A stretch of 64,000 bases of DNA from Paragorgia papillata (lineage: Eukaryota; Cnidaria; Anthozoa; Scleralcyonacea; Coralliidae), in assembly GCA_035771165.1 (NCBI GenBank), contig JAWNZC010000414.1, positions 121,001 through 185,000 of the forward strand. Reading direction: 5' to 3'. The position numbers were made by a program, and so were the translations under genes. The notes under the pieces were generated by a model that saw only the letters and a program-made list of their open reading frames with translations, was not told where the DNA came from and did no database searches. Within the stretch, counting starts at the first letter, position 1, and each line of letters starts with the position of its first letter. This document shows, piece after piece, positions 1 through 64,000 of the stretch.

Positions 1-387
1 ATTTTAGAAACCATGTCTGTCAGAGTAATTCAGAGTAATATGACTGTGACTTTTAAATACATAACGAGTTCTAAATTTGGAGCACATACAATATGATGTG
101 ATAATACACAGAATGATGTGTATTGTCAGACCATATCGCATAGGTAATCCCAATAAAATTTGATAAATGTATATTAAATCAAGCTTGTTTAGCAATAATT
201 AGCTATTATTTTAACCAGAATGGGCCGGGTGTATCAACGTAAGCATCATTCTCGAAAACCTGCATTAATAAATTGTGTAGCCTATAGTTTTGAAATTGTT
301 GTTTGGTAGTTTTCTAAGTTCATCAGGGATGCTGTTGCACATATTTACTCCAATTCTTGAAAATGAATTTTTTTGTTGATTTGGAAT

Positions 388-2215
388 TCAATCTCGACTA
401 CTTAACGAAAGAATTACCCATTGAAGAAGACCTAGGGTTATAAGTATGTGCATTTTTTGAGTGTGTGTGAATAAGTCTGAGATATTGTGTGGAGCCACAT
501 CATTAAAAACGTCATGCATTAGGATTGAAACATATTTAAAGTAAAGCATATTTGAAGGAATTATATTCGGAGAGATGAAGAGGAATTGTATGAGATCTCT
601 AGTGTGCAAAGTGCATGAGACGAAGAGCACGCCGCTTCTGTAAGATAGAGATCTTATTTACGTGTGTATGTGCAGCTTGTCCCCAGGCATGTAAACCATA
701 AGCCAAATATGGGAAAATCAAGGACCATTAAATAATTTGTAAACCGCTTATAGGAACAAAATGCCGAAGTCTGGCAATGACACCACTGAATCGTTTAACT
801 AATTTTGGATGCGACATGACAAATGTGGTATTTGCATGTTAGGTTTTTATCAATTAGAACTCCTAAATATTTAACATAGTCTTTACATTCCAAAGAGGTA
901 GACAGATTTGCACCATGATAACAAAAATTAACATAGTTAAGCCTTTTTTGGTATGGATAAAATATAACAAAATTAGATTTTATGATGTTGAGCGACAATT
1001 TGTTTGCTGATAGCCAATGTTTAATATTAGTCAATTCAGTATTTACAACTGTCTCCATCGATTTTACGTTCTTATCCGCATTTAATATATTCGTGTCATC
1101 AGCAAACAAATAAAAGTCGATTTTGTCAGAAGACTTATAAATATCGTTGATATATGAAATAATATAATATGTAATATATAATATATAATATTAATATATA
1201 ATAGATAATATGCTTACTCTTTCGGATACATTTGGGCCAATTTGAGTTACTTGAGTTCGCTCAATTAGGTATAAGAGGAGAACCAATCATTAATTGTTCC
1301 CCTAATGCCATAATAGTGAAGTTTTCATGATAAAGTTGAATGATCCACCGTATCAAATGTCTTTTTCAAATCAATGAAGATACCACATGAGTATAAATGT
1401 CTATCCATATTAGACTGTATGCGGTTTACAATATCAAGAAGCGCATGCATGGTTTGAGTCGACTTTACATCTTTTTTTTCCAAAACTCGATTAAAAATCG
1501 AAAGCAACGAAATTGGTCTATATATAATTTCCAGGGTCTGTACCATCCGCGCCTTTATAAATCGGAATAACTTTGGCATGTTTTAATTTACTAGGATAAA
1601 CACCACAACTAATCGTATTGTTAATTATTATAGACAAAGGCGTGGATATTATCTGCCTTGCACATTTCAATATACGACCTTGGGCAAGAGAATCGTCCAC
1701 TGCATGGCTTTGTTGATAGGGTTCTGCATTATTTCCAATTCAATCTCGGAAGGAGAGACCGAATCAAAGACAAAAGACCCTGGCATATTAATTTCAGACA
1801 AGTAATTATTAAATTGTGTACTAGAATTTGGCATACTTGAAGCAAGTTTATTGCCACCGAGACAAAATGGTTATTAAAAATTTTGGCAATTTTCTTAGAT
1901 GGATTTTTCGTTAATCCTTAATTTATCGGGGCATTCAAGAGCATTCATATAGATAGATCTATTACTTTTTTTATTGCGGTTGTTAAGGGTATTTATGCCT
2001 TCCCATGTTTTTTTTTCATGTTATGTAGAGTTGATAATAAATCTTTTTACTAAGCCGTGTAAGCAACAGAATTTTATTTCTGTATAATTGATATACTTGT
2101 TCTTATCTCCTGAATAAAATAGTCTATTTCTTACTTTGATTGATTTGATCAGTCCATTTGTTATCCATGGTTTAGTTAATCGTTTCGCGAGTTGAAATTT
2201 ATTTCTAAGGAGCAT
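388..2215 (-). pseudogene. Decayed LINE (CR1/Jockey-like non-LTR retrotransposon), reverse transcriptase fragments
   Basis: Read on the minus strand, successive broken frames follow the order of a LINE ORF2. At 2215-2021 lies a linker typical of the region between endonuclease and RT (KPWITNGLIKSIK). At 1700-1518 comes the RT N-terminus (HAKVIPIYKG). At 1579-1325 are YRPISLLSIFNRVLEK and the palm segment IDLKKTFDTVDHS. At 1109-795 is the catalytic FADD box followed by KLSLNIIKSNFVIF. At 630-388 is a C-terminal tail (HDVFNDVAPHNISDLF). The segments lie in different frames with internal stops, and an AT-rich stretch at 1140-1215 separates motif A from FADD, so part of the palm is lost or disrupted. 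No upstream endonuclease is recognisable. This is a dead copy. Assignment to the CR1/Jockey group rests on motif style only. Confidence 0.8.
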
Positions 2216-2329
2216 ATTTATCTATTGTTTTATTTAGTTTATTATTAAAGCCTGAAAACATTTTATCTACATTGTTTTTGTTTTCAGAAACTAAACGCTC
2301 ACAGTTTATTCCCGAGAGATCAGTTAACA

Positions 2330-3000
2330 ATTTCCTTTCAGAAAATTATTATTATATATATATTCATTATTAAAAAATTCGTTGGACAGGAACAAATATC
2401 CTCATAATGCCTATTACTTTTAATGTTGAACGTATATACTCGTGTCTTTTTAAGTATTCTTCTTTTGTTACTTTATGTATAAATATAAACTTTATTCATA
2501 AATGGCGGCCGATTTATAATTATTTTATGGGCATGTTAATTTTCCCCATCCCCCGTTGCCTCGTTATCCAGTGGGAAATTGAAAAGGATTTTTGCTTTAA
2601 AACGAAGCTATGGGAGCCAATTTATTACTCGCGCTACATGTGGTAGACCGAGTCTAGGTTTCGGGTCCGTTCCTGTATTTCTTTTTTCTGTGTCACAAAA
2701 TTGCATTTTTGCACAATTTACTTCCGGTAATGCATTGCGACCTTTCGGCCTTGTTGTGTCATGCGTACCTTGATAGCCGAGTCTTTCTTTCAAGTTTCAG
2801 TGGCGGTAACACGCACGCTGTTCCGCATGTTTTATAGATGTGCGCAGACTACGCCAATTGCAAAAATCAGTAGCCCGAGTGAATGCCTGAGCAGGCGTCT
2901 TTATTGCATATAAAACGCATCAGTGAAGGAGATCTATTGCTTTGCTTTTTTTCTTCTTTCCATCAACGGTTGCTAACATAATTCTGGCATGTAAAATACC
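2330..3000. other. Intergenic, no gene seen; dispersed repeat near 2865-2905
   Basis: No convincing coding sequence. The stretch around 2870-2900 (AGTAGCCCGAGTGAATGCC, then TGAGCAGGCGTCTT) is repeated in inverse orientation near 61043-61073. It is therefore a dispersed repeat, possibly a SINE or MITE fragment. Confidence 0.4.
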
Positions 3001-3007
3001 CTTGAAC

Positions 3008-3193
3008 CTAATTTAATATGATTTGCCAGTATACATTGACCCTAGCAACCATGTTTTTCAATTGAATATTTTGAAGATTCTCAAGGGAATATATATTAAC
3101 ATGACTGCAGTAGTCAAAATGTGACAATATTAACGCATTATATACTGAAATTAAAGTTGATTGGATTGAAAAAGCCTTCATACGACCAATCAT
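3008..3193 (-). pseudogene. Second LINE fragment, C-terminal part of RT ORF
   Basis: The minus-strand frame contains LISVYNALILSHFDYCS and then NLQNIQLKNMVARV. These are the post-RT 'thumb' signatures of CR1/Jockey-type LINEs. It is a separate copy from the one at 388-2215, since that copy has its own C-terminus. Part of the same sequence is repeated at about 4868-4945 inside a local duplication. Confidence 0.65.
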
Positions 3194-3261
3194 GTATATG
3201 GCAGATTTCTTTATTAGAAAGAATTAGCACTTCAAAATCATTCAGAGCATCTATGATTTAA

Positions 3262-3770
3262 AGTGCCTATAACGTCAATACTTTTTTTAATAAATGAGTT
3301 CGCCTTACCGAGAATGTATTACAAGGCTTACCTTACAAGGCATTAATTAATTAATATTTTCAGACTTATCCGGCTTTAAACATTGCGTTTTGAAAGTTTG
3401 GCCGGGAGAAAAATGTCTGGGTTCGAATTGGCTTGGCCTTGTGACGTCAAAAGGGGAATAAAGCAAGTGATTGTTCTAAGGAAATCAACTGAAAATGAAG
3501 CTTGTCATCTCCTTATAAAATCGTTGTTGGACTTGAAAGAAGAAAATTCTTTAGATAGTTTTACATTTCTTTCCAATGACATTTTATAAATGTATGCGCT
3601 ATGACGTCAAAAGGCTAATTCGTACTCAGACCTTTTTCTCCCCGTCAAACTGTTAAAAGCCGGATAAGTCTGAAAATATTCATTTCTTAATGTTTTGTTA
3701 TACCACGTTTGAACTTTCTTGGTAAGGCGAACTCATTTATTAAAAAAGAGATTTTGACGTTATAGCTACT
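3262..3770. mobile_element. 509-bp TIR element (MITE) flanked by TTAA
   Basis: The ends are inverted repeats of about 50 bp. Left begins AGTGCCTATAACGTCAA; the reverse complement of the right end begins AGTAGCTATAACGTCAA. Both continue through ATAAATGAGTTCGCCTTACC. A further inner inverted pair contains CAGACTTATCCGGCTTT. TTAA occurs at 3258-3261 and again at 3771-3774. The paralogous copy of the surrounding DNA near 4980-4995 has a single TTAA and no insert, giving the empty site. TTAA targeting fits piggyBac or Kolobok. The internal 68-codon frame (3383-3589) has no recognisable domain. Confidence 0.85.
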
Positions 3771-4781
3771 TTAACAAATTAACACAATAGTTGTTTTTAA
3801 TCAAAACTGTTGCAATCGAAAGTGCAGCCATTTGTAATTTAGTACTACAAGCAGCGAAATGTGCAAATACACTTACTGTCTTTATACGATAATTCTAAAG
3901 ACTTTAGACTCGTAAACTAAACCGACAATGAACACAATTATTGTGTACTCAAGATAATCATACCACGGTGACATTCGTTATCATTTAAACCAGTCCGATC
4001 CGGCAAAGGACGGAGTAAAAACTAAAAAAATGTTTTTACTAGGCTTATATGCAACACAAAGTTATAGCCAATCAGTAAGATATAGACATAATTATTTTTA
4101 TCCAAACACAAAGTAAAGTGGCATGACGTAGTGTTACAAAGTGGCACAAAGTGGCATGACGTAGGTTATATCGGTAAAGAACTTGTATGAATCATAGCAA
4201 CTTTATTCTCGATTTTTTCTTGAAACACTGATTCGTTTGAGAAGCTATACATAAAGAACTTAGAAGAGTTCTCTACCACGGTACCAAACACCACCCCGAA
4301 ATTAAAAAAACAACTTGGTCTACGCCTCGCTTTTGTCAGTCAAATCTCGTGAGGGTGTTCGATACCTTGGTAAACATGCTGACAACGTTTTAATTCTAGA
4401 AAGATATTACATTCGAAAATACATTGGAATGGTAACATACCTTTAACAACAGAATATCCAAATCGAATTATTTGTTGCAATAATACAATCGCGATCGAGT
4501 TTGGGAGCTTCAGAATAAACACCCTTTTATATGAGGAAGTTATAAGAGTAGCCTACAGGAAGTTGTAAGGGAACCAAATCCGCTGGTTTCCTAAACTGGC
4601 GTTGTGGCTATTTAAAATCTTGCTGTTCAATAGCACAAATCTGAAAGCTAGAACATGTGGTTTGTCAGGAGAACTCATACCGTTTGCTTTAGAACAGGTT
4701 TGAAGTTTTTTTATTTTTGAAATTCTTATTACAAGTCATACAAATCCATTCAGTATCATCATCTATACTTTTAACACGATA

Positions 4782-4824
4782 GTTCACAGGAATTGTAATA
4801 CCCAAATCAACAATTCCTGTGAAC
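4782..4824. repeat. Perfect 15-bp inverted repeat
   Basis: GTTCACAGGAATTGT at 4782-4796 is followed after a 13-nt spacer by its exact reverse complement at 4810-4824. It is a short hairpin of unknown role. Confidence 0.7.
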
Positions 4825-6633
4825 TTCTCTTATAATTATTTAAATTACATCGTAATTATATTTATCCCATTATAAACTGAAATTAAATTTGATTGGATTG
4901 AAAATGCCTTCATAAATCGAATCATGTATGGCAGATTTCTCAAAGAATATTAGCACTTAAAAATCATTCACATCATTTTTAATACGATTTAACAAATACA
5001 CAATAACTGTTTTCAATCAAAACTGTTGCACTCGGGGGCAGCCATTTAAAATGCTTAAGACAATCTTACCACTGTGACATTCGTTATAATTTAAACCAGG
5101 ACGGAGCAACACACAGTTATAGCCAATCAGTAAAATATAGCCAATTATTTTTCTCAAACACAAAGTAAATCAGTGGCATGACGTAGGTTATATCGGTAAA
5201 GAACTTGTTTGAATCGTTGCAACTTTATTCTCGATTTTCCCCTTGAAACACTGATTCGTTTGAGAAGCTATACATCAAGAACTTAGAAGAGTTCTCTACC
5301 ACGGTACCAAACACCACCTCGAAATTAAAAAAACAACAAAACTTTGTCTACCCCTCGCTTTTGTTAGTCAATTTTCGTGAGGTGTTGGATACCTTGGTAA
5401 ACATGTTGAAAATGTTTTAATTCTAGAGAGATATTACATTCGAAAAGCATATAATACATTGGAATGGTAACATACCTTATAACAACAAAATATCCAAATT
5501 GAAGTAATTATTTGTTGCAATAATACAATCGCGATCAAGTTTGGGAGATTTCAGAATAAACATCCTTTTATATGAGGAAGTTATAAGAGGACAGGAAGTT
5601 GTAAGGGGATCAAACCCGCTGGTTTCATAAACTTGCGTCATAGCTATTGATAACACAGTATGAGGTCGTTATAACAACGCAGAGTATTAAAGGTCTTCCC
5701 AGCTAGCGCACAAGCGGCACAACGTAACTATAACGTTCTATTTAGGTTGTAGTTTGGTTAGGGTAACGTTGTCATTTAAAGTAGTAGTATCATTTCGTTG
5801 ACAAACCGTCATCAAACGTTCCTCATAAAATATAAATACTTTTCAAATATACTTAGAGAGACATCTTGGCTGAAGGACCCAGCCTATCTAATCAATCTTC
5901 CGGTGCGAACTTCTGGAGCGGATGGAGTGGGGGGGGGGGGGGGGGGGTGACACACCCACACTTTTTTAAAATTTTGTCGGTAAAACAGAGATTTTGTAGA
6001 GAAAAACATGATTTGTCGGAAAATTGATGAGGAATGGTAACATACCTTTAACAACAAAATATCCAAATTGAAGTAATTATTTGTTGCAATAATACAATCG
6101 CGATCAAGTTTAGGAGATTTCAGAATAAACACCCTTTTATATGGGGAAGTTATAAGGGGACAGGAAGTTGTAAGGGAATCAAACTCGCTGGTTTCCTAAA
6201 CTTGCGTCGTAGCTATTTATAACACAGTATGAGGTCGTTATAACAACGCAGAGTATTAAAGGTCTTCCCAGCTAGCGCACAACGTAACTATAACGTTCTA
6301 TTCAGGTTGTAGTTTGGTTAGGGTAACGTTGTCATTTAAAGTAGTAGTATCATTTCGTTGACAAACCGTCATCAAACGTTCCTCATAAAATATATATACT
6401 TTTCAAATATACTTAGAGAGAGACATCTTGGCTGAAGGACCAGCCTTTCTAATCAATCTTCCGGTGCGGACCTCTGGTGCGGATAGAGTGTGTGTGTCAG
6501 AGCCCTCCATACGAAAGAGTTGGGACATCTATTGTTTACGGATTTCTAAAAGCTGATTGGGCAATTCCGGTCACATGGGCGATTTCCGCCATTATGGATC
6601 CTAGAAAACACTGGATATATATTAGGATTTGAG

Positions 6634-6820
6634 ATGGTGTTTTGTAGTGCGTTAATTTGGTTGTAGTAATCGAAGTGAAGATGGGTACAAGATGTACAGA
6701 ATACCTTCTGGTAAAGAGGGACGTCGAAAGAAGGAAGAAATGGCCGTGCGCAATCAAGAGGGAAAATTTTGACCCAAACAAAGGCTTCTCGACTTTGCGA
6801 GGCAACAAACATTTCTTTGT
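6634..6820 (+). pseudogene. THAP domain, N-terminal exon (frameshifted)
   Basis: The ATG at 6634 opens MVFCSA, the usual start of a THAP zinc-binding domain. After frameshifts the series continues with YRIPSGKEGRRKK, then KKWPCAIKRENFDPNKGF and GNKHF. These match the THAP spacing of a central Trp and a late His-Phe. At least two frame changes separate the pieces, and the expected late Cys before the HF block reads as Arg. This is the DNA-binding N-terminus of the P-like transposase in 6498-9249. Confidence 0.75.
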
Positions 6821-7039
6821 TTTGATTTTGTTCATTAGCACAATATTAAATATTCATATATAGATTTGTGCACATAATCTATTTATTAACGAGTATAAAA
6901 ATCAGTGTTAGTATAGATTTTATAAAATAGATGTATTAAAATATATATTTGATTTTATCCTATCAATTTATAAACGCATTGTTCCCTTGTTGATTTGTGA
7001 CTTTGTATTCTCTAAACTCTAATATAAAGGGTTCACTTC

Positions 7040-7255
7040 GAAACGAGTCAATTTGAACCAAAAGTGGCCAGTAAATTAAAACCCAACGCTATCCCTACTC
7101 TCTTTTCTCATCGGAAGCCAGTTGTTCGAAGAAAGAATCCAGCTAAGAGAACAGCGCCGATCGCGAAACAGCTGGCAAGTAAACATTGCTGTTCCAAAAA
7201 TTCATTCATACGAAACTCGAATCTAAATCATTTTATATTTTATCTCCTAACCTAA
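7040..7255 (+). pseudogene. THAP domain, C-terminal exon (AVPTIF-type box)
   Basis: The frame reads SKLKPNAIPTLF, a form of the conserved LKPDAVPTIF box that closes THAP domains, followed by a basic tail (VVRRKNPAKR). About 220 bp of AT-rich DNA separates it from the first THAP piece, which suggests an intron. A possible GC-AG intron follows (CAGCTG|GCAAGT, then TTTTTTCAG at 7273). It belongs to the P-like transposase. Confidence 0.7.
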
Positions 7256-7378
7256 ACCTAGTTCACTTTTTTCAGACAATCTTCAAAGTATGTGTAGTCG
7301 AATAAGGATGGGGGTGACAGTGTCGATTCTCAACTGCATGACTCAATTCCAGTTAATGAGGGCAACATATAAATGAAG

Positions 7379-8625
7379 ATAATAATTCTACTAATATAGA
7401 AATACCAAATCTTTCAGCAATTGAGTTTGAACTGCAGTGTCAAACTTACCTCAAAGCAAATCTTTCTGGAATTTTGTCTGACTAAAAAACCAGGCTCTGG
7501 AAGGGGTATGATCAATTTCTTGCAAAATACTGCAAATTCCCAGTTATATGCCCTCTTGGACCTTTGTTTCATGCCCATCAGTCTTCTTGATATACAATGT
7601 AGGCTTCAAATATGTAAAAGGTAACAAGCTACCTTGTTCGTTATGTATGCTAGGTAATAGAATTCTTTAGAATACATAAGCCAACTGAAACCCCCTTAAT
7701 GTAGAACTGCATATGCTGTCAGTGGCTTATCACTGGAAATTTACAGTATTATCCTTTTCATCACTTGCACTGTAATTTTAATGTATAGCAGCCTAGGTCA
7801 ATATAATCGGTCATTTGACTGTTGAAAATGCAATGAAACTGCGATATTCCTGTAGGGCTACTGGCTATACAATGCTATTAAACATGAAGTGCCCATTGCC
7901 ATCAATTTGTAATAATCAGCGCATGCAGTATATTGAATTTTCATGTGGCCTTATTGTTGAAGTTTTTCTTGCATTATCTCAAAAGGTAAATTGTCACAGA
8001 GTTGAAACAAAGTACAGTCACGATTCTCCCATCCATTAATACTGTACTTACAGTATGCAATGTAACAATTTTATGCAAATAGCAAGAATGCAACTACACC
8101 AAATAGTAGATACCATTGTCACATAAGGCAAGTTTTTATTAATAAATTATTTTCATTTTGCATGTAAAATCATCAGTTTATCAAGTTAAATCATCACTGT
8201 GACACTTGTGTTAAAGCTTTAACAATCCCTCCTCCTGTCCCACCACAACATGACTATGCCCATGCAGAGCCAGAGTTTTGTTCAGTTGTGTGATTACACG
8301 AAGCAAGCATTAGTTTATATTTCTCCTGCAGTAAAGCACTTGTTAGAAGCAGCTGAGATAGTCTTCACAAAAAAATTAGAAAGGTATTATGACTACACAG
8401 AATGTCCTGATGACACTTGTTGATGCTTGTTCGAGTTCTGATCACCACAACATTCCTGACTGCCATCAGGCTGTATCCAGAATATTAAAAACATCCTTCA
8501 GGAATAGCAACCTTACTAGAGGGGAAGAAAAAACAAAATCAAAAGAGTTCAGTTGCAATGAGAGAGTTGGTGGACAAGTAGATACATCATACATGAAGTG
8601 GATGGAACACCAAATTTGAAAGGTC
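7379..8625 (+). pseudogene. P-element/THAP9-type transposase body, degenerate
   Basis: Several frames show family signatures. At 7815-8039, GYTMLLNMKCPLPS and YIEFSCGLIVEVFLAL match the P-element/THAP9 segment in which a 'PLPS' motif precedes a 'f.pGi...v' motif. At 8293-8390, KQALVYISPAVKHLLEAAE precedes a broken region. At 8389-8619, HHNIPDCHQAVSRILK resembles the C-terminal part. In-frame stops and frame changes interrupt every piece, and I cannot place the full set of catalytic acidic residues. Functionally it is the dead catalytic part of the element. Confidence 0.6.
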
Positions 8626-9249
8626 TTTAGAACCAAATCTTAAACGGTTCTTTTAAGAACCAAATCGGTTCTTTATATAAACAACCACCAAAAATTTAAA
8701 AAGCTAATAGCAAACGAAACTCTCGAAACATAACTTACTGTAATTATACAGTATATAGGTTGTGAATATATATGTTTACATGTAATAGTATTGCTATTAA
8801 AAGTAAATGGGGGTTACTCTACTTAACATGATCTAAGTTTTAGTAAATACTACACACAGAAGTTTATAATCTCTTTAAACTGATTCAAATTAAGTTTGAA
8901 GCTTTTAGATCTTATCGTACAAAAAAAATAAAGACAAAATCTATACATGATCATCTTACTTGTTTAGCTGCAGGGGAAGGCACCAGCGACTTTTCTTTCA
9001 GGCTTTCATTTCGACGGAATTTTCATCAATATTCACCTAAACTCTTTAAAAATGACTCAGATCAACTAATACACCAGCTAGCCTAAAAAAACAAACCCAT
9101 CAAGTCTTCTGAAAAGCGGAGTAATATTCGTTTTTTGGGTCATTTGACGGCTTTCACGCTATTTCTGCCTTGTTAGTTTAGGATCCAAAATGGCGGATCA
9201 CTCACGCCCACACTTCCGGTGTCCCAACTCTTTCGTATGGAGGGCTCTG

Positions 9250-9251
9250 GT

Positions 9252-9282
<31 letters not shown>

Positions 9283-9450
9283 GTGTGACACACCCCACAC
9301 TTTTTTTAAATTTTGTCGGTAAAACAGAGATTTTGTAGAGAAAAACGTGATTTGTCGGTAAATTGATGGGAAATTGGTCGGTAAATTGATCATAAAAATG
9401 AGTTGATGGGTGATTGGGGAAGCGAAATAGGTTATACGTCCATGTCCTAT
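9250..9450. repeat. Right-hand continuation of the 572-bp duplicated unit, with GT and G runs
   Basis: After the 8-bp duplication, (GT)n runs into a G run (9267-9283), then GTGTGACACACC and AATTTTGTCGGTAAAACAGA, as at 5929-6030. It is copy C of the local duplication resumed after the P-like insertion. Confidence 0.75.
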
Positions 9451-9894
9451 TTACACGAATTGCCATCCTTAGGTTACGTTGTGTGTTGGGGTAAGGCTTT
9501 CATGAAGTTCTTGGGTTATGTAGGACATGGAATTATTACCGCGAAATAGAGGTATACACCCCCCGCTCAGAATGTTCACGCTACGCCACTGGGTAGGACA
9601 TTTTTTGACATGTTTGTTTTTTGTTGAAATACAAGATTATTTGGTATCGAGTTTGACCACGAAATTCAAAACTATAGTCTTTGGCCATCATTGGTGCGTT
9701 AATTGTCATCTTGTCTCGTCGACTTTGGTTCTCCTACTGACTGTTCGACATTCTATAAAGCTTTTGAAATACGTGCATTCTAAAGTGAGTAAAAGTTTTG
9801 TAGGAACCTTACGAAGTACGATGTCAACTTTAACGACGCTGCCTTTTAAACAAAATAATTCTTGTTGCGAAACAAAGAGAATGACTAATTTTTA
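9450..9894. other. No convincing feature
   Basis: A 122-codon open frame on the plus strand (9527-9895) is present. Its composition and lack of motifs give no reason to call it a gene. Confidence 0.3.
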
Positions 9895-10187
9895 ATGTAT
9901 TAAAATACCCGATTGAAGGCCGTTCTGTGGGAGATCGATACAAATCGGCTCTCCCTGAAAGTAGCACCGCCATCGGGATATTCGCGCCGGTAAACATCGA
10001 AACATGTGTTCTCCTACCAAGTGAACTGATTCGTTATAAAGGAGATCCTTATTTCTTATACAGACAACTATTTTACTAAACACTAGCGACGAATCTTCAC
10101 TCTCCAGAAGTCGGTGCAGGTAAATAACGTCCTCAAATGAACAATCAACAAAAGTGAACACAGCTTCACATTTCCTGAACAGCTGGG
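9892..10187 (-). CDS. Unidentified exon-like frame
   Basis: On the minus strand a frame of about 93 codons opens after a plausible splice acceptor (TAGTCCCAG, near 10187). It ends with a stop at 9892-9894. The protein has balanced composition, with acidic-aliphatic segments (FEDVIYLHRLLESEDSS) and an aromatic/basic stretch (ARISRWRCYFQGEPICIDLP), unlike random AT-rich frames. I recognise no family. It could be the last exon of a transposon-encoded protein or a gene relic; no upstream exon is identified. Confidence 0.3.
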
Positions 10188-10229
10188 ACTATCCGATACA
10201 ACATGGCCGCTCATATTCTCATTGGTACT

Positions 10230-10499
10230 TTCCAAACATGACCATCCCCCCGGGAAAGGACCCGGGAATTTGATATTTTTTAAAACTATAGTACTAATTT
10301 CCCGCCACGGGGCAAAACTGATGGGTAAATTCCCCACACCTGGGCAGTGAAAATGTAAACTGTATATAAAAAGTAAACATCAATATTTGTAATTACATTA
10401 ACAGAATATAAACAAAATTAAATGGCAACAAATATTTTGCCAATTGAGCCAAATCCTATTAGTCTATAGGGGGGGGGGGGGGAATGGTCATGTTTGGAA
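10230..10499. mobile_element. Small foldback/MITE, about 270 bp
   Basis: TTCCAAACATGACCATCCCC at 10230 is mirrored at 10479-10499 (GGGAATGGTCATGTTTGGAA). The right end abuts a G run at 10469-10482. The interior is noncoding. Confidence 0.6.
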
Positions 10500-11217
10500 T
10501 TAACTCGTGCATTCTCATGACTTAAATTATTACTAGAAGTTACTATCGCAAGTGAAGTGTTGCCTCGTTATTGAGACGAAAATCCTTATTAGTTTCCTGA
10601 TGTTTCACCAAATTTGTAAAATAAGCTCTGAGTTAATAATAGTAATTGCAACAGTCAGAGTATTTATAGATTTATTTTCAATTTTTTTAATTAGAACATT
10701 TAAAATTATACATACAACTTATCTCTTGATATAACTGGCAAGGGTTTTGACAAGATACACACTATTATAATATACAGGTACAAATAGTTATTACATGTCT
10801 CTTGCTGTGGGAAAGCTGCCAAAGTAATTCCAAGTGTCTCATGTTATAACAATTGTAGAGCTGAAAAATTAGAGCAATATACCATGAAATTCATCAACGT
10901 ATTTTGCAGAATTTGTGCGTTAGCACTTTGGAGTTGTCCATTGTTTATAATTTCTGATTTTTATCTTGTATACAGGTTTTTTTAGTAAGTAATTATGCAG
11001 TGTGATGTCAAAGTGAGGGCATTTGCATATCAAACAAATCTTAATATCTCATGAACTACATGAGATTTGGAAGAGTTGTAAACAGCAATCTTTATACTTT
11101 CTATAGTTCTTCCAAGTATATAGAGAGTTTATTTTGAAGTGATTTTTTCACTGCATAAGCACTTTAAACTACTCGGTATGCTGTGAAAACTGATTGATTG
11201 ATGTGAATATTTGTACT
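10500..11217. other. AT-rich intergenic DNA, nothing identified
   Basis: No frame with recognisable features and no long repeat arms seen. Confidence 0.3.
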
Positions 11218-11300
11218 GTAATAAAACAAAATACTTGCAGTTATACACCTTTTATCATTAATAAACATTGTCTATAACTGCAAACATTTTGTTTTATTAC
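11218..11300. mobile_element. 83-bp hairpin element inserted in a duplicated segment
   Basis: GTAATAAAACAAAAT at the left and ATTTTGTTTTATTAC at the right form the stem, with an inner pair around TGCAGTTATA. The flanking DNA (GCTGTGAAAACTGATTGATT... and TTTAACAATTAACACTATTA...) is found again without the insert at 11525-11630, marking an insertion. Confidence 0.6.
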
Positions 11301-12380
11301 ATTAACGTATATCACCACGCCAAGCTTCAAAATCCTGATATTTGTACTGCATTTAACAATTAACACTATTAAGATTTCATCTTGCTACACTTCAACTGAT
11401 GAGGTCAAATTGAGTTTACATTGATATAAATTTATGTTACATTTATATTTACATATTACACAGAGTGTATAATATTATTTTGTTTTGAATTTGTTATTTT
11501 AATTTATCTTTAAACTACTCAGTGGTATGCTGTGAAAAACTGATTGATTGATGTGAACATTTGTACTGTATTTAACAATTAACACTATAAAGATTTCATC
11601 TTGCTACAGTTTAACTGACGAGGTCAAGTTGAGTCTATGTTGACTACTCAGCAGGGCCACATTTAATAACCAATGGGCAAGTGCCCAGGGTACAAAATTT
11701 CCAGGGCCCCAAAAAAATAAGTCGTTCCATAAATCCAGAGAAATAATAATAATACCTTTACGATATTGTACAATCCCTAAGGCCTAAACGAAGTGGTGAA
11801 CAGCTGTAAAATCTTTTTAAATTGGTCAACCATATTAAACTTTTAAACTGGATTTAGATTTTGACATTTTGTATTAAACGTAGTTGTCTTTTACCTTCAC
11901 ACGAAAATCTTTTAACGCTGCAATTCAGCTTGAATTTAATCAATGGTCAGCTTGTTCAGAAAATCCCCTGGCGGTGGTGGCGAGATTTGAACTGCTATTA
12001 AATTCAGATTATTTACTTTTGTATAATCTTTTACTTTTGTATAATCTTCCTGTTTGAATCACTGGTTTGAATACGCTGTATGAGCGCCTGTACGCAGGCT
12101 AGGAATTATTCGCGTGCGATTGCGTAATATGTGAATCCGTGTTTACATTCAGACATCCATACATCTCAACCAAGTACACTATACATAGCTCGGGAAATGG
12201 ACTGGGCACGAGTAAAGACACAGCTAACCCATGACGAACGCCAAGAATAGTGTGCTGCCTCGCCGACGCTCGGCAGCAAATACAGTCTTTCTTTAGCTTC
12301 AATATTTTGGGGCCTTGGTAATTGGCTATCGCTGTTGCCGCCACTTTGCCAAATACTTTATTTTGCATGTCGCTTTAACA
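11301..12380. repeat. Local duplicate segment and intergenic DNA
   Basis: 11320-11410 and 11513-11630 are near-copies (TTTAACAATTAACACTAT then GATTTCATCTTGCTACA). The rest to 12380 shows no gene. AGGGCCCCAAAA near 11702 and an inverse GGGGCC near 12308 may be remnants of a TIR element, but the arms are weak. Confidence 0.4.
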
Positions 12381-12400
12381 TATTGTACCTGCAAGCAACT

Positions 12401-12654
12401 GCAATCATGGCCAAATCCTGTAGGACACTTGCTTCCACTTGTGTCCCCCCTTCCCCTTCTCTTCAATGTTGAAAACGAACGAATTTCGATAAAAATATAG
12501 TTTCCAACTCAACACATTTTAACAAAGTTTGACATATCGTTTCAACATTGAAAGGGTGGAGAAGAGACATAAGCAAAGATGGTAGGATGAAAAGTTGACT
12601 CGGACAAAAGTTGCAAAAACATGGGGTGTCCTGTCCACTTTTGGCCATGATTGT
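12401..12654. mobile_element. Foldback/MITE with CAATCATGGCCAAA arms
   Basis: GCAATCATGGCCAAA at 12401 followed by TCCTG..GGACAC is mirrored by GTGTCCTG..TTTTGGCCATGATTG at 12627-12654. An inner inverted pair (TTCAATGTTGAAA and TTTCAACATTGAA) strengthens the fold. The interior is noncoding. Confidence 0.6.
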
Positions 12655-12754
12655 GCATGTAACACCTTTTTTACGATATTGTAACTACCATTTTAATCTG
12701 TATAAATCTTCTTTAATCTTTGACACTTACTGATATTTGTGGCAAAAAGTAAGT

Positions 12755-12782
12755 AAGTAGATAAATAAATAAATAAATAAAC
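12755..12782. repeat. (AAAT)n microsatellite
   Basis: A short run of ATAA units, about 28 bp, of the kind often left at LINE/SINE 3' tails. Confidence 0.7.
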
Positions 12783-12931
12783 CACCGGGGACGATTCGAG
12801 TTCAAAGTTGATATGCAGAAAGTGCGAGGTATTTCTTTTCAAGATGAGCGACTTCAGACAAGAGCCAAAATTTGCAAATTAGAATAAACGTTGTGTTGCC
12901 ACAAACGAAGTGCGGGAAGCTGGGAGCAGTA

Positions 12932-12970
12932 TATGCTCTCCAAATTAAATGGTAATTTGGAGAGCACATA
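12932..12970. repeat. Short hairpin
   Basis: TATGCTCTCCAAATTA and its near-perfect reverse complement TAATTTGGAGAGCACATA are separated by about 5 nt. Confidence 0.6.
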
Positions 12971-12979
12971 GGTACGACA

Positions 12980-13650
12980 GTGCGAGTGAGTACGAGTTTG
13001 GAATTTTATACTGTTCAGTCAGTTCAGATAAAAAATAGTTGTGAGAAATTTAATACCATTATTAAACGCGAGTATCACATTTCGAATTTAGTCAATTTGT
13101 ATTCGAGGTTGTATATAATTATATATATATTCATTTTCCAGTTTCAAAGCGAAAACTCTCAAAGAACAAAGAGTGGTAGTCTGGTAGATAAACCTCTCGG
13201 AAACGTCGTTAAAATGTGGTCCTCAATGACTATTTTAAAAGTGGCTAATATTATATTTTAGTCACACAACTAAGATAACAATGCAAAGTGACAAGGAAAA
13301 TAACAGGCCAAAAATTGTCAACAAAAAATAGCTGCGCAGAAAATCTTATGAACGCTATATTTTAAGCATGTCGTTTTAATTTCCTGATATAAAAATATAC
13401 ATATATCTACGCCAAATAATAAAATATGCGTGTAGAACTGAAAAGCTAGAACGCTTCATGCAGCCTTGTAATTTATCTGGCAAGCTTTGACGTCTTGTCA
13501 ATTTCACTTTGCCACATCATATTATGTGATTTCGGCTTAGGAAAAACCTGACAGACTGGAGATTATAGTAAAATTTTCATAACACAATTTTAAGTAGAAT
13601 AACTAAAAAATCTAGAAATTAAACACCGTTCATTTATGAAGACTGAGTAT
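12980..13650. other. Intergenic, no gene supported
   Basis: A 93-codon frame (12980-13261) includes a splice-acceptor-like TTTTCCAG at about 13133-13140. No domain is recognisable and codon use is AT-driven. Confidence 0.25.
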
Positions 13651-13663
13651 AAAATTATTATAA

Positions 13664-13770
13664 TATGCATGCGGGAAATTTAGAAGAAGACAAAGGATTT
13701 CTTTGTCTTCTAATTTTCCCTCATCAACATGCACGGGAAAATTAGAAGACAAAGGATACATTTCCCTCTT
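13664..13770. repeat. Nested short inverted repeats (AGAAGACAAAGGA / CTTTGTCTTCT)
   Basis: GAAGACAAAGGA at 13684-13695 is followed directly by TTTCTTTGTCTTC. A further AGAAGACAAAGGATA lies at about 13743-13757 with GGGAAA(A)TTTAGAAG on both sides. It is a small foldback cluster. Confidence 0.5.
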
Positions 13771-13779
13771 GCATATGAG

Positions 13780-14361
13780 TCATGAGGGGAGTACGAGGTT
13801 TACATTCCCTCGGAGAACAAAAGAATCCGAGTCGATCATGGTATTATCAAAATTAAATTCCTTAAGATTCTCGTAGCTGTTGTCACACAACACTGAACCA
13901 TCCGAATGTTTGCAAAGACGTTTGCGGGCTGATTTCATCTCGTCTGCGATAGACGAGTTAACAGATGAAAGCACATTGTTTGCCGTTAGAATTATTGTTT
14001 TCTTCTAAATTTCGGTCAACAAAAACTCGTGAATTCCAGGAAGCTGAGTCATGTTTGTCTCTTCCTGTGATTTTGGTAGAAGAATCTGTGCGGGAGATTC
14101 TGCTGTTGTTACTTCTTGAACCTCTTATATAAGCGGTTTGGAAAGTTAGCTTCTTATATTAATTACCGCAATACCTGATTTCACTAGTTTAGCTTGAGCT
14201 GGTCGTTTTGATGGCTGCTTATGGACGATGAAGAGGTCTCTATGTAACAAGTATTCAGAACACTTTACCTGAAGTGGTTCTAGACAATACGAAGAGAAGT
14301 TGCCGCTATTGAACGCTAACTGAAGTCGACGAAGCACAGTAAATTTCTTCGAAGATACCAA
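13780..14361 (-). pseudogene. Possible RecQ-like helicase 5' fragment
   Basis: The minus-strand frame at 14361-14146 reads VLRRLQLAFNSGNFSSYCLE, then a PLQVKCSEYLLHRDLF segment. This recalls the region just before the Walker A motif in RecQ-type helicases carried by some invertebrate repeats. No Walker A follows in any frame. A second minus frame (13974-13780) has no recognisable motif. If correct, only the N-terminal helicase edge survives. Confidence is low. Confidence 0.25.
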
Positions 14362-14498
14362 ATCTATTATAATTTATGACACGTGATTACACCCAGAATT
14401 TCTGGGTGTAAAATCAATCTCGTAAAAACAAGCCTGCGATCCTTTTCGTCATTACCAAGGAACGGAGGCTCTGGAACAGCAGGGAATTTTGTCTGCGC

Positions 14499-14792
14499 AT
14501 GCGTCGCGCGAGTTGTCGTGGGGAGTCTGGGGACTTCAAAAACATAAACAAAGATGGCGGTAAATCCCCCCCCCCCCCCCCCAACCCTTATGGCCTTATT
14601 TCCCCCAGAAAAAGGTGTATAGTTTGTAAAACAGCTTGTGAAAGGCCACTGGAAACAGTCAGAAGCAGCCTCCCACAACGTGAAGAAATAGAAAGATATT
14701 TTAGTGAATCGTACGATATTAAATTGGGTGACAACGACTTGAGTACGTTGTGGTCAACATGCCGTGGCTTCGAATGCCCGCAGTTTAATTGA
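14499..14792 (+). CDS. Unidentified exon-like frame with Cys pair, crossing a poly-C run
   Basis: The frame carries RKRCIVCKTACERPLET and then EEIERYFSESYDIKLGDNDL, ending WSTCRGFECPQFN. Spaced Cys residues suggest a zinc-binding N-terminal exon, as in many transposon or nuclear proteins. An ATG in good context (AAAGATGGCGG, 14554) lies just upstream of a 17-bp C run (about 14566-14582). Length change in that run would switch which frame is joined to the ATG. Family not recognised. Confidence 0.3.
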   Translation: MRRASCRGESGDFKNINKDGGKSPPPPPNPYGLISPRKRCIVCKTACERPLETVRSSLPQREEIERYFSESYDIKLGDNDLSTLWSTCRGFECPQFN

Positions 14793-15010
14793 GCTCAAAA
14801 CCCCATTTCTACAATTTTTAGAACAAAAAAGTGTCGTCAAAATTTAAGAAAATCAACTAAAGACTGACAATCGGTAAAAATATTTTGTGGCAATATGGCG
14901 GATTTTGCAGTATACCATTTTAAACAGATCAATGGAGACTTTCAACTAACGATAACAAAACAACAAAACAAACAATGCAAAATTGCTCCAAAGAAACCTA
15001 CTTGAGTCTA

Positions 15011-15174
15011 CAATCGAAATATAGTAAGGTTAGATATACTACCGAAACAGAGAATGTAGGAATCTAACGTTTCGAGCGAAGGCCCTCTCTGACGAAGCGC
15101 CTTCGCTCGAAACGTTAGATTCCTACGTTCTCTGTTTCGGCAGTATATCTAACCTTACGGCTATATTTCGATTG
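15011..15174. mobile_element. Foldback element, 164 bp (copy 1)
   Basis: Arms of about 78 bp are nearly perfect reverse complements. They carry AAGGTTAGATATACT, CCGAAACAGAGAA, TCTAACGTTTCGAGCGAAGG and outer CAATCGAAATATA. A related copy lies at 62754-62897. Confidence 0.85.
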
Positions 15175-15528
15175 TTGTTTCTACACTGCCTACGCAGCAC
15201 GCTACTTTTATTTCACTACTTGATTCTAGGCTTTTTTAGCGTAACGAAGAAATTTATCATTCAAGAGAATGCTAATCGTCAATATAGACCTCACCAGGTT
15301 TGTTTTCGCCAGTAGATGAAGATCATGGGTCAATTTTCTATACATTCTACAATTTTGCAAAGGCCGATTCCTTCTTAGATACGAAGAATAATATGTAACA
15401 ACAACATATTGGCAATAAAATTTTGAGGCACAAGATAGTTAACGGTCAACAAGTGCTTTTCAACATGGCGCACCATTTTCGAACATTTACAAGCACGGCA
15501 ATAGTTTCTTTCCACGATCGTTCGACAA

Positions 15529-15614
15529 CGGTATTATGTTGAGCACGACGTGTGAGTAACTAGACTATATTGAAGTTCTTAAAATACTAAATAAATACAT
15601 AGATCAATACAACA
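15529..15614 (+). repeat. Truncated 5' LTR, followed by primer-binding site
   Basis: Shares about 86 bp with the end of the 3' LTR and stops at ACAACA. The next bases (TTGGTGGCAGCGGTGC) are the presumed primer-binding site, since the complement ends in CCA as tRNAs do. The specific tRNA is not assigned with confidence. Confidence 0.7.
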
Positions 15615-15736
15615 TTGGTGGCAGCGGTGCATATTCGATTTTGTTTTTACTCAGTGGTTTTGAAGAAGAAATAAAGACTTATTTTTGAACAGTGAGTAGA
15701 CCAGCGAAGTGACGAAGATATTATCGGATAGTAATA

Positions 15737-16589
15737 ATGGCGTCCATTACATTCTCCGTATATATGGGATCACTTGGATGGAACAACAGTTGAGAGTCAC
15801 CTAAATCAGGTTGAGTCGTTCTTTGTAGCTAAGGGAATCGAAGATGATGATAAGAAAGTGGCTTGTCTACATTTATCGCTAAAAGGAGAAGCTAAAGTGT
15901 TCTTCAACGTTTTAGCGACCAGTCAAAGAGATACCTTCGGTCATGCGAAAGCAGCATTGATCGAAAGGTTCCAATCGAAGAAAACTGCATCGGACTGGCA
16001 GAAAGAACTTGCTGATCGTCGCCAGAAATCAGGAGAGACTGCGATTGAGCTGAAATACGCCATACTTCGACTGGTAAGCAAAGCTTTTCCCGGCATCACA
16101 GATAAAACTACCTACGACTCCATTGCTCTGGCTCACTTTCGCAACGCATTGAAGAGTGATATTGCACATAAACTGTCGTGGGTGATGGCTGATACAGCAA
16201 CACTTGATAAGTTGGTGAAGCGTGCAACAAAAATTGAGCAAACAGATTCGACTGTTTATGTTGTTTCAGCTAGTGGAATGGGCAGCTGTCAATCCTGTAA
16301 TAGTCCTAGGTCGGATGTCATGCAGAAATTGGCAGAACTGACAGCTAGTCAGCAGCAGCTTGCCGCATCAGCTGCAGCCATCCAGAGCCAGCGTTCAACA
16401 AAGCCATCAGTGAAGTGCTATAACTGTGGTAAGGTAGGCCATTTTGCTCGTGATTGTCCTTCAAAGGGCATTGCCCGTGGTAACCTGGGAACTAGACAAC
16501 CATTCCCTGGCCAATGCTTTAGATGCTTAAAGCCTGGGCACAGAGCTGCCCAATGTACAGCCTCTTCTCCACCGCAGCCGGGAAACTAG
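15737..16589 (+). CDS. gag: Gag polyprotein of the Ty3/gypsy element
   Basis: The open frame runs from 15774 (271 codons). An ATG at 15737 in a good context (AATAATGGCGTCC) is out of frame by a small indel and is probably the original start. The first ~160 residues form a retrotransposon capsid-like segment (GEAKVFFNVL, LIERFQS, WQKELADRRQ). Near residues 211-262 lie two zinc knuckles of the C-x2-C-x4-H-x4-C type, CYNCGKVGHFARDC and CFRCLKPGHRAAQC. The next frame (protease) overlaps the 3' end by about 65 bp in a different phase, suggesting frameshifting or decay. Gag would package the element RNA. Confidence 0.85.
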
Positions 16590-16993
16590 TGGTGGCTGGG
16601 GAGGAAATCCAGTCCTCTTCAGCCACTAATGAGACTGGCAATTACAATCGTTTGGTTTCAGCCACAAACATTGGGGGTTCAAATTATGCCAACATAGAGA
16701 TTGAGGGTGAAATTGGGGGTCACCATTGCACTTGGTTAGTGGATACAGGAACCCAGATTAGTGTTATACATGAGTCATTAGCAGCATCTGCCAGAGGGTC
16801 CAAGGTGAGTTGTCAATTTGTACCCCATACTGTGGATGGTTCTGGGATGGGCACAGTTTATGATTTAGTCACTGATTGTCAAGTAGGTGATCAGTACATT
16901 CAGCAACATCGGTTCACAGTGGTTAAACAGTCAACATACCCCACAATTATTGGCATGGATCTTTTGCCTCGTCTAAAGATGCATTGTCAATAG
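16523..16993 (+). CDS. Aspartic protease segment of pol
   Basis: Contains WLVDTGTQISVIHE, the retroviral-type D-T-G active site in its hydrophobic context, followed by VVKQSTYPTIIGMDLLPRL, the usual flap-to-end segment. It overlaps gag in another frame and ends at a stop at 16991-16993. The linker to RT (16994-17138) is decayed. Confidence 0.75.
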   Translation: MLKAWAQSCPMYSLFSTAAGKLVVAGEEIQSSSATNETGNYNRLVSATNIGGSNYANIEIEGEIGGHHCTWLVDTGTQISVIHESLAASARGSKVSCQFVPHTVDGSGMGTVYDLVTDCQVGDQYIQQHRFTVVKQSTYPTIIGMDLLPRLKMHCQ

Positions 16994-17138
16994 GCCGTCA
17001 AGTATACCTTCCCAGTAAGGAAAAATTTCCAGACCAGGCCAGTGGTACCGGAGATACCATTGCCTCTCCTCAGATATGTCGAATACATGTATCAGCAGCA
17101 GTAACTGTGCCATCTAGATCAATGCAGGTGGTGGTACA

Positions 17139-18603
17139 GTGGGCCTAATTGAGTCAGCAGAGGGGAAGGGCTCGGAGCGTTTTGGTTTGGGCTGTGGCAG
17201 AGTCTTTGACATAGTAAGAGAAGAACGACGTGTTATTATGCATGTAACGAACCCAACCAATGTACCTGGTCATGTGAATGCCGGCACATTATTTGGACAG
17301 TTTTCAACCAATGTTTCAGAAACTGTTGTTATCGGTGAACTGTCGAAATGTCCTAGTAACAGAAGCAAGTTAGATCAGGTGGACAGGGCACAAAAGGTTG
17401 ATAAGCTGGCACGAGCAAAGTCAAATGAGGCAGATTTATCATCTAGCGAGAAGCATCGTCTTTATAAGGTGATCCAAAAGAACGGGGATGTTCTTGCTAT
17501 TGACGATGACACAGGCCTTACTGATGCCGTTGAGCATGGGATACCGACTGGAGGAGCCTACCCAATTTCCCAACCAGCAAGGAGAGTGCCATTTCATAAA
17601 TTGGCGGAGGTGGAACGTTTTGTACAAGATGGTCTTGCGAAGGGGGTGATCAGACCTAGCAAGAGCCCCTGGTCAAGCCCACTGGTGATGGTGCGGAAGA
17701 AGGATGGCACGACCCGATTTTGTGTAGACTTCCGTCGTTTGAATGACAGTACAGTTGGAGATTCTTTTCCTATTCCCCGCATTGATGATAGTTTGGATGC
17801 ACTGGGTGGGGCTAAACTGTTTCGATTAAAAAAAAAATTTGGCCAAGGGTTATTGGCAAGTTCCTGTTAAAGAATCTGACCGTGTCAAAATTGCCTTTGC
17901 GTGTCATCAAGGTCTATTTGAATTCAACACCATGCCCTTTGGCCTCAAGGGGGCCCAAGCAACGTTCCAGAGGTTGATGATGTCCGTACTAGGGGAACTA
18001 AACTGGCAAATTCTTCTGATATATTTGGATGATATCATCATCTATTCTCGCAGTTTTGAGGAACATTTGCAACACCTAGAACTTGTTTTGGACAGGTTGC
18101 GAGCAGCTGGCTTGAAACTGAATCCTTCCAAGTGTGTCTTTGCCCGTGCAGAAATCCACTATTTGGGATTTGTGGTTGGTTCGAAAGGAATTTTGCCTGA
18201 CCCCGGGAAGACTGAAGCCATCAAGAAGTTTCCGCGGCCCACGACGTCGACCGTCCCTGAAGTTCGTCGATTTGTCGGGCTGGCGTCATATTATCGCCGT
18301 CTCATTGACCGTTTTGCCGACATTGCTGCCCCTCTACATGCACTAACCAGAGCAAATGTTAAGTTTTTGTGGACTGAAGATTGCGAGACCGCATTTTGCG
18401 TGTTAAAAGACAAGTTGACATCTCCACCAATTCTTGTCTATCCGGACTTCCAGCAAGAATTTACTGTCGAGATCGATGCCAGCGACCTTGGCCTGGGTGC
18501 TATCCTTACACAAAGGAAGAAGGTAATTGCTTATGCATCCCGAGTGCTCACCCCGACCGAAAATAATTATTTATTTATTTCTCGTTTATTTCGCTTCTTG
18601 TAA
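17139..18603 (+). pseudogene. Reverse transcriptase and N-terminal RNase H of pol, frameshifted
   Basis: The first frame (17139-17870) has the RT N-terminus: SPWSSPLVMVRKKDGTTRFC and then DFRRLN. A frameshift in an A-run at about 17829-17838 (GATTAAAAAAAAAATTTGG) moves the reading to the frame 17839-18603. That frame holds MAKGYWQVPV, FEFNTMPFGLKGAQATFQ, the catalytic YLDDIIIYS, then KLNPSKC, YLGFVV and the RNase H opening IDASDLGLGAIL. RT residues look intact apart from the frameshift. The frame runs into inserted AT-rich DNA at about 18565. Confidence 0.88.
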
Positions 18604-18810
18604 TTACAGGATTAAATTGTAAGCGATTTACAAGTTACTTAAACTATTTTATGCTTATACTAGGATAATTTTATTTACAAAAATATAAATATATATATAT
18701 ATATACTGTGTGAAAGGAAGATATTATAAGTTAAAATTATTGTTACTATTTATATCTATATGTTAAAATTTTTTAGCATCTATCAGTAACATCTTTTTTT
18801 GCATCTATTC
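18565..18810. mobile_element. ~240-bp AT-rich insertion in RNase H (probable antisense LINE/SINE tail)
   Basis: The RNase H protein sequence breaks at TPTENNY and resumes with SATEKDCLAVVW just after the insert. The insert begins TTATTTATTTATTT. Read on the opposite strand it therefore ends in an (AAAT)n tail, as LINE/SINE 3' ends do. It also includes an (AT)n tract at 18688-18704. Confidence 0.65.
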
Positions 18811-20538
18811 TGCAACAGAGAAAGATTGTTTGGCTGTTGTCTGGAGTTTAGATCACTTCAATATGTATTTGGAAGGGAGACACTTCACAGTTCTCACTGA
18901 TCACAAGCCACTAACCTACTAGCGACAACTTAAATAGCCAAGAGGAAAACTCGCCAGATGGCGCGTCTGTCTTGATATCTACGACTTCATTTCAACATCG
19001 ACCTGGTAAACTAATGACTGTCGCCGATGCATTAAGTCGTGCTCCCGTCAATGCAGTAACCATACAAGGTGGATGGACTGATAGAGAGCTCTGCGCGTTA
19101 CAGAAGCAAGACGATGATATTGGGATGATTTATCACTGGGTTACCAAGCGAGAGAAGCCGAATAATATCAAGCGTCACGTTAACAGTTTTATCAAGACAC
19201 ACGGCATGAACATCAAGCTGGTTGACGACTTGCTGGTCCTACAGACAGACCGTCATGGACGGAACATTGTACAAACGATGGTCCCACAGTCGGAGGCACC
19301 GCGAATACTACAACTTCTTCATGACAGCTGGGAACATTTTTGCGAAGCCAAAACACAGTACAACGTTGGCACACGATTTTTCTGGTTTAACTGGAAACGA
19401 GATGTGAAGGACTGGTGTCGTTCTTGTGAGGTGTGTCTTCGAAGAAGGGGTATACAGATGCCAGATCGACCGCCAATTGGAGAATTGCCCATTCCAGAGA
19501 AACCCTTTCAATGTTGGCATATGGATTTTGTTGGCCCGTTACCAAAGCCTCCACGTGGAAATCGATTCATATTTTCTCTTACCGATCCTCTCAGCAAATG
19601 GGTTGAAGCTTTTCCAGTACCTGATCAGACAGCAAAGACCACGGCCGAAGTATTGTTGCGAGAAATTGTTTGTCGATATGGTATACCTGAGTCCTGAGGT
19701 TCTACATTCTGACCAAGGCAGAAACTTTGAATCTGAACTTTTACAAGAGGCCACAGCCGCGTGGATATTAGGAGAAGTCGCAGTGCGTCGTATAATCCTC
19801 AGTGCAATGGGCAATATTGCACTGGATGCGATTAGAACCACCAGCAGTACCACAACTGGCGAAACTCCATTTTCAGTAATATTTGGTTTTACCTGCAGAA
19901 ACAAGGCTGATATGATTGGCTCTGGAAAACTGAACCAGCCAAAAGGACAAGCAGCGAAAGAGTTTTCAGCTAAACTGTCTTCCATGAATCAGCTGCATAC
20001 AAAAGTGAGAAATCGGATCGTCAAGAAACGCCAACCGGAACCTCACAGACGAGAAGCAAACGTTCGCTTCAGCCATTTCCAGCTCGGGGAAAAAGTGTGG
20101 ATTTTCTACCCGAAGAAGCGGAAAGGGACTGCCAAGAAATTAGTCGGGGAACGTTTTCAGGGCTCATATGAGGTATGTAAGCTCATAGGGGATACTTCCT
20201 ATCAAGTAAAGCCTCTCTTTCGAGGGGAAAGAGAACGACGATTGTAAATCATCGCCGACTGAAGAAAGAAAGACTACGAGAGATCCCAGCACCTGCAGCC
20301 TACTACTAACGAACAGAGTTTGGAAGATACAAGTGACGGTGCTTCAGACGCAGAGTCTATTCAGTCAGAGGACTTTAGACTTGATATAGATTGTGATGAG
20401 ATTCCTGGACCTCAGTTAGCTCAAGAACCTCCTCCAGTTCGACCACAAAGAGGAAGACAAGCACCGGATCGCTATGGGTTTGGCCGAATTAGCCTACATA
20501 CAGCATTGAACGATGAACAAACAAAGACCGGGTTTTGA
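18811..20538 (+). pseudogene. RNase H C-terminus, integrase and pol tail, broken
   Basis: From about 18811 the frame reads SATEKDCLAVVWSLDHFNMYLEG, then DHKPLTY and a stop. The next frame (18972-19697) has HRPGKLMTVADALSRAP and an H..H...C..C zinc segment (WCRSCEVC). The integrase core opens with WHMDFVGPLP and LTDPLSKW. A frameshift near 19690 leads to LHSDQGRNFES, the second catalytic Asp. The stretch that should carry the catalytic Glu is deleted between the NPQCNGQ-like site (about 19805) and TTTGETPFSVIFG. A GPY/F-like C-terminus (KLVGERFQGSYEV) follows, and a terminal frame (20320-20538) ends the element before the LTR. Confidence 0.82.
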
Positions 20539-20586
20539 ACTATAAACGGATTTTTGTTGCTATTATATATATCTGGGAGGGAGGAG

Positions 20587-20729
20587 TGTTAGGATAGAAG
20601 TTGTCCATTATATTGGAATGACATGAAGTAGTACAGAAGAGCGCGGTATTATGTTGAGCACGATGTGTGAGTAACTGGATTATATTTAAGTTCTTAAAAT
20701 ACTAAATAAATACATAGATCTTTACAACA
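20587..20729 (+). repeat. 3' LTR, 143 bp
   Basis: Starts TGTTAGGATAGAAG and ends TTTACAACA. It contains GGTATTATGTTGAGCACG and TTAAAATACTAAATAAATAC, shared with 15529-15614. AATAAA inside may be the polyadenylation signal. Confidence 0.8.
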
Positions 20730-21750
20730 ATTTTAAAAAAAAACGCTTTCACTTACCTTTTTCATCAATTATGCCCAAACAGCCAAAGAACTTAACTGTC
20801 TTGTTGATGGTAGCAGTCAGATCACATCGAATAAACACAAGGGTATTAGTTTGCCGTTCTGTATTGCCAAATACGGAAGAAACACTAATCATTTCCTAAT
20901 AAGAAAATCCGGCGTGATAATATCACCAATTCTTACGTCTTGGATGTTAAATCTACGAACTTGTTTGTACCGATCTCGCTCTACCATTTTCTCTCTTCAC
21001 CCTGCTCTTCCAACCTCGAAATGCAGCTTGTGTCAAACTTTGAAGAATTTCACTTCGGTAAAACAATTTCATTGTACTTCAGTAGGATGAACTATCTAGG
21101 AGATCACGTCTTCTTCACTTTATATTCGAAAGATCCAGAAACACGAGAAATCCAGCTCATGAGAGCAACTGCGATGATGCACCTTCGCAAAAACAATTCG
21201 CACGCACAGAATTTGTCAACAGCTTCCCAAAGTCGCTTGTGCCCGCGATATTTTTACTCAGCGCAGACAAAATTCCCTGCTGCTGAACAGCAGAGAAGGC
21301 TCTGGGAAACTCCGATGAAAAAGACCCCCAAATTGGGTTTTTGTTCTGGTTCCCAGTTCCCTATAATTTGTAACAGTCATCGACGATCGTTCGCTCGTTC
21401 GAAGACCAGGAAAAATATTTGTTTACCGATAAAAGGCCCAACATGTTTTACAAAGCTCTCGACAATACAATCGATACAAATGGCCTTTCTTCGCTATTCT
21501 CAAAATCGTCAAACAGACTATTTGACGAGTGTGTTTTAAATGTCCGCGTCGCCGGAGGCACTCGGTAGTAATCGGCTCAGCCGCTCAGGTAAGAAATTGT
21601 ACTTTTTGCCAGGAATTTTGGCTAAAGTACATCGACCTTGTATTCTCGCTCTAATATAATTTAAAGTTCTGAGACGAAACTGCGAAGAATTACGAGACGA
21701 GTCAGACGATGGATGTTTGTTTGGCGACGACGCGACAATAATAATAGTTT
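20730..21750. other. Right flank of the LTR element; unassigned frames
   Basis: A 199-codon plus-strand frame (20940-21539) and minus-strand frames overlap here. Neither strand shows a domain I recognise, and none has clear splice structure. Possibly relic coding DNA. Confidence 0.25.
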
Positions 21751-21758
21751 TAACTTGT

Positions 21759-21826
21759 AAAAAATACAAGACAAAGCATAAACCGGAAATAAACATGCTC
21801 GGTTTATGCTTTGTCTTGTATTTTTT
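21759..21826. repeat. Perfect 27-bp hairpin, 14-nt loop
   Basis: AAAAAATACAAGACAAAGCA continuing to ATAAACCG (21759-21785) is exactly reversed and complemented at 21800-21826. Only 14 nt lie between, so the RNA or single-stranded DNA would form a very stable stem. Confidence 0.85.
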
Positions 21827-22119
21827 CAAATTGTCTGCTAGATGTGGGTTTTTTTTTTGTTTTTTTAAACTTGTACATTGTCGGGAGTTTTGCTGTTTTG
21901 AATTATTTCATGTGTTCAATTATATTTTGGGTCTGTCGTGTATAATTATGTGTTACAGAACGTCGAGAAATCGATTAAACAAGTTAGCGAGGTGCACACT
22001 ATTTGAAATGTTACTGTTTTTAAACTAACCAATCAGATGACGAGTTTCATCGGAGTTTCCCGGAGCCTCCGATTCTTCGTAGTGGCCAAAAGGATCGCAG
22101 ACTCTCGGTACGAGATTGG

Positions 22120-22310
22120 GTGTAAAACCAGCCGATGCCAGGGCCTTTTCGCGCTGCCCCTTCGCAAAAGGCCCTGGGGACGAGGTCATGGGGACCATGG
22201 CAACAACCTCGTCCCCAGGGCCATTTGTGGGGGCTGGGCCAAGAAGGCGGCCAAAAACAAAATGGCGGGAACAAATGGCCCTGGCACAGGCTGCAAAAAA
22301 TGCGCCATAT
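22120..22310. repeat. Cluster of CCAGGGCC/GACGAGGT inverted-repeat ends
   Basis: GCCAGGGCCTTTTCGC and GCAAAAGGCCCTGGGGACGA form an inverted pair. It is followed by CAACCTCGTCCCCAGGGCC and CAAATGGCCCTGGC. These are termini of the same TIR family as 24740-24790, 25858-25920 and 55184-55704, here nested or abutted. Confidence 0.6.
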
Positions 22311-22506
22311 TTTGACTCATTTTTTACTCAGACCCAGTCTTCACTAAGTTTATCGCCCCTAGTCAGGCTCAATTTTTTCTGAATATTTAGTTCAGACTTG
22401 ACTGACCCAAACTGAAAACAATCAAAACATTTATTTCCAAATATATTGTCGAATTATTAAAATAAATACACTTTTAATAAATATCTGTAAATGCTTATTA
22501 TTTATC

Positions 22507-23082
22507 ATGTGCTTCACCGTTGTACCAGTGAATTCAATTCAGCGTTTTGAAAAACATTTGGGTTCGTTTAGTCGAGAATTCTTGTTTGAAAAAAGTCTGC
22601 TTCTCAATGGCCAAACACGTAAATTATGCCCTGCATGTGGTGTACTTTCCTTTTCCTTTGTTGACTTTGTTCACCAAGTCTTTCGTTCGCCCAATTTAGA
22701 AAACACACTGAATTTCCGTCCCATGGACTTCGTTGTATGGCAGCCATAGCACAGAAACGATCGCGACACGACCCATCATTACATATTCTTCCGACGTTTT
22801 TACAACAGATGTCAACAACTTGCTGCACCTATAAACAGTTATCCAACCACAAATCTTAAAGACTTAGTTAACACCATTAATAGCGTTGGTCTTCCTTTTG
22901 GTTGGACATTAGTGAAAGGCGATGAAGAATCGTTAAAAGTTGTTTACTTGCAACAAAGAAAGAAAGACCATGACAAGGATCCCATGATAACAAAATCAGT
23001 GACTGTTTACAAAGATCATTCCTGGACACAATTCCTGATAAAGTTATTCAACAGTTTGATAGTGAAGGATTGGAAGGCTTAA
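22507..23082 (+). pseudogene. Unidentified degenerate coding segment
   Basis: Two frames follow one another. 22507-22749 encodes a Cys pair (KLCPACG) within hydrophobic sequence. 22750-23082 (111 codons, no ATG at its start) encodes FFRRFYNRCQQLAAPINSYP, TTNLKDLVNTINSVGLPFGW and ending LFNSLIVKDWKA. The second has protein-like composition and may be an exon of a transposon or host gene. Family not recognised. Confidence 0.3.
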
Positions 23083-23294
23083 GGCAGCAAATAATAAAAT
23101 TGATATCGTATTAGTTAGATATATTGTACTGTACATGCACATACATGTAGACATTAGGTTATAGTAGATTAGCTGGTTTACAAATAGAGTCAGTTTTGCA
23201 AACTGTGCAAACAAGATTCTGAGGCAAGGGTTTAATAGTCTTGACTGCAAGCATAGACAATCCAGAAGACAATATATTCTGGATTTTCTATGCT

Positions 23295-23672
23295 GCGAGC
23301 TTCGACAATAACAATGGCGATGATGTCGTACTCGTCAGACCAATGAGCATTTTTGTCAAATAGGCGAGGAAACTGATGTAAAATTACCGACAGTTTTGTA
23401 GATATTCCACTTGGGATTCCAAATATTGCGACCAAAAAGCACAAAACATGTTTATTTTTGAGTTACAGGGTTAGTTTTGACTGCGAGCTTCGACAATCAA
23501 TAATAATAGCGATGATGTCGTACTCGTCAGACCAATGAGCATTTTTGTCAAATAGGCGAGGAAATTGATGTAAAATTACCGACAGTTTTGTAGATATTCC
23601 ACTTGGGATTCCAAATATTGTGACCAAAAAGCACAAAAATGTTTATTTTTGAGTTACAGGGTTAGTTTTGAC
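23295..23672. repeat. Two tandem copies of a 188-bp unit
   Basis: GCGAGCTTCGACAAT starts at 23295 and again at 23483. Both copies continue through GATGATGTCGTACTCGTCAG and GAGTTACAGGGTTAGTTTTG with few differences. Confidence 0.85.
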
Positions 23673-23689
23673 TGCATGTTTCGGAAATG

Positions 23690-24720
23690 ATTGTTACATG
23701 CGCCATTTTAACAATGACAACATCAAAAGTCTGCAATTTAACTCACTAGTAAATGAAAATACAGAAATAATCGAATGTACTTACCTTTAAATTATTAGTC
23801 GCTGCACAAATACAGTTTAAACATCTTGATGGCAAGTCTCTATTTCAAAATAATTTCCATAAACTGCGCGCAGATCGAAGATTATCTGCCCTTTTTATTT
23901 TGGTGGATTGTCCTATGGTCTGACTTCCGTTCCGACTGTGACGTACTCTATCAATTAGAGCCCAGGCCCAAGAAAAACGGTCTAACTTTCAAAATGGCGC
24001 GATTTGGGCTGATTTGGCCAACTTTGGAGCGCTGTTACTGGGCGGAGATTTAATATTTTTTCGGGTAACATTTTCTTTTAACCTAAGTTATTTAAATATG
24101 TAAAGATCCCACAGGCCATAGAGGCACTTTAAAACACTACCTTAGGCTTATGTGGACCACAGGGCGCCCAAACGCATGGTGTGAGCAGTTATGTATACAA
24201 GAATTTAAGTCAAAATGATAGAATATTTCCCCTTAATTGCTTTAAATTTTTGAAATATACTGAAATATAGTCTACTTATCTCTAGTACAAAGTGTACTTG
24301 TTTTACTGATGTGGTTTCGGCGAGATTTTATAAACAGTCTGGGACTGCACGCAGGCTACATATAAATCGGACATAGCCATGTTTTATTTATATTAAAACG
24401 CAAACACTATAGCTACCGTACGAATATTCAACAAAATAAAAGTTTATGTTTCACTTACATGTTTATTGTGTCAATACGTTTGTCTTTGTGAAATTTTGGA
24501 TCATTCCGCCAATTATTCCTCGAGTTTCGAAAACCCGAAGTATGCTCCACTGTAAATAAAGGGTTAATAAGGTTAATAGAGAATGTCTTGTTATTTGTAC
24601 GATTTGGTTATTCTTGAGTGCCTAAATAGTTCGCTGAATAGTTTTACATAACAGTGACTGTACCGCGACCCCCGGTATAGTGTGAGTCACTCATCAAAAT
24701 ATTCCAAAATTACTGGTGTC
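23690..24720. other. Intergenic, no gene supported
   Basis: Only short frames, none with motifs or clear exon borders. Confidence 0.3.
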
Positions 24721-24800
24721 ACGTGACCAGCCTTTGCCAGGGTCTTCTCCTCGCGCCATTTTGAAAGCAGAGAAGGCCCTGGGTACGAGGTTGGGTGGAG

Positions 24801-25622
24801 GCTAGCTCATTCTCGTCCCCAGAGCCTTTCCCGTGCTGGCGCGCTGAAAAGGCTCTGGGGGAATCCATATATCATCGCGATCTGATTGGTTGTTCAAATT
24901 CAAAGGCCTATATAACGACGAAGCTAAGTGAGTGTTTATAAATAAACAGTATTTGAGACACGAAAACTGACAACGAAGCACAATTCTAATCATAGTTCTA
25001 ATCCGAACAATTTAATCGAACATTTTTCAAAGCAATCAACCCGTTTCCCCTTATATAATTAAATCAAACGTTAAACACAGAAGACAGACAGCAATTTGAA
25101 ATCGATAGGCGTCAGGCGATAGACGATATTAGACAGCACACTGCTGGCTGTTCGTGCATGGTACATATTAATAAGAATCTCATTGAAGTATACACGTCAA
25201 ATATAAACGAACGGTGCAACATATTAAAGAGAACTACCTTCACTAAAAGAAGCCGTAAATACGAAGAAATTCCGACGCGGCTCTAGTATTGCGAAGCTCT
25301 GAAACGAACTCGTAAATTTTAATGCCTTTTGCCCCGCCGAATAAACGCGGCGATGAGCCTCACTCGACAAGGACCTTCTTCGAACGGAATCTACCACAAT
25401 CAGAATTGTTCCAAAGTCAAACGAGTCAATACGAGACAGCCAAGCCGCCAGAATCGAAAACGAAAGGAAAATTATATTCCGTCCAACTCCCAAACCGGCG
25501 AACTTAAACGCATGCGCTTTAGAAAGAACACCAAAGAATCTTGGTGTTCCGGTTTGGATTCCCCCAGAGCCTTTTCAGCGCGCCAGCACGAGAGAGGCTC
25601 TGGGGACGAGAATGAGGCTAGC
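24801..25622. mobile_element. TIR element, ~820 bp, GCTAGC(C)TCATTCTCGTCCCC ends
   Basis: Left arm 24801-24865 (ATTCTCGTCCCCAGAGCC, GTGCTGGCGCGCTGAAAAGG, CTCTGGGGGAATCC) is mirrored by 25557-25622. Each arm itself folds (CCCCAGAGCCT / AGGCTCTGGGG). Interior frames on both strands (25224-25493 minus; 25329-25655 plus) show no recognised domain. The target duplication is not obvious because ends of a related family abut on the left. Confidence 0.7.
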
Positions 25623-25857
25623 TCAAAATGCCCAGTATATTGCGCATTTTATTAACTAGAACTTAGTTCTTTACACAGTAATTATACCTAATTACACCTA
25701 ATTATAGCATGGTTTAAAATATAATTTCCCGTGCCGTGTGCAGGAACAACCGACAAGGTCAAAATACAATTTAAAAAAAAAGATACAAAATCAAACCGTC
25801 TGATTTACGCCATAAGCTCTTGACCAATCAGAGGCTGAGATAGCCTGGCCTCCACCA

Positions 25858-25920
25858 GGGCAATTTGTTCCCGCCATCTTGGCCCAGTTCCCTACAAATG
25901 GCCCTGGGTACGAGGTTGTG
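25858..25920. repeat. Solo end of the CCAGGG...CCCTGGGTACGAGGTTG repeat family
   Basis: CCACCAGGGCAATTTGTTCC and AAATGGCCCTGGGTACGAGG form a short inverted pair, like those at 22120-22310, 24722-24795 and 55184-55704. It lies immediately left of the large palindrome. Confidence 0.5.
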
Positions 25921-25927
25921 TGCCATG

Positions 25928-26545
25928 AGTAGTATTATAGAGGCCGATCGAGCCTCTTTTTTAAGGCGGCGCTAGGCGGCACTCATTAATATTCAGGAGG
26001 CGTTCTCATTAATATTCAGGCGGCGTTCTCATTAGTATTCAGTCCCATGTGGCTACGGAAGTAATTAGTGTTCAGTGTGACGCACGGTGTGACGCACGGT
26101 GTGACGCACGGTGTGACGCCCTGAAGTAATGTGGTTGGTGATATAAGCCCAGTGTTGTCGTCCAGTCAATTACTTTCATACATTGTTTCACTCGTGGTTT
26201 CTGGAGTTCTCACATGAAAAGAACGATTTTAAGCGTCGAAATATAAACTAAAGGCAAAGCGATTTATTACTTTGAAAGCGTTGCTACGCTTTCTGTTACT
26301 AAGTGTGATATTTGCATATTTATCCTCAGTGCACGTGCAGGATACAAAAGAGAAACTCATTAAGGGTCATTAAGAGGATTAAGCGCTTGGGCAAGTCTAG
26401 TCAAGAGAGTCATTAGCAACACGCGTACATGTAATACAGAATTTAAAATATTTTATTGAGAAATATATCTTTACACAAAAAACTCTTGATTATTTAGTGA
26501 TCTATCGGTAACACTAGCATATGGGCATACAGTACATCTTATAAT
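25928..26545. repeat. Outer arm block of element 1 with short tandem repeats
   Basis: Contains ATTAATATTCAGG(A/C)GGCG repeats (about 25985-26042), then three copies of GGTGTGACGCAC (about 26087-26118), then a copy of the shared module. All are mirrored at 37690-38339. Sister element 2 lacks this block: its terminus corresponds to the inner ACCCCCC...GGGATGCCGCC boundary at 26550-26620. Confidence 0.65.
26219..26408 (+). repeat. Shared module, copy 1
   Basis: Runs from GAACGATTTTAAGCGTCG through AAAGCGTTGCTACGCTTT, GATATTTGCATATTTATCC, GTGCACGTGCAGGATACAAA and GATTAAGCGCTTGGGCAAGT. Directly repeated at 27085-27275. Inverted copies are at 31262-31470 and 37845-38030. A shortened version occurs in element 2 (51065-51175 and 53805-53905). 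Confidence 0.8.
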
Positions 26546-26551
26546 CCGATA

Positions 26552-26581
26552 CCCCCCCCCCCCCCCCCCCCCCCCCCCCCA
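26552..26581. repeat. C homopolymer, ~30 bp
   Basis: Poly-C in the left arm. The mirrored position of the right arm (about 37683-37690) has only five G, so this run expanded, or collapsed in the partner, after the arms formed. Confidence 0.85.
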
Positions 26582-27084
26582 CCCCCACTCTGGCGTCCAA
26601 AGGGATGCCGCCTAATTAATTATTCAACTTTTTATTTATTCATTGTCAGGCTCCTTTGGGACCTCGTAACCCTAATGTCATTAGTATACATTTTATATAG
26701 CGGCGCGTTACGTCATTAGCGCCTAACGCTAGTGTTCCGGAACCCCCTGGAGCATGCGTACAGTAAACTTTAACAAAATAAACGTTCTTTACAAGGAACT
26801 AAAGAGAAATTAGTAGACACACTTTATATTTTTTATCTGAAACCTTGTCTGGAGAATGTAGAGAGTTTTGAACAACCTAAGTGTCTGAATTGGCAGAGAT
26901 AACTTAGCTCGAATATTATTTGAATAAGCTATGAATATTATATTAGGACCGAGATATTCAAACAGAATAAGTCATCCTAGAATCATTGCTAACTAAACCC
27001 CCGTTTATAAAGCAAGTCAAGATATCGTAAGAAGAATTTAAGATAGATTTTAGATGAGGAATCACTTCGAGAAGTCGAGAAAAG

Positions 27085-27275
27085 AACGATTTTAAGTGTC
27101 GAAATATGAACTAAAGGCAAAGCGATTTATTACTTTGAAAGCGTTGCTACGCTTTCTGTTACTAAGTGTGATATTTGCATATTTATCCTCAGTGCACGTG
27201 CAGGATACAAAAGAGAAACTCATTAGGGGTCATTAAGGAGATTAAGCGCTTAGGCAAGTCTAGGCGAGAAGGGCA
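27085..27275 (+). repeat. Shared module, copy 2, next to the ATPase 3' end
   Basis: About 190 bp nearly identical to 26219-26408, placed immediately beyond the 3' end of the minus-strand ATPase gene. The plus strand could read LGVIKEIKRLGKSRREG, and element 2 preserves a similar peptide. It is unclear whether conservation acts on DNA or peptide. Confidence 0.75.
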
Positions 27276-27349
27276 AGTTTGGACGACAAGAATAACAGGA
27301 GACACTGAGTTTAAAAATATTTATTTCACTTTACAAATATGTCATTTAT

Positions 27350-28798
27350 TTAAAACATTTTTCTAGGACTGGGATGCCGACTCATCGTTATAGGATAAGG
27401 TCTGCTCCTGAAATCATATCTAGGTATTCTCACTTTATAAGCATTATGAGGTTCATTCCTGGGAACCATTAAGATGTGAGGGTCTTCGTCTTGACTATTA
27501 TTGACTGTTGTTTCATGTGAATCTTCATCAGAAGAATTTTGATATTTATCATTTTCTTGACGACCATAGTCATCTGAGTCGGCTTCCGAAACTTCTTCGT
27601 CCGAGTCGTTTTCTCCTGAATCACTTTCATCTCCAGTTAACCATTTTTGCAAAGGTTTCGGCTTTGGGTATTCAACAGTTGGAGGAGGAGTTAGAAAATA
27701 TAGTTTAGCTACGCTAGGTTTAGACGGAGAATCTAACGGAAGGTGTTCAAGTTGCTGGGGTTCAGGTTTTTGAGGCTTCTGTGGGGTCTCTGTCAAATTT
27801 TGTATAACTTTTAGTAGCTGTATTTGAAGATTAGTTTGAACTTGATTCTGCTGGTTCTGCAGCTGTTGTTGGAATGTCAGAAAACGATCGAGTTGATTAG
27901 AGTATAGGATGTTCTTTTCATCGGTTGTTAATTGCGGTGTTTGTACAATATCTTGCATTAGCTGTTCTGTATTGTACATAGCGTTGACGATTGGAGGTTG
28001 CTGATACGATTTCTTTTGAATATATCTGCTTATCTTCTGCTGCAGGACGGAGCTATTTTCTTCAGGTAAAACGTTTGTCTTGAGACGATGATCGTCATCC
28101 GTAGTCGGCTTCAGATCAAGCATTAAATAACCATGAGGGCGACTTGTGGCTTCCTCGTAGCTCTTCATAAACTCTTGAACATGTCCAGGATTCACTTGTC
28201 GCGCCAAAATAGAAATTTGCTGCTTATCCCTCGGAGACTTGAAGAGTACGATATAGTGTGCGTTGAGGCTGATGTTTCTGGTTTCCTTTCCTTGGTGAAA
28301 TATATTTTGAACAATATAGATCACTGAGAGATTCTTATGATGGCTTCCCTTGGTAAATAAATTTGCAATGCGCTTATCTCCTCCTGATTGATCCATAAGA
28401 TCATCTAGGACAATAAGGTTTCGCCTCGAAACATCAAGAAAATCTTCCGAGTCGATGTTCGTAGGTATTCCTTCATTCAGTTCAATGCCCGGAATAGTTT
28501 TGATCATCTCAAGATACATGGGTTGCCACTGACCATAACACCAAATGATACGTTCAGGAGGGGGGTTGATAGTTGTTCTTGCATTCTCCAGAAGAGTTTT
28601 TACCCATACGGTTTTACCACTCTGAGTACACCCTGCAACAATACACGTAAATGGATGCTGCAGGACTGTGGATCCATTGACGAGAGGAACTGCCTGTCGT
28701 ATTTGTTTTGTCGATGATCTATGAACCATCTTCATGTGACGGAGGAGATTACTTGAATTAGCGAAAGATTTTCCACAAACTTCACAAACGTATGACAT
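27350..28798 (-). CDS. C2H2 zinc finger fused to viral-packaging-type P-loop ATPase (intact copy)
   Basis: 482 residues, single exon. Residues 3-26 form a C2H2 finger (YVCEVCGKSF then LLRHMKMVH). Walker A is GCTQSGKT at 56-63 and Walker B NLIVLDDLM at 127-135. SHHKNLSVIYIVQN (about 152-165) and NAHYIVLFKSPRDKQQ (about 179-194) follow the pattern of FtsK/HerA-like packaging ATPases carried by Polintons and related DNA viruses. A Q-rich, coiled-coil-like segment and an acidic stretch (about 390-440, ESDSGENDSDEE) lead to a basic tail. In related elements such ATPases pump DNA into capsids; that role is inferred. The start ATG directly follows the arm sequence shared with the other copy. Transcription runs outward from the palindrome centre. 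No stop or frameshift is seen. I do not recall the finger fusion as a standard arrangement. Confidence 0.85.
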   Translation of the reverse strand: MSYVCEVCGKSFANSSNLLRHMKMVHRSSTKQIRQAVPLVNGSTVLQHPFTCIVAGCTQSGKTVWVKTLLENARTTINPPPERIIWCYGQWQPMYLEMIKTIPGIELNEGIPTNIDSEDFLDVSRRNLIVLDDLMDQSGGDKRIANLFTKGSHHKNLSVIYIVQNIFHQGKETRNISLNAHYIVLFKSPRDKQQISILARQVNPGHVQEFMKSYEEATSRPHGYLMLDLKPTTDDDHRLKTNVLPEENSSVLQQKISRYIQKKSYQQPPIVNAMYNTEQLMQDIVQTPQLTTDEKNILYSNQLDRFLTFQQQLQNQQNQVQTNLQIQLLKVIQNLTETPQKPQKPEPQQLEHLPLDSPSKPSVAKLYFLTPPPTVEYPKPKPLQKWLTGDESDSGENDSDEEVSEADSDDYGRQENDKYQNSSDEDSHETTVNNSQDEDPHILMVPRNEPHNAYKVRIPRYDFRSRPYPITMSRHPSPRKMF

Positions 28799-28859
28799 GT
28801 TTCAGGTATGACGGTCAGATAAGAAATGAATATTTTTCTATTGGCCAACCTTGTTTATA

Positions 28860-29680
28860 GTGAATCAACACAATAGTCCTAAGACTATAAGCCTAAGTCC
28901 TAAGACTATAGTCCTAAGTCCTAAGACTATAGTCCTAAGACTATAGTACTAAGTCCTAACACTATAGGACTAAGTCCTAAGACTATAGTACTAAGTCCTA
29001 AGACTATAGTCCTAAGTCCTAAGACTATAGTCCTTATAGTCCTAAGACTATAGTCCTAAGTCCTAAGACTATAGTCCTTATAGTCCTAAGACTACAGTCC
29101 TAAGTCCTAAGACTATAGTCCTAAGTCCTAAGACTATAGTCCTTATAGTCCTAAGACTATAGTCCTAAGTCCTAAGACTATAGTCCTTATAGTCCTAAGA
29201 CTATAGTCCTTATAGTCCTAATACTATAATCCTAAGTCGTAAGACTATAGTCCTTATAGTCCTAAGACTATAGTCCTTATAGTCCTAAGACTATAAGGAC
29301 TATAGTCTTACGACTTAGGATTATAGTATTAGGACTATAAGACTATAGTCTTAGGACTATAAGGACTATAGTCTTAGGACTTAGGACTATGGTCTTAGGA
29401 CTATAAGTACTATAGTCTTAGGACTATAGTCTTAGGACTATAAGGACTATAGTCTTAGGACTTAGGACTATAGTCTTAGGACTTAGTACTATAGTCTTAG
29501 GACTTAGTCCTATAGTCTTAGGACTTAGTCCTATAGTCTTAGGACTTAGTCCTATAGTCTTAGGACTTAGTCCTATAGTCTTAGGACTTAGTACTATAGT
29601 CTTAGGACTATAGTCTTAGGACTTAGGATTATAGTCTTAGGACTTAGGATTATAGTCTTAGGACTATTGTGTTGATTCAC
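28860..29680. repeat. Palindrome centre: AGTCCTAAGACTATAG satellite
   Basis: Dozens of units of AGTCCTAAGACTATAGTCCT and variants, themselves partly palindromic (CTATAG, CTTAGGACTTAG). Orientation reverses at about 29270-29300, where unusual variants (CCTAAGTCGTAAGACTATAG) are mirrored. The outer edges are the two ATPase promoter regions, so the satellite lies between two divergently transcribed genes. The same satellite is found at 51374-51608 and 53210-53600 in element 2. Confidence 0.9.
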
Positions 29681-29741
29681 TATAAACAAGGTTGGCCAAT
29701 AGAAAAATATTCATTTCTTATCTGACCGTCATACCTGAAAC

Positions 29742-31199
29742 ATGTCATACGTTTGTGAAGTTTGTGGAAAATCTTTCACTAATTCAAGTAATCTCCTCCG
29801 TCACATGAAGATGGTTCATAGATCATCGACAAAACAAATACGATAGGCAGTTCCTCTCCTCAATGGATCCACAGTCCTGCAGCATCCATTTACGTGTATT
29901 GTTGCAGGGTGTACTCAGAGTGGTAAAACCGTATGGGTAAAAACTCTTCTGGAGAATACAAGAACAGCTATCAACCCCCCTCCTGAACGTATCATTTGGT
30001 GTTATGGTCAGTGGCAACCCATGTATCTTGAGATGATCAAAACTATTCCGGGCATTGAACTGAATGAAGGAATACCTACGAACATAGACTCGGACGATTT
30101 TCTTGATGTTTCGAGGCGAAACCTTATTGTCCTAGATGATCTTATGGATGAATCAGGAGGAGATAAGCGCATTGCAAATTTATTTACCAAGGGAAGCCAT
30201 CATAGGAATCTCTCAGTGATCTATATTGTTCAAAATATATTTCACCAAGGAAAGGAAACCAGAAACATCAGCCTCAACGCACACTGTATCGTACTCTTCA
30301 AGTCTCCGAGGGATAAGCAGCAAATTTCTATTTTAGCACGACAAGTGAATCCTGGACATGTTCAAGAGTTTATGAAGAGCTATGAGGAAGCCACAAGTCG
30401 CCCTCATGGTTATTTAATGCTTGATCTGAAGCCGACTACGGATGACGATCATCGTTTCAAGACAAACGTTTTACATGAAGAAAATAGCTCCGTCCTGCAG
30501 CAGAACATAAGCAGATATATTCAAAAGAAATCGTATCAGCAACCTCCAATCGTCAACGCTATGTACAATACAGAACAGCTAATGCAAGATATTGTACAAA
30601 CACCGCAATTAACAACCGATGAAAAGAACATCCTATCCTCCAATCAACTCGATCGTTTTCTGACATTCCAACAACAGCTGCAGAACCAGCAGAATCAAGT
30701 TCAAACTAATCTTCAAATACAGCTACTAAAAGTTATACAAAATTTGACAGAGACCCCACAGAAGCCTCAAAAACCTGAACCCCAGCAACTTGAACACCTT
30801 CCGTTAGATTCTCCGTCTAAACCTAGCGTAGCTAAACCATATTTTCTAACTCCTCCTCCAACTGTTGAATACCCAAAGCCGAAACCTTTGCAAAAATGGT
30901 TAACTGGAGATGATTAAGTTAAAAGTGATTCAGGAGAAAACGACTCGGACGAAGAAGTTTCGGAAGCCGACTCAGATGACTATGGTCGTCAAAAAAATGA
31001 TAAATATCAAAATTCTTCTGATGAAGATTCACATGAAACAACAGTCAATAATAGTCAAGACGAAGACCCTCACATCTTAATGGTTCCCAGGAATGAACCT
31101 CATAATGCTTATAAAGTGAGAATACCTAAATATGATTTCAGGAGCAGACCTTATCCTATAACGATGAGTCGGCATCCCAGTCCTAGAAAAATGTTTTAA
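29742..31199 (+). pseudogene. Right-arm copy of the ZnF-ATPase gene, two nonsense mutations
   Basis: Collinear with the intact copy (27350-28798) in mirror orientation. It keeps the zinc finger, then has TAG at 29844-29846 where the intact gene has Gln35. After that the frame is open through Walker A, Walker B and the Q-rich region to a TAA at 30915-30917, where three extra codons (a 9-bp insertion) also occur in the acidic segment. Beyond it the frame matches to the natural stop at 31197-31199. Most differences are single substitutions. AATAAA at 31224 could serve for polyadenylation. Confidence 0.88.
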
Positions 31200-32337
31200 A
31201 TAAATGACATATTTGTAAAGTGAAATAAATATTTTTAAACTCAGTGTCTCCTGTTATTCTTGTCGTCCAAACTTGCCCTTCTCGCCTAGACTTGCCTAAG
31301 CGCTTAATCTCCTTAATGACCCCTAATGAGTTTCTCTTTTGTATCCTGCACGTGCACTGAGGATAAATATGCAAATATCACACTTAGTAACAGAAAGCGT
31401 AGCAACGCTTTCAAAGTAATAAATCGCTTTGCCTTTAGTTCATATTTCGACACTTAAAATCGTTCTTTTCTCGACTTCTGGAGGTGATTCCTCATCTAAA
31501 ATCTATCTTAAATTCTTCTTACGATATCTTGACTTGCTTTATAAACGGGGGTTTAGTTAGCAATGATTCTAGGATGACTTCCTCTGTTTGAATATCTAGG
31601 TCCTAATATAATATTCATAGCTTATTCAAATAATATTCGAGCTAAGTTATCTCTGCCAATTCAGACACTTAGGTTGTTCAAAAATCTCTACATTCCTCCA
31701 GACAAGGTTTCAGATAAAAAATATAAAGTGTGTCTACTAATTTCTCTTTAGTTCCTTGCAAAGAACGTTTATTTTGTTAAAGTTTACTGTACGCATGCTC
31801 CAGGGGGTTCCGGAACACTAGGGTTAGGCGCTAATGACGTAACGCGCCGCTATATAAAATGCATACTAATGACATTAGGGTTAGGAGGTCCCAAAGGGAA
31901 AGCGCTAATGGCCATACCGTGAATCACCTTGAGCCAGCGGTCGCATGATATTGTCAGCGGATTTATTACTAGTTTCTGTGTTAGCATCACGCGAATACAG
32001 TCGACGAAGCATGGACGAGGTCAGTATAAAAACGGACACATGTCCGAAATGGAAACATCTCCTACCTATATAAACTCTATTAGACTTCTACAGCTAAGTA
32101 CTAAACAAACGTTTTAGCATAAATGTGGGTAAGTTACTTTAAATCGTGGCTTATGTGGGTTTCTTTATAATTTATTTGTATTTGCGGTAATTTGCCTAGT
32201 TGGGAGTCCTTGGGACCTCGTGTCCGTCCGTTCACCTTTATCAAACTCATCTTTTTCTGTTTGTAATGTATTATGTATTGTGATCTGCTGTTATTATTGT
32301 AGTACTGTATTACTTAGTGAGTTTCATTAAAGCTTCT

Positions 32338-32558
32338 GCTATTATTATTATTACTATTATTATTATTTTATATTATTATTATTACTATTATTATTATTTA
32401 TATTATTATTATTATTACTATTTATATTATTATTATTATTTATATTATTACTATTATTATTTATATTATTATTATTATTATTACTATTATTATTATTATT
32501 ATTACTATTATTATTTATATTATTATTATTACTATTATTATTATTATTATTATTACTA

Positions 32559-32589
<31 letters not shown>

Positions 32590-32625
32590 TATTATTTATA
32601 TTATTATTATTATTACTATTATTAT
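32338..32625. repeat. (TTA)n/(ATT)n microsatellite, left of the LINE
   Basis: Nearly 290 bp of TTA units with TATT interruptions. It abuts the 5' end of the LINE fragment. Confidence 0.95.
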
Positions 32626-32629
32626 ATGG

Positions 32630-35320
32630 TCAGCAGGAAAGTTTAAACAGCTAATATCGGAAGGAAAATGTATTCAAAGCCATTTGTCCTCGAACTATAC
32701 CTCACATAACGAAATCAACCACATTGCGAAGGGCTTTAATCGTTTAATGCTCCAAGGCAAAATACGTCAGGCGGTACGTCTTATTTCTATTGCAAATCAA
32801 AGGGGTGTTATTGGATCCTGACTTTCTAATACCAACAGGTGAAGATGAAGATGGAAATATTAAGTGGAAAACAACTAGAGAAATTCTCATTGAAAAGCAT
32901 CCTGTGAGCAAGATTCCAAGCCCTGATATTCTTTTACCCACCACAGATTCTGAGGAGAGTCACTACGATCCAATCATATTTGAAGGTATTACAGGCGAAG
33001 TAATAAAGGAAACTGCCAATAAGATCCAAGGTTCAGCTGGCCCATCAGGTGTTGATGCTTACCTGTGGCGTCGTTTCTGTTTGTCATTTAAAACCGCCTC
33101 CACCGACCTGTGCAACGCCCTTAGTGGAGTAGCAAGATGCTTGTGTACTTCAGTTGTTGACCCAGAAGGTTTATCAGCGTTTGTAGCATGCATGCAGATT
33201 AATCCCTTTGGATAAAAATCCTGGTGTACGTCCGATTGGGGTCGGAGAAGTACCAAGACGTATAATTTGCAAGTCCATCCTCAGAATAGTGCGAGATGAT
33301 GTACAGAAAGCAGTTGGGCCTTTACAGACTTGTGCGGGCTATGAAGCTGGATGTGAGGCGGCAGTTCATGCTATAAATGAGATAATGGATTCTGACGAAT
33401 GTGAAGCAATATTATTGGTCGATGCTACAAATGCATTTAACACTTTAAATCGAAAGGCAGCTCTCCATAATATTCAAGTCATATGTCCAACAACATCGAC
33501 CATCTTAAACAATACTTACCAGGCCCCTGTGAGGATGTTTGTTGTTGGAGGAGGAGAAATTTTATCAACTGAAGGAACAACTCAAGGTGATCCCTTAGCT
33601 ATGGCGATGTATGGTTTGGCAATAACTCCACTGATCAAAAGTTTAAAGGCAGAAGAACCCGATGCAAGTCAAGTATGGTTTGCAGACAACTCTACTGGTG
33701 CAGGAAAGTTAGAAGCGCTTGGGCGTTGGTGGCAACATCTTAAACTTGTCGGGCCGGATTTGGCTATCTACCAAATGCCAGTAAGACGACACTGGTGGTT
33801 AAAGAGGAATACCACGAACAGGCAAAAGTTCTATTTAGAGACACCGACATTAAGATCACCACCTTGGGTCACAAAATGCTTGGTTCTGCGTGTGGCAAAC
33901 ATTCATTTGTAGAAGAATTTGTAAAGATGAAAGTAGAAGAATGGAAAGAAGAAATCCTGACGCTATCGAAAATTGCAGAAATGTATCCGCATGCTGCATA
34001 TGCTGCCTTTTCTCATTCCATTATTGGGAAATGGCAATATGTTATGCGAACGATCAATGGCATTGGTAATCTGCTAGGTCCATTGGAGAATGTAATCAAA
34101 GAAAACTTCATTCCAGCATTATCTGGCAGAGGACCTTGTTCAAATGAAGAAAGAGCACTACTCTCTCTACCTGCACGTTATGGTGGACTCAATGTCCCTA
34201 ATCCCATGGATTGGGCAAACTTTCATCACGAATCATCCATGAAGATCACTGACCCCTTGAAGAAGATGATTATTGACCAAACCACCACGTACAAGAAAGT
34301 AGATCTACGAGATATCAAGGCCAACTTGCGTAAGCAAAAGAATCTCCACCACCTACAATCAGCATCGCAAATCAGAGAAAGTTTGCCCCCAACCAAACAA
34401 CGGGTTATGGATTTGCTGAAGGAAAAAGGTTCATCCTCATGGCTATCAGCTTTGCCATTGCATGATTGTGGCCTCAATCTAAATAAGAGTGAGTTCCGCG
34501 ATGCTCTCAGTCTTAGATATGGTTGGCAGCTTAAAAATCTTCCCCAGTATTGTGTATGTGGAAAAGGTTTTTCGACCGATCATGCCATGATCTGTCCACA
34601 TGGAGGTATGGTCATAGCAAGGCATAATGAAATTTGTGACCTGACGGCCGAGTGGATGAATGAAGTATGTAGAGAAACTGAAACAGAACTCTTGTTACAG
34701 CCTTTAACAGGAGAAATCCTCCTCCCCCGATCTGCGAATAGACAAGATGATGCTCGAGTTGACATCAAGACAAAAGGTCTCTGGAGCCGATTTCAAAGCG
34801 CATTTTTTGATGTAAGGGTCTTCCACCCAAACGCGCCAAGTTATCGTAACACCAGTGTCTCTGCCTTATTTCGAAAACATGAAATGTCCAAGAAAAGGGA
34901 GTACAGTGATCGAATACGGGAAATCGAACATGGTTCATTTACACCTCTGGTCTTCTCAACAACAGGTGGTTGCAGTAAAGAAACGAGCATTATGTACAAG
35001 AGATTGGCTGAGCTTCTAGCCAACAAACGAAAAACATCTTACAACATCACGTTAGCCTGGATGCGGTGCCATATTTCATTTTCATTGCTGAGATCGACTA
35101 TATCATGTATAAGAGGATCACGAAGATCGTCACGATGTGTAACTAACACGAATATAGCAACTGAGGTTGCAGAAAGTAATCTGTTGATTAATTAGTTATG
35201 CAATTCTGATTAACTATTTTTATAACATTGAACAAAATTTTTGAACAGTTTTATAACATTTTTTTATAACACTCAAATGTTAATATTGTATTCTATTTTT
35301 ATTGGATTTTTAATAAAGTA
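32630..35320 (+). mobile_element. 5'-truncated RLE-type LINE between TTA microsatellites
   Basis: The coding sequence begins inside the ORF immediately after the left microsatellite. The 3' untranslated tail (35196-35320, with AATAAA at 35312) runs into the right microsatellite (35330-35755). Flanking TTA repeats on both sides imply insertion into an existing (TTA)n tract, as known for some restriction-like-endonuclease LINEs such as the R4/Dong group. Assignment to a clade is not certain. Confidence 0.75.
32634..35195 (+). pseudogene. Reverse transcriptase with CCHC finger and restriction-like endonuclease, three frameshifts
   Basis: Pieces in order: 32634-32820 (FNRLMLQGKIRQAVRLIS); 32790-33215; 33208-33912, with motif A (LLVDATNAFNTLN) and motif B (GTTQGDPLAMAMYGLA); then motif C as WFADNSTGAGK. 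The usual D-D of motif C is D-N here, so polymerase activity is probably lost. From 33795 the frame continues to 35195 with a C-x-C-x7-H-x4-C finger (CVCGKGFSTDHAMIC). A restriction-like endonuclease core follows (DARVDIKTKGLW, FQSAFFDVRVFHP). Frameshifts lie near 32810, at about 33190-33200 (a CATG duplication) and at about 33762 (one base lost). It would have reverse-transcribed its RNA at a nicked target. Confidence 0.82.
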
Positions 35321-35329
35321 TAATATAAA

Positions 35330-35648
35330 TTTATTATTATTTATATTATTTTTAGTATTACTATTATTATTATTTATATTATTATTATTATTACTATTAT
35401 TACATATTATTATTATATTATTATTATTATTATTATTACTATTATTTATTATTTATATTATTTTCAGTATTACTATTATTATTATTTATATTATTATTAT
35501 TATTACTATTATTATTATTATTATTTATATTATTTTTATTATTACTATTATTACTAATTATTATTATTTATATTATTTTTAGTATTACTATCATTATTAT
35601 TTATATTATTATTATTATTATTACTATTATTATTATTATTACTACTAC

Positions 35649-35681
<33 letters not shown>

Positions 35682-35755
35682 TATTATTATTTATATTATT
35701 ATTATTACTATTATTATTATTATTATTATTTATATTATTATTATTATTGTTATTA
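35330..35755. repeat. (TTA)n/(ATT)n microsatellite, right of the LINE
   Basis: About 430 bp of TTA units with TATT, ACTA and TTTTAG interruptions. Confidence 0.95.
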
Positions 35756-36059
35756 ACTTATTATGATAGAAAATATGTATAATTAAATAAAATAAGTGAG
35801 AAATACTAAAAATTAAATTACTAATTTATAGGAAGCTGCAGTGTGCAGTCTTTCTACCAAAAATTAGAAACATTTTGTGATGAGGATAGTGATACTAAAT
35901 ACGAGTTCACAGTCCCATATACACATCTGCTATTTGCTTAGTCACTTTCTCCTCTTTAATTAATGAGAATTGACAATATAATGGATTTATGTAATAAAAA
36001 TAATTAACACCAGGCAAAGTGTTTGTGTTGATTTCAGTACCTTACTTCTGGGGTTCGGG

Positions 36060-36545
36060 CATTTCCGGTTACCCTCTAGCCTGTGGTCTGTCCCTGACCG
36101 ACTTAGCCTTGAGTTTAGTTGAGTTTAAGCTCTCTTACCTCCCTGCCTTTCCCTCTCTCGGCCTCCTCGCTGCTCGGAATTCTGGCGGTGGGTAGCCCTG
36201 GCAGTGCGTCCTGCCGTGAGACGTTGCTGGTCCACAGGTGCTGCTCTTGCGGGTCCTTGCACTGTTGCCTGCTTGCTAACTGCTGTTGCTTGTGTGGGTC
36301 TGTACTGTGCAACTGTGCCATACAGACGTTGGGGGTCTGTATTTGTGCCCCCTGCTGTTGCACAGTCGTGTGGGGGGTCTGCTAGTTCAGCTGCTGCCTG
36401 TTGGCCGGCTGCTAGGGCCTGCGTGGGTCTGTACGGCCTGCGTGGGTCCGTACTAATTTTCTGCACTATTCTCTCGTCGACTGGTTGGGATATTCCTGTT
36501 GCCTGTAAGAAATTAGATTTTTGTTATAACTTCACTGCGTTGCAG
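36060..36545. other. GC-rich island inside the 5.7-kb element
   Basis: Base composition is strikingly GC/T-rich against an AT-rich background. It contains repeated TGCGTGGGTCTGTAC and TGCTGTTGC-like motifs. Frames on both strands are open because of composition, with Cys/Leu-rich or Gln/Ala-rich translations. No family is recognised. It may be a promoter/CpG-like region or captured DNA. Confidence 0.35.
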
Positions 36546-36702
36546 TAAAAGAGTGTTACTAGCAGGTGTCTCGCTACTCGAGTGTGGAGGTGACCCCCCA
36601 AATATATATTTTTGCAGAGGTTTAATTAATAGCCGACAAATTGCGAACCCCCATCCAATGATCCGTCGTCCCTTAGTGAGGGCTTTGTTGTTTGTTTTTT
36701 TT

Positions 36703-36721
36703 TTGGGGGGGGGGGGGGGGG
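36703..36721. repeat. G homopolymer
   Basis: TTTTTTTT followed by about 19 G. A smaller G run lies at 36865-36871. Confidence 0.9.
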
Positions 36722-37271
36722 AGGCAGGGGCGTGCTATTTTGGTGTACAATTTTACACATGCATATATACATAAACCTGTGGGGTTTTTTAATAGGATTT
36801 AATTTTGTGTCTGAGATGCGAGGGTTTGCTTACTTTAGGGGGGGCTTATTATTTATTTTTTTTTGGGGGGGAGGCTTCTCGGAAGTCTGCGGAGAGTTAA
36901 TACAATAAACTGAAGATACGAACACAAAAAAATCGGCAATAAAACGTCTAGTAAAGTGTTCACAGAACTGTACTCACTGTTTTATTCGGCGTCTTTTTCT
37001 TCCTGTAATTGTGTCTGTCTACACCGTGTTGGCAGTCAAGCCACTTTGTATCCAATATAATGAAAGGGACGCCATCAAATCTCAGTCCTGCATTGCCATT
37101 GGTAGTTTTGCCATCTTCCCAGTGGATGCGTTGTTTTCGTTTTTTTTTAAATCTGCACGAGTAAGTTTTTTTGAAGTAAAGTTGGTATTAAAGTGTTAAT
37201 AATTCATAAATTAGCCAGTGCCACAGCGTGAGCCCTAACAACTCGCTCGAGCGCTGTGGTGGCTATCTTAC

Positions 37272-37443
37272 CTGTTTTGCCAAAGGATGATCTGGACTTG
37301 TAGCAAGAATACTTGCAAGTGGTGTGTGTCTCGAACTCTCTGAAAACTTGCTCAGCTCGTTCACAAGATAAAACATAGCCGGAATTTGGTGTGATTTGAA
37401 CGTCAAAATAATTGAAATGATCGCATTTTAAATCACCCGCCAT
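37272..37443 (-). CDS. First-exon-like frame of the 5.7-kb TIR element
   Basis: Minus strand. ATG at 37443 in good context (GTAAAATGGCG) opens MAGDLKCDHFNYFDVQI, then RAEQVFREFETHTTCKYSC and KSRSSFGKTG. It ends at a consensus donor AAAACAG|GTAAGATAG (intron from 37271). An earlier in-frame ATG is at 37464. The position close to the terminal repeat and pointing inward fits a transposase first exon. A short 'F..fe..T...y' pattern is found at the N-terminus of many MULE proteins. No downstream exon could be identified, so the transposase is truncated. Confidence 0.5.
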
Positions 37444-37608
37444 TTTACTTTTCCCGCAAAACATGATTTGGTTCTAGGCCTAATTTACATGATGTGCGCA
37501 ACCAACGATCCCCAAGCGATCTTAAGTAAGATCAAATACCAAAACCGCTAACATTACCTTAATATCGCGGGCTCAAGGTGATTCACGGTATGGCCATTAG
37601 CGCTTTCC

Positions 37609-38339
37609 GTCCCAAAGGAGCCTGACAATGAATAAATTAAAAGTTGAATAATTAATTAGGCGGCATCCCTTTGGACGCCAGAGTGGGGGAGTATCGGATT
37701 ATAAGATGTACTGTATGCCCATATGCTAGTGTTACCGATAGATCACTAAATAATCAAGAGTTTTTTGTGTAAAGATATATTTCTCAATAAAATATTTTAA
37801 ATTCTGTATTACATGTACGCGTGTTGCTAATGACTCTCTTGACTAGACTTGCCCAAGCGCTTAATCCTCTTAATGACCCCTAATGAGTTTCTCTTTTGTA
37901 TCCTGCACGTGCACTGAGGATAAATATGCAAATATCACACTTAGTAACAGAAAGCGTAGCAACGCTTTCAAAGTAATAAATCGCTTTGCCTTTAGTTTAT
38001 ATTTCGACGCTTAAAATCGTTCTTTTCATGTGAGAACTCCAGAAACCACGAGTGAAACAATGTATGAAAGTAATTGACTGTACGACAACACTGGGCTTAT
38101 ATCACCAACCACATTACTTCCGGGCGTCACACCGTGCGTCACACCGTGCCTCACACCGTGCGTCACACTGAACACTAATTACTTCCGTAGCCACATGGGA
38201 CTGAATACTAATGAGAACGCCGCCCTGAATATTAATGAGAACGCCGCCTGAATATTAATGAGAACGCCTCCTGAATATTAATGAGTGCCGCCTAGCGCCG
38301 CCTTAAAAAAGGGGCTCGATCGGCCTCTATAATACTACT
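37609..38339. repeat. Distal part of element 1 right arm
   Basis: Resumes at the GTCCCAAAG copy and mirrors 25928-26660 through the shared module, the GACGC repeats and the AGTAGTA end. The GGTGTGACGCAC array is present as GTGCGTCACACC repeats at about 38125-38166, with one GTGCCTCACACC variant. Confidence 0.8.
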
Positions 38340-38345
38340 GTCATG

Positions 38346-39320
38346 GTTGCTACACCCGGTGCGAGATTGGTTGAAAGCCGTATATTCCATAAGATGAAGT
38401 ACTAGTCCTCCTTTGTTTTGTGGTTTGAGATAGTTGTGATATATTACAAACAAGTTGAATACGACGATAATAAGGAAGTGTTTGAACAACTTTCAGCGAC
38501 GACAAACCGCGCTAAATATGAGTGGAGAGTTACTTTTACTTGTTAAATGTTAATAGGTCTACATGGTCAACGTTATTGTTGAATTCAGCTCACTTTTCAA
38601 CGCGCAGTTGGGAAGTTTGCAATTGCCAAGTTTGAAGTTTCTAATAAACAGTCAAGTGGTCAACACCTCAAGTACATTAATGCGTGGGTCCAACCTTCTG
38701 ATTCGGTCCAGGCCCACACGCGATCCAGCGACATTTAATCGACAATTTTTACGGTGAATTAATTAATTGCTGCGCGCGCGAACGACTGGGAATCAGAGTG
38801 TGAGGCATGGTTGTTTGTTTCGATTTTATAGTAATATTGGAATCAAGCCGTCTCAAGGTAAGAATTGTCTAATATTAGTAATGTATCTGATTATATAAAC
38901 TGAAAGGGTTTAGGTGAAGAGGGTATATTTTTTAATAGATTTGTAACTTTGATTTGTATGTACTGTAACTTAATTAGTCGGCAATACTTTCTTGTAAATT
39001 CGTAATTCCGTTGCCAAAATCTAAAATAAACAGCACCACCACCACCACCACCAACAAGAACAACAAGAACAACAACAACAACAAAAGTGGGGACAAAAAT
39101 CTGTTTGTCCCCACAACATTTTAGAATTTTTGCTTAGGTATTCACTGACAGTATTAAACACAGACCTATACACTATATCACTATATATAGTACGTGATCA
39201 AAACATGTCAAGTGCATACAGTACACCAGTGAGATATGAGGTACATGTATTCAGAATTATACTGTTAAGCTTATATTAGTTGGTTATTATATTGAATAAT
39301 GTTGGAAGTGATTATTTAAG
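38346..39320. other. Intergenic, (CAC)n/(AAC)n microsatellite and hairpin
   Basis: CACCACCACC then CAACAACAAC occupy 39033-39083. GTGGGGACAAAAA and TTTGTCCCCAC form a short hairpin at 39087-39115. No gene is seen in the remaining sequence. Confidence 0.5.
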
Positions 39321-39329
39321 GAATAGAAA

Positions 39330-40035
39330 ATGTATACTGAGATTTGGCTGCCAAAGACAGAGTACATGTATCTTGAAAACCAGTAGCCCAAAGACACATA
39401 GTATCCTGACAACTTAGATTTGCTTTATGCTTGTATTGTTATATTATTATAATTTGTATTTTATTGATATAGTATATGTACTGAATGTTGAATATAATGT
39501 GCAGTAAAGCTTGAACTGGCTTCCGAAAGACATAAATATCTTGAAAACCAGTTGCCCAAAGACACATAGTATCTTGACAACTTAGAAGTTCTTGCTTTAT
39601 GCTTGTATTGTTATATTATTATAATTTCTATGTTCTTGATATAGTATATGTACTGAATGTTGAATATAATGTGCAGTAAAGCTTGAACTGGCTTCCGAAA
39701 GACATAAATATCTTGAAAACCAGTTGCCCAAAGACACATAGTATCTTGACAACTTAGAAGTTCTTGCTTTATGCTTGTATTGTTATATTTTTATAATTTT
39801 TATGTTCTTGATATAGTATATGTACTGAATGTCGAATAAAATGTGCAGTAAAGCTTGAACTGGCTTTTACGAAAGACATAAATATCTTGAAAACCAGTTG
39901 CCCAAAGACACATAGTATCTTGACAACTTAGAAGTTCTTGCTTTATGCTTGTATTGTTATATTTATATAATTTTTATTTTATTGATATAGTAATGTGTAC
40001 TGAATGTTAAATATAGTGTGCAGTAAAGCTTTACC
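39330..40035. repeat. Tandem array, ~172-bp unit, about four copies
   Basis: GCAGTAAAGC occurs at 39501, 39673, 39845 and about 40019 (spacings 172, 172, 174-175). Each unit continues GAACTGGCTT, AAGACATAAATATCTTG, CCAGTTGCCCAAAGACACAT and GCTTTATGCTTGTATTG. A diverged first copy starts near 39345. Confidence 0.88.
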
Positions 40036-40199
40036 TCATACAACATGCTTTTCTCTACCTGTCCATCATCTTTCCCTATTAAAAAGTTCTGTTGTACTAT
40101 GACATGTTTCCTGATTAGTAATAGTAATGTAGATGTATTTAATTTTTGTTCAACAGGTATTGGTGCATGGTTCATTTTCTAAGAATTGATATATTAAAA

Positions 40200-41024
40200 T
40201 TATGGATGTATATGCAAATCTGCCAGAAGGTCAATCATGCTTGGTCTCTGAAAAGGAACATAGGATGTTGATCTTTTCCCCAGTGTAACCATGCTGCTGT
40301 CCCCAACTGTTTGCCCAACAGCTAAAATAATTATACCAAGAGAATATATGTCACTTGCAGGACTTGCTGGATGGCCATTCAAGACTTCAGGAGCTATATG
40401 GTTATACATTTTGGAATATTTCTTTGCAGCTGGGGGACTTGAAATGGAGCATACTTTCCCAAAGTCAATCAAGTATCCTGTCTTGTTTTTTGAAACAAGA
40501 ACATTGTCAGATTTTAAATCACAATGCAAATATCCCTTTTCGTGCATGTGACGTACTGCATCGGCAACATCATAACATACTCTGAACCAGTCTGTGACAG
40601 ACATATTACCCATGGCTTTGAGAAGATTTTTATCATGTAACAGCTTATAAACTGTCATTGACTGCAACTCCTTTCCAATAAACTCCATAATTAATGAGAA
40701 AGGTTTTATGGTAACATTAATTCCAAAAATACAAGGCACCCATCTGTGTGCAAACATTTGTTGAAAGCAGGCTTCCTTATTTACAACATTTGCATCTGCA
40801 TTGGGTAATTTTTTTTCAAGAACATGGATACCTAGCCTTGGATAATGTTTTACATAACATTGGCCAAAGCTTCCAGAACCAATACATGATGAAACTTCCT
40901 GTAGTTCAGCTTGTTCAATTTTTGGGATGTACTTTGCTTCGTGTAATCCTGTAGTACTATAAGAAAACCTAAACAATGTGACAACTGATGTAAATAAATG
41001 TAATTTATACCCAGAAATACACAT
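40200..41024 (-). CDS. Protein kinase domain exon
   Basis: An open frame on the minus strand encodes a near-complete kinase fold. Glycine loop is GSGSFGQCYV (residues 49-58), followed by a Lys pair (EKKL, 70-73) and a candidate helix-C Glu in NKEACFQQM. The catalytic loop is HCDLKSDNVLV (167-177, with Cys in place of Arg of HRD). Then come DFG (187-189), APE (211-213) and SDIYSLGIII. It ends RPSMIDLLADL. A kinase-active copy is plausible since catalytic Asp, Lys and DFG remain. The true exon likely starts downstream of the upstream ATG, after the acceptor TTGTTTAG or TTCTTATAG (about 40970-40985). Any fusion with the coiled-coil exon at 41639-41914 needs a connecting exon, because the phases do not match directly. 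TKL-like is a guess. Confidence 0.75.
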   Translation of the reverse strand: MCISGYKLHLFTSVVTLFRFSYSTTGLHEAKYIPKIEQAELQEVSSCIGSGSFGQCYVKHYPRLGIHVLEKKLPNADANVVNKEACFQQMFAHRWVPCIFGINVTIKPFSLIMEFIGKELQSMTVYKLLHDKNLLKAMGNMSVTDWFRVCYDVADAVRHMHEKGYLHCDLKSDNVLVSKNKTGYLIDFGKVCSISSPPAAKKYSKMYNHIAPEVLNGHPASPASDIYSLGIIILAVGQTVGDSSMVTLGKRSTSYVPFQRPSMIDLLADLHIHP

Positions 41025-41226
41025 TAATTATGTTGTCGAAGAAGAGCATGGCTTTAAAGCCCTTGTAAAGCATTGATTAGTAAGGAAACTTATCCAAACA
41101 ATTGATTATTAATATCTTTTATTTTCAGATTTAATTTAAATAATTGTAGTATGTTTTACTTGGTTTAATTAATTATATGGTCAGTTGGGTTGGGTTACTG
41201 GTTAACTACTGACAGGTGGGGGTTAC

Positions 41227-41274
41227 CCATAGAAATAATATACCTATTATTATTATGGTCTATTATTTCTATGG
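41227..41274. repeat. Hairpin CCATAGAAATAATA / TATTATTTCTATGG
   Basis: 18-bp arms with one mismatch around a 12-nt spacer that includes TATTATTATTA. Confidence 0.65.
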
Positions 41275-41638
41275 TGTTACCTCAGGCATACAGCCCTCGT
41301 GTTGTACAGGTTTATGGTCTAATGCCTCGGTTCAAGGGCCTTAACTCAATTTTTCACTAAATACATAAACAAGAAATATTTTGCAAAGAGTGTAAGTTGT
41401 AAAAATTCTGCCTCACAGCACGAAGCAACTTTGTGACACTTGCACAAGTGCTCTGACAGTGTGAAAATTTTGAAATATGTTACCTTGGGAATTATCTTCA
41501 GTACAGAGTAAATTGGAAGAGCAATATAGTTGCTCTTTATCATGTGTAGTATCACAGATATAGATCTCGAGATATTTAATACAAAATATGTTTACGATTT
41601 ACATATTTATGCATTGGCTGCTATAAGGTTAAAGCAGT

Positions 41639-41914
41639 TTATATATATACCTTCACATCATTACATTTTTGCAAAATGTTCAGAAGTTGTTTGTTTTCCT
41701 CCACACACTTCTTCCATTTGTTGTGAAACTTGATGGCAATACGTTTCTGGTCCTCGAAGTCTTTCCGTATAAGTTTCACTGTGCAGTTTACTTGCTCCAG
41801 TTCCTCCGTTTCAAATTTGTGCTTGCAACGTTCAATTGTTCGTCCTAAGTTTTCTCTTCTGCTGAGTAGAATGTGCCATACAGTTTGGTCTGGTTTCAAG
41901 TCATAAAAATACAC
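41639..41914 (-). CDS. Coiled-coil exon upstream of the kinase
   Basis: The frame encodes a charged helical stretch (RRENLGRTIERCKHKFETEE, then DFEDQKRIAIKFHNKWKKCV) and ends at GATGTGAAG|GTATAT, a plausible donor near 41650. There is no ATG in good context, so it is probably an internal exon. It may be the N-terminal part of the kinase gene, since both are on the minus strand about 0.6 kb apart. No family recognised. Confidence 0.4.
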   Translation of the reverse strand: MYFYDLKPDQTVWHILLSRRENLGRTIERCKHKFETEELEQVNCTVKLIRKDFEDQKRIAIKFHNKWKKCVEENKQLLNILQKCNDVKVYI

Positions 41915-42217
41915 CTATTCATGCGTGTATTATTATGACTTGTGTCAGTACTCTTTCCTTGCGAAGCTGGAAAATTTGCGATTTTCCGCGCTTTTAGAAT
42001 TACCGCGAAATGTTGCCTAATATGGATATCATAGCCATTTTTGGAAATAGACGGGGGTAACACGTTTAGACCACTTTAGACATGCAGAAAAAATATGAAA
42101 AATTGCGCGTCAGAAAACGGTTTGGGAGCGTGGGTTTGAGATCCGAAATATGGTTGTCGTAGTAACTGGGAATGCAATCATGCCACCAACGTCGAGAAAG
42201 AAAAGCACGTACATGCA

Positions 42218-42426
42218 TAGCCTGGTTCCCTGGCCCAATTTCAAAAGAAATATGGGCCAGGTAACCACTAATCTCATTCTCGCGTCATCAGGGCTAAATC
42301 CACTTATGACGATTGCAGTTTTACTCATAGCCACTAAAAACGCGCGAAAATTTAACCAATAGGAAAGCAGAAGTCTTTAGTGGTTACCTGGCCCATATTT
42401 TTTGATTGGGCCAGGGTACCAGGCTA
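42218..42426. mobile_element. 209-bp MITE with 9-bp target duplication
   Basis: The ends TAGCCTGG(T)TCCCTGGCCC and their inverse at 42378-42426 pair over about 48 bp, including GGGCCAGGTAACCACTA. GTACATGCA is present immediately outside both ends (42209-42217 and 42427-42435). No coding content. Confidence 0.85.
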
Positions 42427-42708
42427 GTACATGCAGAACTATGTCTTTAAAATAGCGAATATCGGCATTTACAAACAATCTGTTTCATGGAACGAAAACG
42501 TATTTGGTGGAGTTTTTTATGCAGTAAACAACGTGGCAAATTTGAAATGTTATTTTGTCAGAAATGTTCTATTTTATACAGATTACATATTAGTGTTGAT
42601 GCAGGTACTGTACTATTGTAAAGCTTACTCTTTTATACTAAAATGTTTACCTTTTATAGTCCTAGTAAAATTATATTTACAGCGCAGTCAGTCGTTATTT
42701 CTGCGTAT

Positions 42709-43145
42709 TTACAGCTTCATTATCGCTTTAGCAGTTTTTATTTGTTTTGATGCTCGTTTCATGGCTGAATCAGCCAACAAATCGTCATATGTAGGCAACG
42801 TATTGTTTGTAATAAAATAGTTCTTTTCCCAGTCTTCAATTTCTTTCTCCAGCTTTCGTTTCTTTTTTGACACCCTTGTTTGAAGGACCGCTAGTTTATC
42901 CATATAGCTGTCATGTAACCATTTATCCTGTGGTTTACTTTTCAATTTTGTTCTCCGCTTTGTCAAATGCGGAGACTTCGGCAATATACCCAAGTACATA
43001 AGCCATAGTTTCACACCAGTTTAGTTTGGCATTGGTCCTGGTGTATCCTGGTTTGGTATCTGCTGTCTGGAACGGTTGTCTTGCACAGTGCTCTTACCAC
43101 TCAAATCGGCTTCACTATTACCACTAACGTGACTGATATTTAGAA
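42709..43145 (-). pseudogene. Exon 4 of the orphan-family gene, one nonsense codon
   Basis: Acceptor GCATTTTAG|TTCTAA joins in phase. TAA at 43021-43023 lies in frame between QDTPGPMPN and TGVKLWLMYLG. Downstream is a conserved-looking module (SPHLTKRRTKLKSKPQDKW, then a coiled coil and WEKNYFITNN). The natural stop is at 42709-42711. Confidence 0.65.
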
Positions 43146-43316
43146 CTAAAATGCAAGAAAAACATGTATTTGAATAAATTTTGAATTACTGAAACAACCA
43201 GTGAAGTATCTCACTGCATTAATGTTTTGAGTACTGTACTTGCAAGATGTAGTGGCTGGCGCAACTGTGAAAACTTCTAAATAAACATATAATTATTGCA
43301 ATGATGTTTTAAATAC

Positions 43317-45502
43317 CTGTTGTATTTGTTTGCATCAAATGTTGGTCTTCTATCACCATCTCTTGCTCTGCTGAGGAGGTTACCAGAGTAAAACTTATGA
43401 CATTATCCTCCTTTTCCTCAGTGTCGCATTCATTGTCAATGCCACATTTATCTGTGTCAGGCTCACTGGTTCCTTGGTCATCCACTATAGCACATTCTGC
43501 CGCATCATTCACATTAAAGTTTTCAAATGAACTGTTCTCTTTGCCAATTATGGCACCCTCTTTGTGACTTAATAGGAATTCTGTCTGGATAAGGTTATAG
43601 ACATCCTTACTTTTATCTTTCACCCGCAACACATGAAGTGGCAAGGAAACTTTCTTTTCCAGGCACATTGACCAACATTCGGTCAGAAAACTCTCTTCTT
43701 CCTTGAAATTACTTGACCGGAAATGATGAAGTTTTGGGCCTTCAGCGCTGCAATCTATCTTTGATTGTTTGCTATCAAATAATTCTACATCACCATCCTT
43801 GTTGCTTGTCCACCAAACATCTTTACCAGCTAGCAAAAAGTCACTGATCCTCTCAAGGTGAGCCTGCCAAGATGAGGAATGTCCTTTGATAAGGCTGAAA
43901 GGAAAAAACTGTGTTACCTAAGGCAGAACAGTATGGGCCAGCTTTGAAATGTAAGCTTGCTGCTTTGTGATGGTATTATCTGAATGATATGCTCCCATAT
44001 TCTTCTCAGCTTGTAGCCGTAGAAATATATTTCCAATAATATGACCAGGTTTCTTGGATGAGGTAGCTCGAGTGATATTTGTGATAGCATTGAAAACCCT
44101 TTCCTGCTCTTCATTCAGCATGGCATGATTTCCCACTAATGAGGCGATTCTGAATTGCAGCATGTGCTGAAATTTTGTGGAAATATGCACCATATAACTT
44201 GCGGCTACTCATCTTCTTGGTGTGGAAACCAATAACACGCCAACATAGGAATGCATACAACCATGTTAGGTTATGCAATCTTAAAATACTGCGAGGAGAC
44301 CGATTTTCCTCATTTGCATATGCTATGGATTGTATCTCCACCAATGATTGCAGTAATTTCTGCACATCTACTGAAACTTTTCCAATGATATGATTGGTTA
44401 CCATAATTAAAGCACATCGGTAGTCAAAGCAACGTTTTGTTTCCTTGTTCCCAAGGGCAAGCTCTAGGGTCTCTTTGATGATTTTTGCTTGATCTAAATT
44501 AACATGCATGGGTAACTCTTCAAGAACATTTTCGATGTGTTTCCCAACATCATGCAGTGGCTCAAATGGCAAAATCTCATACTTGTCACGCTGTATTGAG
44601 GCCAATGTGGCAAGTGGACTTGTGTAAAGAAGTGCTGGTACTCTTTGGACACCATGAAGTTCATCTGTCAACAGCTTTGAGAGATCTGCCCGTGATCCAC
44701 CTTCATAGATCTTTCTGCTGTTTTTTGTTGGCTTATTATTTCCTGCCAGTGTTTCTTGCTTGGAAATAGCTCCTTTTAGAATTACCTTTTGCCTATCACT
44801 GAATGAAATATGTGTGCAACGAAAGCTGTAATCAAGTTCATAAACTCGATTGGCATTTACTCCACATGTAGAACAGTAATACGTGCCACCTTTCTGTTGG
44901 CCGCATTCAAACTGTTGGGCTGGATTGTCCCCATGGAAGAACCGCATCACATCATGATTTTCCTGCCCTTCTCTTGTTTTCAGTGGCAAGCTGATTTCTT
45001 CCAAACACTCTAATCGGCTGTCAACATAAGCCAGCTGCTCACTATCTGAGCTGCTTGATCTTCCAACAATGTAGAATTCTGGGGATTCAATGATGGTTTG
45101 AATATCCACTTTTCTTTTCATCTTAGCTTCATATTCCTCATTTGTATAAAACACAGCTGAGTCATACAAGCAAGAGATCGTGAAAACAATATGACTGTGG
45201 TTTGCTACTGTTGAAAGATCATGCCATATTTTCAGATGTCGGGTGCGTGAGAGGGCCTTAAGCTTTGCTCTTAGGACATTTGTATCCTCAGCCTCCTGGA
45301 ACTCAGCATTTACTTGACTTAATCTGTGTATTAGTTCCTCTTTTGACATCTTGGAAAATTCTTCATCTGTTGTTTTCCTCATGTAATTCTCATGTGATTT
45401 TAAAAATTGCTCCCTAATTTCTGTTAATGGTTGCTTGTGACCTTCTACAACAAATTCACTTTTAATAACTTCACCATTTTCATCAAGCATTAGTTTTTCA
45501 TA
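43317..45502 (-). pseudogene. Exon 3 of the orphan-family gene, frameshift and nonsense
   Basis: Acceptor TTAACTTGCAG|TATG, phase 0. A long frame to 44111 is followed by a single-base shift into the frame from 44193, which carries RVFNAITNITRATSSKKPGH and FLRLQAEKNMG. TAG at 43918-43920 then interrupts it. The frame resumes without any intron-sized gap (LIKGHSSSWQAHLERISDFL) and ends ACAACAG|GTATTT. The final part is acidic. Confidence 0.7.
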
Positions 45503-45638
45503 CTGCAAGTTAAAAAATATATAATTATGTTAAAAATGATCATAATACGCTGTAACTATATGTTACCCTTTACCCGAAACTGACTGAACGTGTAATCAGT
45601 TATACTGATTCAAGTATTATTATGTACTGTACATATAC

Positions 45639-46131
45639 CTTTCGAGGTACTATTAATTTTCCTATTGAATACTCATTCTGCAGGATTTTGTCTTGTAGTC
45701 TTTTCTTTAGAGCATCATTTGTTTCAGGAGTTGGGGTTGATATTTCGCCACCTAGGCCTCTCCTCTTCTTACGCCGAACACGTGGGTTATCTGAGTCAGT
45801 GTTGTATCTCTTAAATATTTCTGTATCGACACCCACTGATTTTAACCATTCTTTCACAATTTGGCCACCATTTTTTGCCAATTCTCCCTTGGAATTTACC
45901 ACATTGTAATTTTGTGCAAGTTTTGACCAACTGACAAATTTGCCATCCTCATATGATTCAATCTCTGCCTTGAGCTCTCCTTTTTTCCAAGTCATCTTCT
46001 CAAACTTTCCTACAGGGCTTCTCTTTTTGTCTTGTGTGTTTGAACTCGGAATCACATTCTCTTTTGGCTCATATGCCAGGGCTAAGCGATCAGCTTGTCT
46101 TGATTTTAATGACTGTCGGTTGCCAAAGCAC
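45639..46131 (-). pseudogene. Exon 2 of the orphan-family gene
   Basis: Acceptor TTAATATAG|GTGC and donor CGAAAG|GTATAT. Phase 2 of exon 1 completes an Arg codon, and the frame then reads CFGNRQSLKSRQADRLALAY. It includes a nuclear-signal-like VRRKKRRGLGG and a helix-rich segment resembling a small DNA-binding domain (FVSWSKLAQNYNV, GQIVKEWLKSVGVD). Confidence 0.65.
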
Positions 46132-46779
46132 CTATATTAATTACAGGATTGAAAGTAAATTTAAAATTAAGACAATGATATTTATTTAGCTTTTAATTAT
46201 TTTTTTGTGTGATATTGTTAACCAAATTGTTGCACACAGGACTAGTTATTTATCATTTGTCCTTCTTCATTAGTATAATTGCATGTATACAGGGTTCTAT
46301 AATTGTACATTATCTAGTATTTTTAATTTGGGAGAATGTCACAAGCTCAAAGGTTACAAGCTTTCTTAAGGGTACTTAATCTTTAAAGTGGCCTGGGATA
46401 CCCATCAGAGATGTTTTGAAATGGAGGTGAGCTGTGATTACCGGGTAATGAAAAATAAATAAATAAACAGGGTACTCGGGCTGGTCTACTTTGCTATTGG
46501 TGAGATACACAGCAGACTACATCTGTTTCACTGAAGACATTATGGGATATAGGTTTTGGGGGAAATAAAATTTGCCGGACTGTTTTGAGGGAACTTTGAC
46601 CCTCAGACAACAATATAAAGGCCACTAGTACATGTGTGTCAGGAGTGGGCATTATTCATCTGTGCTAGAAGAATGGGATATAAATAATATATTTGTCCCT
46701 TGAAAATGCTCATACTGTAATAATACTTGCTTTGATACTGCTGAACATCCTGGAGCAATATACTAATAATATTGTGCAG

Positions 46780-46785
46780 CAATAC

Positions 46786-46871
<86 letters not shown>
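46780..46871. repeat. (TA)n microsatellite in intron 1
   Basis: About 75-90 bp of alternating TA between exons 1 and 2 of the minus-strand gene. Confidence 0.95.
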
Positions 46872-46873
<2 letters not shown>

Positions 46874-46911
46874 TTAGTCTAATTAATTCAAATTGGCCCT
46901 GTGCTAATTAC

Positions 46912-47678
46912 CTCCCAATTGCTGTGTCCTTCCATTCCTCTTCTATTTGGTTTTTCGACCTTCTGTATTGTTCCCTTCTTTCTTTTTTAATTTCAGCTTT
47001 TGACTTCTTCCGCTGCAGGTTTAGTTCAGGAACATTAACTAATGCTTCAGCAAGAGGAATCTGGCATGTTTTCTGGAACTTTGGATTTATTTGGTCGTAG
47101 AGCTCTCTGGCTGTCTTGGCCGCCTCACGTTTTGTACATCTATTCACCGTGGGTTGTTCAAGGACAGCTTGGACGCTTTTTGTTGCAGCAAGGAAGACAT
47201 TATCTTGAAGACTGCTTATAAATTGCTTTGACTTTACGGGAAATAATGACTGTTCATAACTGTTTCTGTGCGCACATCCATGACACTCTGTCAAACTGTG
47301 CTCAGCCTTCTTCGAGGATGAAAGCTTCCTCCACTTGTCTACATTAAAAGTAGTTAGATATATTGAGCGCTCGTTGATCTTGCGCGAATTGCAACCAACG
47401 AATTTCTGCTGAAGGTCAGGAAATTTCTTCTCGTAACACTGAAGATCAATGGCAAACTTATCCTTGCATTCGCTGAATGTACCAAGGAAACGCTTGTGAT
47501 GTTCCGCCATTACGCGCGAACGATACTTGGCTTGTCCTTCATCTGTCATTCTCGGCGTTTCTTTTTGCGTTTCTTTCGTAAGTTGCCATGCAGTTACTTT
47601 GGCAAAGCCACAAGTATGTGGGTGAATCAGACTTATAACCATTAATGAAAACGTACATGCAATGAAATAGATCGGCAT
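46912..47678 (-). pseudogene. Exon 1 of the orphan-family gene
   Basis: Open from 47678. The start at 47549 (MTDEGQAKYRSRVMAEHHKR) is preferred because upstream residues are hydrophobic and unlike the rest. It ends with a basic helix (LNLQRKKSKAEIKKERREQY) and the donor GGGAG|GTAATT, phase 2. Confidence 0.65.
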
Positions 47679-47699
47679 TTGTCAACTCTCGAATAGAAC

Positions 47700-49020
47700 T
47701 ACCCTGGAATTAACGCTGTATTGTGCAGCGCAATACCGCGCAAAATATTTAAATTTGGCGCCTAGTGTTGACCATATATAGTCTTGACATTGACATGAAA
47801 CAGACAATATTCCCTATCCTAATAAATTCTAACAGGGATTCTAACAATTGTTTTTATAATGGAGTCAGTTGCTCGGGCAGCCCAGTGGCCAGTGGCCATT
47901 GTCCGTGTACAATTTAATAAAGGCCGTGAATAAGTCCCTGGCTGCATTAAAAGTTATTGTTTTAGGCCTTTTCTGACTATTTAGTGCAATGACTTATCAT
48001 AAACAGTGACTGATTTTGGTAATCATGTCACAAGAAACATTTCTCGAACGTAAAGTGTATATGTTTTCTCTTGTTGTTATTTCGATACTCCATTTTGCTC
48101 TGCTGAGAGCGTTCCCCCCCCGTCACCATGGTAATATGCTGAATGTGCAGTCCGCTTGCTAGATTAGACGAGGGCTCAGTATCAAAATGTCGGTAAACAT
48201 CGAAATTTTAACGAAAAACTTTTCGTTTGCTTCCGCGGACAGGGATTTTTATGCCCAGTTTTTTCATTTATCTTACAGATGCCTGCCAAATAAGCTAGAT
48301 TTACTTCCCCAAACTTGCATGTTTGTGTTTTGTTGGTTCAATACTGACAAAATAGCCTTGCCTTGCCAGATTTGGCTCGAAATCCATAATCCAAGGCGTA
48401 TATGTGGTAATTTGTGACTTAGTTGCCGCCGCAATATTCAAAAATTGCAAGTTAGAATCAAAATATTCATTTAATATACTTCCTAAAACATGCAACATAT
48501 CCATAGCGAATAGCGATTTTGATAGTCCGCAGAGCTCCCGAAAAGTACTAACAATTTTCAGTAATAATCCGGTGTCAAATGACCACGTGATCAGTTGCCA
48601 TAGTAACCATAAAATCAGAGCAATAAGTATCTATTGGCTGTTAAGCAATAACGTTGGTTTCAGAGTAAAAAAAAATGTAATTTATTGTATATTTTTTTAT
48701 TATTTTAATGGTATTTCCAACATGGACCCAAGCAATAATCTACTTGAGACTCGAAATAAATTTCATATTTCCGCACACCCATATGCATGTATTATTCTCT
48801 ATTTATATACCAATATTTACGGATGTTAATGTCGAAGTTCGATTTTTATGTTCCAATGTCCGATTCGATTTCTACTTTCCGCTATTCCTTGACTGTGCAG
48901 TTGAATTATGTTTGGAATTGCACATTGATTAGTCACATAATTCTCGTAAAGAAATTGCACCAAGAGTAGTAAGTAATCTGGTCGGGCGTGGAGGCTTTCG
49001 GTATTAAGGCAAAGGTGAAC
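47700..49020. other. Upstream region of the orphan-family gene; no gene supported
   Basis: ATG at 48187 (AAAATGTCGG) opens a 76-codon frame without recognised features. 48745-48812 (CTCGAAATAAATTTCATATT then CATGTATTATTCTC) is an inverted match to 62470-62518, a dispersed repeat. Confidence 0.35.
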
Positions 49021-49087
49021 TTCGAATAGAACATTTAATTTTCGAATCGAACATTCGAATTTCGAATCGAACATTCGAATTTCGAAT
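49020..49087. repeat. Short tandem repeat of TTTCGAATCGAACATTCGAA
   Basis: Three imperfect 20-bp units adjacent to the long G run. Confidence 0.8.
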
Positions 49088-49088
49088 T

Positions 49089-49140
49089 GGGGGGGGGGGG
49101 GGGGGGGGGGGGGTGGGGGGGGGGGGGGGGGGGGGGGGGG
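49089..49140. repeat. G homopolymer, ~52 bp with one T
   Basis: Uninterrupted G except a T at 49114. Strong quadruplex potential; possible length error in assembly. Confidence 0.9.
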
Positions 49141-50262
49141 TGAGCCTGGTAATTACCCCATACCTCTGGGCAAAGGGCCCGTAACATTTTAATAGAAGTA
49201 GACAAGGTAAATTCAAGTTGTGAGAAGTTATGTTACTCCTAATTTTTATTTTTCAGTGTTATTCTATTTCTGATGCAAAGATTGGGATTACAGTGTAAAA
49301 TATTTTGGTATTATGATGGTATTAAAACATTGATTTTGGTGGGTGGCCTGGCTCCAATGTTTGAGCCCGTCCCAGCTCTCTCTTGATCATCTAACACAGA
49401 GCAGTGCACGGATTCATGCGATGGATTTTAGTCAAGTCAAATTAAAATAATTGATCAGTCAACATGTGGCCAGCATTATATTGGCTGGCACCGTTTTGGT
49501 TTAATTAACTTGATGTTGTGTATATTCAGGGGCGGATTTAGGGTACGTCAAGCACGTCATGCGACGTAGACAAAAATCCCAGACTAATTTATTCATGAAT
49601 TAATTAGTTGGGAAAAATTTTTAAAAATGATTTAAAATTTGGAAATTTCAAATTTTAAAAATATTCAAATTTTTAAAAAAATTATATGAATTTTTAAATT
49701 TTTCGCAAAATTTCATTTTCGCAAGTATTTAGCGCAATATCGAGGAAAATTGAATAATTCTCTGACTCAGCCCCCCTCCTCGGCTGGCGGACACTTAGTG
49801 TCTTGGTCTACTTCATGTAGCTTGAACGAAACTGGACATACGGTAGGGATATAGAGGGATTTTATTTACAAATGTGGATAATTTGAGTACGTCAAAATGG
49901 CCGTCTACGTCGAAATAACGAGCACTGATTGGACAAAGACAATAGAGGTACGTCGGAAGTAGATAGTCTACGTCGGAAGTAAAATATTTTGACGTTCTTG
50001 GCTTTTGATCGGCTAGCAAAGGATATTTCGACGTACACGGACTACGGCAAGAGTGCAAGACTACGGCTAACTAAGCTATCTGAGCCGGCAGTCAAACTTC
50101 TGCTTGAGACTGTCATGGAACTTGTAGAGAAGCTCCACACTACAGAGTGGAAACGATGAATATTTGTTGAAGACGATCTGTTCCGATTTGACAAAGAAAC
50201 TCTAATCGTGTGGTTTCCTCGTGGGTCAAGAGTTTTCGGCGCAGATATTTGGCAAGACATTA
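49141..50262. other. Intergenic left flank of palindromic element 2
   Basis: No gene. AACTTCAAATTT-like AT-rich runs lie at 49615-49700, and repeated GTACGTC/CTACGTC motifs at 49530-50040. Confidence 0.35.
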
Positions 50263-50864
50263 CATCGGAGTAGTAATACCCCCCACTATAGGGATGAAAG
50301 GGATGCCGCCTCATTAAATATTCAACTTATTATTTATTTATTCTCAGGCTCCTTTGAGACCCTCTAATCCTATTATGCATACGTCATTATTTCTCAGACT
50401 CCTTTGGGACCTTCTAACCCTCACTTCCCCCCTAACCCCAACTTTTATCCAACCCCCCGGTATTCATACGTCACTCCCGAATGGTCTCCGACTAATTTCC
50501 GAAGATCGTCTTATCAAAAGGCACTCGCCTTATATCCTTATAAGTAATAGTAATTATCTTTTCATTTATACACTTTACCCTACTGTCAGTCAACACTTGT
50601 GGGATACGTAGACGTACAGACCATGCGTACATTAAACTTTAACAAAATAGACGTTCTTTCCAAGGGGAGAGACAGAAATTGATAGAGGCACTTTATATTT
50701 TTTATCTGAAACCTTGTTTGGAGGAATATAGGGAGTTTTGAACAGCCTAAATGTCTGAATTGGTAGAGATAAGATATAGACTTGAATTAATAGCATTCGT
50801 GAATATCATTTTAAGTGTGATAAGCTAAACGGCCAAACAGTTCTTTACCCCTCTGCTTGGAGAT

Positions 50865-51176
50865 ATGTGCCGAATTGTCGCTTATTTGGCTTTAGTTTAT
50901 AGAGTAAACGATGCCTTGAATGAAGAAACCGTTCGGCAAGCTGTTCGAAAGACATTGAAACACTTTCTTCAGAGGGGTTTGCCAAAATATAAACTGTCAG
51001 GGGTTAAATGGATGACTCGGCTATTTATTAACGTCGTCAAGCATCTTGTTAATGTTGCTAAGGCTGATATTTGCATATTTATCCTCAGTGCACGTGCAGG
51101 AGACAAAAGAGAAACTCATTTAGGGGTCATTAACAGGATTAAGCGCTTGGGCAAGTCTTGTCGAGAAGGTCATTAA
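50865..51176 (+). CDS. 103-residue unidentified frame of palindromic element 2
   Basis: ATG at 50865 follows AGATATGTGCC. The protein starts MCRIVAYLALVYRVNDALNE and has a basic helical middle (RQAVRKTLKHFLQRGLPKYK). It ends within the family-shared module as GVINRIKRLGKSCREGH. The mirrored copy (54108-about 53805, minus strand) carries one extra T near 53944 and is frameshifted. Because element 1 keeps a similar peptide (IKRLGKS) in two blocks, the frame may be real. Nucleotide-level conservation of the module is an equally good explanation. Confidence 0.35.
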   Translation: MCRIVAYLALVYRVNDALNEETVRQAVRKTLKHFLQRGLPKYKLSGVKWMTRLFINVVKHLVNVAKADICIFILSARAGDKRETHLGVINRIKRLGKSCREGH

Positions 51177-51194
51177 CAGTGTTACCATAGCGAA

Positions 51195-51372
51195 ACCGCG
51201 TTGCCGGCTCTGAGCTGCTCCGAGCCCTCGGCTCTTGGCTCCGAGCGACTCCAAGCCCTCGTCTCCTGGCTCCGAGCGACTCCGAGTCCTCGGCTCCTGG
51301 CTCCGAGCCCTCGACTCCTCGCCTCTTGGCTCCGAGCCCAACGCTCTGGGTTCCGAGCAGCTCCGAGCCCCA
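51195..51372. repeat. GC-rich tandem repeat (GAGCCCTCGGCTCCTGGCTCC)
   Basis: Repeated CTCGGCTC..GGCTCCGAGC units, mirrored at 53598-53772. Confidence 0.85.
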
Positions 51373-51373
51373 T

Positions 51374-51608
51374 AGTCCTAACTCCTAAGACTATAGTCCT
51401 AAGTCCTAAGACTATATAGGACTCTATAGTCCTAAGACTATAGTCCTAAGTCCTAAGCCTATAGTCCTATGTCCTAAGACTATACTCCTTATAGTCCTAA
51501 GACTATAGTCCTAACTCCTAAGACTATACTCCTTATAGTCCTAAGACTATAGTCCTAACTCCTAAGACTATAGTCCTAAGTCCTAAGACTATAGTCCTAA
51601 GTCCTAAT
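51374..51608. repeat. AGTCCTAAGACTATAG satellite, left arm of element 2
   Basis: Same unit as the centre of element 1; mirrored at 53210-53600 with a longer array. Confidence 0.9.
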
Positions 51609-51754
51609 TGTACACCGATTATATTCAAACATTTAGAAGCTAAATATTCAGATAAAGCTAGCACAGAATCGTTGCTAAGCTAAAGCGTTTATAAGCGAGG
51701 AAATGGTAAGAAGATAGAATGAGGAATCACTCTGAGATGGTAGCGAATCGTTAT

Positions 51755-53062
51755 TTGGGGTACCCCAAACACCCCCCTGGGGTACCCTGAGGTAACTCCA
51801 TCACACCCCGAGGTAACCCCAAAAACCCCCGGGGGTAACCCCAAACACCCCCGCGATACCCCAAACACCCCCGGGATACCCCCAAACACCCCCGGGATAC
51901 CCCCAAACACCGCTGGGATACCCCCAAACACCCCAGGGATACCCCAAACACCACCGTGGTACTCCCAAACACCCCCGGGATACCCCCAAACACCCCCGGG
52001 GGTAACCCCAAACACCCCCGGCATACCCAAACACCCCCGGGGATACCCCAAACACCCCCTGGGTACCCCAAACGCCCCTCTGGGGTACCCCGTGGTATCC
52101 CCAAACACCCACGGGATACCCAAAACACCCCCCTGGGGTACCCTGGGGTAACTCCATCACACCCCGGAATAACACCAAACACCCTCGGGGTAACCCCAAA
52201 CAACCCCAGGATACCCCAAACACCTTTGGGGATACCACAAACACCCCCTGGGGTACACCACACACCCCCCTGGGGTAACTCCGTCACACCCCGAGGTAAC
52301 CCCAAACACCCTGGGGTGCTTGGGGGTATCCCGCGGGTTTTTGGGGTACCCCAGTGGGTGTTTGGGGTATCGCCGGGGGTGTTTGGGGTATCCCGGGGGT
52401 GTTTGGTGTTACCCCGGGGTGTGATGGAGTTACCCCAGTGTACCCCAGGGGGGTGTTTTGGGAACCCCCGGTTTTTTATGGGTATCTCCGGGGGTGTTTG
52501 GGGTATCCCGGGGGTGTTTGGGGTTACCCCCGGGGGTGTTTGGGGGTATCACGGGGGTGTTTGGGAGTACCACGGTGGTGTTTGGGGGTATCCCTGGGGT
52601 GTTTTGGGGTATCCCGGGGGTGTTTGGGGTTACCCCAGGGTGTTTGGGGTTACCTCGGGGTGTGATGGAGTTACCCCAGGGTATCCCTGGGGGTGTGTGG
52701 TGTATCCCGGGGGTGTTTGGGATTACACCCGTGGGTGTTTGGTGTTAACCCTGGGTGTGATGGAGTTACCCCAGGAGGGTGTTTGGGGTATCCAGGGGGT
52801 GTTTGGGGGTACCACGGGGTACCCCAGGGGGGCGTTTGGGGTACCCCAGGGGGTGTTTGGGGTTACCCCCGGGTGTTGGGGTGGGGTATCCCGGGGGTGT
52901 TTGGGAGTACCACGGTGGTGTTTGGGGGTATCCCTGGGGTGTTTGGGGGTATCCCGGGGGTGTTTGGGGGTATCCCAGAGGTGTTTGGGGTTACCCCCGG
53001 GGGTGTTTGGGGTTACCTCGGGGTGTGATGGAGTTACCCCAGGGGGGCTTTTGGGGTACCCC
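51755..53062. repeat. Palindrome centre of element 2: CCCCAAACACCCCCGGGATA array
   Basis: A dense array of about 24-27-bp units (ACCCCCGGGATACCCCAAAC and variants; GGGGTACCCC palindromes). It switches orientation at about 52310-52330. All long frames here (for example 51956-53068) are compositional. Confidence 0.92.
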
Positions 53063-53209
53063 AAATAACGATTCGCTACCATCTCAGAGTGATTCCTCAT
53101 TCTATCTTCTTACGATTTCCTCGCTTATAAACGCTTTAGCTTAGCAACGATTCAGTGCTAGCTTTATCTGAATATTTAGCTTCTAAGTGTTTGAATATAA
53201 TCGGTGTAC

Positions 53210-53600
53210 AATTAGGACTTAGGACTATAGTCTTAGGACTTAGGACTATAGTCTTAGGATTTAGGACTATAGTCTTGGAAGTTAGGACTATAGTCTTAGG
53301 ACTATAAGGAGTATAGTCTTAGGACTTAGGACTATAGTCTTAGGACTTAGGACTATAGTCTTAATTAGGACTATAAGGACTATATTCTTAGGACTTAGGA
53401 CTATAGTCTTAGGACTTAGGATTATAGTCTTAGGATTTAGGACTATAGTCTTAGGAGTTAGGACTATAGTCTTAGGACTATAAGGAGTATAGTCTTAGGA
53501 CTTAGGACTATAGGCTTAGGACTTAGGACTATAGTCTTAGGACTATAAAGTCCTATATAGTCTTAGGACTTAGGACTATAGTCTTAGGAGTTAGGACTAT
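53210..53600. repeat. AGTCCTAAG satellite, right arm of element 2
   Basis: Reverse-orientation array (TTAGGACTTAGGACTATAGT) longer than its left partner, so copy number changed after the arms formed. Confidence 0.9.
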
Positions 53601-53804
53601 GGGGCTCGGAGCTGCTCGGAACCCAGAGCGTTGGGCTCGGAGCCAAGAGGTGAGGAGTCGAGGGCTCGGAGCCAGGAGCCGAGGACTCGGAGTCGCTCGG
53701 AGCCAGGAGACGAGGGCTTGGAGTCGCTCGGAGCCAAGAGCCGAGGGCTCGGAGCAGCTCAGAGCCGGCAACGCGGTTTCGCTATGGTAACACTGTTAAT
53801 GACC

Positions 53805-54108
53805 TTCTCGACAAGACTTGCCCAAGCGCTTAATCCTCTTAATGACCCCTAAATGAGTTTCTCTTTTGTCTGCTGCACGTGCACTGAGGAGAAATATGCA
53901 AATATCAGCCTTAGCAACATTAACAAGATGCTTGACGACGTTAATAAAATAGCCGAGTCATCCATTTAACCCCTGACAGTTTATATTCTGGCAAACCCCT
54001 CTGAAGAAAGTGTTTCAATGTATTTCGAACAGCTTGCCGAACGGTTTCTTCATTCAAGGCATCGTTTACTCTATAAACTAAAGCCAAATAAGCGACAATT
54101 CGGCACAT
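53805..54108 (-). pseudogene. Right-arm copy of the 103-residue frame, frameshifted
   Basis: Mirror copy of 50865-51176 with substitutions and one extra T in the CTATTTTATTAACG segment near 53944, which breaks the frame. Confidence 0.5.
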
Positions 54109-54711
54109 ATCTCCAAGCAGAGGGGTAAAGAACTGTTTGGCCGTTTAGCTTATCACACTTAATATGATATTCACGAATGCTATTAATTCAAGTCTATATC
54201 TTATCTCTACCAATTCAGACATTTAGGCTGTTCAAAACTCCCTATATTCCTCCAAACAAGATTTCAGATAAAAAATATAAAGTGCCTCTATCAATTTCTG
54301 TCTCTCCCCTTGGAAAGAACGTCTATTTTGTTAAAGTTTACTGTACGCATGCTCTGTACGTCTACGTATCCCACAAGTGTTGACTGACAGTAGGGTAAAG
54401 TGTATAAATGAAAAGATAATTACTATTACTTATAAGGATATAAGGCGAGTGCCTTTTGATAAGACGATCTTCGGAAATTAGTCGGAGATCATTCGGGAGT
54501 GACGTATGAATACCGGGGGGTTGGATAAAAGTTGGGGTTAGGGGGGAAGTTAGGGTTAGAAGGTCCCAAAGGAGTCTGAGAAATAATGACGTATGCATAA
54601 TAGGATTAGAGGGTCTCAAAGGAGCCTGAGAATGAATAAATAATAAGTTGAATATTTAATGAGGCGGCATCCCTTTCATCCCTATAGTGGGGGGGTATTA
54701 CTACTCATCGG

Positions 54712-55170
54712 GATATCGACGCGGAGGCATATATATTTCCTCAGTATGCTAAAGCTGTTTCTTGAAAGAAAGTTAAGAAACGTTGTATTGCTTTAATAAG
54801 GTGAGCGGATACTATCTTATCTTTAGTTCCTCAGACTTGTGCAACCGTGAAAAGCGTAAGTTATTTAAATTAGATGGGATATGTAGAGCTCTCGAGTCTA
54901 TTTATGAATAATTCATAATTATTGAGATAATGAGATGTTACAAATATAAGTAAGTAATCCATCACTGAATATTATAATTAAATCTTACTGTAGCCGAAAG
55001 TTTGTAGCAATTTTAGATCAATAGCAACATAATGTAAATCATTTTTCCAATTTAAAAAAAATGTAAAAATTCATTTATTAAAAAAATGCAGCAATTAGGT
55101 TTATATATTATTTCATCATATATATTATATTTATATATATATATATATATATATGTATTTGGCAAAAAAT
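54712..55170. other. Intergenic AT-rich DNA with (TA)n near 55130-55154
   Basis: No gene supported. Confidence 0.35.
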
Positions 55171-55183
55171 TAATATCAACCCG

Positions 55184-55704
55184 CAACCTCGTACCCAGGG
55201 TATTTTGCCTCCGCGTCGGGAGGTCGGCGAAAATGGCCCTGGCATCGTCTGGTCACGTGACACTCAGAATTTGGGGGTGTTATGGCAAGAAAATTTATGC
55301 GGCTTTTGTGTTTTGCTCTTTGTATAATACGTATGCATGAATAATAAATAGAAATATTCAACGCTTTGCCGAGTCACTCATGTGAAGCCTTCACCAGAAA
55401 AACAACTGGGCTAGCATTATTCATCATGATACTCCCACGATTATCCAGAAGACATGTAAATGTCATGAACAAACATACATCTAATGTTGTTCTTGACTAT
55501 AACCAAAGCTATCGTTTCCATTCTTTGAGTAAACTTTGCAGAGTGGATCCCATTGCAATTCAAATTTCCTGAATAAATTATACTCTATCTGAATTAATCG
55601 GGTTCTTAAACCGGCCAATCAGATTATAGAATCGACCAGCCGATGCCAGGGCCATTTTCGCCGACATCCCGACGTGGAGGCAAAATGACCTGGAGACGAG
55701 GTTG
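55184..55704. mobile_element. 521-bp MITE with 9-bp target duplication
   Basis: CAACCTCGTACCCAGGGTAT at 55184 and its inverse ending at 55704 pair over about 70 bp (GCCTCCGCGTCGGGAGGTCG, AAAATGGCCCTGGCATCG). ATCAACCCG lies directly outside both ends (55175-55183 and 55705-55713). No convincing coding content. Same termini as the solo ends at 22.1, 24.7 and 25.9 kb. Confidence 0.88.
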
Positions 55705-55982
55705 ATCAACCCGCTAATTTAGTCGAATTTTACCATTTGACATGCTAAATTGTGTATTTGTTAATGTATTTTTACACAATGTTGTTTTTTTATTCATTGG
55801 TTTGAGGGTGTTGATGTTTTTCTGTATAAAAATCCGTCAATTTCAACTCTTTTCGGCAGTTTAAAAAAACATGCCGCCATCTTGTTTTCCCTCTACTAGC
55901 AGGATATGAGCTGATAGCCTGGTAGTAGAGAACCAATCAGATTACGCAAAAGCTCATATCCGATAGCATGCTATATAATAAC

Positions 55983-56014
55983 CTCGAATACCCTGCTGTG
56001 GCGGGGTATTCGAG
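55983..56014. repeat. Hairpin CTCGAATACCC / GGGTATTCGAG
   Basis: Arms of 11-13 bp around GCTGTGGC. Confidence 0.7.
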
Positions 56015-56032
56015 TTCGTGTACCACGCGTGA

Positions 56033-56251
56033 ATGTCACGCACGATTCACGAAGCTGTCAACAATGGCGGAGTTTGGAACATTCGAACATCAGAACATCC
56101 TGAACATTCAGACGTTGACAAGAAGATTGTTAGGTTACAAGAAAATAAGGATTCAGGGAATACAAAGAAAGCAACAAACAATGCATCCAGAAGCCTTGAG
56201 ACGACAACAGAATGGAAACAGACAATGAAAAGCGGGCAAAAGTTAAGCTAA
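56033..56251 (+). pseudogene. N-terminal fragment resembling Crypton-type tyrosine recombinases
   Basis: The frame contains VRLQENKDSGNTKKATNNAS, then TTTEWKQTMKSG. The pattern of an acidic N-terminus and 'KDS.NTKKAT..A' is what I recall at the start of Crypton/QRICH1-like recombinases in invertebrates. An upstream ATG (56065, CAACAATGGCGGAG) is in another frame, so a frameshift lies between. No catalytic domain is present nearby. Confidence 0.3.
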
Positions 56252-56475
56252 GCTAACTTTATTAACATTATTTAAGCTTTTTTTGGAAAGATTAATTGTT
56301 TCGATATAATATATAATTTATAGCCCTTTCGCTCGGGGAATTCGATGAAATATTACCCTAGGTCTATAAATGCTAATTGTTGTTTTTTTATTGAACCTTA
56401 GATTATATTTACTAAAGGGTTACCCTAGTTCATTTTCTTTCCGTGTTTCGTTTACACGAGTGCTAGGGTGACCCT

Positions 56476-56552
<77 letters not shown>
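56476..56552. repeat. G homopolymer, 77 bp
   Basis: Unbroken G run inside the left terminal region, immediately after TAGGGTGACCCT. Confidence 0.92.
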
Positions 56553-56553
<1 letters not shown>

Positions 56554-56924
56554 GAGTTACCTGGCGGCAGGGCTATCTTTTTGTTAGCATAAGCCTTGTA
56601 AACGCGTTTGCTAGGGTGACCCTGGCAGCCGGGTTATGTTTCAATGAGAGAAAAAAAGCGTACCAGACAAAATGTCTTAATGATTTTGTGGCTGCTGTTC
56701 CTGTTCTTATACACCTTGTGAAGTCTTTTGAAGATATCAAGCAAATTACGTCAACAATAACATGTAAACCGAAAATATAGGAAAATGGTCATGCAGAACA
56801 TAGTCCCTGGAATTAAAGTGTCTGGAAACGCGGCGTACTTCAAAGGAAAAACACAGCAAGCTTTGCCCATATTGAGGTAAGCGTATCACGTGACGCGAAG
56901 GGGCACGGTCAAGGCTATCAATAT

Positions 56925-57269
56925 GGCGACAGAACAAGGCGCGAGCGCTTTCCAAGCGAAATATTGACGATGATGAGTTTGATTGTGGAGATGATACCTT
57001 AGCGATAAATTTAAATTTACTGGAGGTGGATGCGGCGGACATTGAAGCTCAAATGGATACTATTATCAGCGATGTAAGTGTTTTATCGATGTTTATAATA
57101 CGATAAGTGCTGCTCTCAGGACATTAGGAACACCGAAGGCTGAAATGGTTCTTTGTATTTTCAGATTCAGGAACCCCCAAGTGGTTTTTTTTGTGTGTTA
57201 TGTGCATCAAAACATGAAATCGAAAGGTGGTTTGACCTTACATGTTCGAAGGAACCACAGTTAACTTAG
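56925..57269 (+). CDS. Two-exon N-terminal frame of the 3.1-kb element
   Basis: Exon 1 (to 57073) reads KRNIDDDEFDCGDDTLAINL and LLEVDAADIEAQMDTIISD, ending GAT|GTAAGTG. Exon 2 starts after GTATTTTCAG (57165) with IQEPPSGFFCVLCASKHEIE, a C-x2-C and possible zinc-binding start, and stops at 57267-57269. The ATG at 56923 (AATATGGCGAC) is out of frame with this reading, so either the start is elsewhere or a small indel has broken it. It is probably the N-terminus of the element's transposase; the remainder is not recognisable. Family unknown. Confidence 0.4.
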
Positions 57270-58356
57270 TAAAAGGCTGTGAAACGGAAGAAGACAACCA
57301 CAAGCTGGCATCCTTACGTGTGCGGTGTTGTCAAACATTGTCGAAGGGGCTAAACAAAAATTTTCTGCAGTCGGGGTATATTCGCAATAACTAACCGCTT
57401 TCTGGCTTGTCCGAAATCAGAAACATATAACAGGCACCGGAAAAGGGGAATCGAGCGATTAGCAATTATATGGCTACTTATTTTGCCTTCAGTCAACAGA
57501 CTGTGACCTGCTTGAGATTTAAATTATTAGTTTTGTCAAAGCATATAGTCTTTTTGTAATTAGTAGCTATTTTGTGTTTTTTAAACTTGTTAGCATTATT
57601 TTCTGTACATAAAATGAGTGGTCTTAACTTTTTCATTAATTAAATGCTATTTAAAGATTATATACCATGCATGCAATTGTTATCTTTATTATTATTTTAC
57701 TGGTAATACATAATAAATTATCCTGTGCAGTGATCATATGCTTCTCTACAGTATGCTTTCTGGCTTTTAATGGCAGATTAGTGATATCAGTGCTTTTCCT
57801 TTTTTATGACATCCTGAAACATTTCCTTGTATCACTGGCAAACATTTTTTTCTTTGAATAGAAATGGCATTAGCATTTATAATGTACCTGAACTCATACA
57901 GATCAAGTTTGGGTTCCCTGAGCGTTTTCCTGCTTCATTTGATGGTCTCTATAACCTTCAAATTACTCTTTAACCATGCACATCGTGACAGATTTCAGCC
58001 ATCAGGACGTATTTTAATCCTTGAAGAAGGAATTGAAAAGAAGTAGGTTGTAATTTTATTAGACTGTGTTTGTGTTGAGATAAACATTCATTGGGAAACA
58101 TTGCGGTCCTTCCAACACTTGATAAAAGGTAAAAATTATGTTGTCAACCACTGCACGCGTACGTGCATCATTCAGAATTTTCACTCTGTTCTTAACTTGA
58201 CTCATGCATTGTTTTTTTTATGGCAAATTTTGTGATGCTCCATGACAGCTCCAAGCCAGGTTTCTCTGTAGTCGTCAAATAAAATTTGTATTGAAATGCA
58301 CGCATGTTAAGTAAACAAACGCACCCAACCCGCGGATTATTTCGTCGCGAAACCCA

Positions 58357-58397
<41 letters not shown>

Positions 58398-59120
58398 AAG
58401 TTTTATTAACGCAATCCGGGCGAATTCGACCACTTGTTTTAACGATTCTCTCCGCTTCACAAAACTGGTATATTGCCTTTAACCACTTGGATAGCGGTAT
58501 TTTCGACTTTAGTCAGTTTACCAAGGCCATGCCTACTGACCGAAGCTTTGCCCTGTACATGACATAACAGACTTATTTCCCGCTCTAGCACCCGTTTTGG
58601 CAAAAATTATGCGCAACTGCTTGTTGCATTTAGGGCAGGCTAGTTCTGAGTCACAATATGTTTTTTTAACGATTTAAAGTAAGAAATAACCGAGAAATAT
58701 TAAACAAAGTGAGACCAAACAAATGCGATTGAGGGCCTACTATTATTAACCAGCTGTCAAGTCATTCTATCATCGGATAAAGTAGAACTTTCTCTGGAAA
58801 TCATCAAATTCAGATAACCAATTTATATAATGTAGCGTGTATATACTAACTTCAATGTCACTTGGTTGGAAATGTCCATATTTATCTGCGAATATCTTTT
58901 ACATCCACAACGACGTGTCGTCGTGTTCCTTTGTAATACCGTAATATTTATTATTTCTCTTCGCCAAGACGCCTTTGCAACATTGACGCAGATGGAATGC
59001 TTAATAGACTTTAATATCCTTTCGTGTTTTTTTTTCTCTGGGATTATTACTCTACATCCAAATGTTGAACAATTTGCGCCCGGCAGTACTTTTGCTGAGC
59101 GTAGTTAAACATATAACATC
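57270..59120. other. Interior of the 3.1-kb element, no gene recognised; (TA)n at 58360-58395
   Basis: Short frames only. The hydrophobic frames at 57667-57861 and 57864-58046 look AT-driven. Confidence 0.35.
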
Positions 59121-59212
59121 TGAAACGAACGTGCCCCTTCTTCCCACGTGATCAGAATTGAGGGGGAACAAAAAGTGTGCGCTTTGAAGTACGCCGCGTT
59201 TCCAGACACTTT

Positions 59213-59380
59213 AATAGACCGTTTTCACTCACGTGATCGGTGGCCCCATTGGGGTGGTGAAACAATACAAAATATTTGAATAAGAAAGAGCTAATTCCCA
59301 TACCGTACACCAATATGGCCACCATTTCATTGTTTTGGTACACCAATATGGCCGCTGTGACGTCAGATGAAAACGCTCTA
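59213..59380. mobile_element. Nested ~165-bp MITE (TAGACCGTTTTCA ends)
   Basis: TAGACCGTTTTCACTC at the left and GATGAAAACGCTCTA at the right are inverted repeats. CCAATATGGCC(A/G)CC occurs twice inside. The left terminal copy at 56797-56850 shows the same sequence without this insert (CCCTGGAATTAAAGTGTCTG), so it inserted into the right terminal repeat after the element formed. Confidence 0.75.
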
Positions 59381-59520
59381 TTCCAGGGACTATGTGCAGA
59401 AGGAAGTGCGACCCTACTAGAAGAGATAGCCCTACTACAAGGGTCACCCTACTCCATGTAAACAAGGGCTATCTTTTGACTCGTTTCAAAGGGTTACCCT
59501 ACCTCCATGTATAAACAGGG

Positions 59521-62460
59521 AAAAAACTGTAACAGTATCCCAGACACTCTGCAAGTTTATTATTACATAAATGAAAGATAATTTCCTGTATATAAATATT
59601 CACAACAACACTACAAGAGTCATTTACATAATCTATTTTTAATGTTTCTATATTTGAAAATACATTATCATTAATTCTCTTGTTTTGGTTGAAGCTACTT
59701 TCAATGACATTGACACATCGTCATGTTCAGGGCTTCTCATAACCACATCATAGAATTCTCTTATCAATATAAACTCTATGTTTTGCCCTTATCAAATCCA
59801 TTGCAATGGACTCAGTACAGCAAAATTTGGGTTTGCCATCTTGAGAAGGAAACCACAGTCAACCTTTGTGGTAAAAAAACAGTTAAAATGTCAGTTACTC
59901 TAGCGTTCTTTGGAAGACAAGTAATGCTAATTGTGGTGGGAAAAATAAATATTTATAAATATTTACTTAAAATTATAGAAATGCAACTCCTCATATATAG
60001 GAGCCTTTAATATATACATGCATACAGTATTAACAAAAATCAACTGAACCCTTAACCTTGTGATCACTTTTGAAATCTCTCTAATCATTGAACAGCAATA
60101 ACTATTACAATAACAGAGCAAACGTTACATAGGGTTACAATCTATATCCAGATTAACACCTGAGCCTGCACTACAAAATAAAATACATGTATTAAAATCT
60201 GATACTAAAGCCAAGCCAATTACATGTATGTGTACAACCTGTAAAGGTAATAAACTAAAGATTACAGTCTACTAAGGTGATAGAGCAAAGATCACTTGCA
60301 GCAAGTTTTGATGACTAGTGAGATATGCTGAACTATTGAACTAGATAAGCAAGGGTAGCAAACTGACAAATAGAAAAATACACATGCTACCTAAGTGGTG
60401 TTTGAAAGAGTCAAACTGAAAATCTGACTATATTAGAAAACCATGTGAACCGTTTTGAAGTAGCAAAAAATTATCTTTCGTTATTTTAAAATTAGAAACA
60501 ATACTAATGGCCAAGTCTTGCCATTAGCCTAGCAGATTATAGAACAGTGTATTATAAACTCAAGTATCTAATTTATGGGTCCATGGGAGTGCGGCACCCA
60601 TTTATAGTCAATGAGTCATTGACCTGTTAGTAAAATCAAGTGTCCAAATTAAAATACTAATTAAAAAAGACAAGTTATAATTAATATCTCACTGAATTTA
60701 TGCGTTCACGTTAAAGATTTTTACTAAGTTATAAAAATTGCATGTATAAAGTTTTATGCTAAAATTTTTCCTAATTTGAATTCCCATTTGGATTTAGTAA
60801 TCGGCAATAAATCAATCAAAACTTAAAGGAAACCCATCACAGTAAACCATTTAATAATACGGCGTTTATACTACAAAATAAAGAGAGAAACAAGTACACA
60901 TGCGGACTTGGAAGACCTTTGTTTACCGACTATTTTGTTAATACCATGATTCGTGAAGCAAATACATAGGCAGGTATCTTTCGCAAAAAAAAAAGCATTT
61001 GTAAAAGGAATAAAGAGTTCAAAAACACTTAACTATTATATAAAACAAGACGCCTGCTTAGGCATACACTCGGGCTACTGAGTGATTGCTGCAACCTGCT
61101 GAACTTTGGCATGCCATAGCCCATGCATGGAACAGTGCACACAAATGTTTGTTTAAATGTACGTAAATTTCAGACGCAATAAAGTTATGCAATGTAGAAC
61201 TGCACTGAGACTCTGAAAGCTATTTTGATTGTACGGTTAGAAGTATTTATCTAAATACATTCAGTAACAAAACAAACAGTGCTGGATTCGGGACATTCAA
61301 GCGATCATTTCGTTATAAAATGTGTTTATATCGAGCAAATAGAAAATATTTAAACATGTTTTGAAACACACGTTTCCAAATCACTGTCAAATGTAATACG
61401 ACACCCACAGGGCCACAGGCTACAATGCTACATGAAACCTAGACACAAAAAACAGTTCAACATGCTGATATTTTTGCATTATTCAGTGATTATTACTTAC
61501 GGTTTGTAGTTGTTATATTACTCAGTAAATAGTATATACGTTTTTTGATGTACTGTGGCGTTTGTTTCTTGTACCTCTTCTGGTCAGCTTCCTTTTGTAT
61601 TTATAAATGGACTGATGCATGCATATTCGGGACCGTGTCTTTAGCAACTCGTCCATTCTGTCTTTATGAACTAACCTTTGTGTTTGTTAATATCGATAGT
61701 TTGCATATTGGAGGTCTTAAATAAACGTTTCAAAATCGGTTCCAACGAGGCATCTTTCTTATGCTTTTATACGCTGTTGATGTTCCATGGCAATCCGTGT
61801 TCGATTTTGCGAGTTCTTTCTTTTAAACCAGCTTCGCCTTTAGCCAAAGTGTTGGTAGGTTTTCCAAGTAAGTTGCTTATATAGTTGAGCAGTGATGTGC
61901 TTGACACAACCACAGAATAGGAACATGAATGTCGTTCAATTTTCGAAGTGATCGAAGGCTAGAAGTCTATGCTCCATATATGGGAAGTATTGCGCAATTT
62001 TGCCATTTTGTGGAACCCCCAAAAAACCAACGAAAAAGAAGAACGCCGAAACTATATCATAGTAGCCCGAGTAATAAGATTACGAACCTTAATTCTGTGG
62101 TAAATCTTCACAAACTTCCCGAATTTGGCGAAAAACGTCGTTAAACTGCCATATTGTTTAGGAACGAAGTGGGTCCTAGCAAGATGGCCACCACGCTCAC
62201 TTCCGGCAAAAAACGATTGCTGAACAATAGATGCTCTATCCAGTCCTTTTATAGAGATCAGTGCAAAAAGCGGACAAACAAAGCAAAATTGACTTTCAAA
62301 TGATTGCAAATGAGCCATATATTATCTATTGTTCGGACTGCAAAAATTGTGGGTAAAAGCGGACAAACATCAATCCTGACGTCATCACGACGGAGCGCTA
62401 TTGAAGCCCAACCAATAAAAACACTTGTCTAACAGATTTACCCCCCTAGCAGATTTATAG
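59521..62460. other. Intergenic AT-rich DNA
   Basis: No gene supported. 61043-61073 (GACGCCTGCTTAGGCATACA, CTCGGGCTACT) is an inverted match to about 2870-2905. A 95-codon frame at 59723-60010 and frames at 61929-62318 show no recognised domain. Confidence 0.35.
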
Positions 62461-62469
62461 TAATCGAAA

Positions 62470-62595
62470 TATATAGAGAATAATACATGGATGCGGAAAT
62501 ATGAAATTTATTTTCGAGTGTTTTTGTTTTGGTCAACACGAGAAATAGATTTCATATTTCCAATCATTCATGTATTGTTCTGTTTATTATATAAA
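62470..62595. mobile_element. Foldback/MITE, ATATGAAATTTATTTTCGAG arms
   Basis: AATACATGGATGCGGAAATA and TGAAATTTATTTTCGAGTG are mirrored by CACGAGAAATAGATTTCATA and TTTCCAATCATTCATGTATT. A solo arm lies at 48745-48812. Confidence 0.6.
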
Positions 62596-62753
62596 AAATA
62601 GTCCTATTTCCCTACAAAAAATAGAGCAGTAAACTCTAATACGTTTCACGATAATCAACACATGTGAGAATATCATAAATAATCACACATGTGAGATTAT
62701 CGTTCTTATTAGTGGCGGAAACATCAATAAAACACTCTATTTCATATAATAAA

Positions 62754-62897
62754 GTAAGGTTAGATATACTGCCGAAACAGAGAACGTAGGAGTCTAACGT
62801 TTCGAGCGAAGGCCCTTCGTCAGAGAGAAAACGCAAAAAAAAACCGTCACGTTTTCTGTCTGACGAAGGGTCTCCGCTCGAAACGTTAGACTCCTAC
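62754..62897. mobile_element. Foldback element copy 2, right arm truncated
   Basis: Left arm GTAAGGTTAGATATACTGCC, GAAACAGAGAACGTAGGAGT, CTAACGTTTCGAGCGAAGG. The right arm reads back to CGAAACGTTAGACTCCTAC and stops there, cut by the following array. Same family as 15011-15174. Confidence 0.8.
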
Positions 62898-62903
62898 TTT
62901 TTG

Positions 62904-63195
62904 TCCCCAAAACAACACACCTTAAGGTGTGTGAGAAAACACAGCAAAAGATGTGCGAGAAAACACGGTTTAAGGTGTGTAATGTAACACACCATAAGGT
63001 GTGTTTTTGGCTTGTCCCAAAAACAACACACCTTAAGATGTGTTTTGTGAAAAGGTGTGTTATTTAACACACCAAGGTGTGTTTTATAACACACCTTAAG
63101 ATGTGTTTTATAACACACTTTAAGATGTGTTTCACACACATCTTGAAATGTGTTATCTAACACACCTTAAAATGTGTTATCTAACACACCTTAAG
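62904..63195. repeat. Array of palindromic AACACACCTTAAGGTGTGTT units
   Basis: About 14 half-units of ACACACCTTAAG(G/A)TGTGT separated by short T/A spacers. Many are perfect 16-20-bp palindromes centred on CTTAAG. Weaker units continue to about 63470 (AGATGTGTTACCAAACAT). Confidence 0.88.
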
Positions 63196-63870
63196 TATAG
63201 GTTAGTGACCTTAACCTCGGTCACTACGCTGGTTATTACCCTCGGGCCGCAATAACCGACTTAGTTTATTCATGACACAGACGATATTTGTCGTTATTTA
63301 ACAAAAAAATGGTATTCTAGACGTAGTTTTAAAGCGATATAGTAGGTCATTTAATATGCAAGGTCAATAACCTATATATTGACCGCGGCACATCAAAGAT
63401 AATTTATGCATGAATAAACTAAGATGTGTTACCAAACATATCTTTAAAAGATGTGTTAACGAACACACCTCCACAGTCTAGTAAAAAATACAACTATACA
63501 TTAAAGCACAGTTTAAGAAGCAACTACAATTAAAAAAATTATTACCCGGTAATATATTTATGACAAACGTAATCTGATTATATGTATGCATGCATCCAAC
63601 AAATAATTTAGTTATTCAAAAAATAAATATTACATTTTTAAAAAGTTGATAGCTAAGCCTAATAATATAATATAAGATTAAAAATAGTTTGCGATAGACT
63701 AAACTAAACAGTGTCATCAAACCATAATATTTAAAGACTAAAGTTTGAATCTGAATTCATGAGTGTCAACACATTATGTTCCTGAGTTCTGCCATAAAAG
63801 AAGAATATTTAGTGTCTTTGTATGCAATGTCAGTGCACCCCAAAGCTATATCTTGCAGGAAGGAATGGAT
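63196..63870. other. Intergenic AT-rich DNA, no gene
   Basis: Residual GATGTGTTA units at 63420-63470, otherwise nothing identified. Confidence 0.35.
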
Positions 63871-63878
63871 TCCAATCA

Positions 63879-64000
63879 TAGAATCAGGGTAGGTGACATG
63901 AAAAACATACAGTAGTATAAGGATATAGTAGTGTAAGCTCTATGTCTGGACATTCCATAGGATCATTCCATAGAATCAGGGTAGGTGACATGAAAAACAT
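63879..64000. repeat. Tandem repeat, ~90-bp spacing, cut by window end
   Basis: CATAGAATCAGGGTAGGTGA continuing to CATGAAAAACAT occurs at 63879 and again at 63969 up to the edge. Confidence 0.75.

What the first reader, a model, noticed from the sequence alone, without database searches (positions are those of the whole stretch)
25928..38339. Giant palindromic, Polinton-ended element carrying paired zinc-finger/packaging-type ATPase genes
Seen: two ~3.3-kb arms in perfect mirror arrangement, termini AGTAGTA..., flanks GCCATG/GTCATG, and in each arm a gene with a C2H2 finger plus Walker A (GCTQSGKT) and Walker B (LIVLDDLM). Known: Polinton/Maverick elements have AG-starting ends, 6-bp duplications and an FtsK/HerA-like packaging ATPase. 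Inference: a self-complementary derivative that retained only the ATPase, moved by an integrase in trans, or a relic of a hairpin-genome virus. Two copies of a packaging-type ATPase as the sole cargo of a palindrome is unusual and would demand an explanation.
Basis: partly seen in the sequence, partly recalled or inferred. Interest (0 to 1): 0.92.

Follow-up and report, generated by a model that had tools for sequence, protein, structure and literature searches.

The report
Palindromic satellites of Polinton viruses

Summary
The palindrome is real. Element E1 (25928-38339) has two ~3.3-kb arms differing by ~1.5%; a 5.7-kb transposon splits the right arm. The left arm holds an intact 482-aa C2H2-finger plus packaging-type ATPase; the right copy is broken. 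A second, gene-less palindrome (E2, 50269-54705) lies in the same window.
The window's own genome could be searched. Of 89 ATPase copies tallied (a lower bound), 40 form 20 inverted pairs, all oriented as in E1. Of 15 palindromes with both ends read, 10 have perfect 6-bp target duplications and 3, E1 among them, 5 of 6. E2's 15-nt end occurs 353 times (control 0) and brackets at least five PolB-bearing elements of 13.7-16.9 kb.
Arms are copies of one half: site patterns across 16 elements were 6955 by element, 1 by side, 1 crosswise. A PolB palindrome turns back at a 7-nt inverted microhomology, as in snap-back copying. The ATPase part has dN/dS 0.08-0.11 between diverged elements.
Best reading: snap-back Polinton derivatives mobilised in trans, the ATPase lineage a satellite. 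Trans mobilisation and packaging piracy are inferred.

The parts
25928..38339 (.). Element E1: palindromic Polinton-derived element including its nested insert
   Evidence: Inverted repeats and ends
25928..29289 (.). E1 left arm
29290..31895 (.). E1 right arm, inner part
37609..38339 (.). E1 right arm, outer part (beyond the nested insert)
25928..25943 (+). E1 left end AGTAGTATTATAGAGG, (AGT)2 motif
38324..38339 (-). E1 right end CCTCTATAATACTACT, (ACT)2 motif
25922..25927 (+). Left flank GCCATG, presumed 6-bp target duplication (5 of 6 match to right)
38340..38345 (+). Right flank GTCATG
27350..28798 (-). Intact C2H2-finger + packaging-type ATPase gene, 482 aa, transcribed from the centre outward
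29742..31199 (+). Right-arm ATPase copy, broken (early stop; 9-bp insertion with a further stop)
28875..29667 (.). Central 21-bp tandem array with dyad symmetry (fold-back centre)
26216..26406 (+). 191-bp repeat, outer copy, left arm
27079..27269 (+). 191-bp repeat, inner copy, left arm
31280..31470 (-). 191-bp repeat, inner copy, right arm
37837..38027 (-). 191-bp repeat, outer copy, right arm
31896..37608 (.). Nested DNA transposon in the right arm only (TIRs, 8-bp duplication GTCCCAAA at 31888-31895 / 37609-37616) that carries an RT element; not part of the palindrome
50269..54705 (.). Element E2: second palindrome, ends AGTAGTAATACCCCC, no ATPase gene
50263..50268 (+). E2 left target duplication CATCGG
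   Evidence: empty site in a paralogous host repeat
54706..54711 (+). E2 right target duplication CATCGG

Best explanation
E1 and E2 are integrated, non-autonomous derivatives of Polinton/Maverick (adintovirus-like) elements, made by snap-back copying. SHOWN: both halves of each palindrome tested descend from one half; most palindromes read have Polinton-type ends and 6-bp target duplications at their outer ends, so they were palindromic before or at integration; PolB-bearing elements with E2's end are in the genome; a PolB palindrome turns back at a short inverted microhomology. INFERRED: protein-primed PolB starts at one end, the nascent or displaced strand folds back at a dyad (a 7-nt microhomology, or the 21-bp array in E1), primes on itself and copies back to the same end. 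The product is a hairpin with one end, whose replication gives a linear palindrome with two identical ends. The replication information is thus a half-element, and arms are made identical whenever a palindrome is formed this way. PolB and integrase come in trans from conventional Polintons. The E1 lineage keeps one gene, a finger-bearing packaging ATPase maintained by purifying selection between elements, so it is best read as a satellite whose ATPase helps its own DNA into a capsid made by others (this last step is the least certain).
For: Palindromes: 20 inverted ATPase pairs, all -/+, 0 close pairs in another orientation, among 89 copies tallied. TSDs: 10 of 15 palindromes 6/6, 3 of 15 5/6, 2 of 15 none. 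Empty paralogous sites for E2 and L021. Ends: AGTAGTAATACCCCC 353 times, reversed control 0; of the 100 listed, 28 are facing pairs and at least 5 of those enclose a PolB match, 13.7-16.9 kb; C1 and C23 have perfect TSDs. C1 also has an ORF ending in a Chromo domain (2.9e-12) that I read as an integrase C-terminus; Pfam found no rve there. Half-to-whole copying: 6955 by element / 1 by side / 1 crosswise over 120 pairs; E1 vs E2 28/0/0; PolB palindromes 774/0/0 with arm divergence 0.13% and 0.30% against ~20% between them. The outer 191-bp copies match each other across arms, as do the inner ones (7/0/0). An RT-bearing insertion starts at the same base in both arms of L036 and L037. L021 and L023 share 2.2 kb of arm at 99.6% but have unrelated outer ~0.5-0.7 kb behind the first 55 bp, each mirrored in its own element. 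Snap-back mark: TCATCAA/TTGATGA, 96-nt loop. ATPase: Pox_A32, B204-like fold; dN/dS 0.08-0.11 in the finger+ATPase part for the 6 of 11 pairs with dS above 0.05, drift between E1 arms (16 nonsynonymous incl. 1 stop to 5 synonymous, neutral expectation 3.76:1).
Against: E1's own flanks match at only 5 of 6, its outermost end shares only 7 nt with the PolB-bearing elements, and L022 and L040 show no clean TSD. An integrase in the helpers is only suggested. Nothing shows transposition, expression or packaging. Only 9 of 19 left/right pairs are exact sisters in the tree: the rest are near-identical young copies or loci (L027/28/29, L036/37) in which arms group by side. I read these as segmental duplicates of one insertion without comparing flanks; if they are separate insertions, arms are not always reset. 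The C261 and C311 palindromes share the fold-back junction at ~20% divergence, while C261 has relatives at 98-100% that are single in the list; so recurrent formation at a hotspot and inheritance as a palindrome cannot be told apart. Purifying selection could have acted in a single-copy parent: 49 of 89 ATPase copies are unpaired in the list, which is itself capped.
Confidence: 0.72

Rival explanations
1. Foldback-type DNA transposons (FB/Galileo style): long terminal repeats grew by internal duplication and are kept alike by host gene conversion; the ATPase is captured cargo.
For: Long inverted arms with tandem arrays, several sizes, E2 gene-less; end segments are swapped between copies.
Against: End sequence shared with PolB-bearing elements and 6-bp TSDs; fold-back at a microhomology inside a Polinton gene; almost no by-side patterns among the 16 elements kept, although conversion at unlinked loci would leave partial tracts.
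Confidence: 0.1
2. Inverted dimers made by end joining of two broken Polinton ends, or by breakage and fold-back in the chromosome, with no protein-primed snap-back.
For: Microhomology at the centre is also typical of end joining (recalled).
Against: TSDs at the outer ends fit one integration of a finished palindrome; both halves are copies of a single half including its private changes, which joining two different molecules would not give; asymmetric loops of 96-1353 nt fit copying.
Confidence: 0.1
3. Assembly artefact (hairpin reads or collapsed adapters).
For: Some arms are identical over the ATPase gene (0/1010 in L021, L022 and L023).
Against: TSDs on both sides at many loci, a transposon in only one arm of E1, arm differences up to 2.7%, different flanks.
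Confidence: 0.02
4. The ATPase is dead passenger DNA: palindromes form afresh from ATPase-bearing Polintons and the gene has no role in their spread.
For: Between E1's arms the gene drifts; many ATPase copies are unpaired.
Against: dN/dS 0.08-0.11 among elements at dS 0.09-1.1; a listed PolB match lies within 20 kb of only 3 of 89 copies, at two places (C375; C273), and a PolB-like fragment without a Pfam match flanks C86, so no ATPase-bearing full Polinton parent was seen in these capped lists; Polinton ATPase fragments read here are of another type, 39-56% identical.
Confidence: 0.2

Closest known systems
Polinton/Maverick elements (adintoviruses)
   Same: Ends (AGT)2//(ACT)2, 6-bp target duplications, FtsK/HerA-type packaging ATPase; PolB-bearing members with E2's end in the same genome
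   Different: E1 and E2 have no PolB, integrase, protease or capsid gene that I could find; ATPase palindromes and E2 are 4.4-7.5 kb when uninterrupted; the whole element is a palindrome
AAV snapback genomes (PMC8235507, passages read)
   Same: Self-complementary copies of one genome end, symmetric or asymmetric with a loop; replicate with helper functions
   Different: There they are molecules in particles of a parvovirus; here they are integrated and high-copy, in a family with Polinton ends
Adenovirus palindromic defective genomes (recalled, not read)
   Same: Protein-primed linear dsDNA; duplicated genome end
   Different: Not integrated by an integrase; no selected single-gene lineage known to me
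Foldback (FB) and Galileo transposons (search listing and abstract starts)
   Same: Very long inverted repeats with internal repeats
   Different: Different ends, target duplications and mobilising enzyme (recalled)
Bidnaviridae (abstract starts)
   Same: Small viruses with a protein-primed PolB; their descent from Polinton genes is recalled
   Different: ssDNA viruses that keep PolB; not palindromic (recalled)

Membership tests
Polinton/Maverick | (AGT)2//(ACT)2 or (AG)3//(CT)3 ends | tested here: met
   E1 AGTAGT...ACTACT, E2 likewise; motif from PMC8097293. Some kin have AGTAGG/AGTAGA
Polinton/Maverick | 6-bp target site duplication | tested here: met
   E2 and 9 of the 14 other palindromes 6/6; E1, L034, L039 only 5/6; L022, L040 none
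Polinton/Maverick | Packaging ATPase of FtsK/HerA type | tested here: met
Polinton/Maverick | Protein-primed PolB | tested here: not met
   No such ORF in E1 or E2; separate palindromes C261 and C311 do carry PolB
Polinton/Maverick | Retroviral-type integrase | tested here: not met
   None seen in E1/E2. In conventional C1 an ORF with a Chromo domain is read as an integrase C-terminus, without a Pfam rve match
Polinton/Maverick | Major and minor capsid proteins | tested here: not met
   Outside E1's ATPase and nested insert, and E2's repeat-array frames, no ORF of 120 aa or more
Snap-back defective/satellite genome (works like) | Both halves copied from one genome end | tested here: met
Snap-back defective/satellite genome (works like) | Turn-back at a short inverted homology with a loop | tested here: met
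   Met for C261 (native sequence known; C311 reads the same junction); for E1 untested, its centre is a dyad array and the native parent is unknown
Snap-back defective/satellite genome (works like) | Replicates or is packaged only with helper functions | not testable with these tools
   Needs experiment
Foldback/Galileo transposons | P- or MULE-type transposase and matching ends | not tested
   No relative of that kind was looked for; ends match Polintons instead

The most novel reading that the evidence does not exclude
The palindromes are a lasting satellite lineage whose genome unit is a half-element: each cycle passes through a one-ended hairpin that regenerates both arms, and the lineage survives by encoding its own finger-guided packaging ATPase that directs helper-made Polinton capsids to satellite DNA. 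This would be a eukaryotic counterpart of phage satellites that redirect packaging, and would imply that Polintons in this host lineage form, or recently formed, particles.
Probability: 0.3. Interest if true: 0.95.

Novelty: new variant of a known kind. Interest (0 to 1): 0.82.

Why it matters
Maverick particles had not been observed as of 2021 (abstract start of PMC8097293, listing). Families of snap-back derivatives, one of which keeps and selects only the packaging motor, are indirect evidence that replication and packaging happen outside the chromosome and that Polintons have parasites of their own. They give a datable record of defective-genome formation, with readable junctions, in a protein-primed virus family. 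They also offer an explanation for a class of very long genomic palindromes that could be taken for assembly errors.

Tried and rejected
Assembly artefact: rejected by TSDs, arm-specific changes and the one-arm transposon. Cellular ATPase: rejected by Pfam and fold; PHROGs gave nothing; the sequence search of PDB matched by the finger, nearly all of the 60 rows shown being zinc-finger proteins, and named no packaging ATPase. Viral contigs of IMG/VR: no relative of the E1 ATPase; the L001 ATPase gave one weak locus, L002, not pursued; L001 PolB none. The 894-aa ORF in L037 looked like a new gene but is the start of orf224 fused in frame to a non-LTR-type RT. orf224 itself has no Pfam family (best E 0.13; E7 at 0.48) and one homologue. 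I first took the shared C261/C311 junction as proof that palindromes are inherited; (98-100% relatives of C261, single in the list) removed that, and the test that would decide it did not complete. The tree test gave 9 of 19 exact sisters. In one search I dropped L028, L029 and L037 as presumed segmental duplicates of L027 and L036, and L039 and L040 for lack of two full copies; with L028, L029 and L037 kept, by-side patterns would be expected. Literature for palindromic Polintons; for adenovirus palindromes; only the top rows of each listing were seen, in an open-licence library, and none was a paper on palindromic Polintons. Host species not identified; the only named relatives among the 120 listed are from the coral Oculina patagonica at 45-57%.
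Full report
What is in the window. E1 (25928-38339) is a palindrome with arms of ~3.3 kb; its right arm is split by a nested transposon at 31896-37608 that has its own inverted ends, an 8-bp duplication and an RT element inside. Arm divergence is about 1.5% in all and about 1.3% outside the central array. The left arm carries an intact 482-aa gene, 27350-28798(-), with a C2H2 finger and a Pox_A32-type ATPase domain; the right copy is broken. The centre is a 21-bp array whose direction flips. E2 (50269-54705) is a second palindrome with colinear shared segments and no ATPase. In E1 the counterpart of E2's end lies inside the arm at ~26549, and an extra ~620-bp end segment with its own AGTAGTATTATAGAGG end lies outside it, on both arms. 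That 16-nt end is also found exactly in L006, L007 and L010; L007 and L010 bound one C87 element with perfect CATATA duplications.

The genome. The window is part of an unnamed 618-Mb, 473-contig assembly. The ATPase has 93 match rows, which I count as 89 copies (4 rows are second pieces; only the best candidates were scored, so this is a lower bound). Of these, 40 form 20 inverted pairs under 12 kb, all with E1's outward orientation and none otherwise. I fetched 20 ATPase loci: 18 of the 20 pairs, one copy flanked by facing E1-type segments (L039) and one unpaired copy (L040); the last two also proved palindromic, with partial second copies. Uninterrupted palindromes with both ends read measure 6.0-7.5 kb for the ATPase class and 4.4 kb for E2. 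Five of the 20 (L034, L036, L037, L039, L040) carry a second gene, orf224, a cysteine-rich protein of unknown family. Of 15 palindromes whose two ends I could read (E1, E2, L021-L026, L031, L033, L034, L039, L040, C261, C311), 10 have a perfect 6-bp duplication, 3 have 5 of 6 (E1, L034, L039) and 2 none (L022, L040). E2 and L021 lie in copies of one host repeat, and each shows the other's empty site.

Link to conventional Polintons. The 15-nt end AGTAGTAATACCCCC occurs 353 times, against 0 for the reversed control. Among the 100 listed, 28 are facing pairs spanning 2.4-16.9 kb; at least 5 of the 28 enclose a PolB match: C1 and C23, C53, C70 and C106 (coordinates). C1 (14,335 bp, TSD TTCGTG) and C23 (13,661 bp, TSD AATGTA) have perfect duplications. 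C1 also holds an ATPase of another type and an ORF ending in a Chromo domain that I read, from recall of Polinton integrases, as an integrase C-terminus; Pfam found no integrase core in the pieces tried. In one search the block around AAAGGGATGCCGCCTCATTAA behind the end is shared by C1, C23 and 11 of the 13 palindromes printed; L040 and the outer end of E1 lack it, and E1 has it inside. The conventional elements are the plausible helpers, but function in trans is inferred.

PolB palindromes. Two loci, C261 and C311, are palindromes of a Polinton's PolB end, with perfect TSDs (AACATG, GTGGCC); C273 and C72 show further facing PolB pairs. In C261 the strand can be compared with a native ATPase gene next to L026: it follows the native sequence to CTTATTTCATCAA and then turns into the reverse complement of its own upstream sequence. 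The turning point is a 7-nt inverted match, TCATCAA with TTGATGA, separated by 96 nt. C311 reads the same junction on the other strand. The PolB start lies ~1.4 kb from the end in C261 and in conventional C70.

Both arms come from one half. For C261 and C311 the arms differ by 6/4620 and 16/5407, while the two elements differ by about 20%; informative sites split 774 by element, 0 by side, 0 crosswise, and indels 17 to 0. For 16 ATPase palindromes in 120 pairings the counts are 6955, 1 and 1 (pair sums, not independent sites; L028, L029, L037, L039 and L040 left out). E1 against E2 gives 28, 0, 0 over two segments. In a tree of 40 copies 9 of 19 left/right pairs are exact sisters; in L027/28/29 and L036/37 arms group by side, which I read as duplication of one insertion. 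Complex histories are mirrored: E1's outer and inner 191-bp repeats differ by ~4% but each matches its partner in the other arm; an RT-bearing insertion begins at the same base of orf224 in both arms of L036 and of L037; L021 and L023 share 2.2 kb at 99.6% but have different outer segments, each mirrored in its own element. So the palindrome is made, or remade, from a single half after such changes. Whether this happens once per element from a single-copy parent, or at every cycle of a palindromic lineage, is open: C261 has relatives at 98-100% that are single in the list, and 49 of 89 ATPase copies are unpaired.

Selection. Ten intact ORFs, one from each of ten elements, were compared as they stand, 11 of their 45 possible pairs. 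In the finger+ATPase part, the 6 pairs with dS above 0.05 have dN/dS 0.08-0.11 (win_L with L021, L034, L039; L021 with L034, L039; L034 with L039); the 5 close pairs range from 0 to 0.46 and say little. In the tail, pairs with dS above 0.05 give 0.35-0.56 and close pairs 0.25-1.49. Between E1's two arms there are 15 nonsynonymous changes, 1 stop and 5 synonymous, as expected of drift after insertion. The gene was therefore selected while the lineage was spreading, not after it landed. The caveat is that selection could have acted in single-copy parents.

Mechanism. A protein-primed polymerase starts at an end; the strand folds back at a dyad; it primes on itself and copies back to that same end; the resulting hairpin, replicated once more, is a linear palindrome with two good ends that an integrase can insert with a 6-bp duplication. 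The snap-back genomes of AAV, symmetric or asymmetric with a loop (PMC8235507, passages), are the closest counterpart I read about. Palindromic adenovirus genomes are recalled, not read. The tandem arrays at the centre of E1 and E2 would favour turn-back; loops of 96 (C261), 213 (L034), 982 (L040), 1256 (L036) and 1353 nt (L039) are the asymmetric cases. Why keep an ATPase? The Polinton ATPase fragments read here are of a different type (39-56% identical), though the C311 one also starts with a C2H2-like finger, so a satellite with its own motor could prefer its own DNA. This is a hypothesis.

What is known. PMC8097293 (passages) gives the end motifs and TSD; PMC11071308 (passages) gives the core gene set and coral and Hydra polintons. 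None of the rows shown was a paper on palindromic Polinton derivatives; the library is open-licence only and listings were cut, so this is weak evidence of novelty.

Verdict. It is a new variant of a known kind: snap-back Polinton derivatives at high copy in a genome, including a lineage that kept and selected a packaging gene.

Noticed in passing
window 31896-37608: 5.7-kb DNA transposon with ~38-bp inverted ends (GGAAAGCGCTAATGGCC...) and an 8-bp duplication, holding an RT element flanked by long (TTA)n arrays; superfamily not determined.
   Followed up: partly
L036, L037 (C280, C418): A non-LTR-type RT is fused in frame to the start of orf224 at the same base in both arms, giving an 894-aa ORF in L037.
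   Followed up: yes
L034 against window and L039: Mosaic ATPase: window-like head (dS 0.09) with an L039-like tail (dS 0.03).
   Followed up: partly
L034:2041-2715 and kin: orf224, a cysteine-rich 224-aa protein with zinc-ribbon-like CxxC pairs, no Pfam family, one homologue (P0243).
   Followed up: partly
L040 (C65:315000-324500): The palindrome continues beyond the AGTAG ends into flanks with an RT-like ORF (by eye; no Pfam RT match), so a larger palindrome encloses the element.
   Followed up: no
L041, L044, L045: PolB is open in two ORFs, the ~216-220-aa C-terminal part (YFDTDS motif) being separate in both elements; intron, frameshift or decay not resolved.
   Followed up: no
L026 (C86): An ATPase palindrome lies between a PolB-like fragment (by motif, no Pfam match) and an ATPase fragment 92-95% identical to the Polinton ATPases of C261 and C1, apparently inserted in a conventional Polinton.
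   Followed up: partly
C273:1200091-1211544: A facing PolB pair lies about 1.5 kb from an E1-type ATPase.
   Followed up: no
P0096: A 346-aa homologue with two ATPase-like stretches in tandem, matching Pox_A32 and Adeno_IVa2.
   Followed up: no
window 15738-20247: Gypsy-type element (zinc knuckle, RT, RNase H, integrase), spread over several frames.
   Followed up: no
window 40200-41027: Protein kinase-like ORF (Pfam Pkinase 4.8e-26).
   Followed up: no
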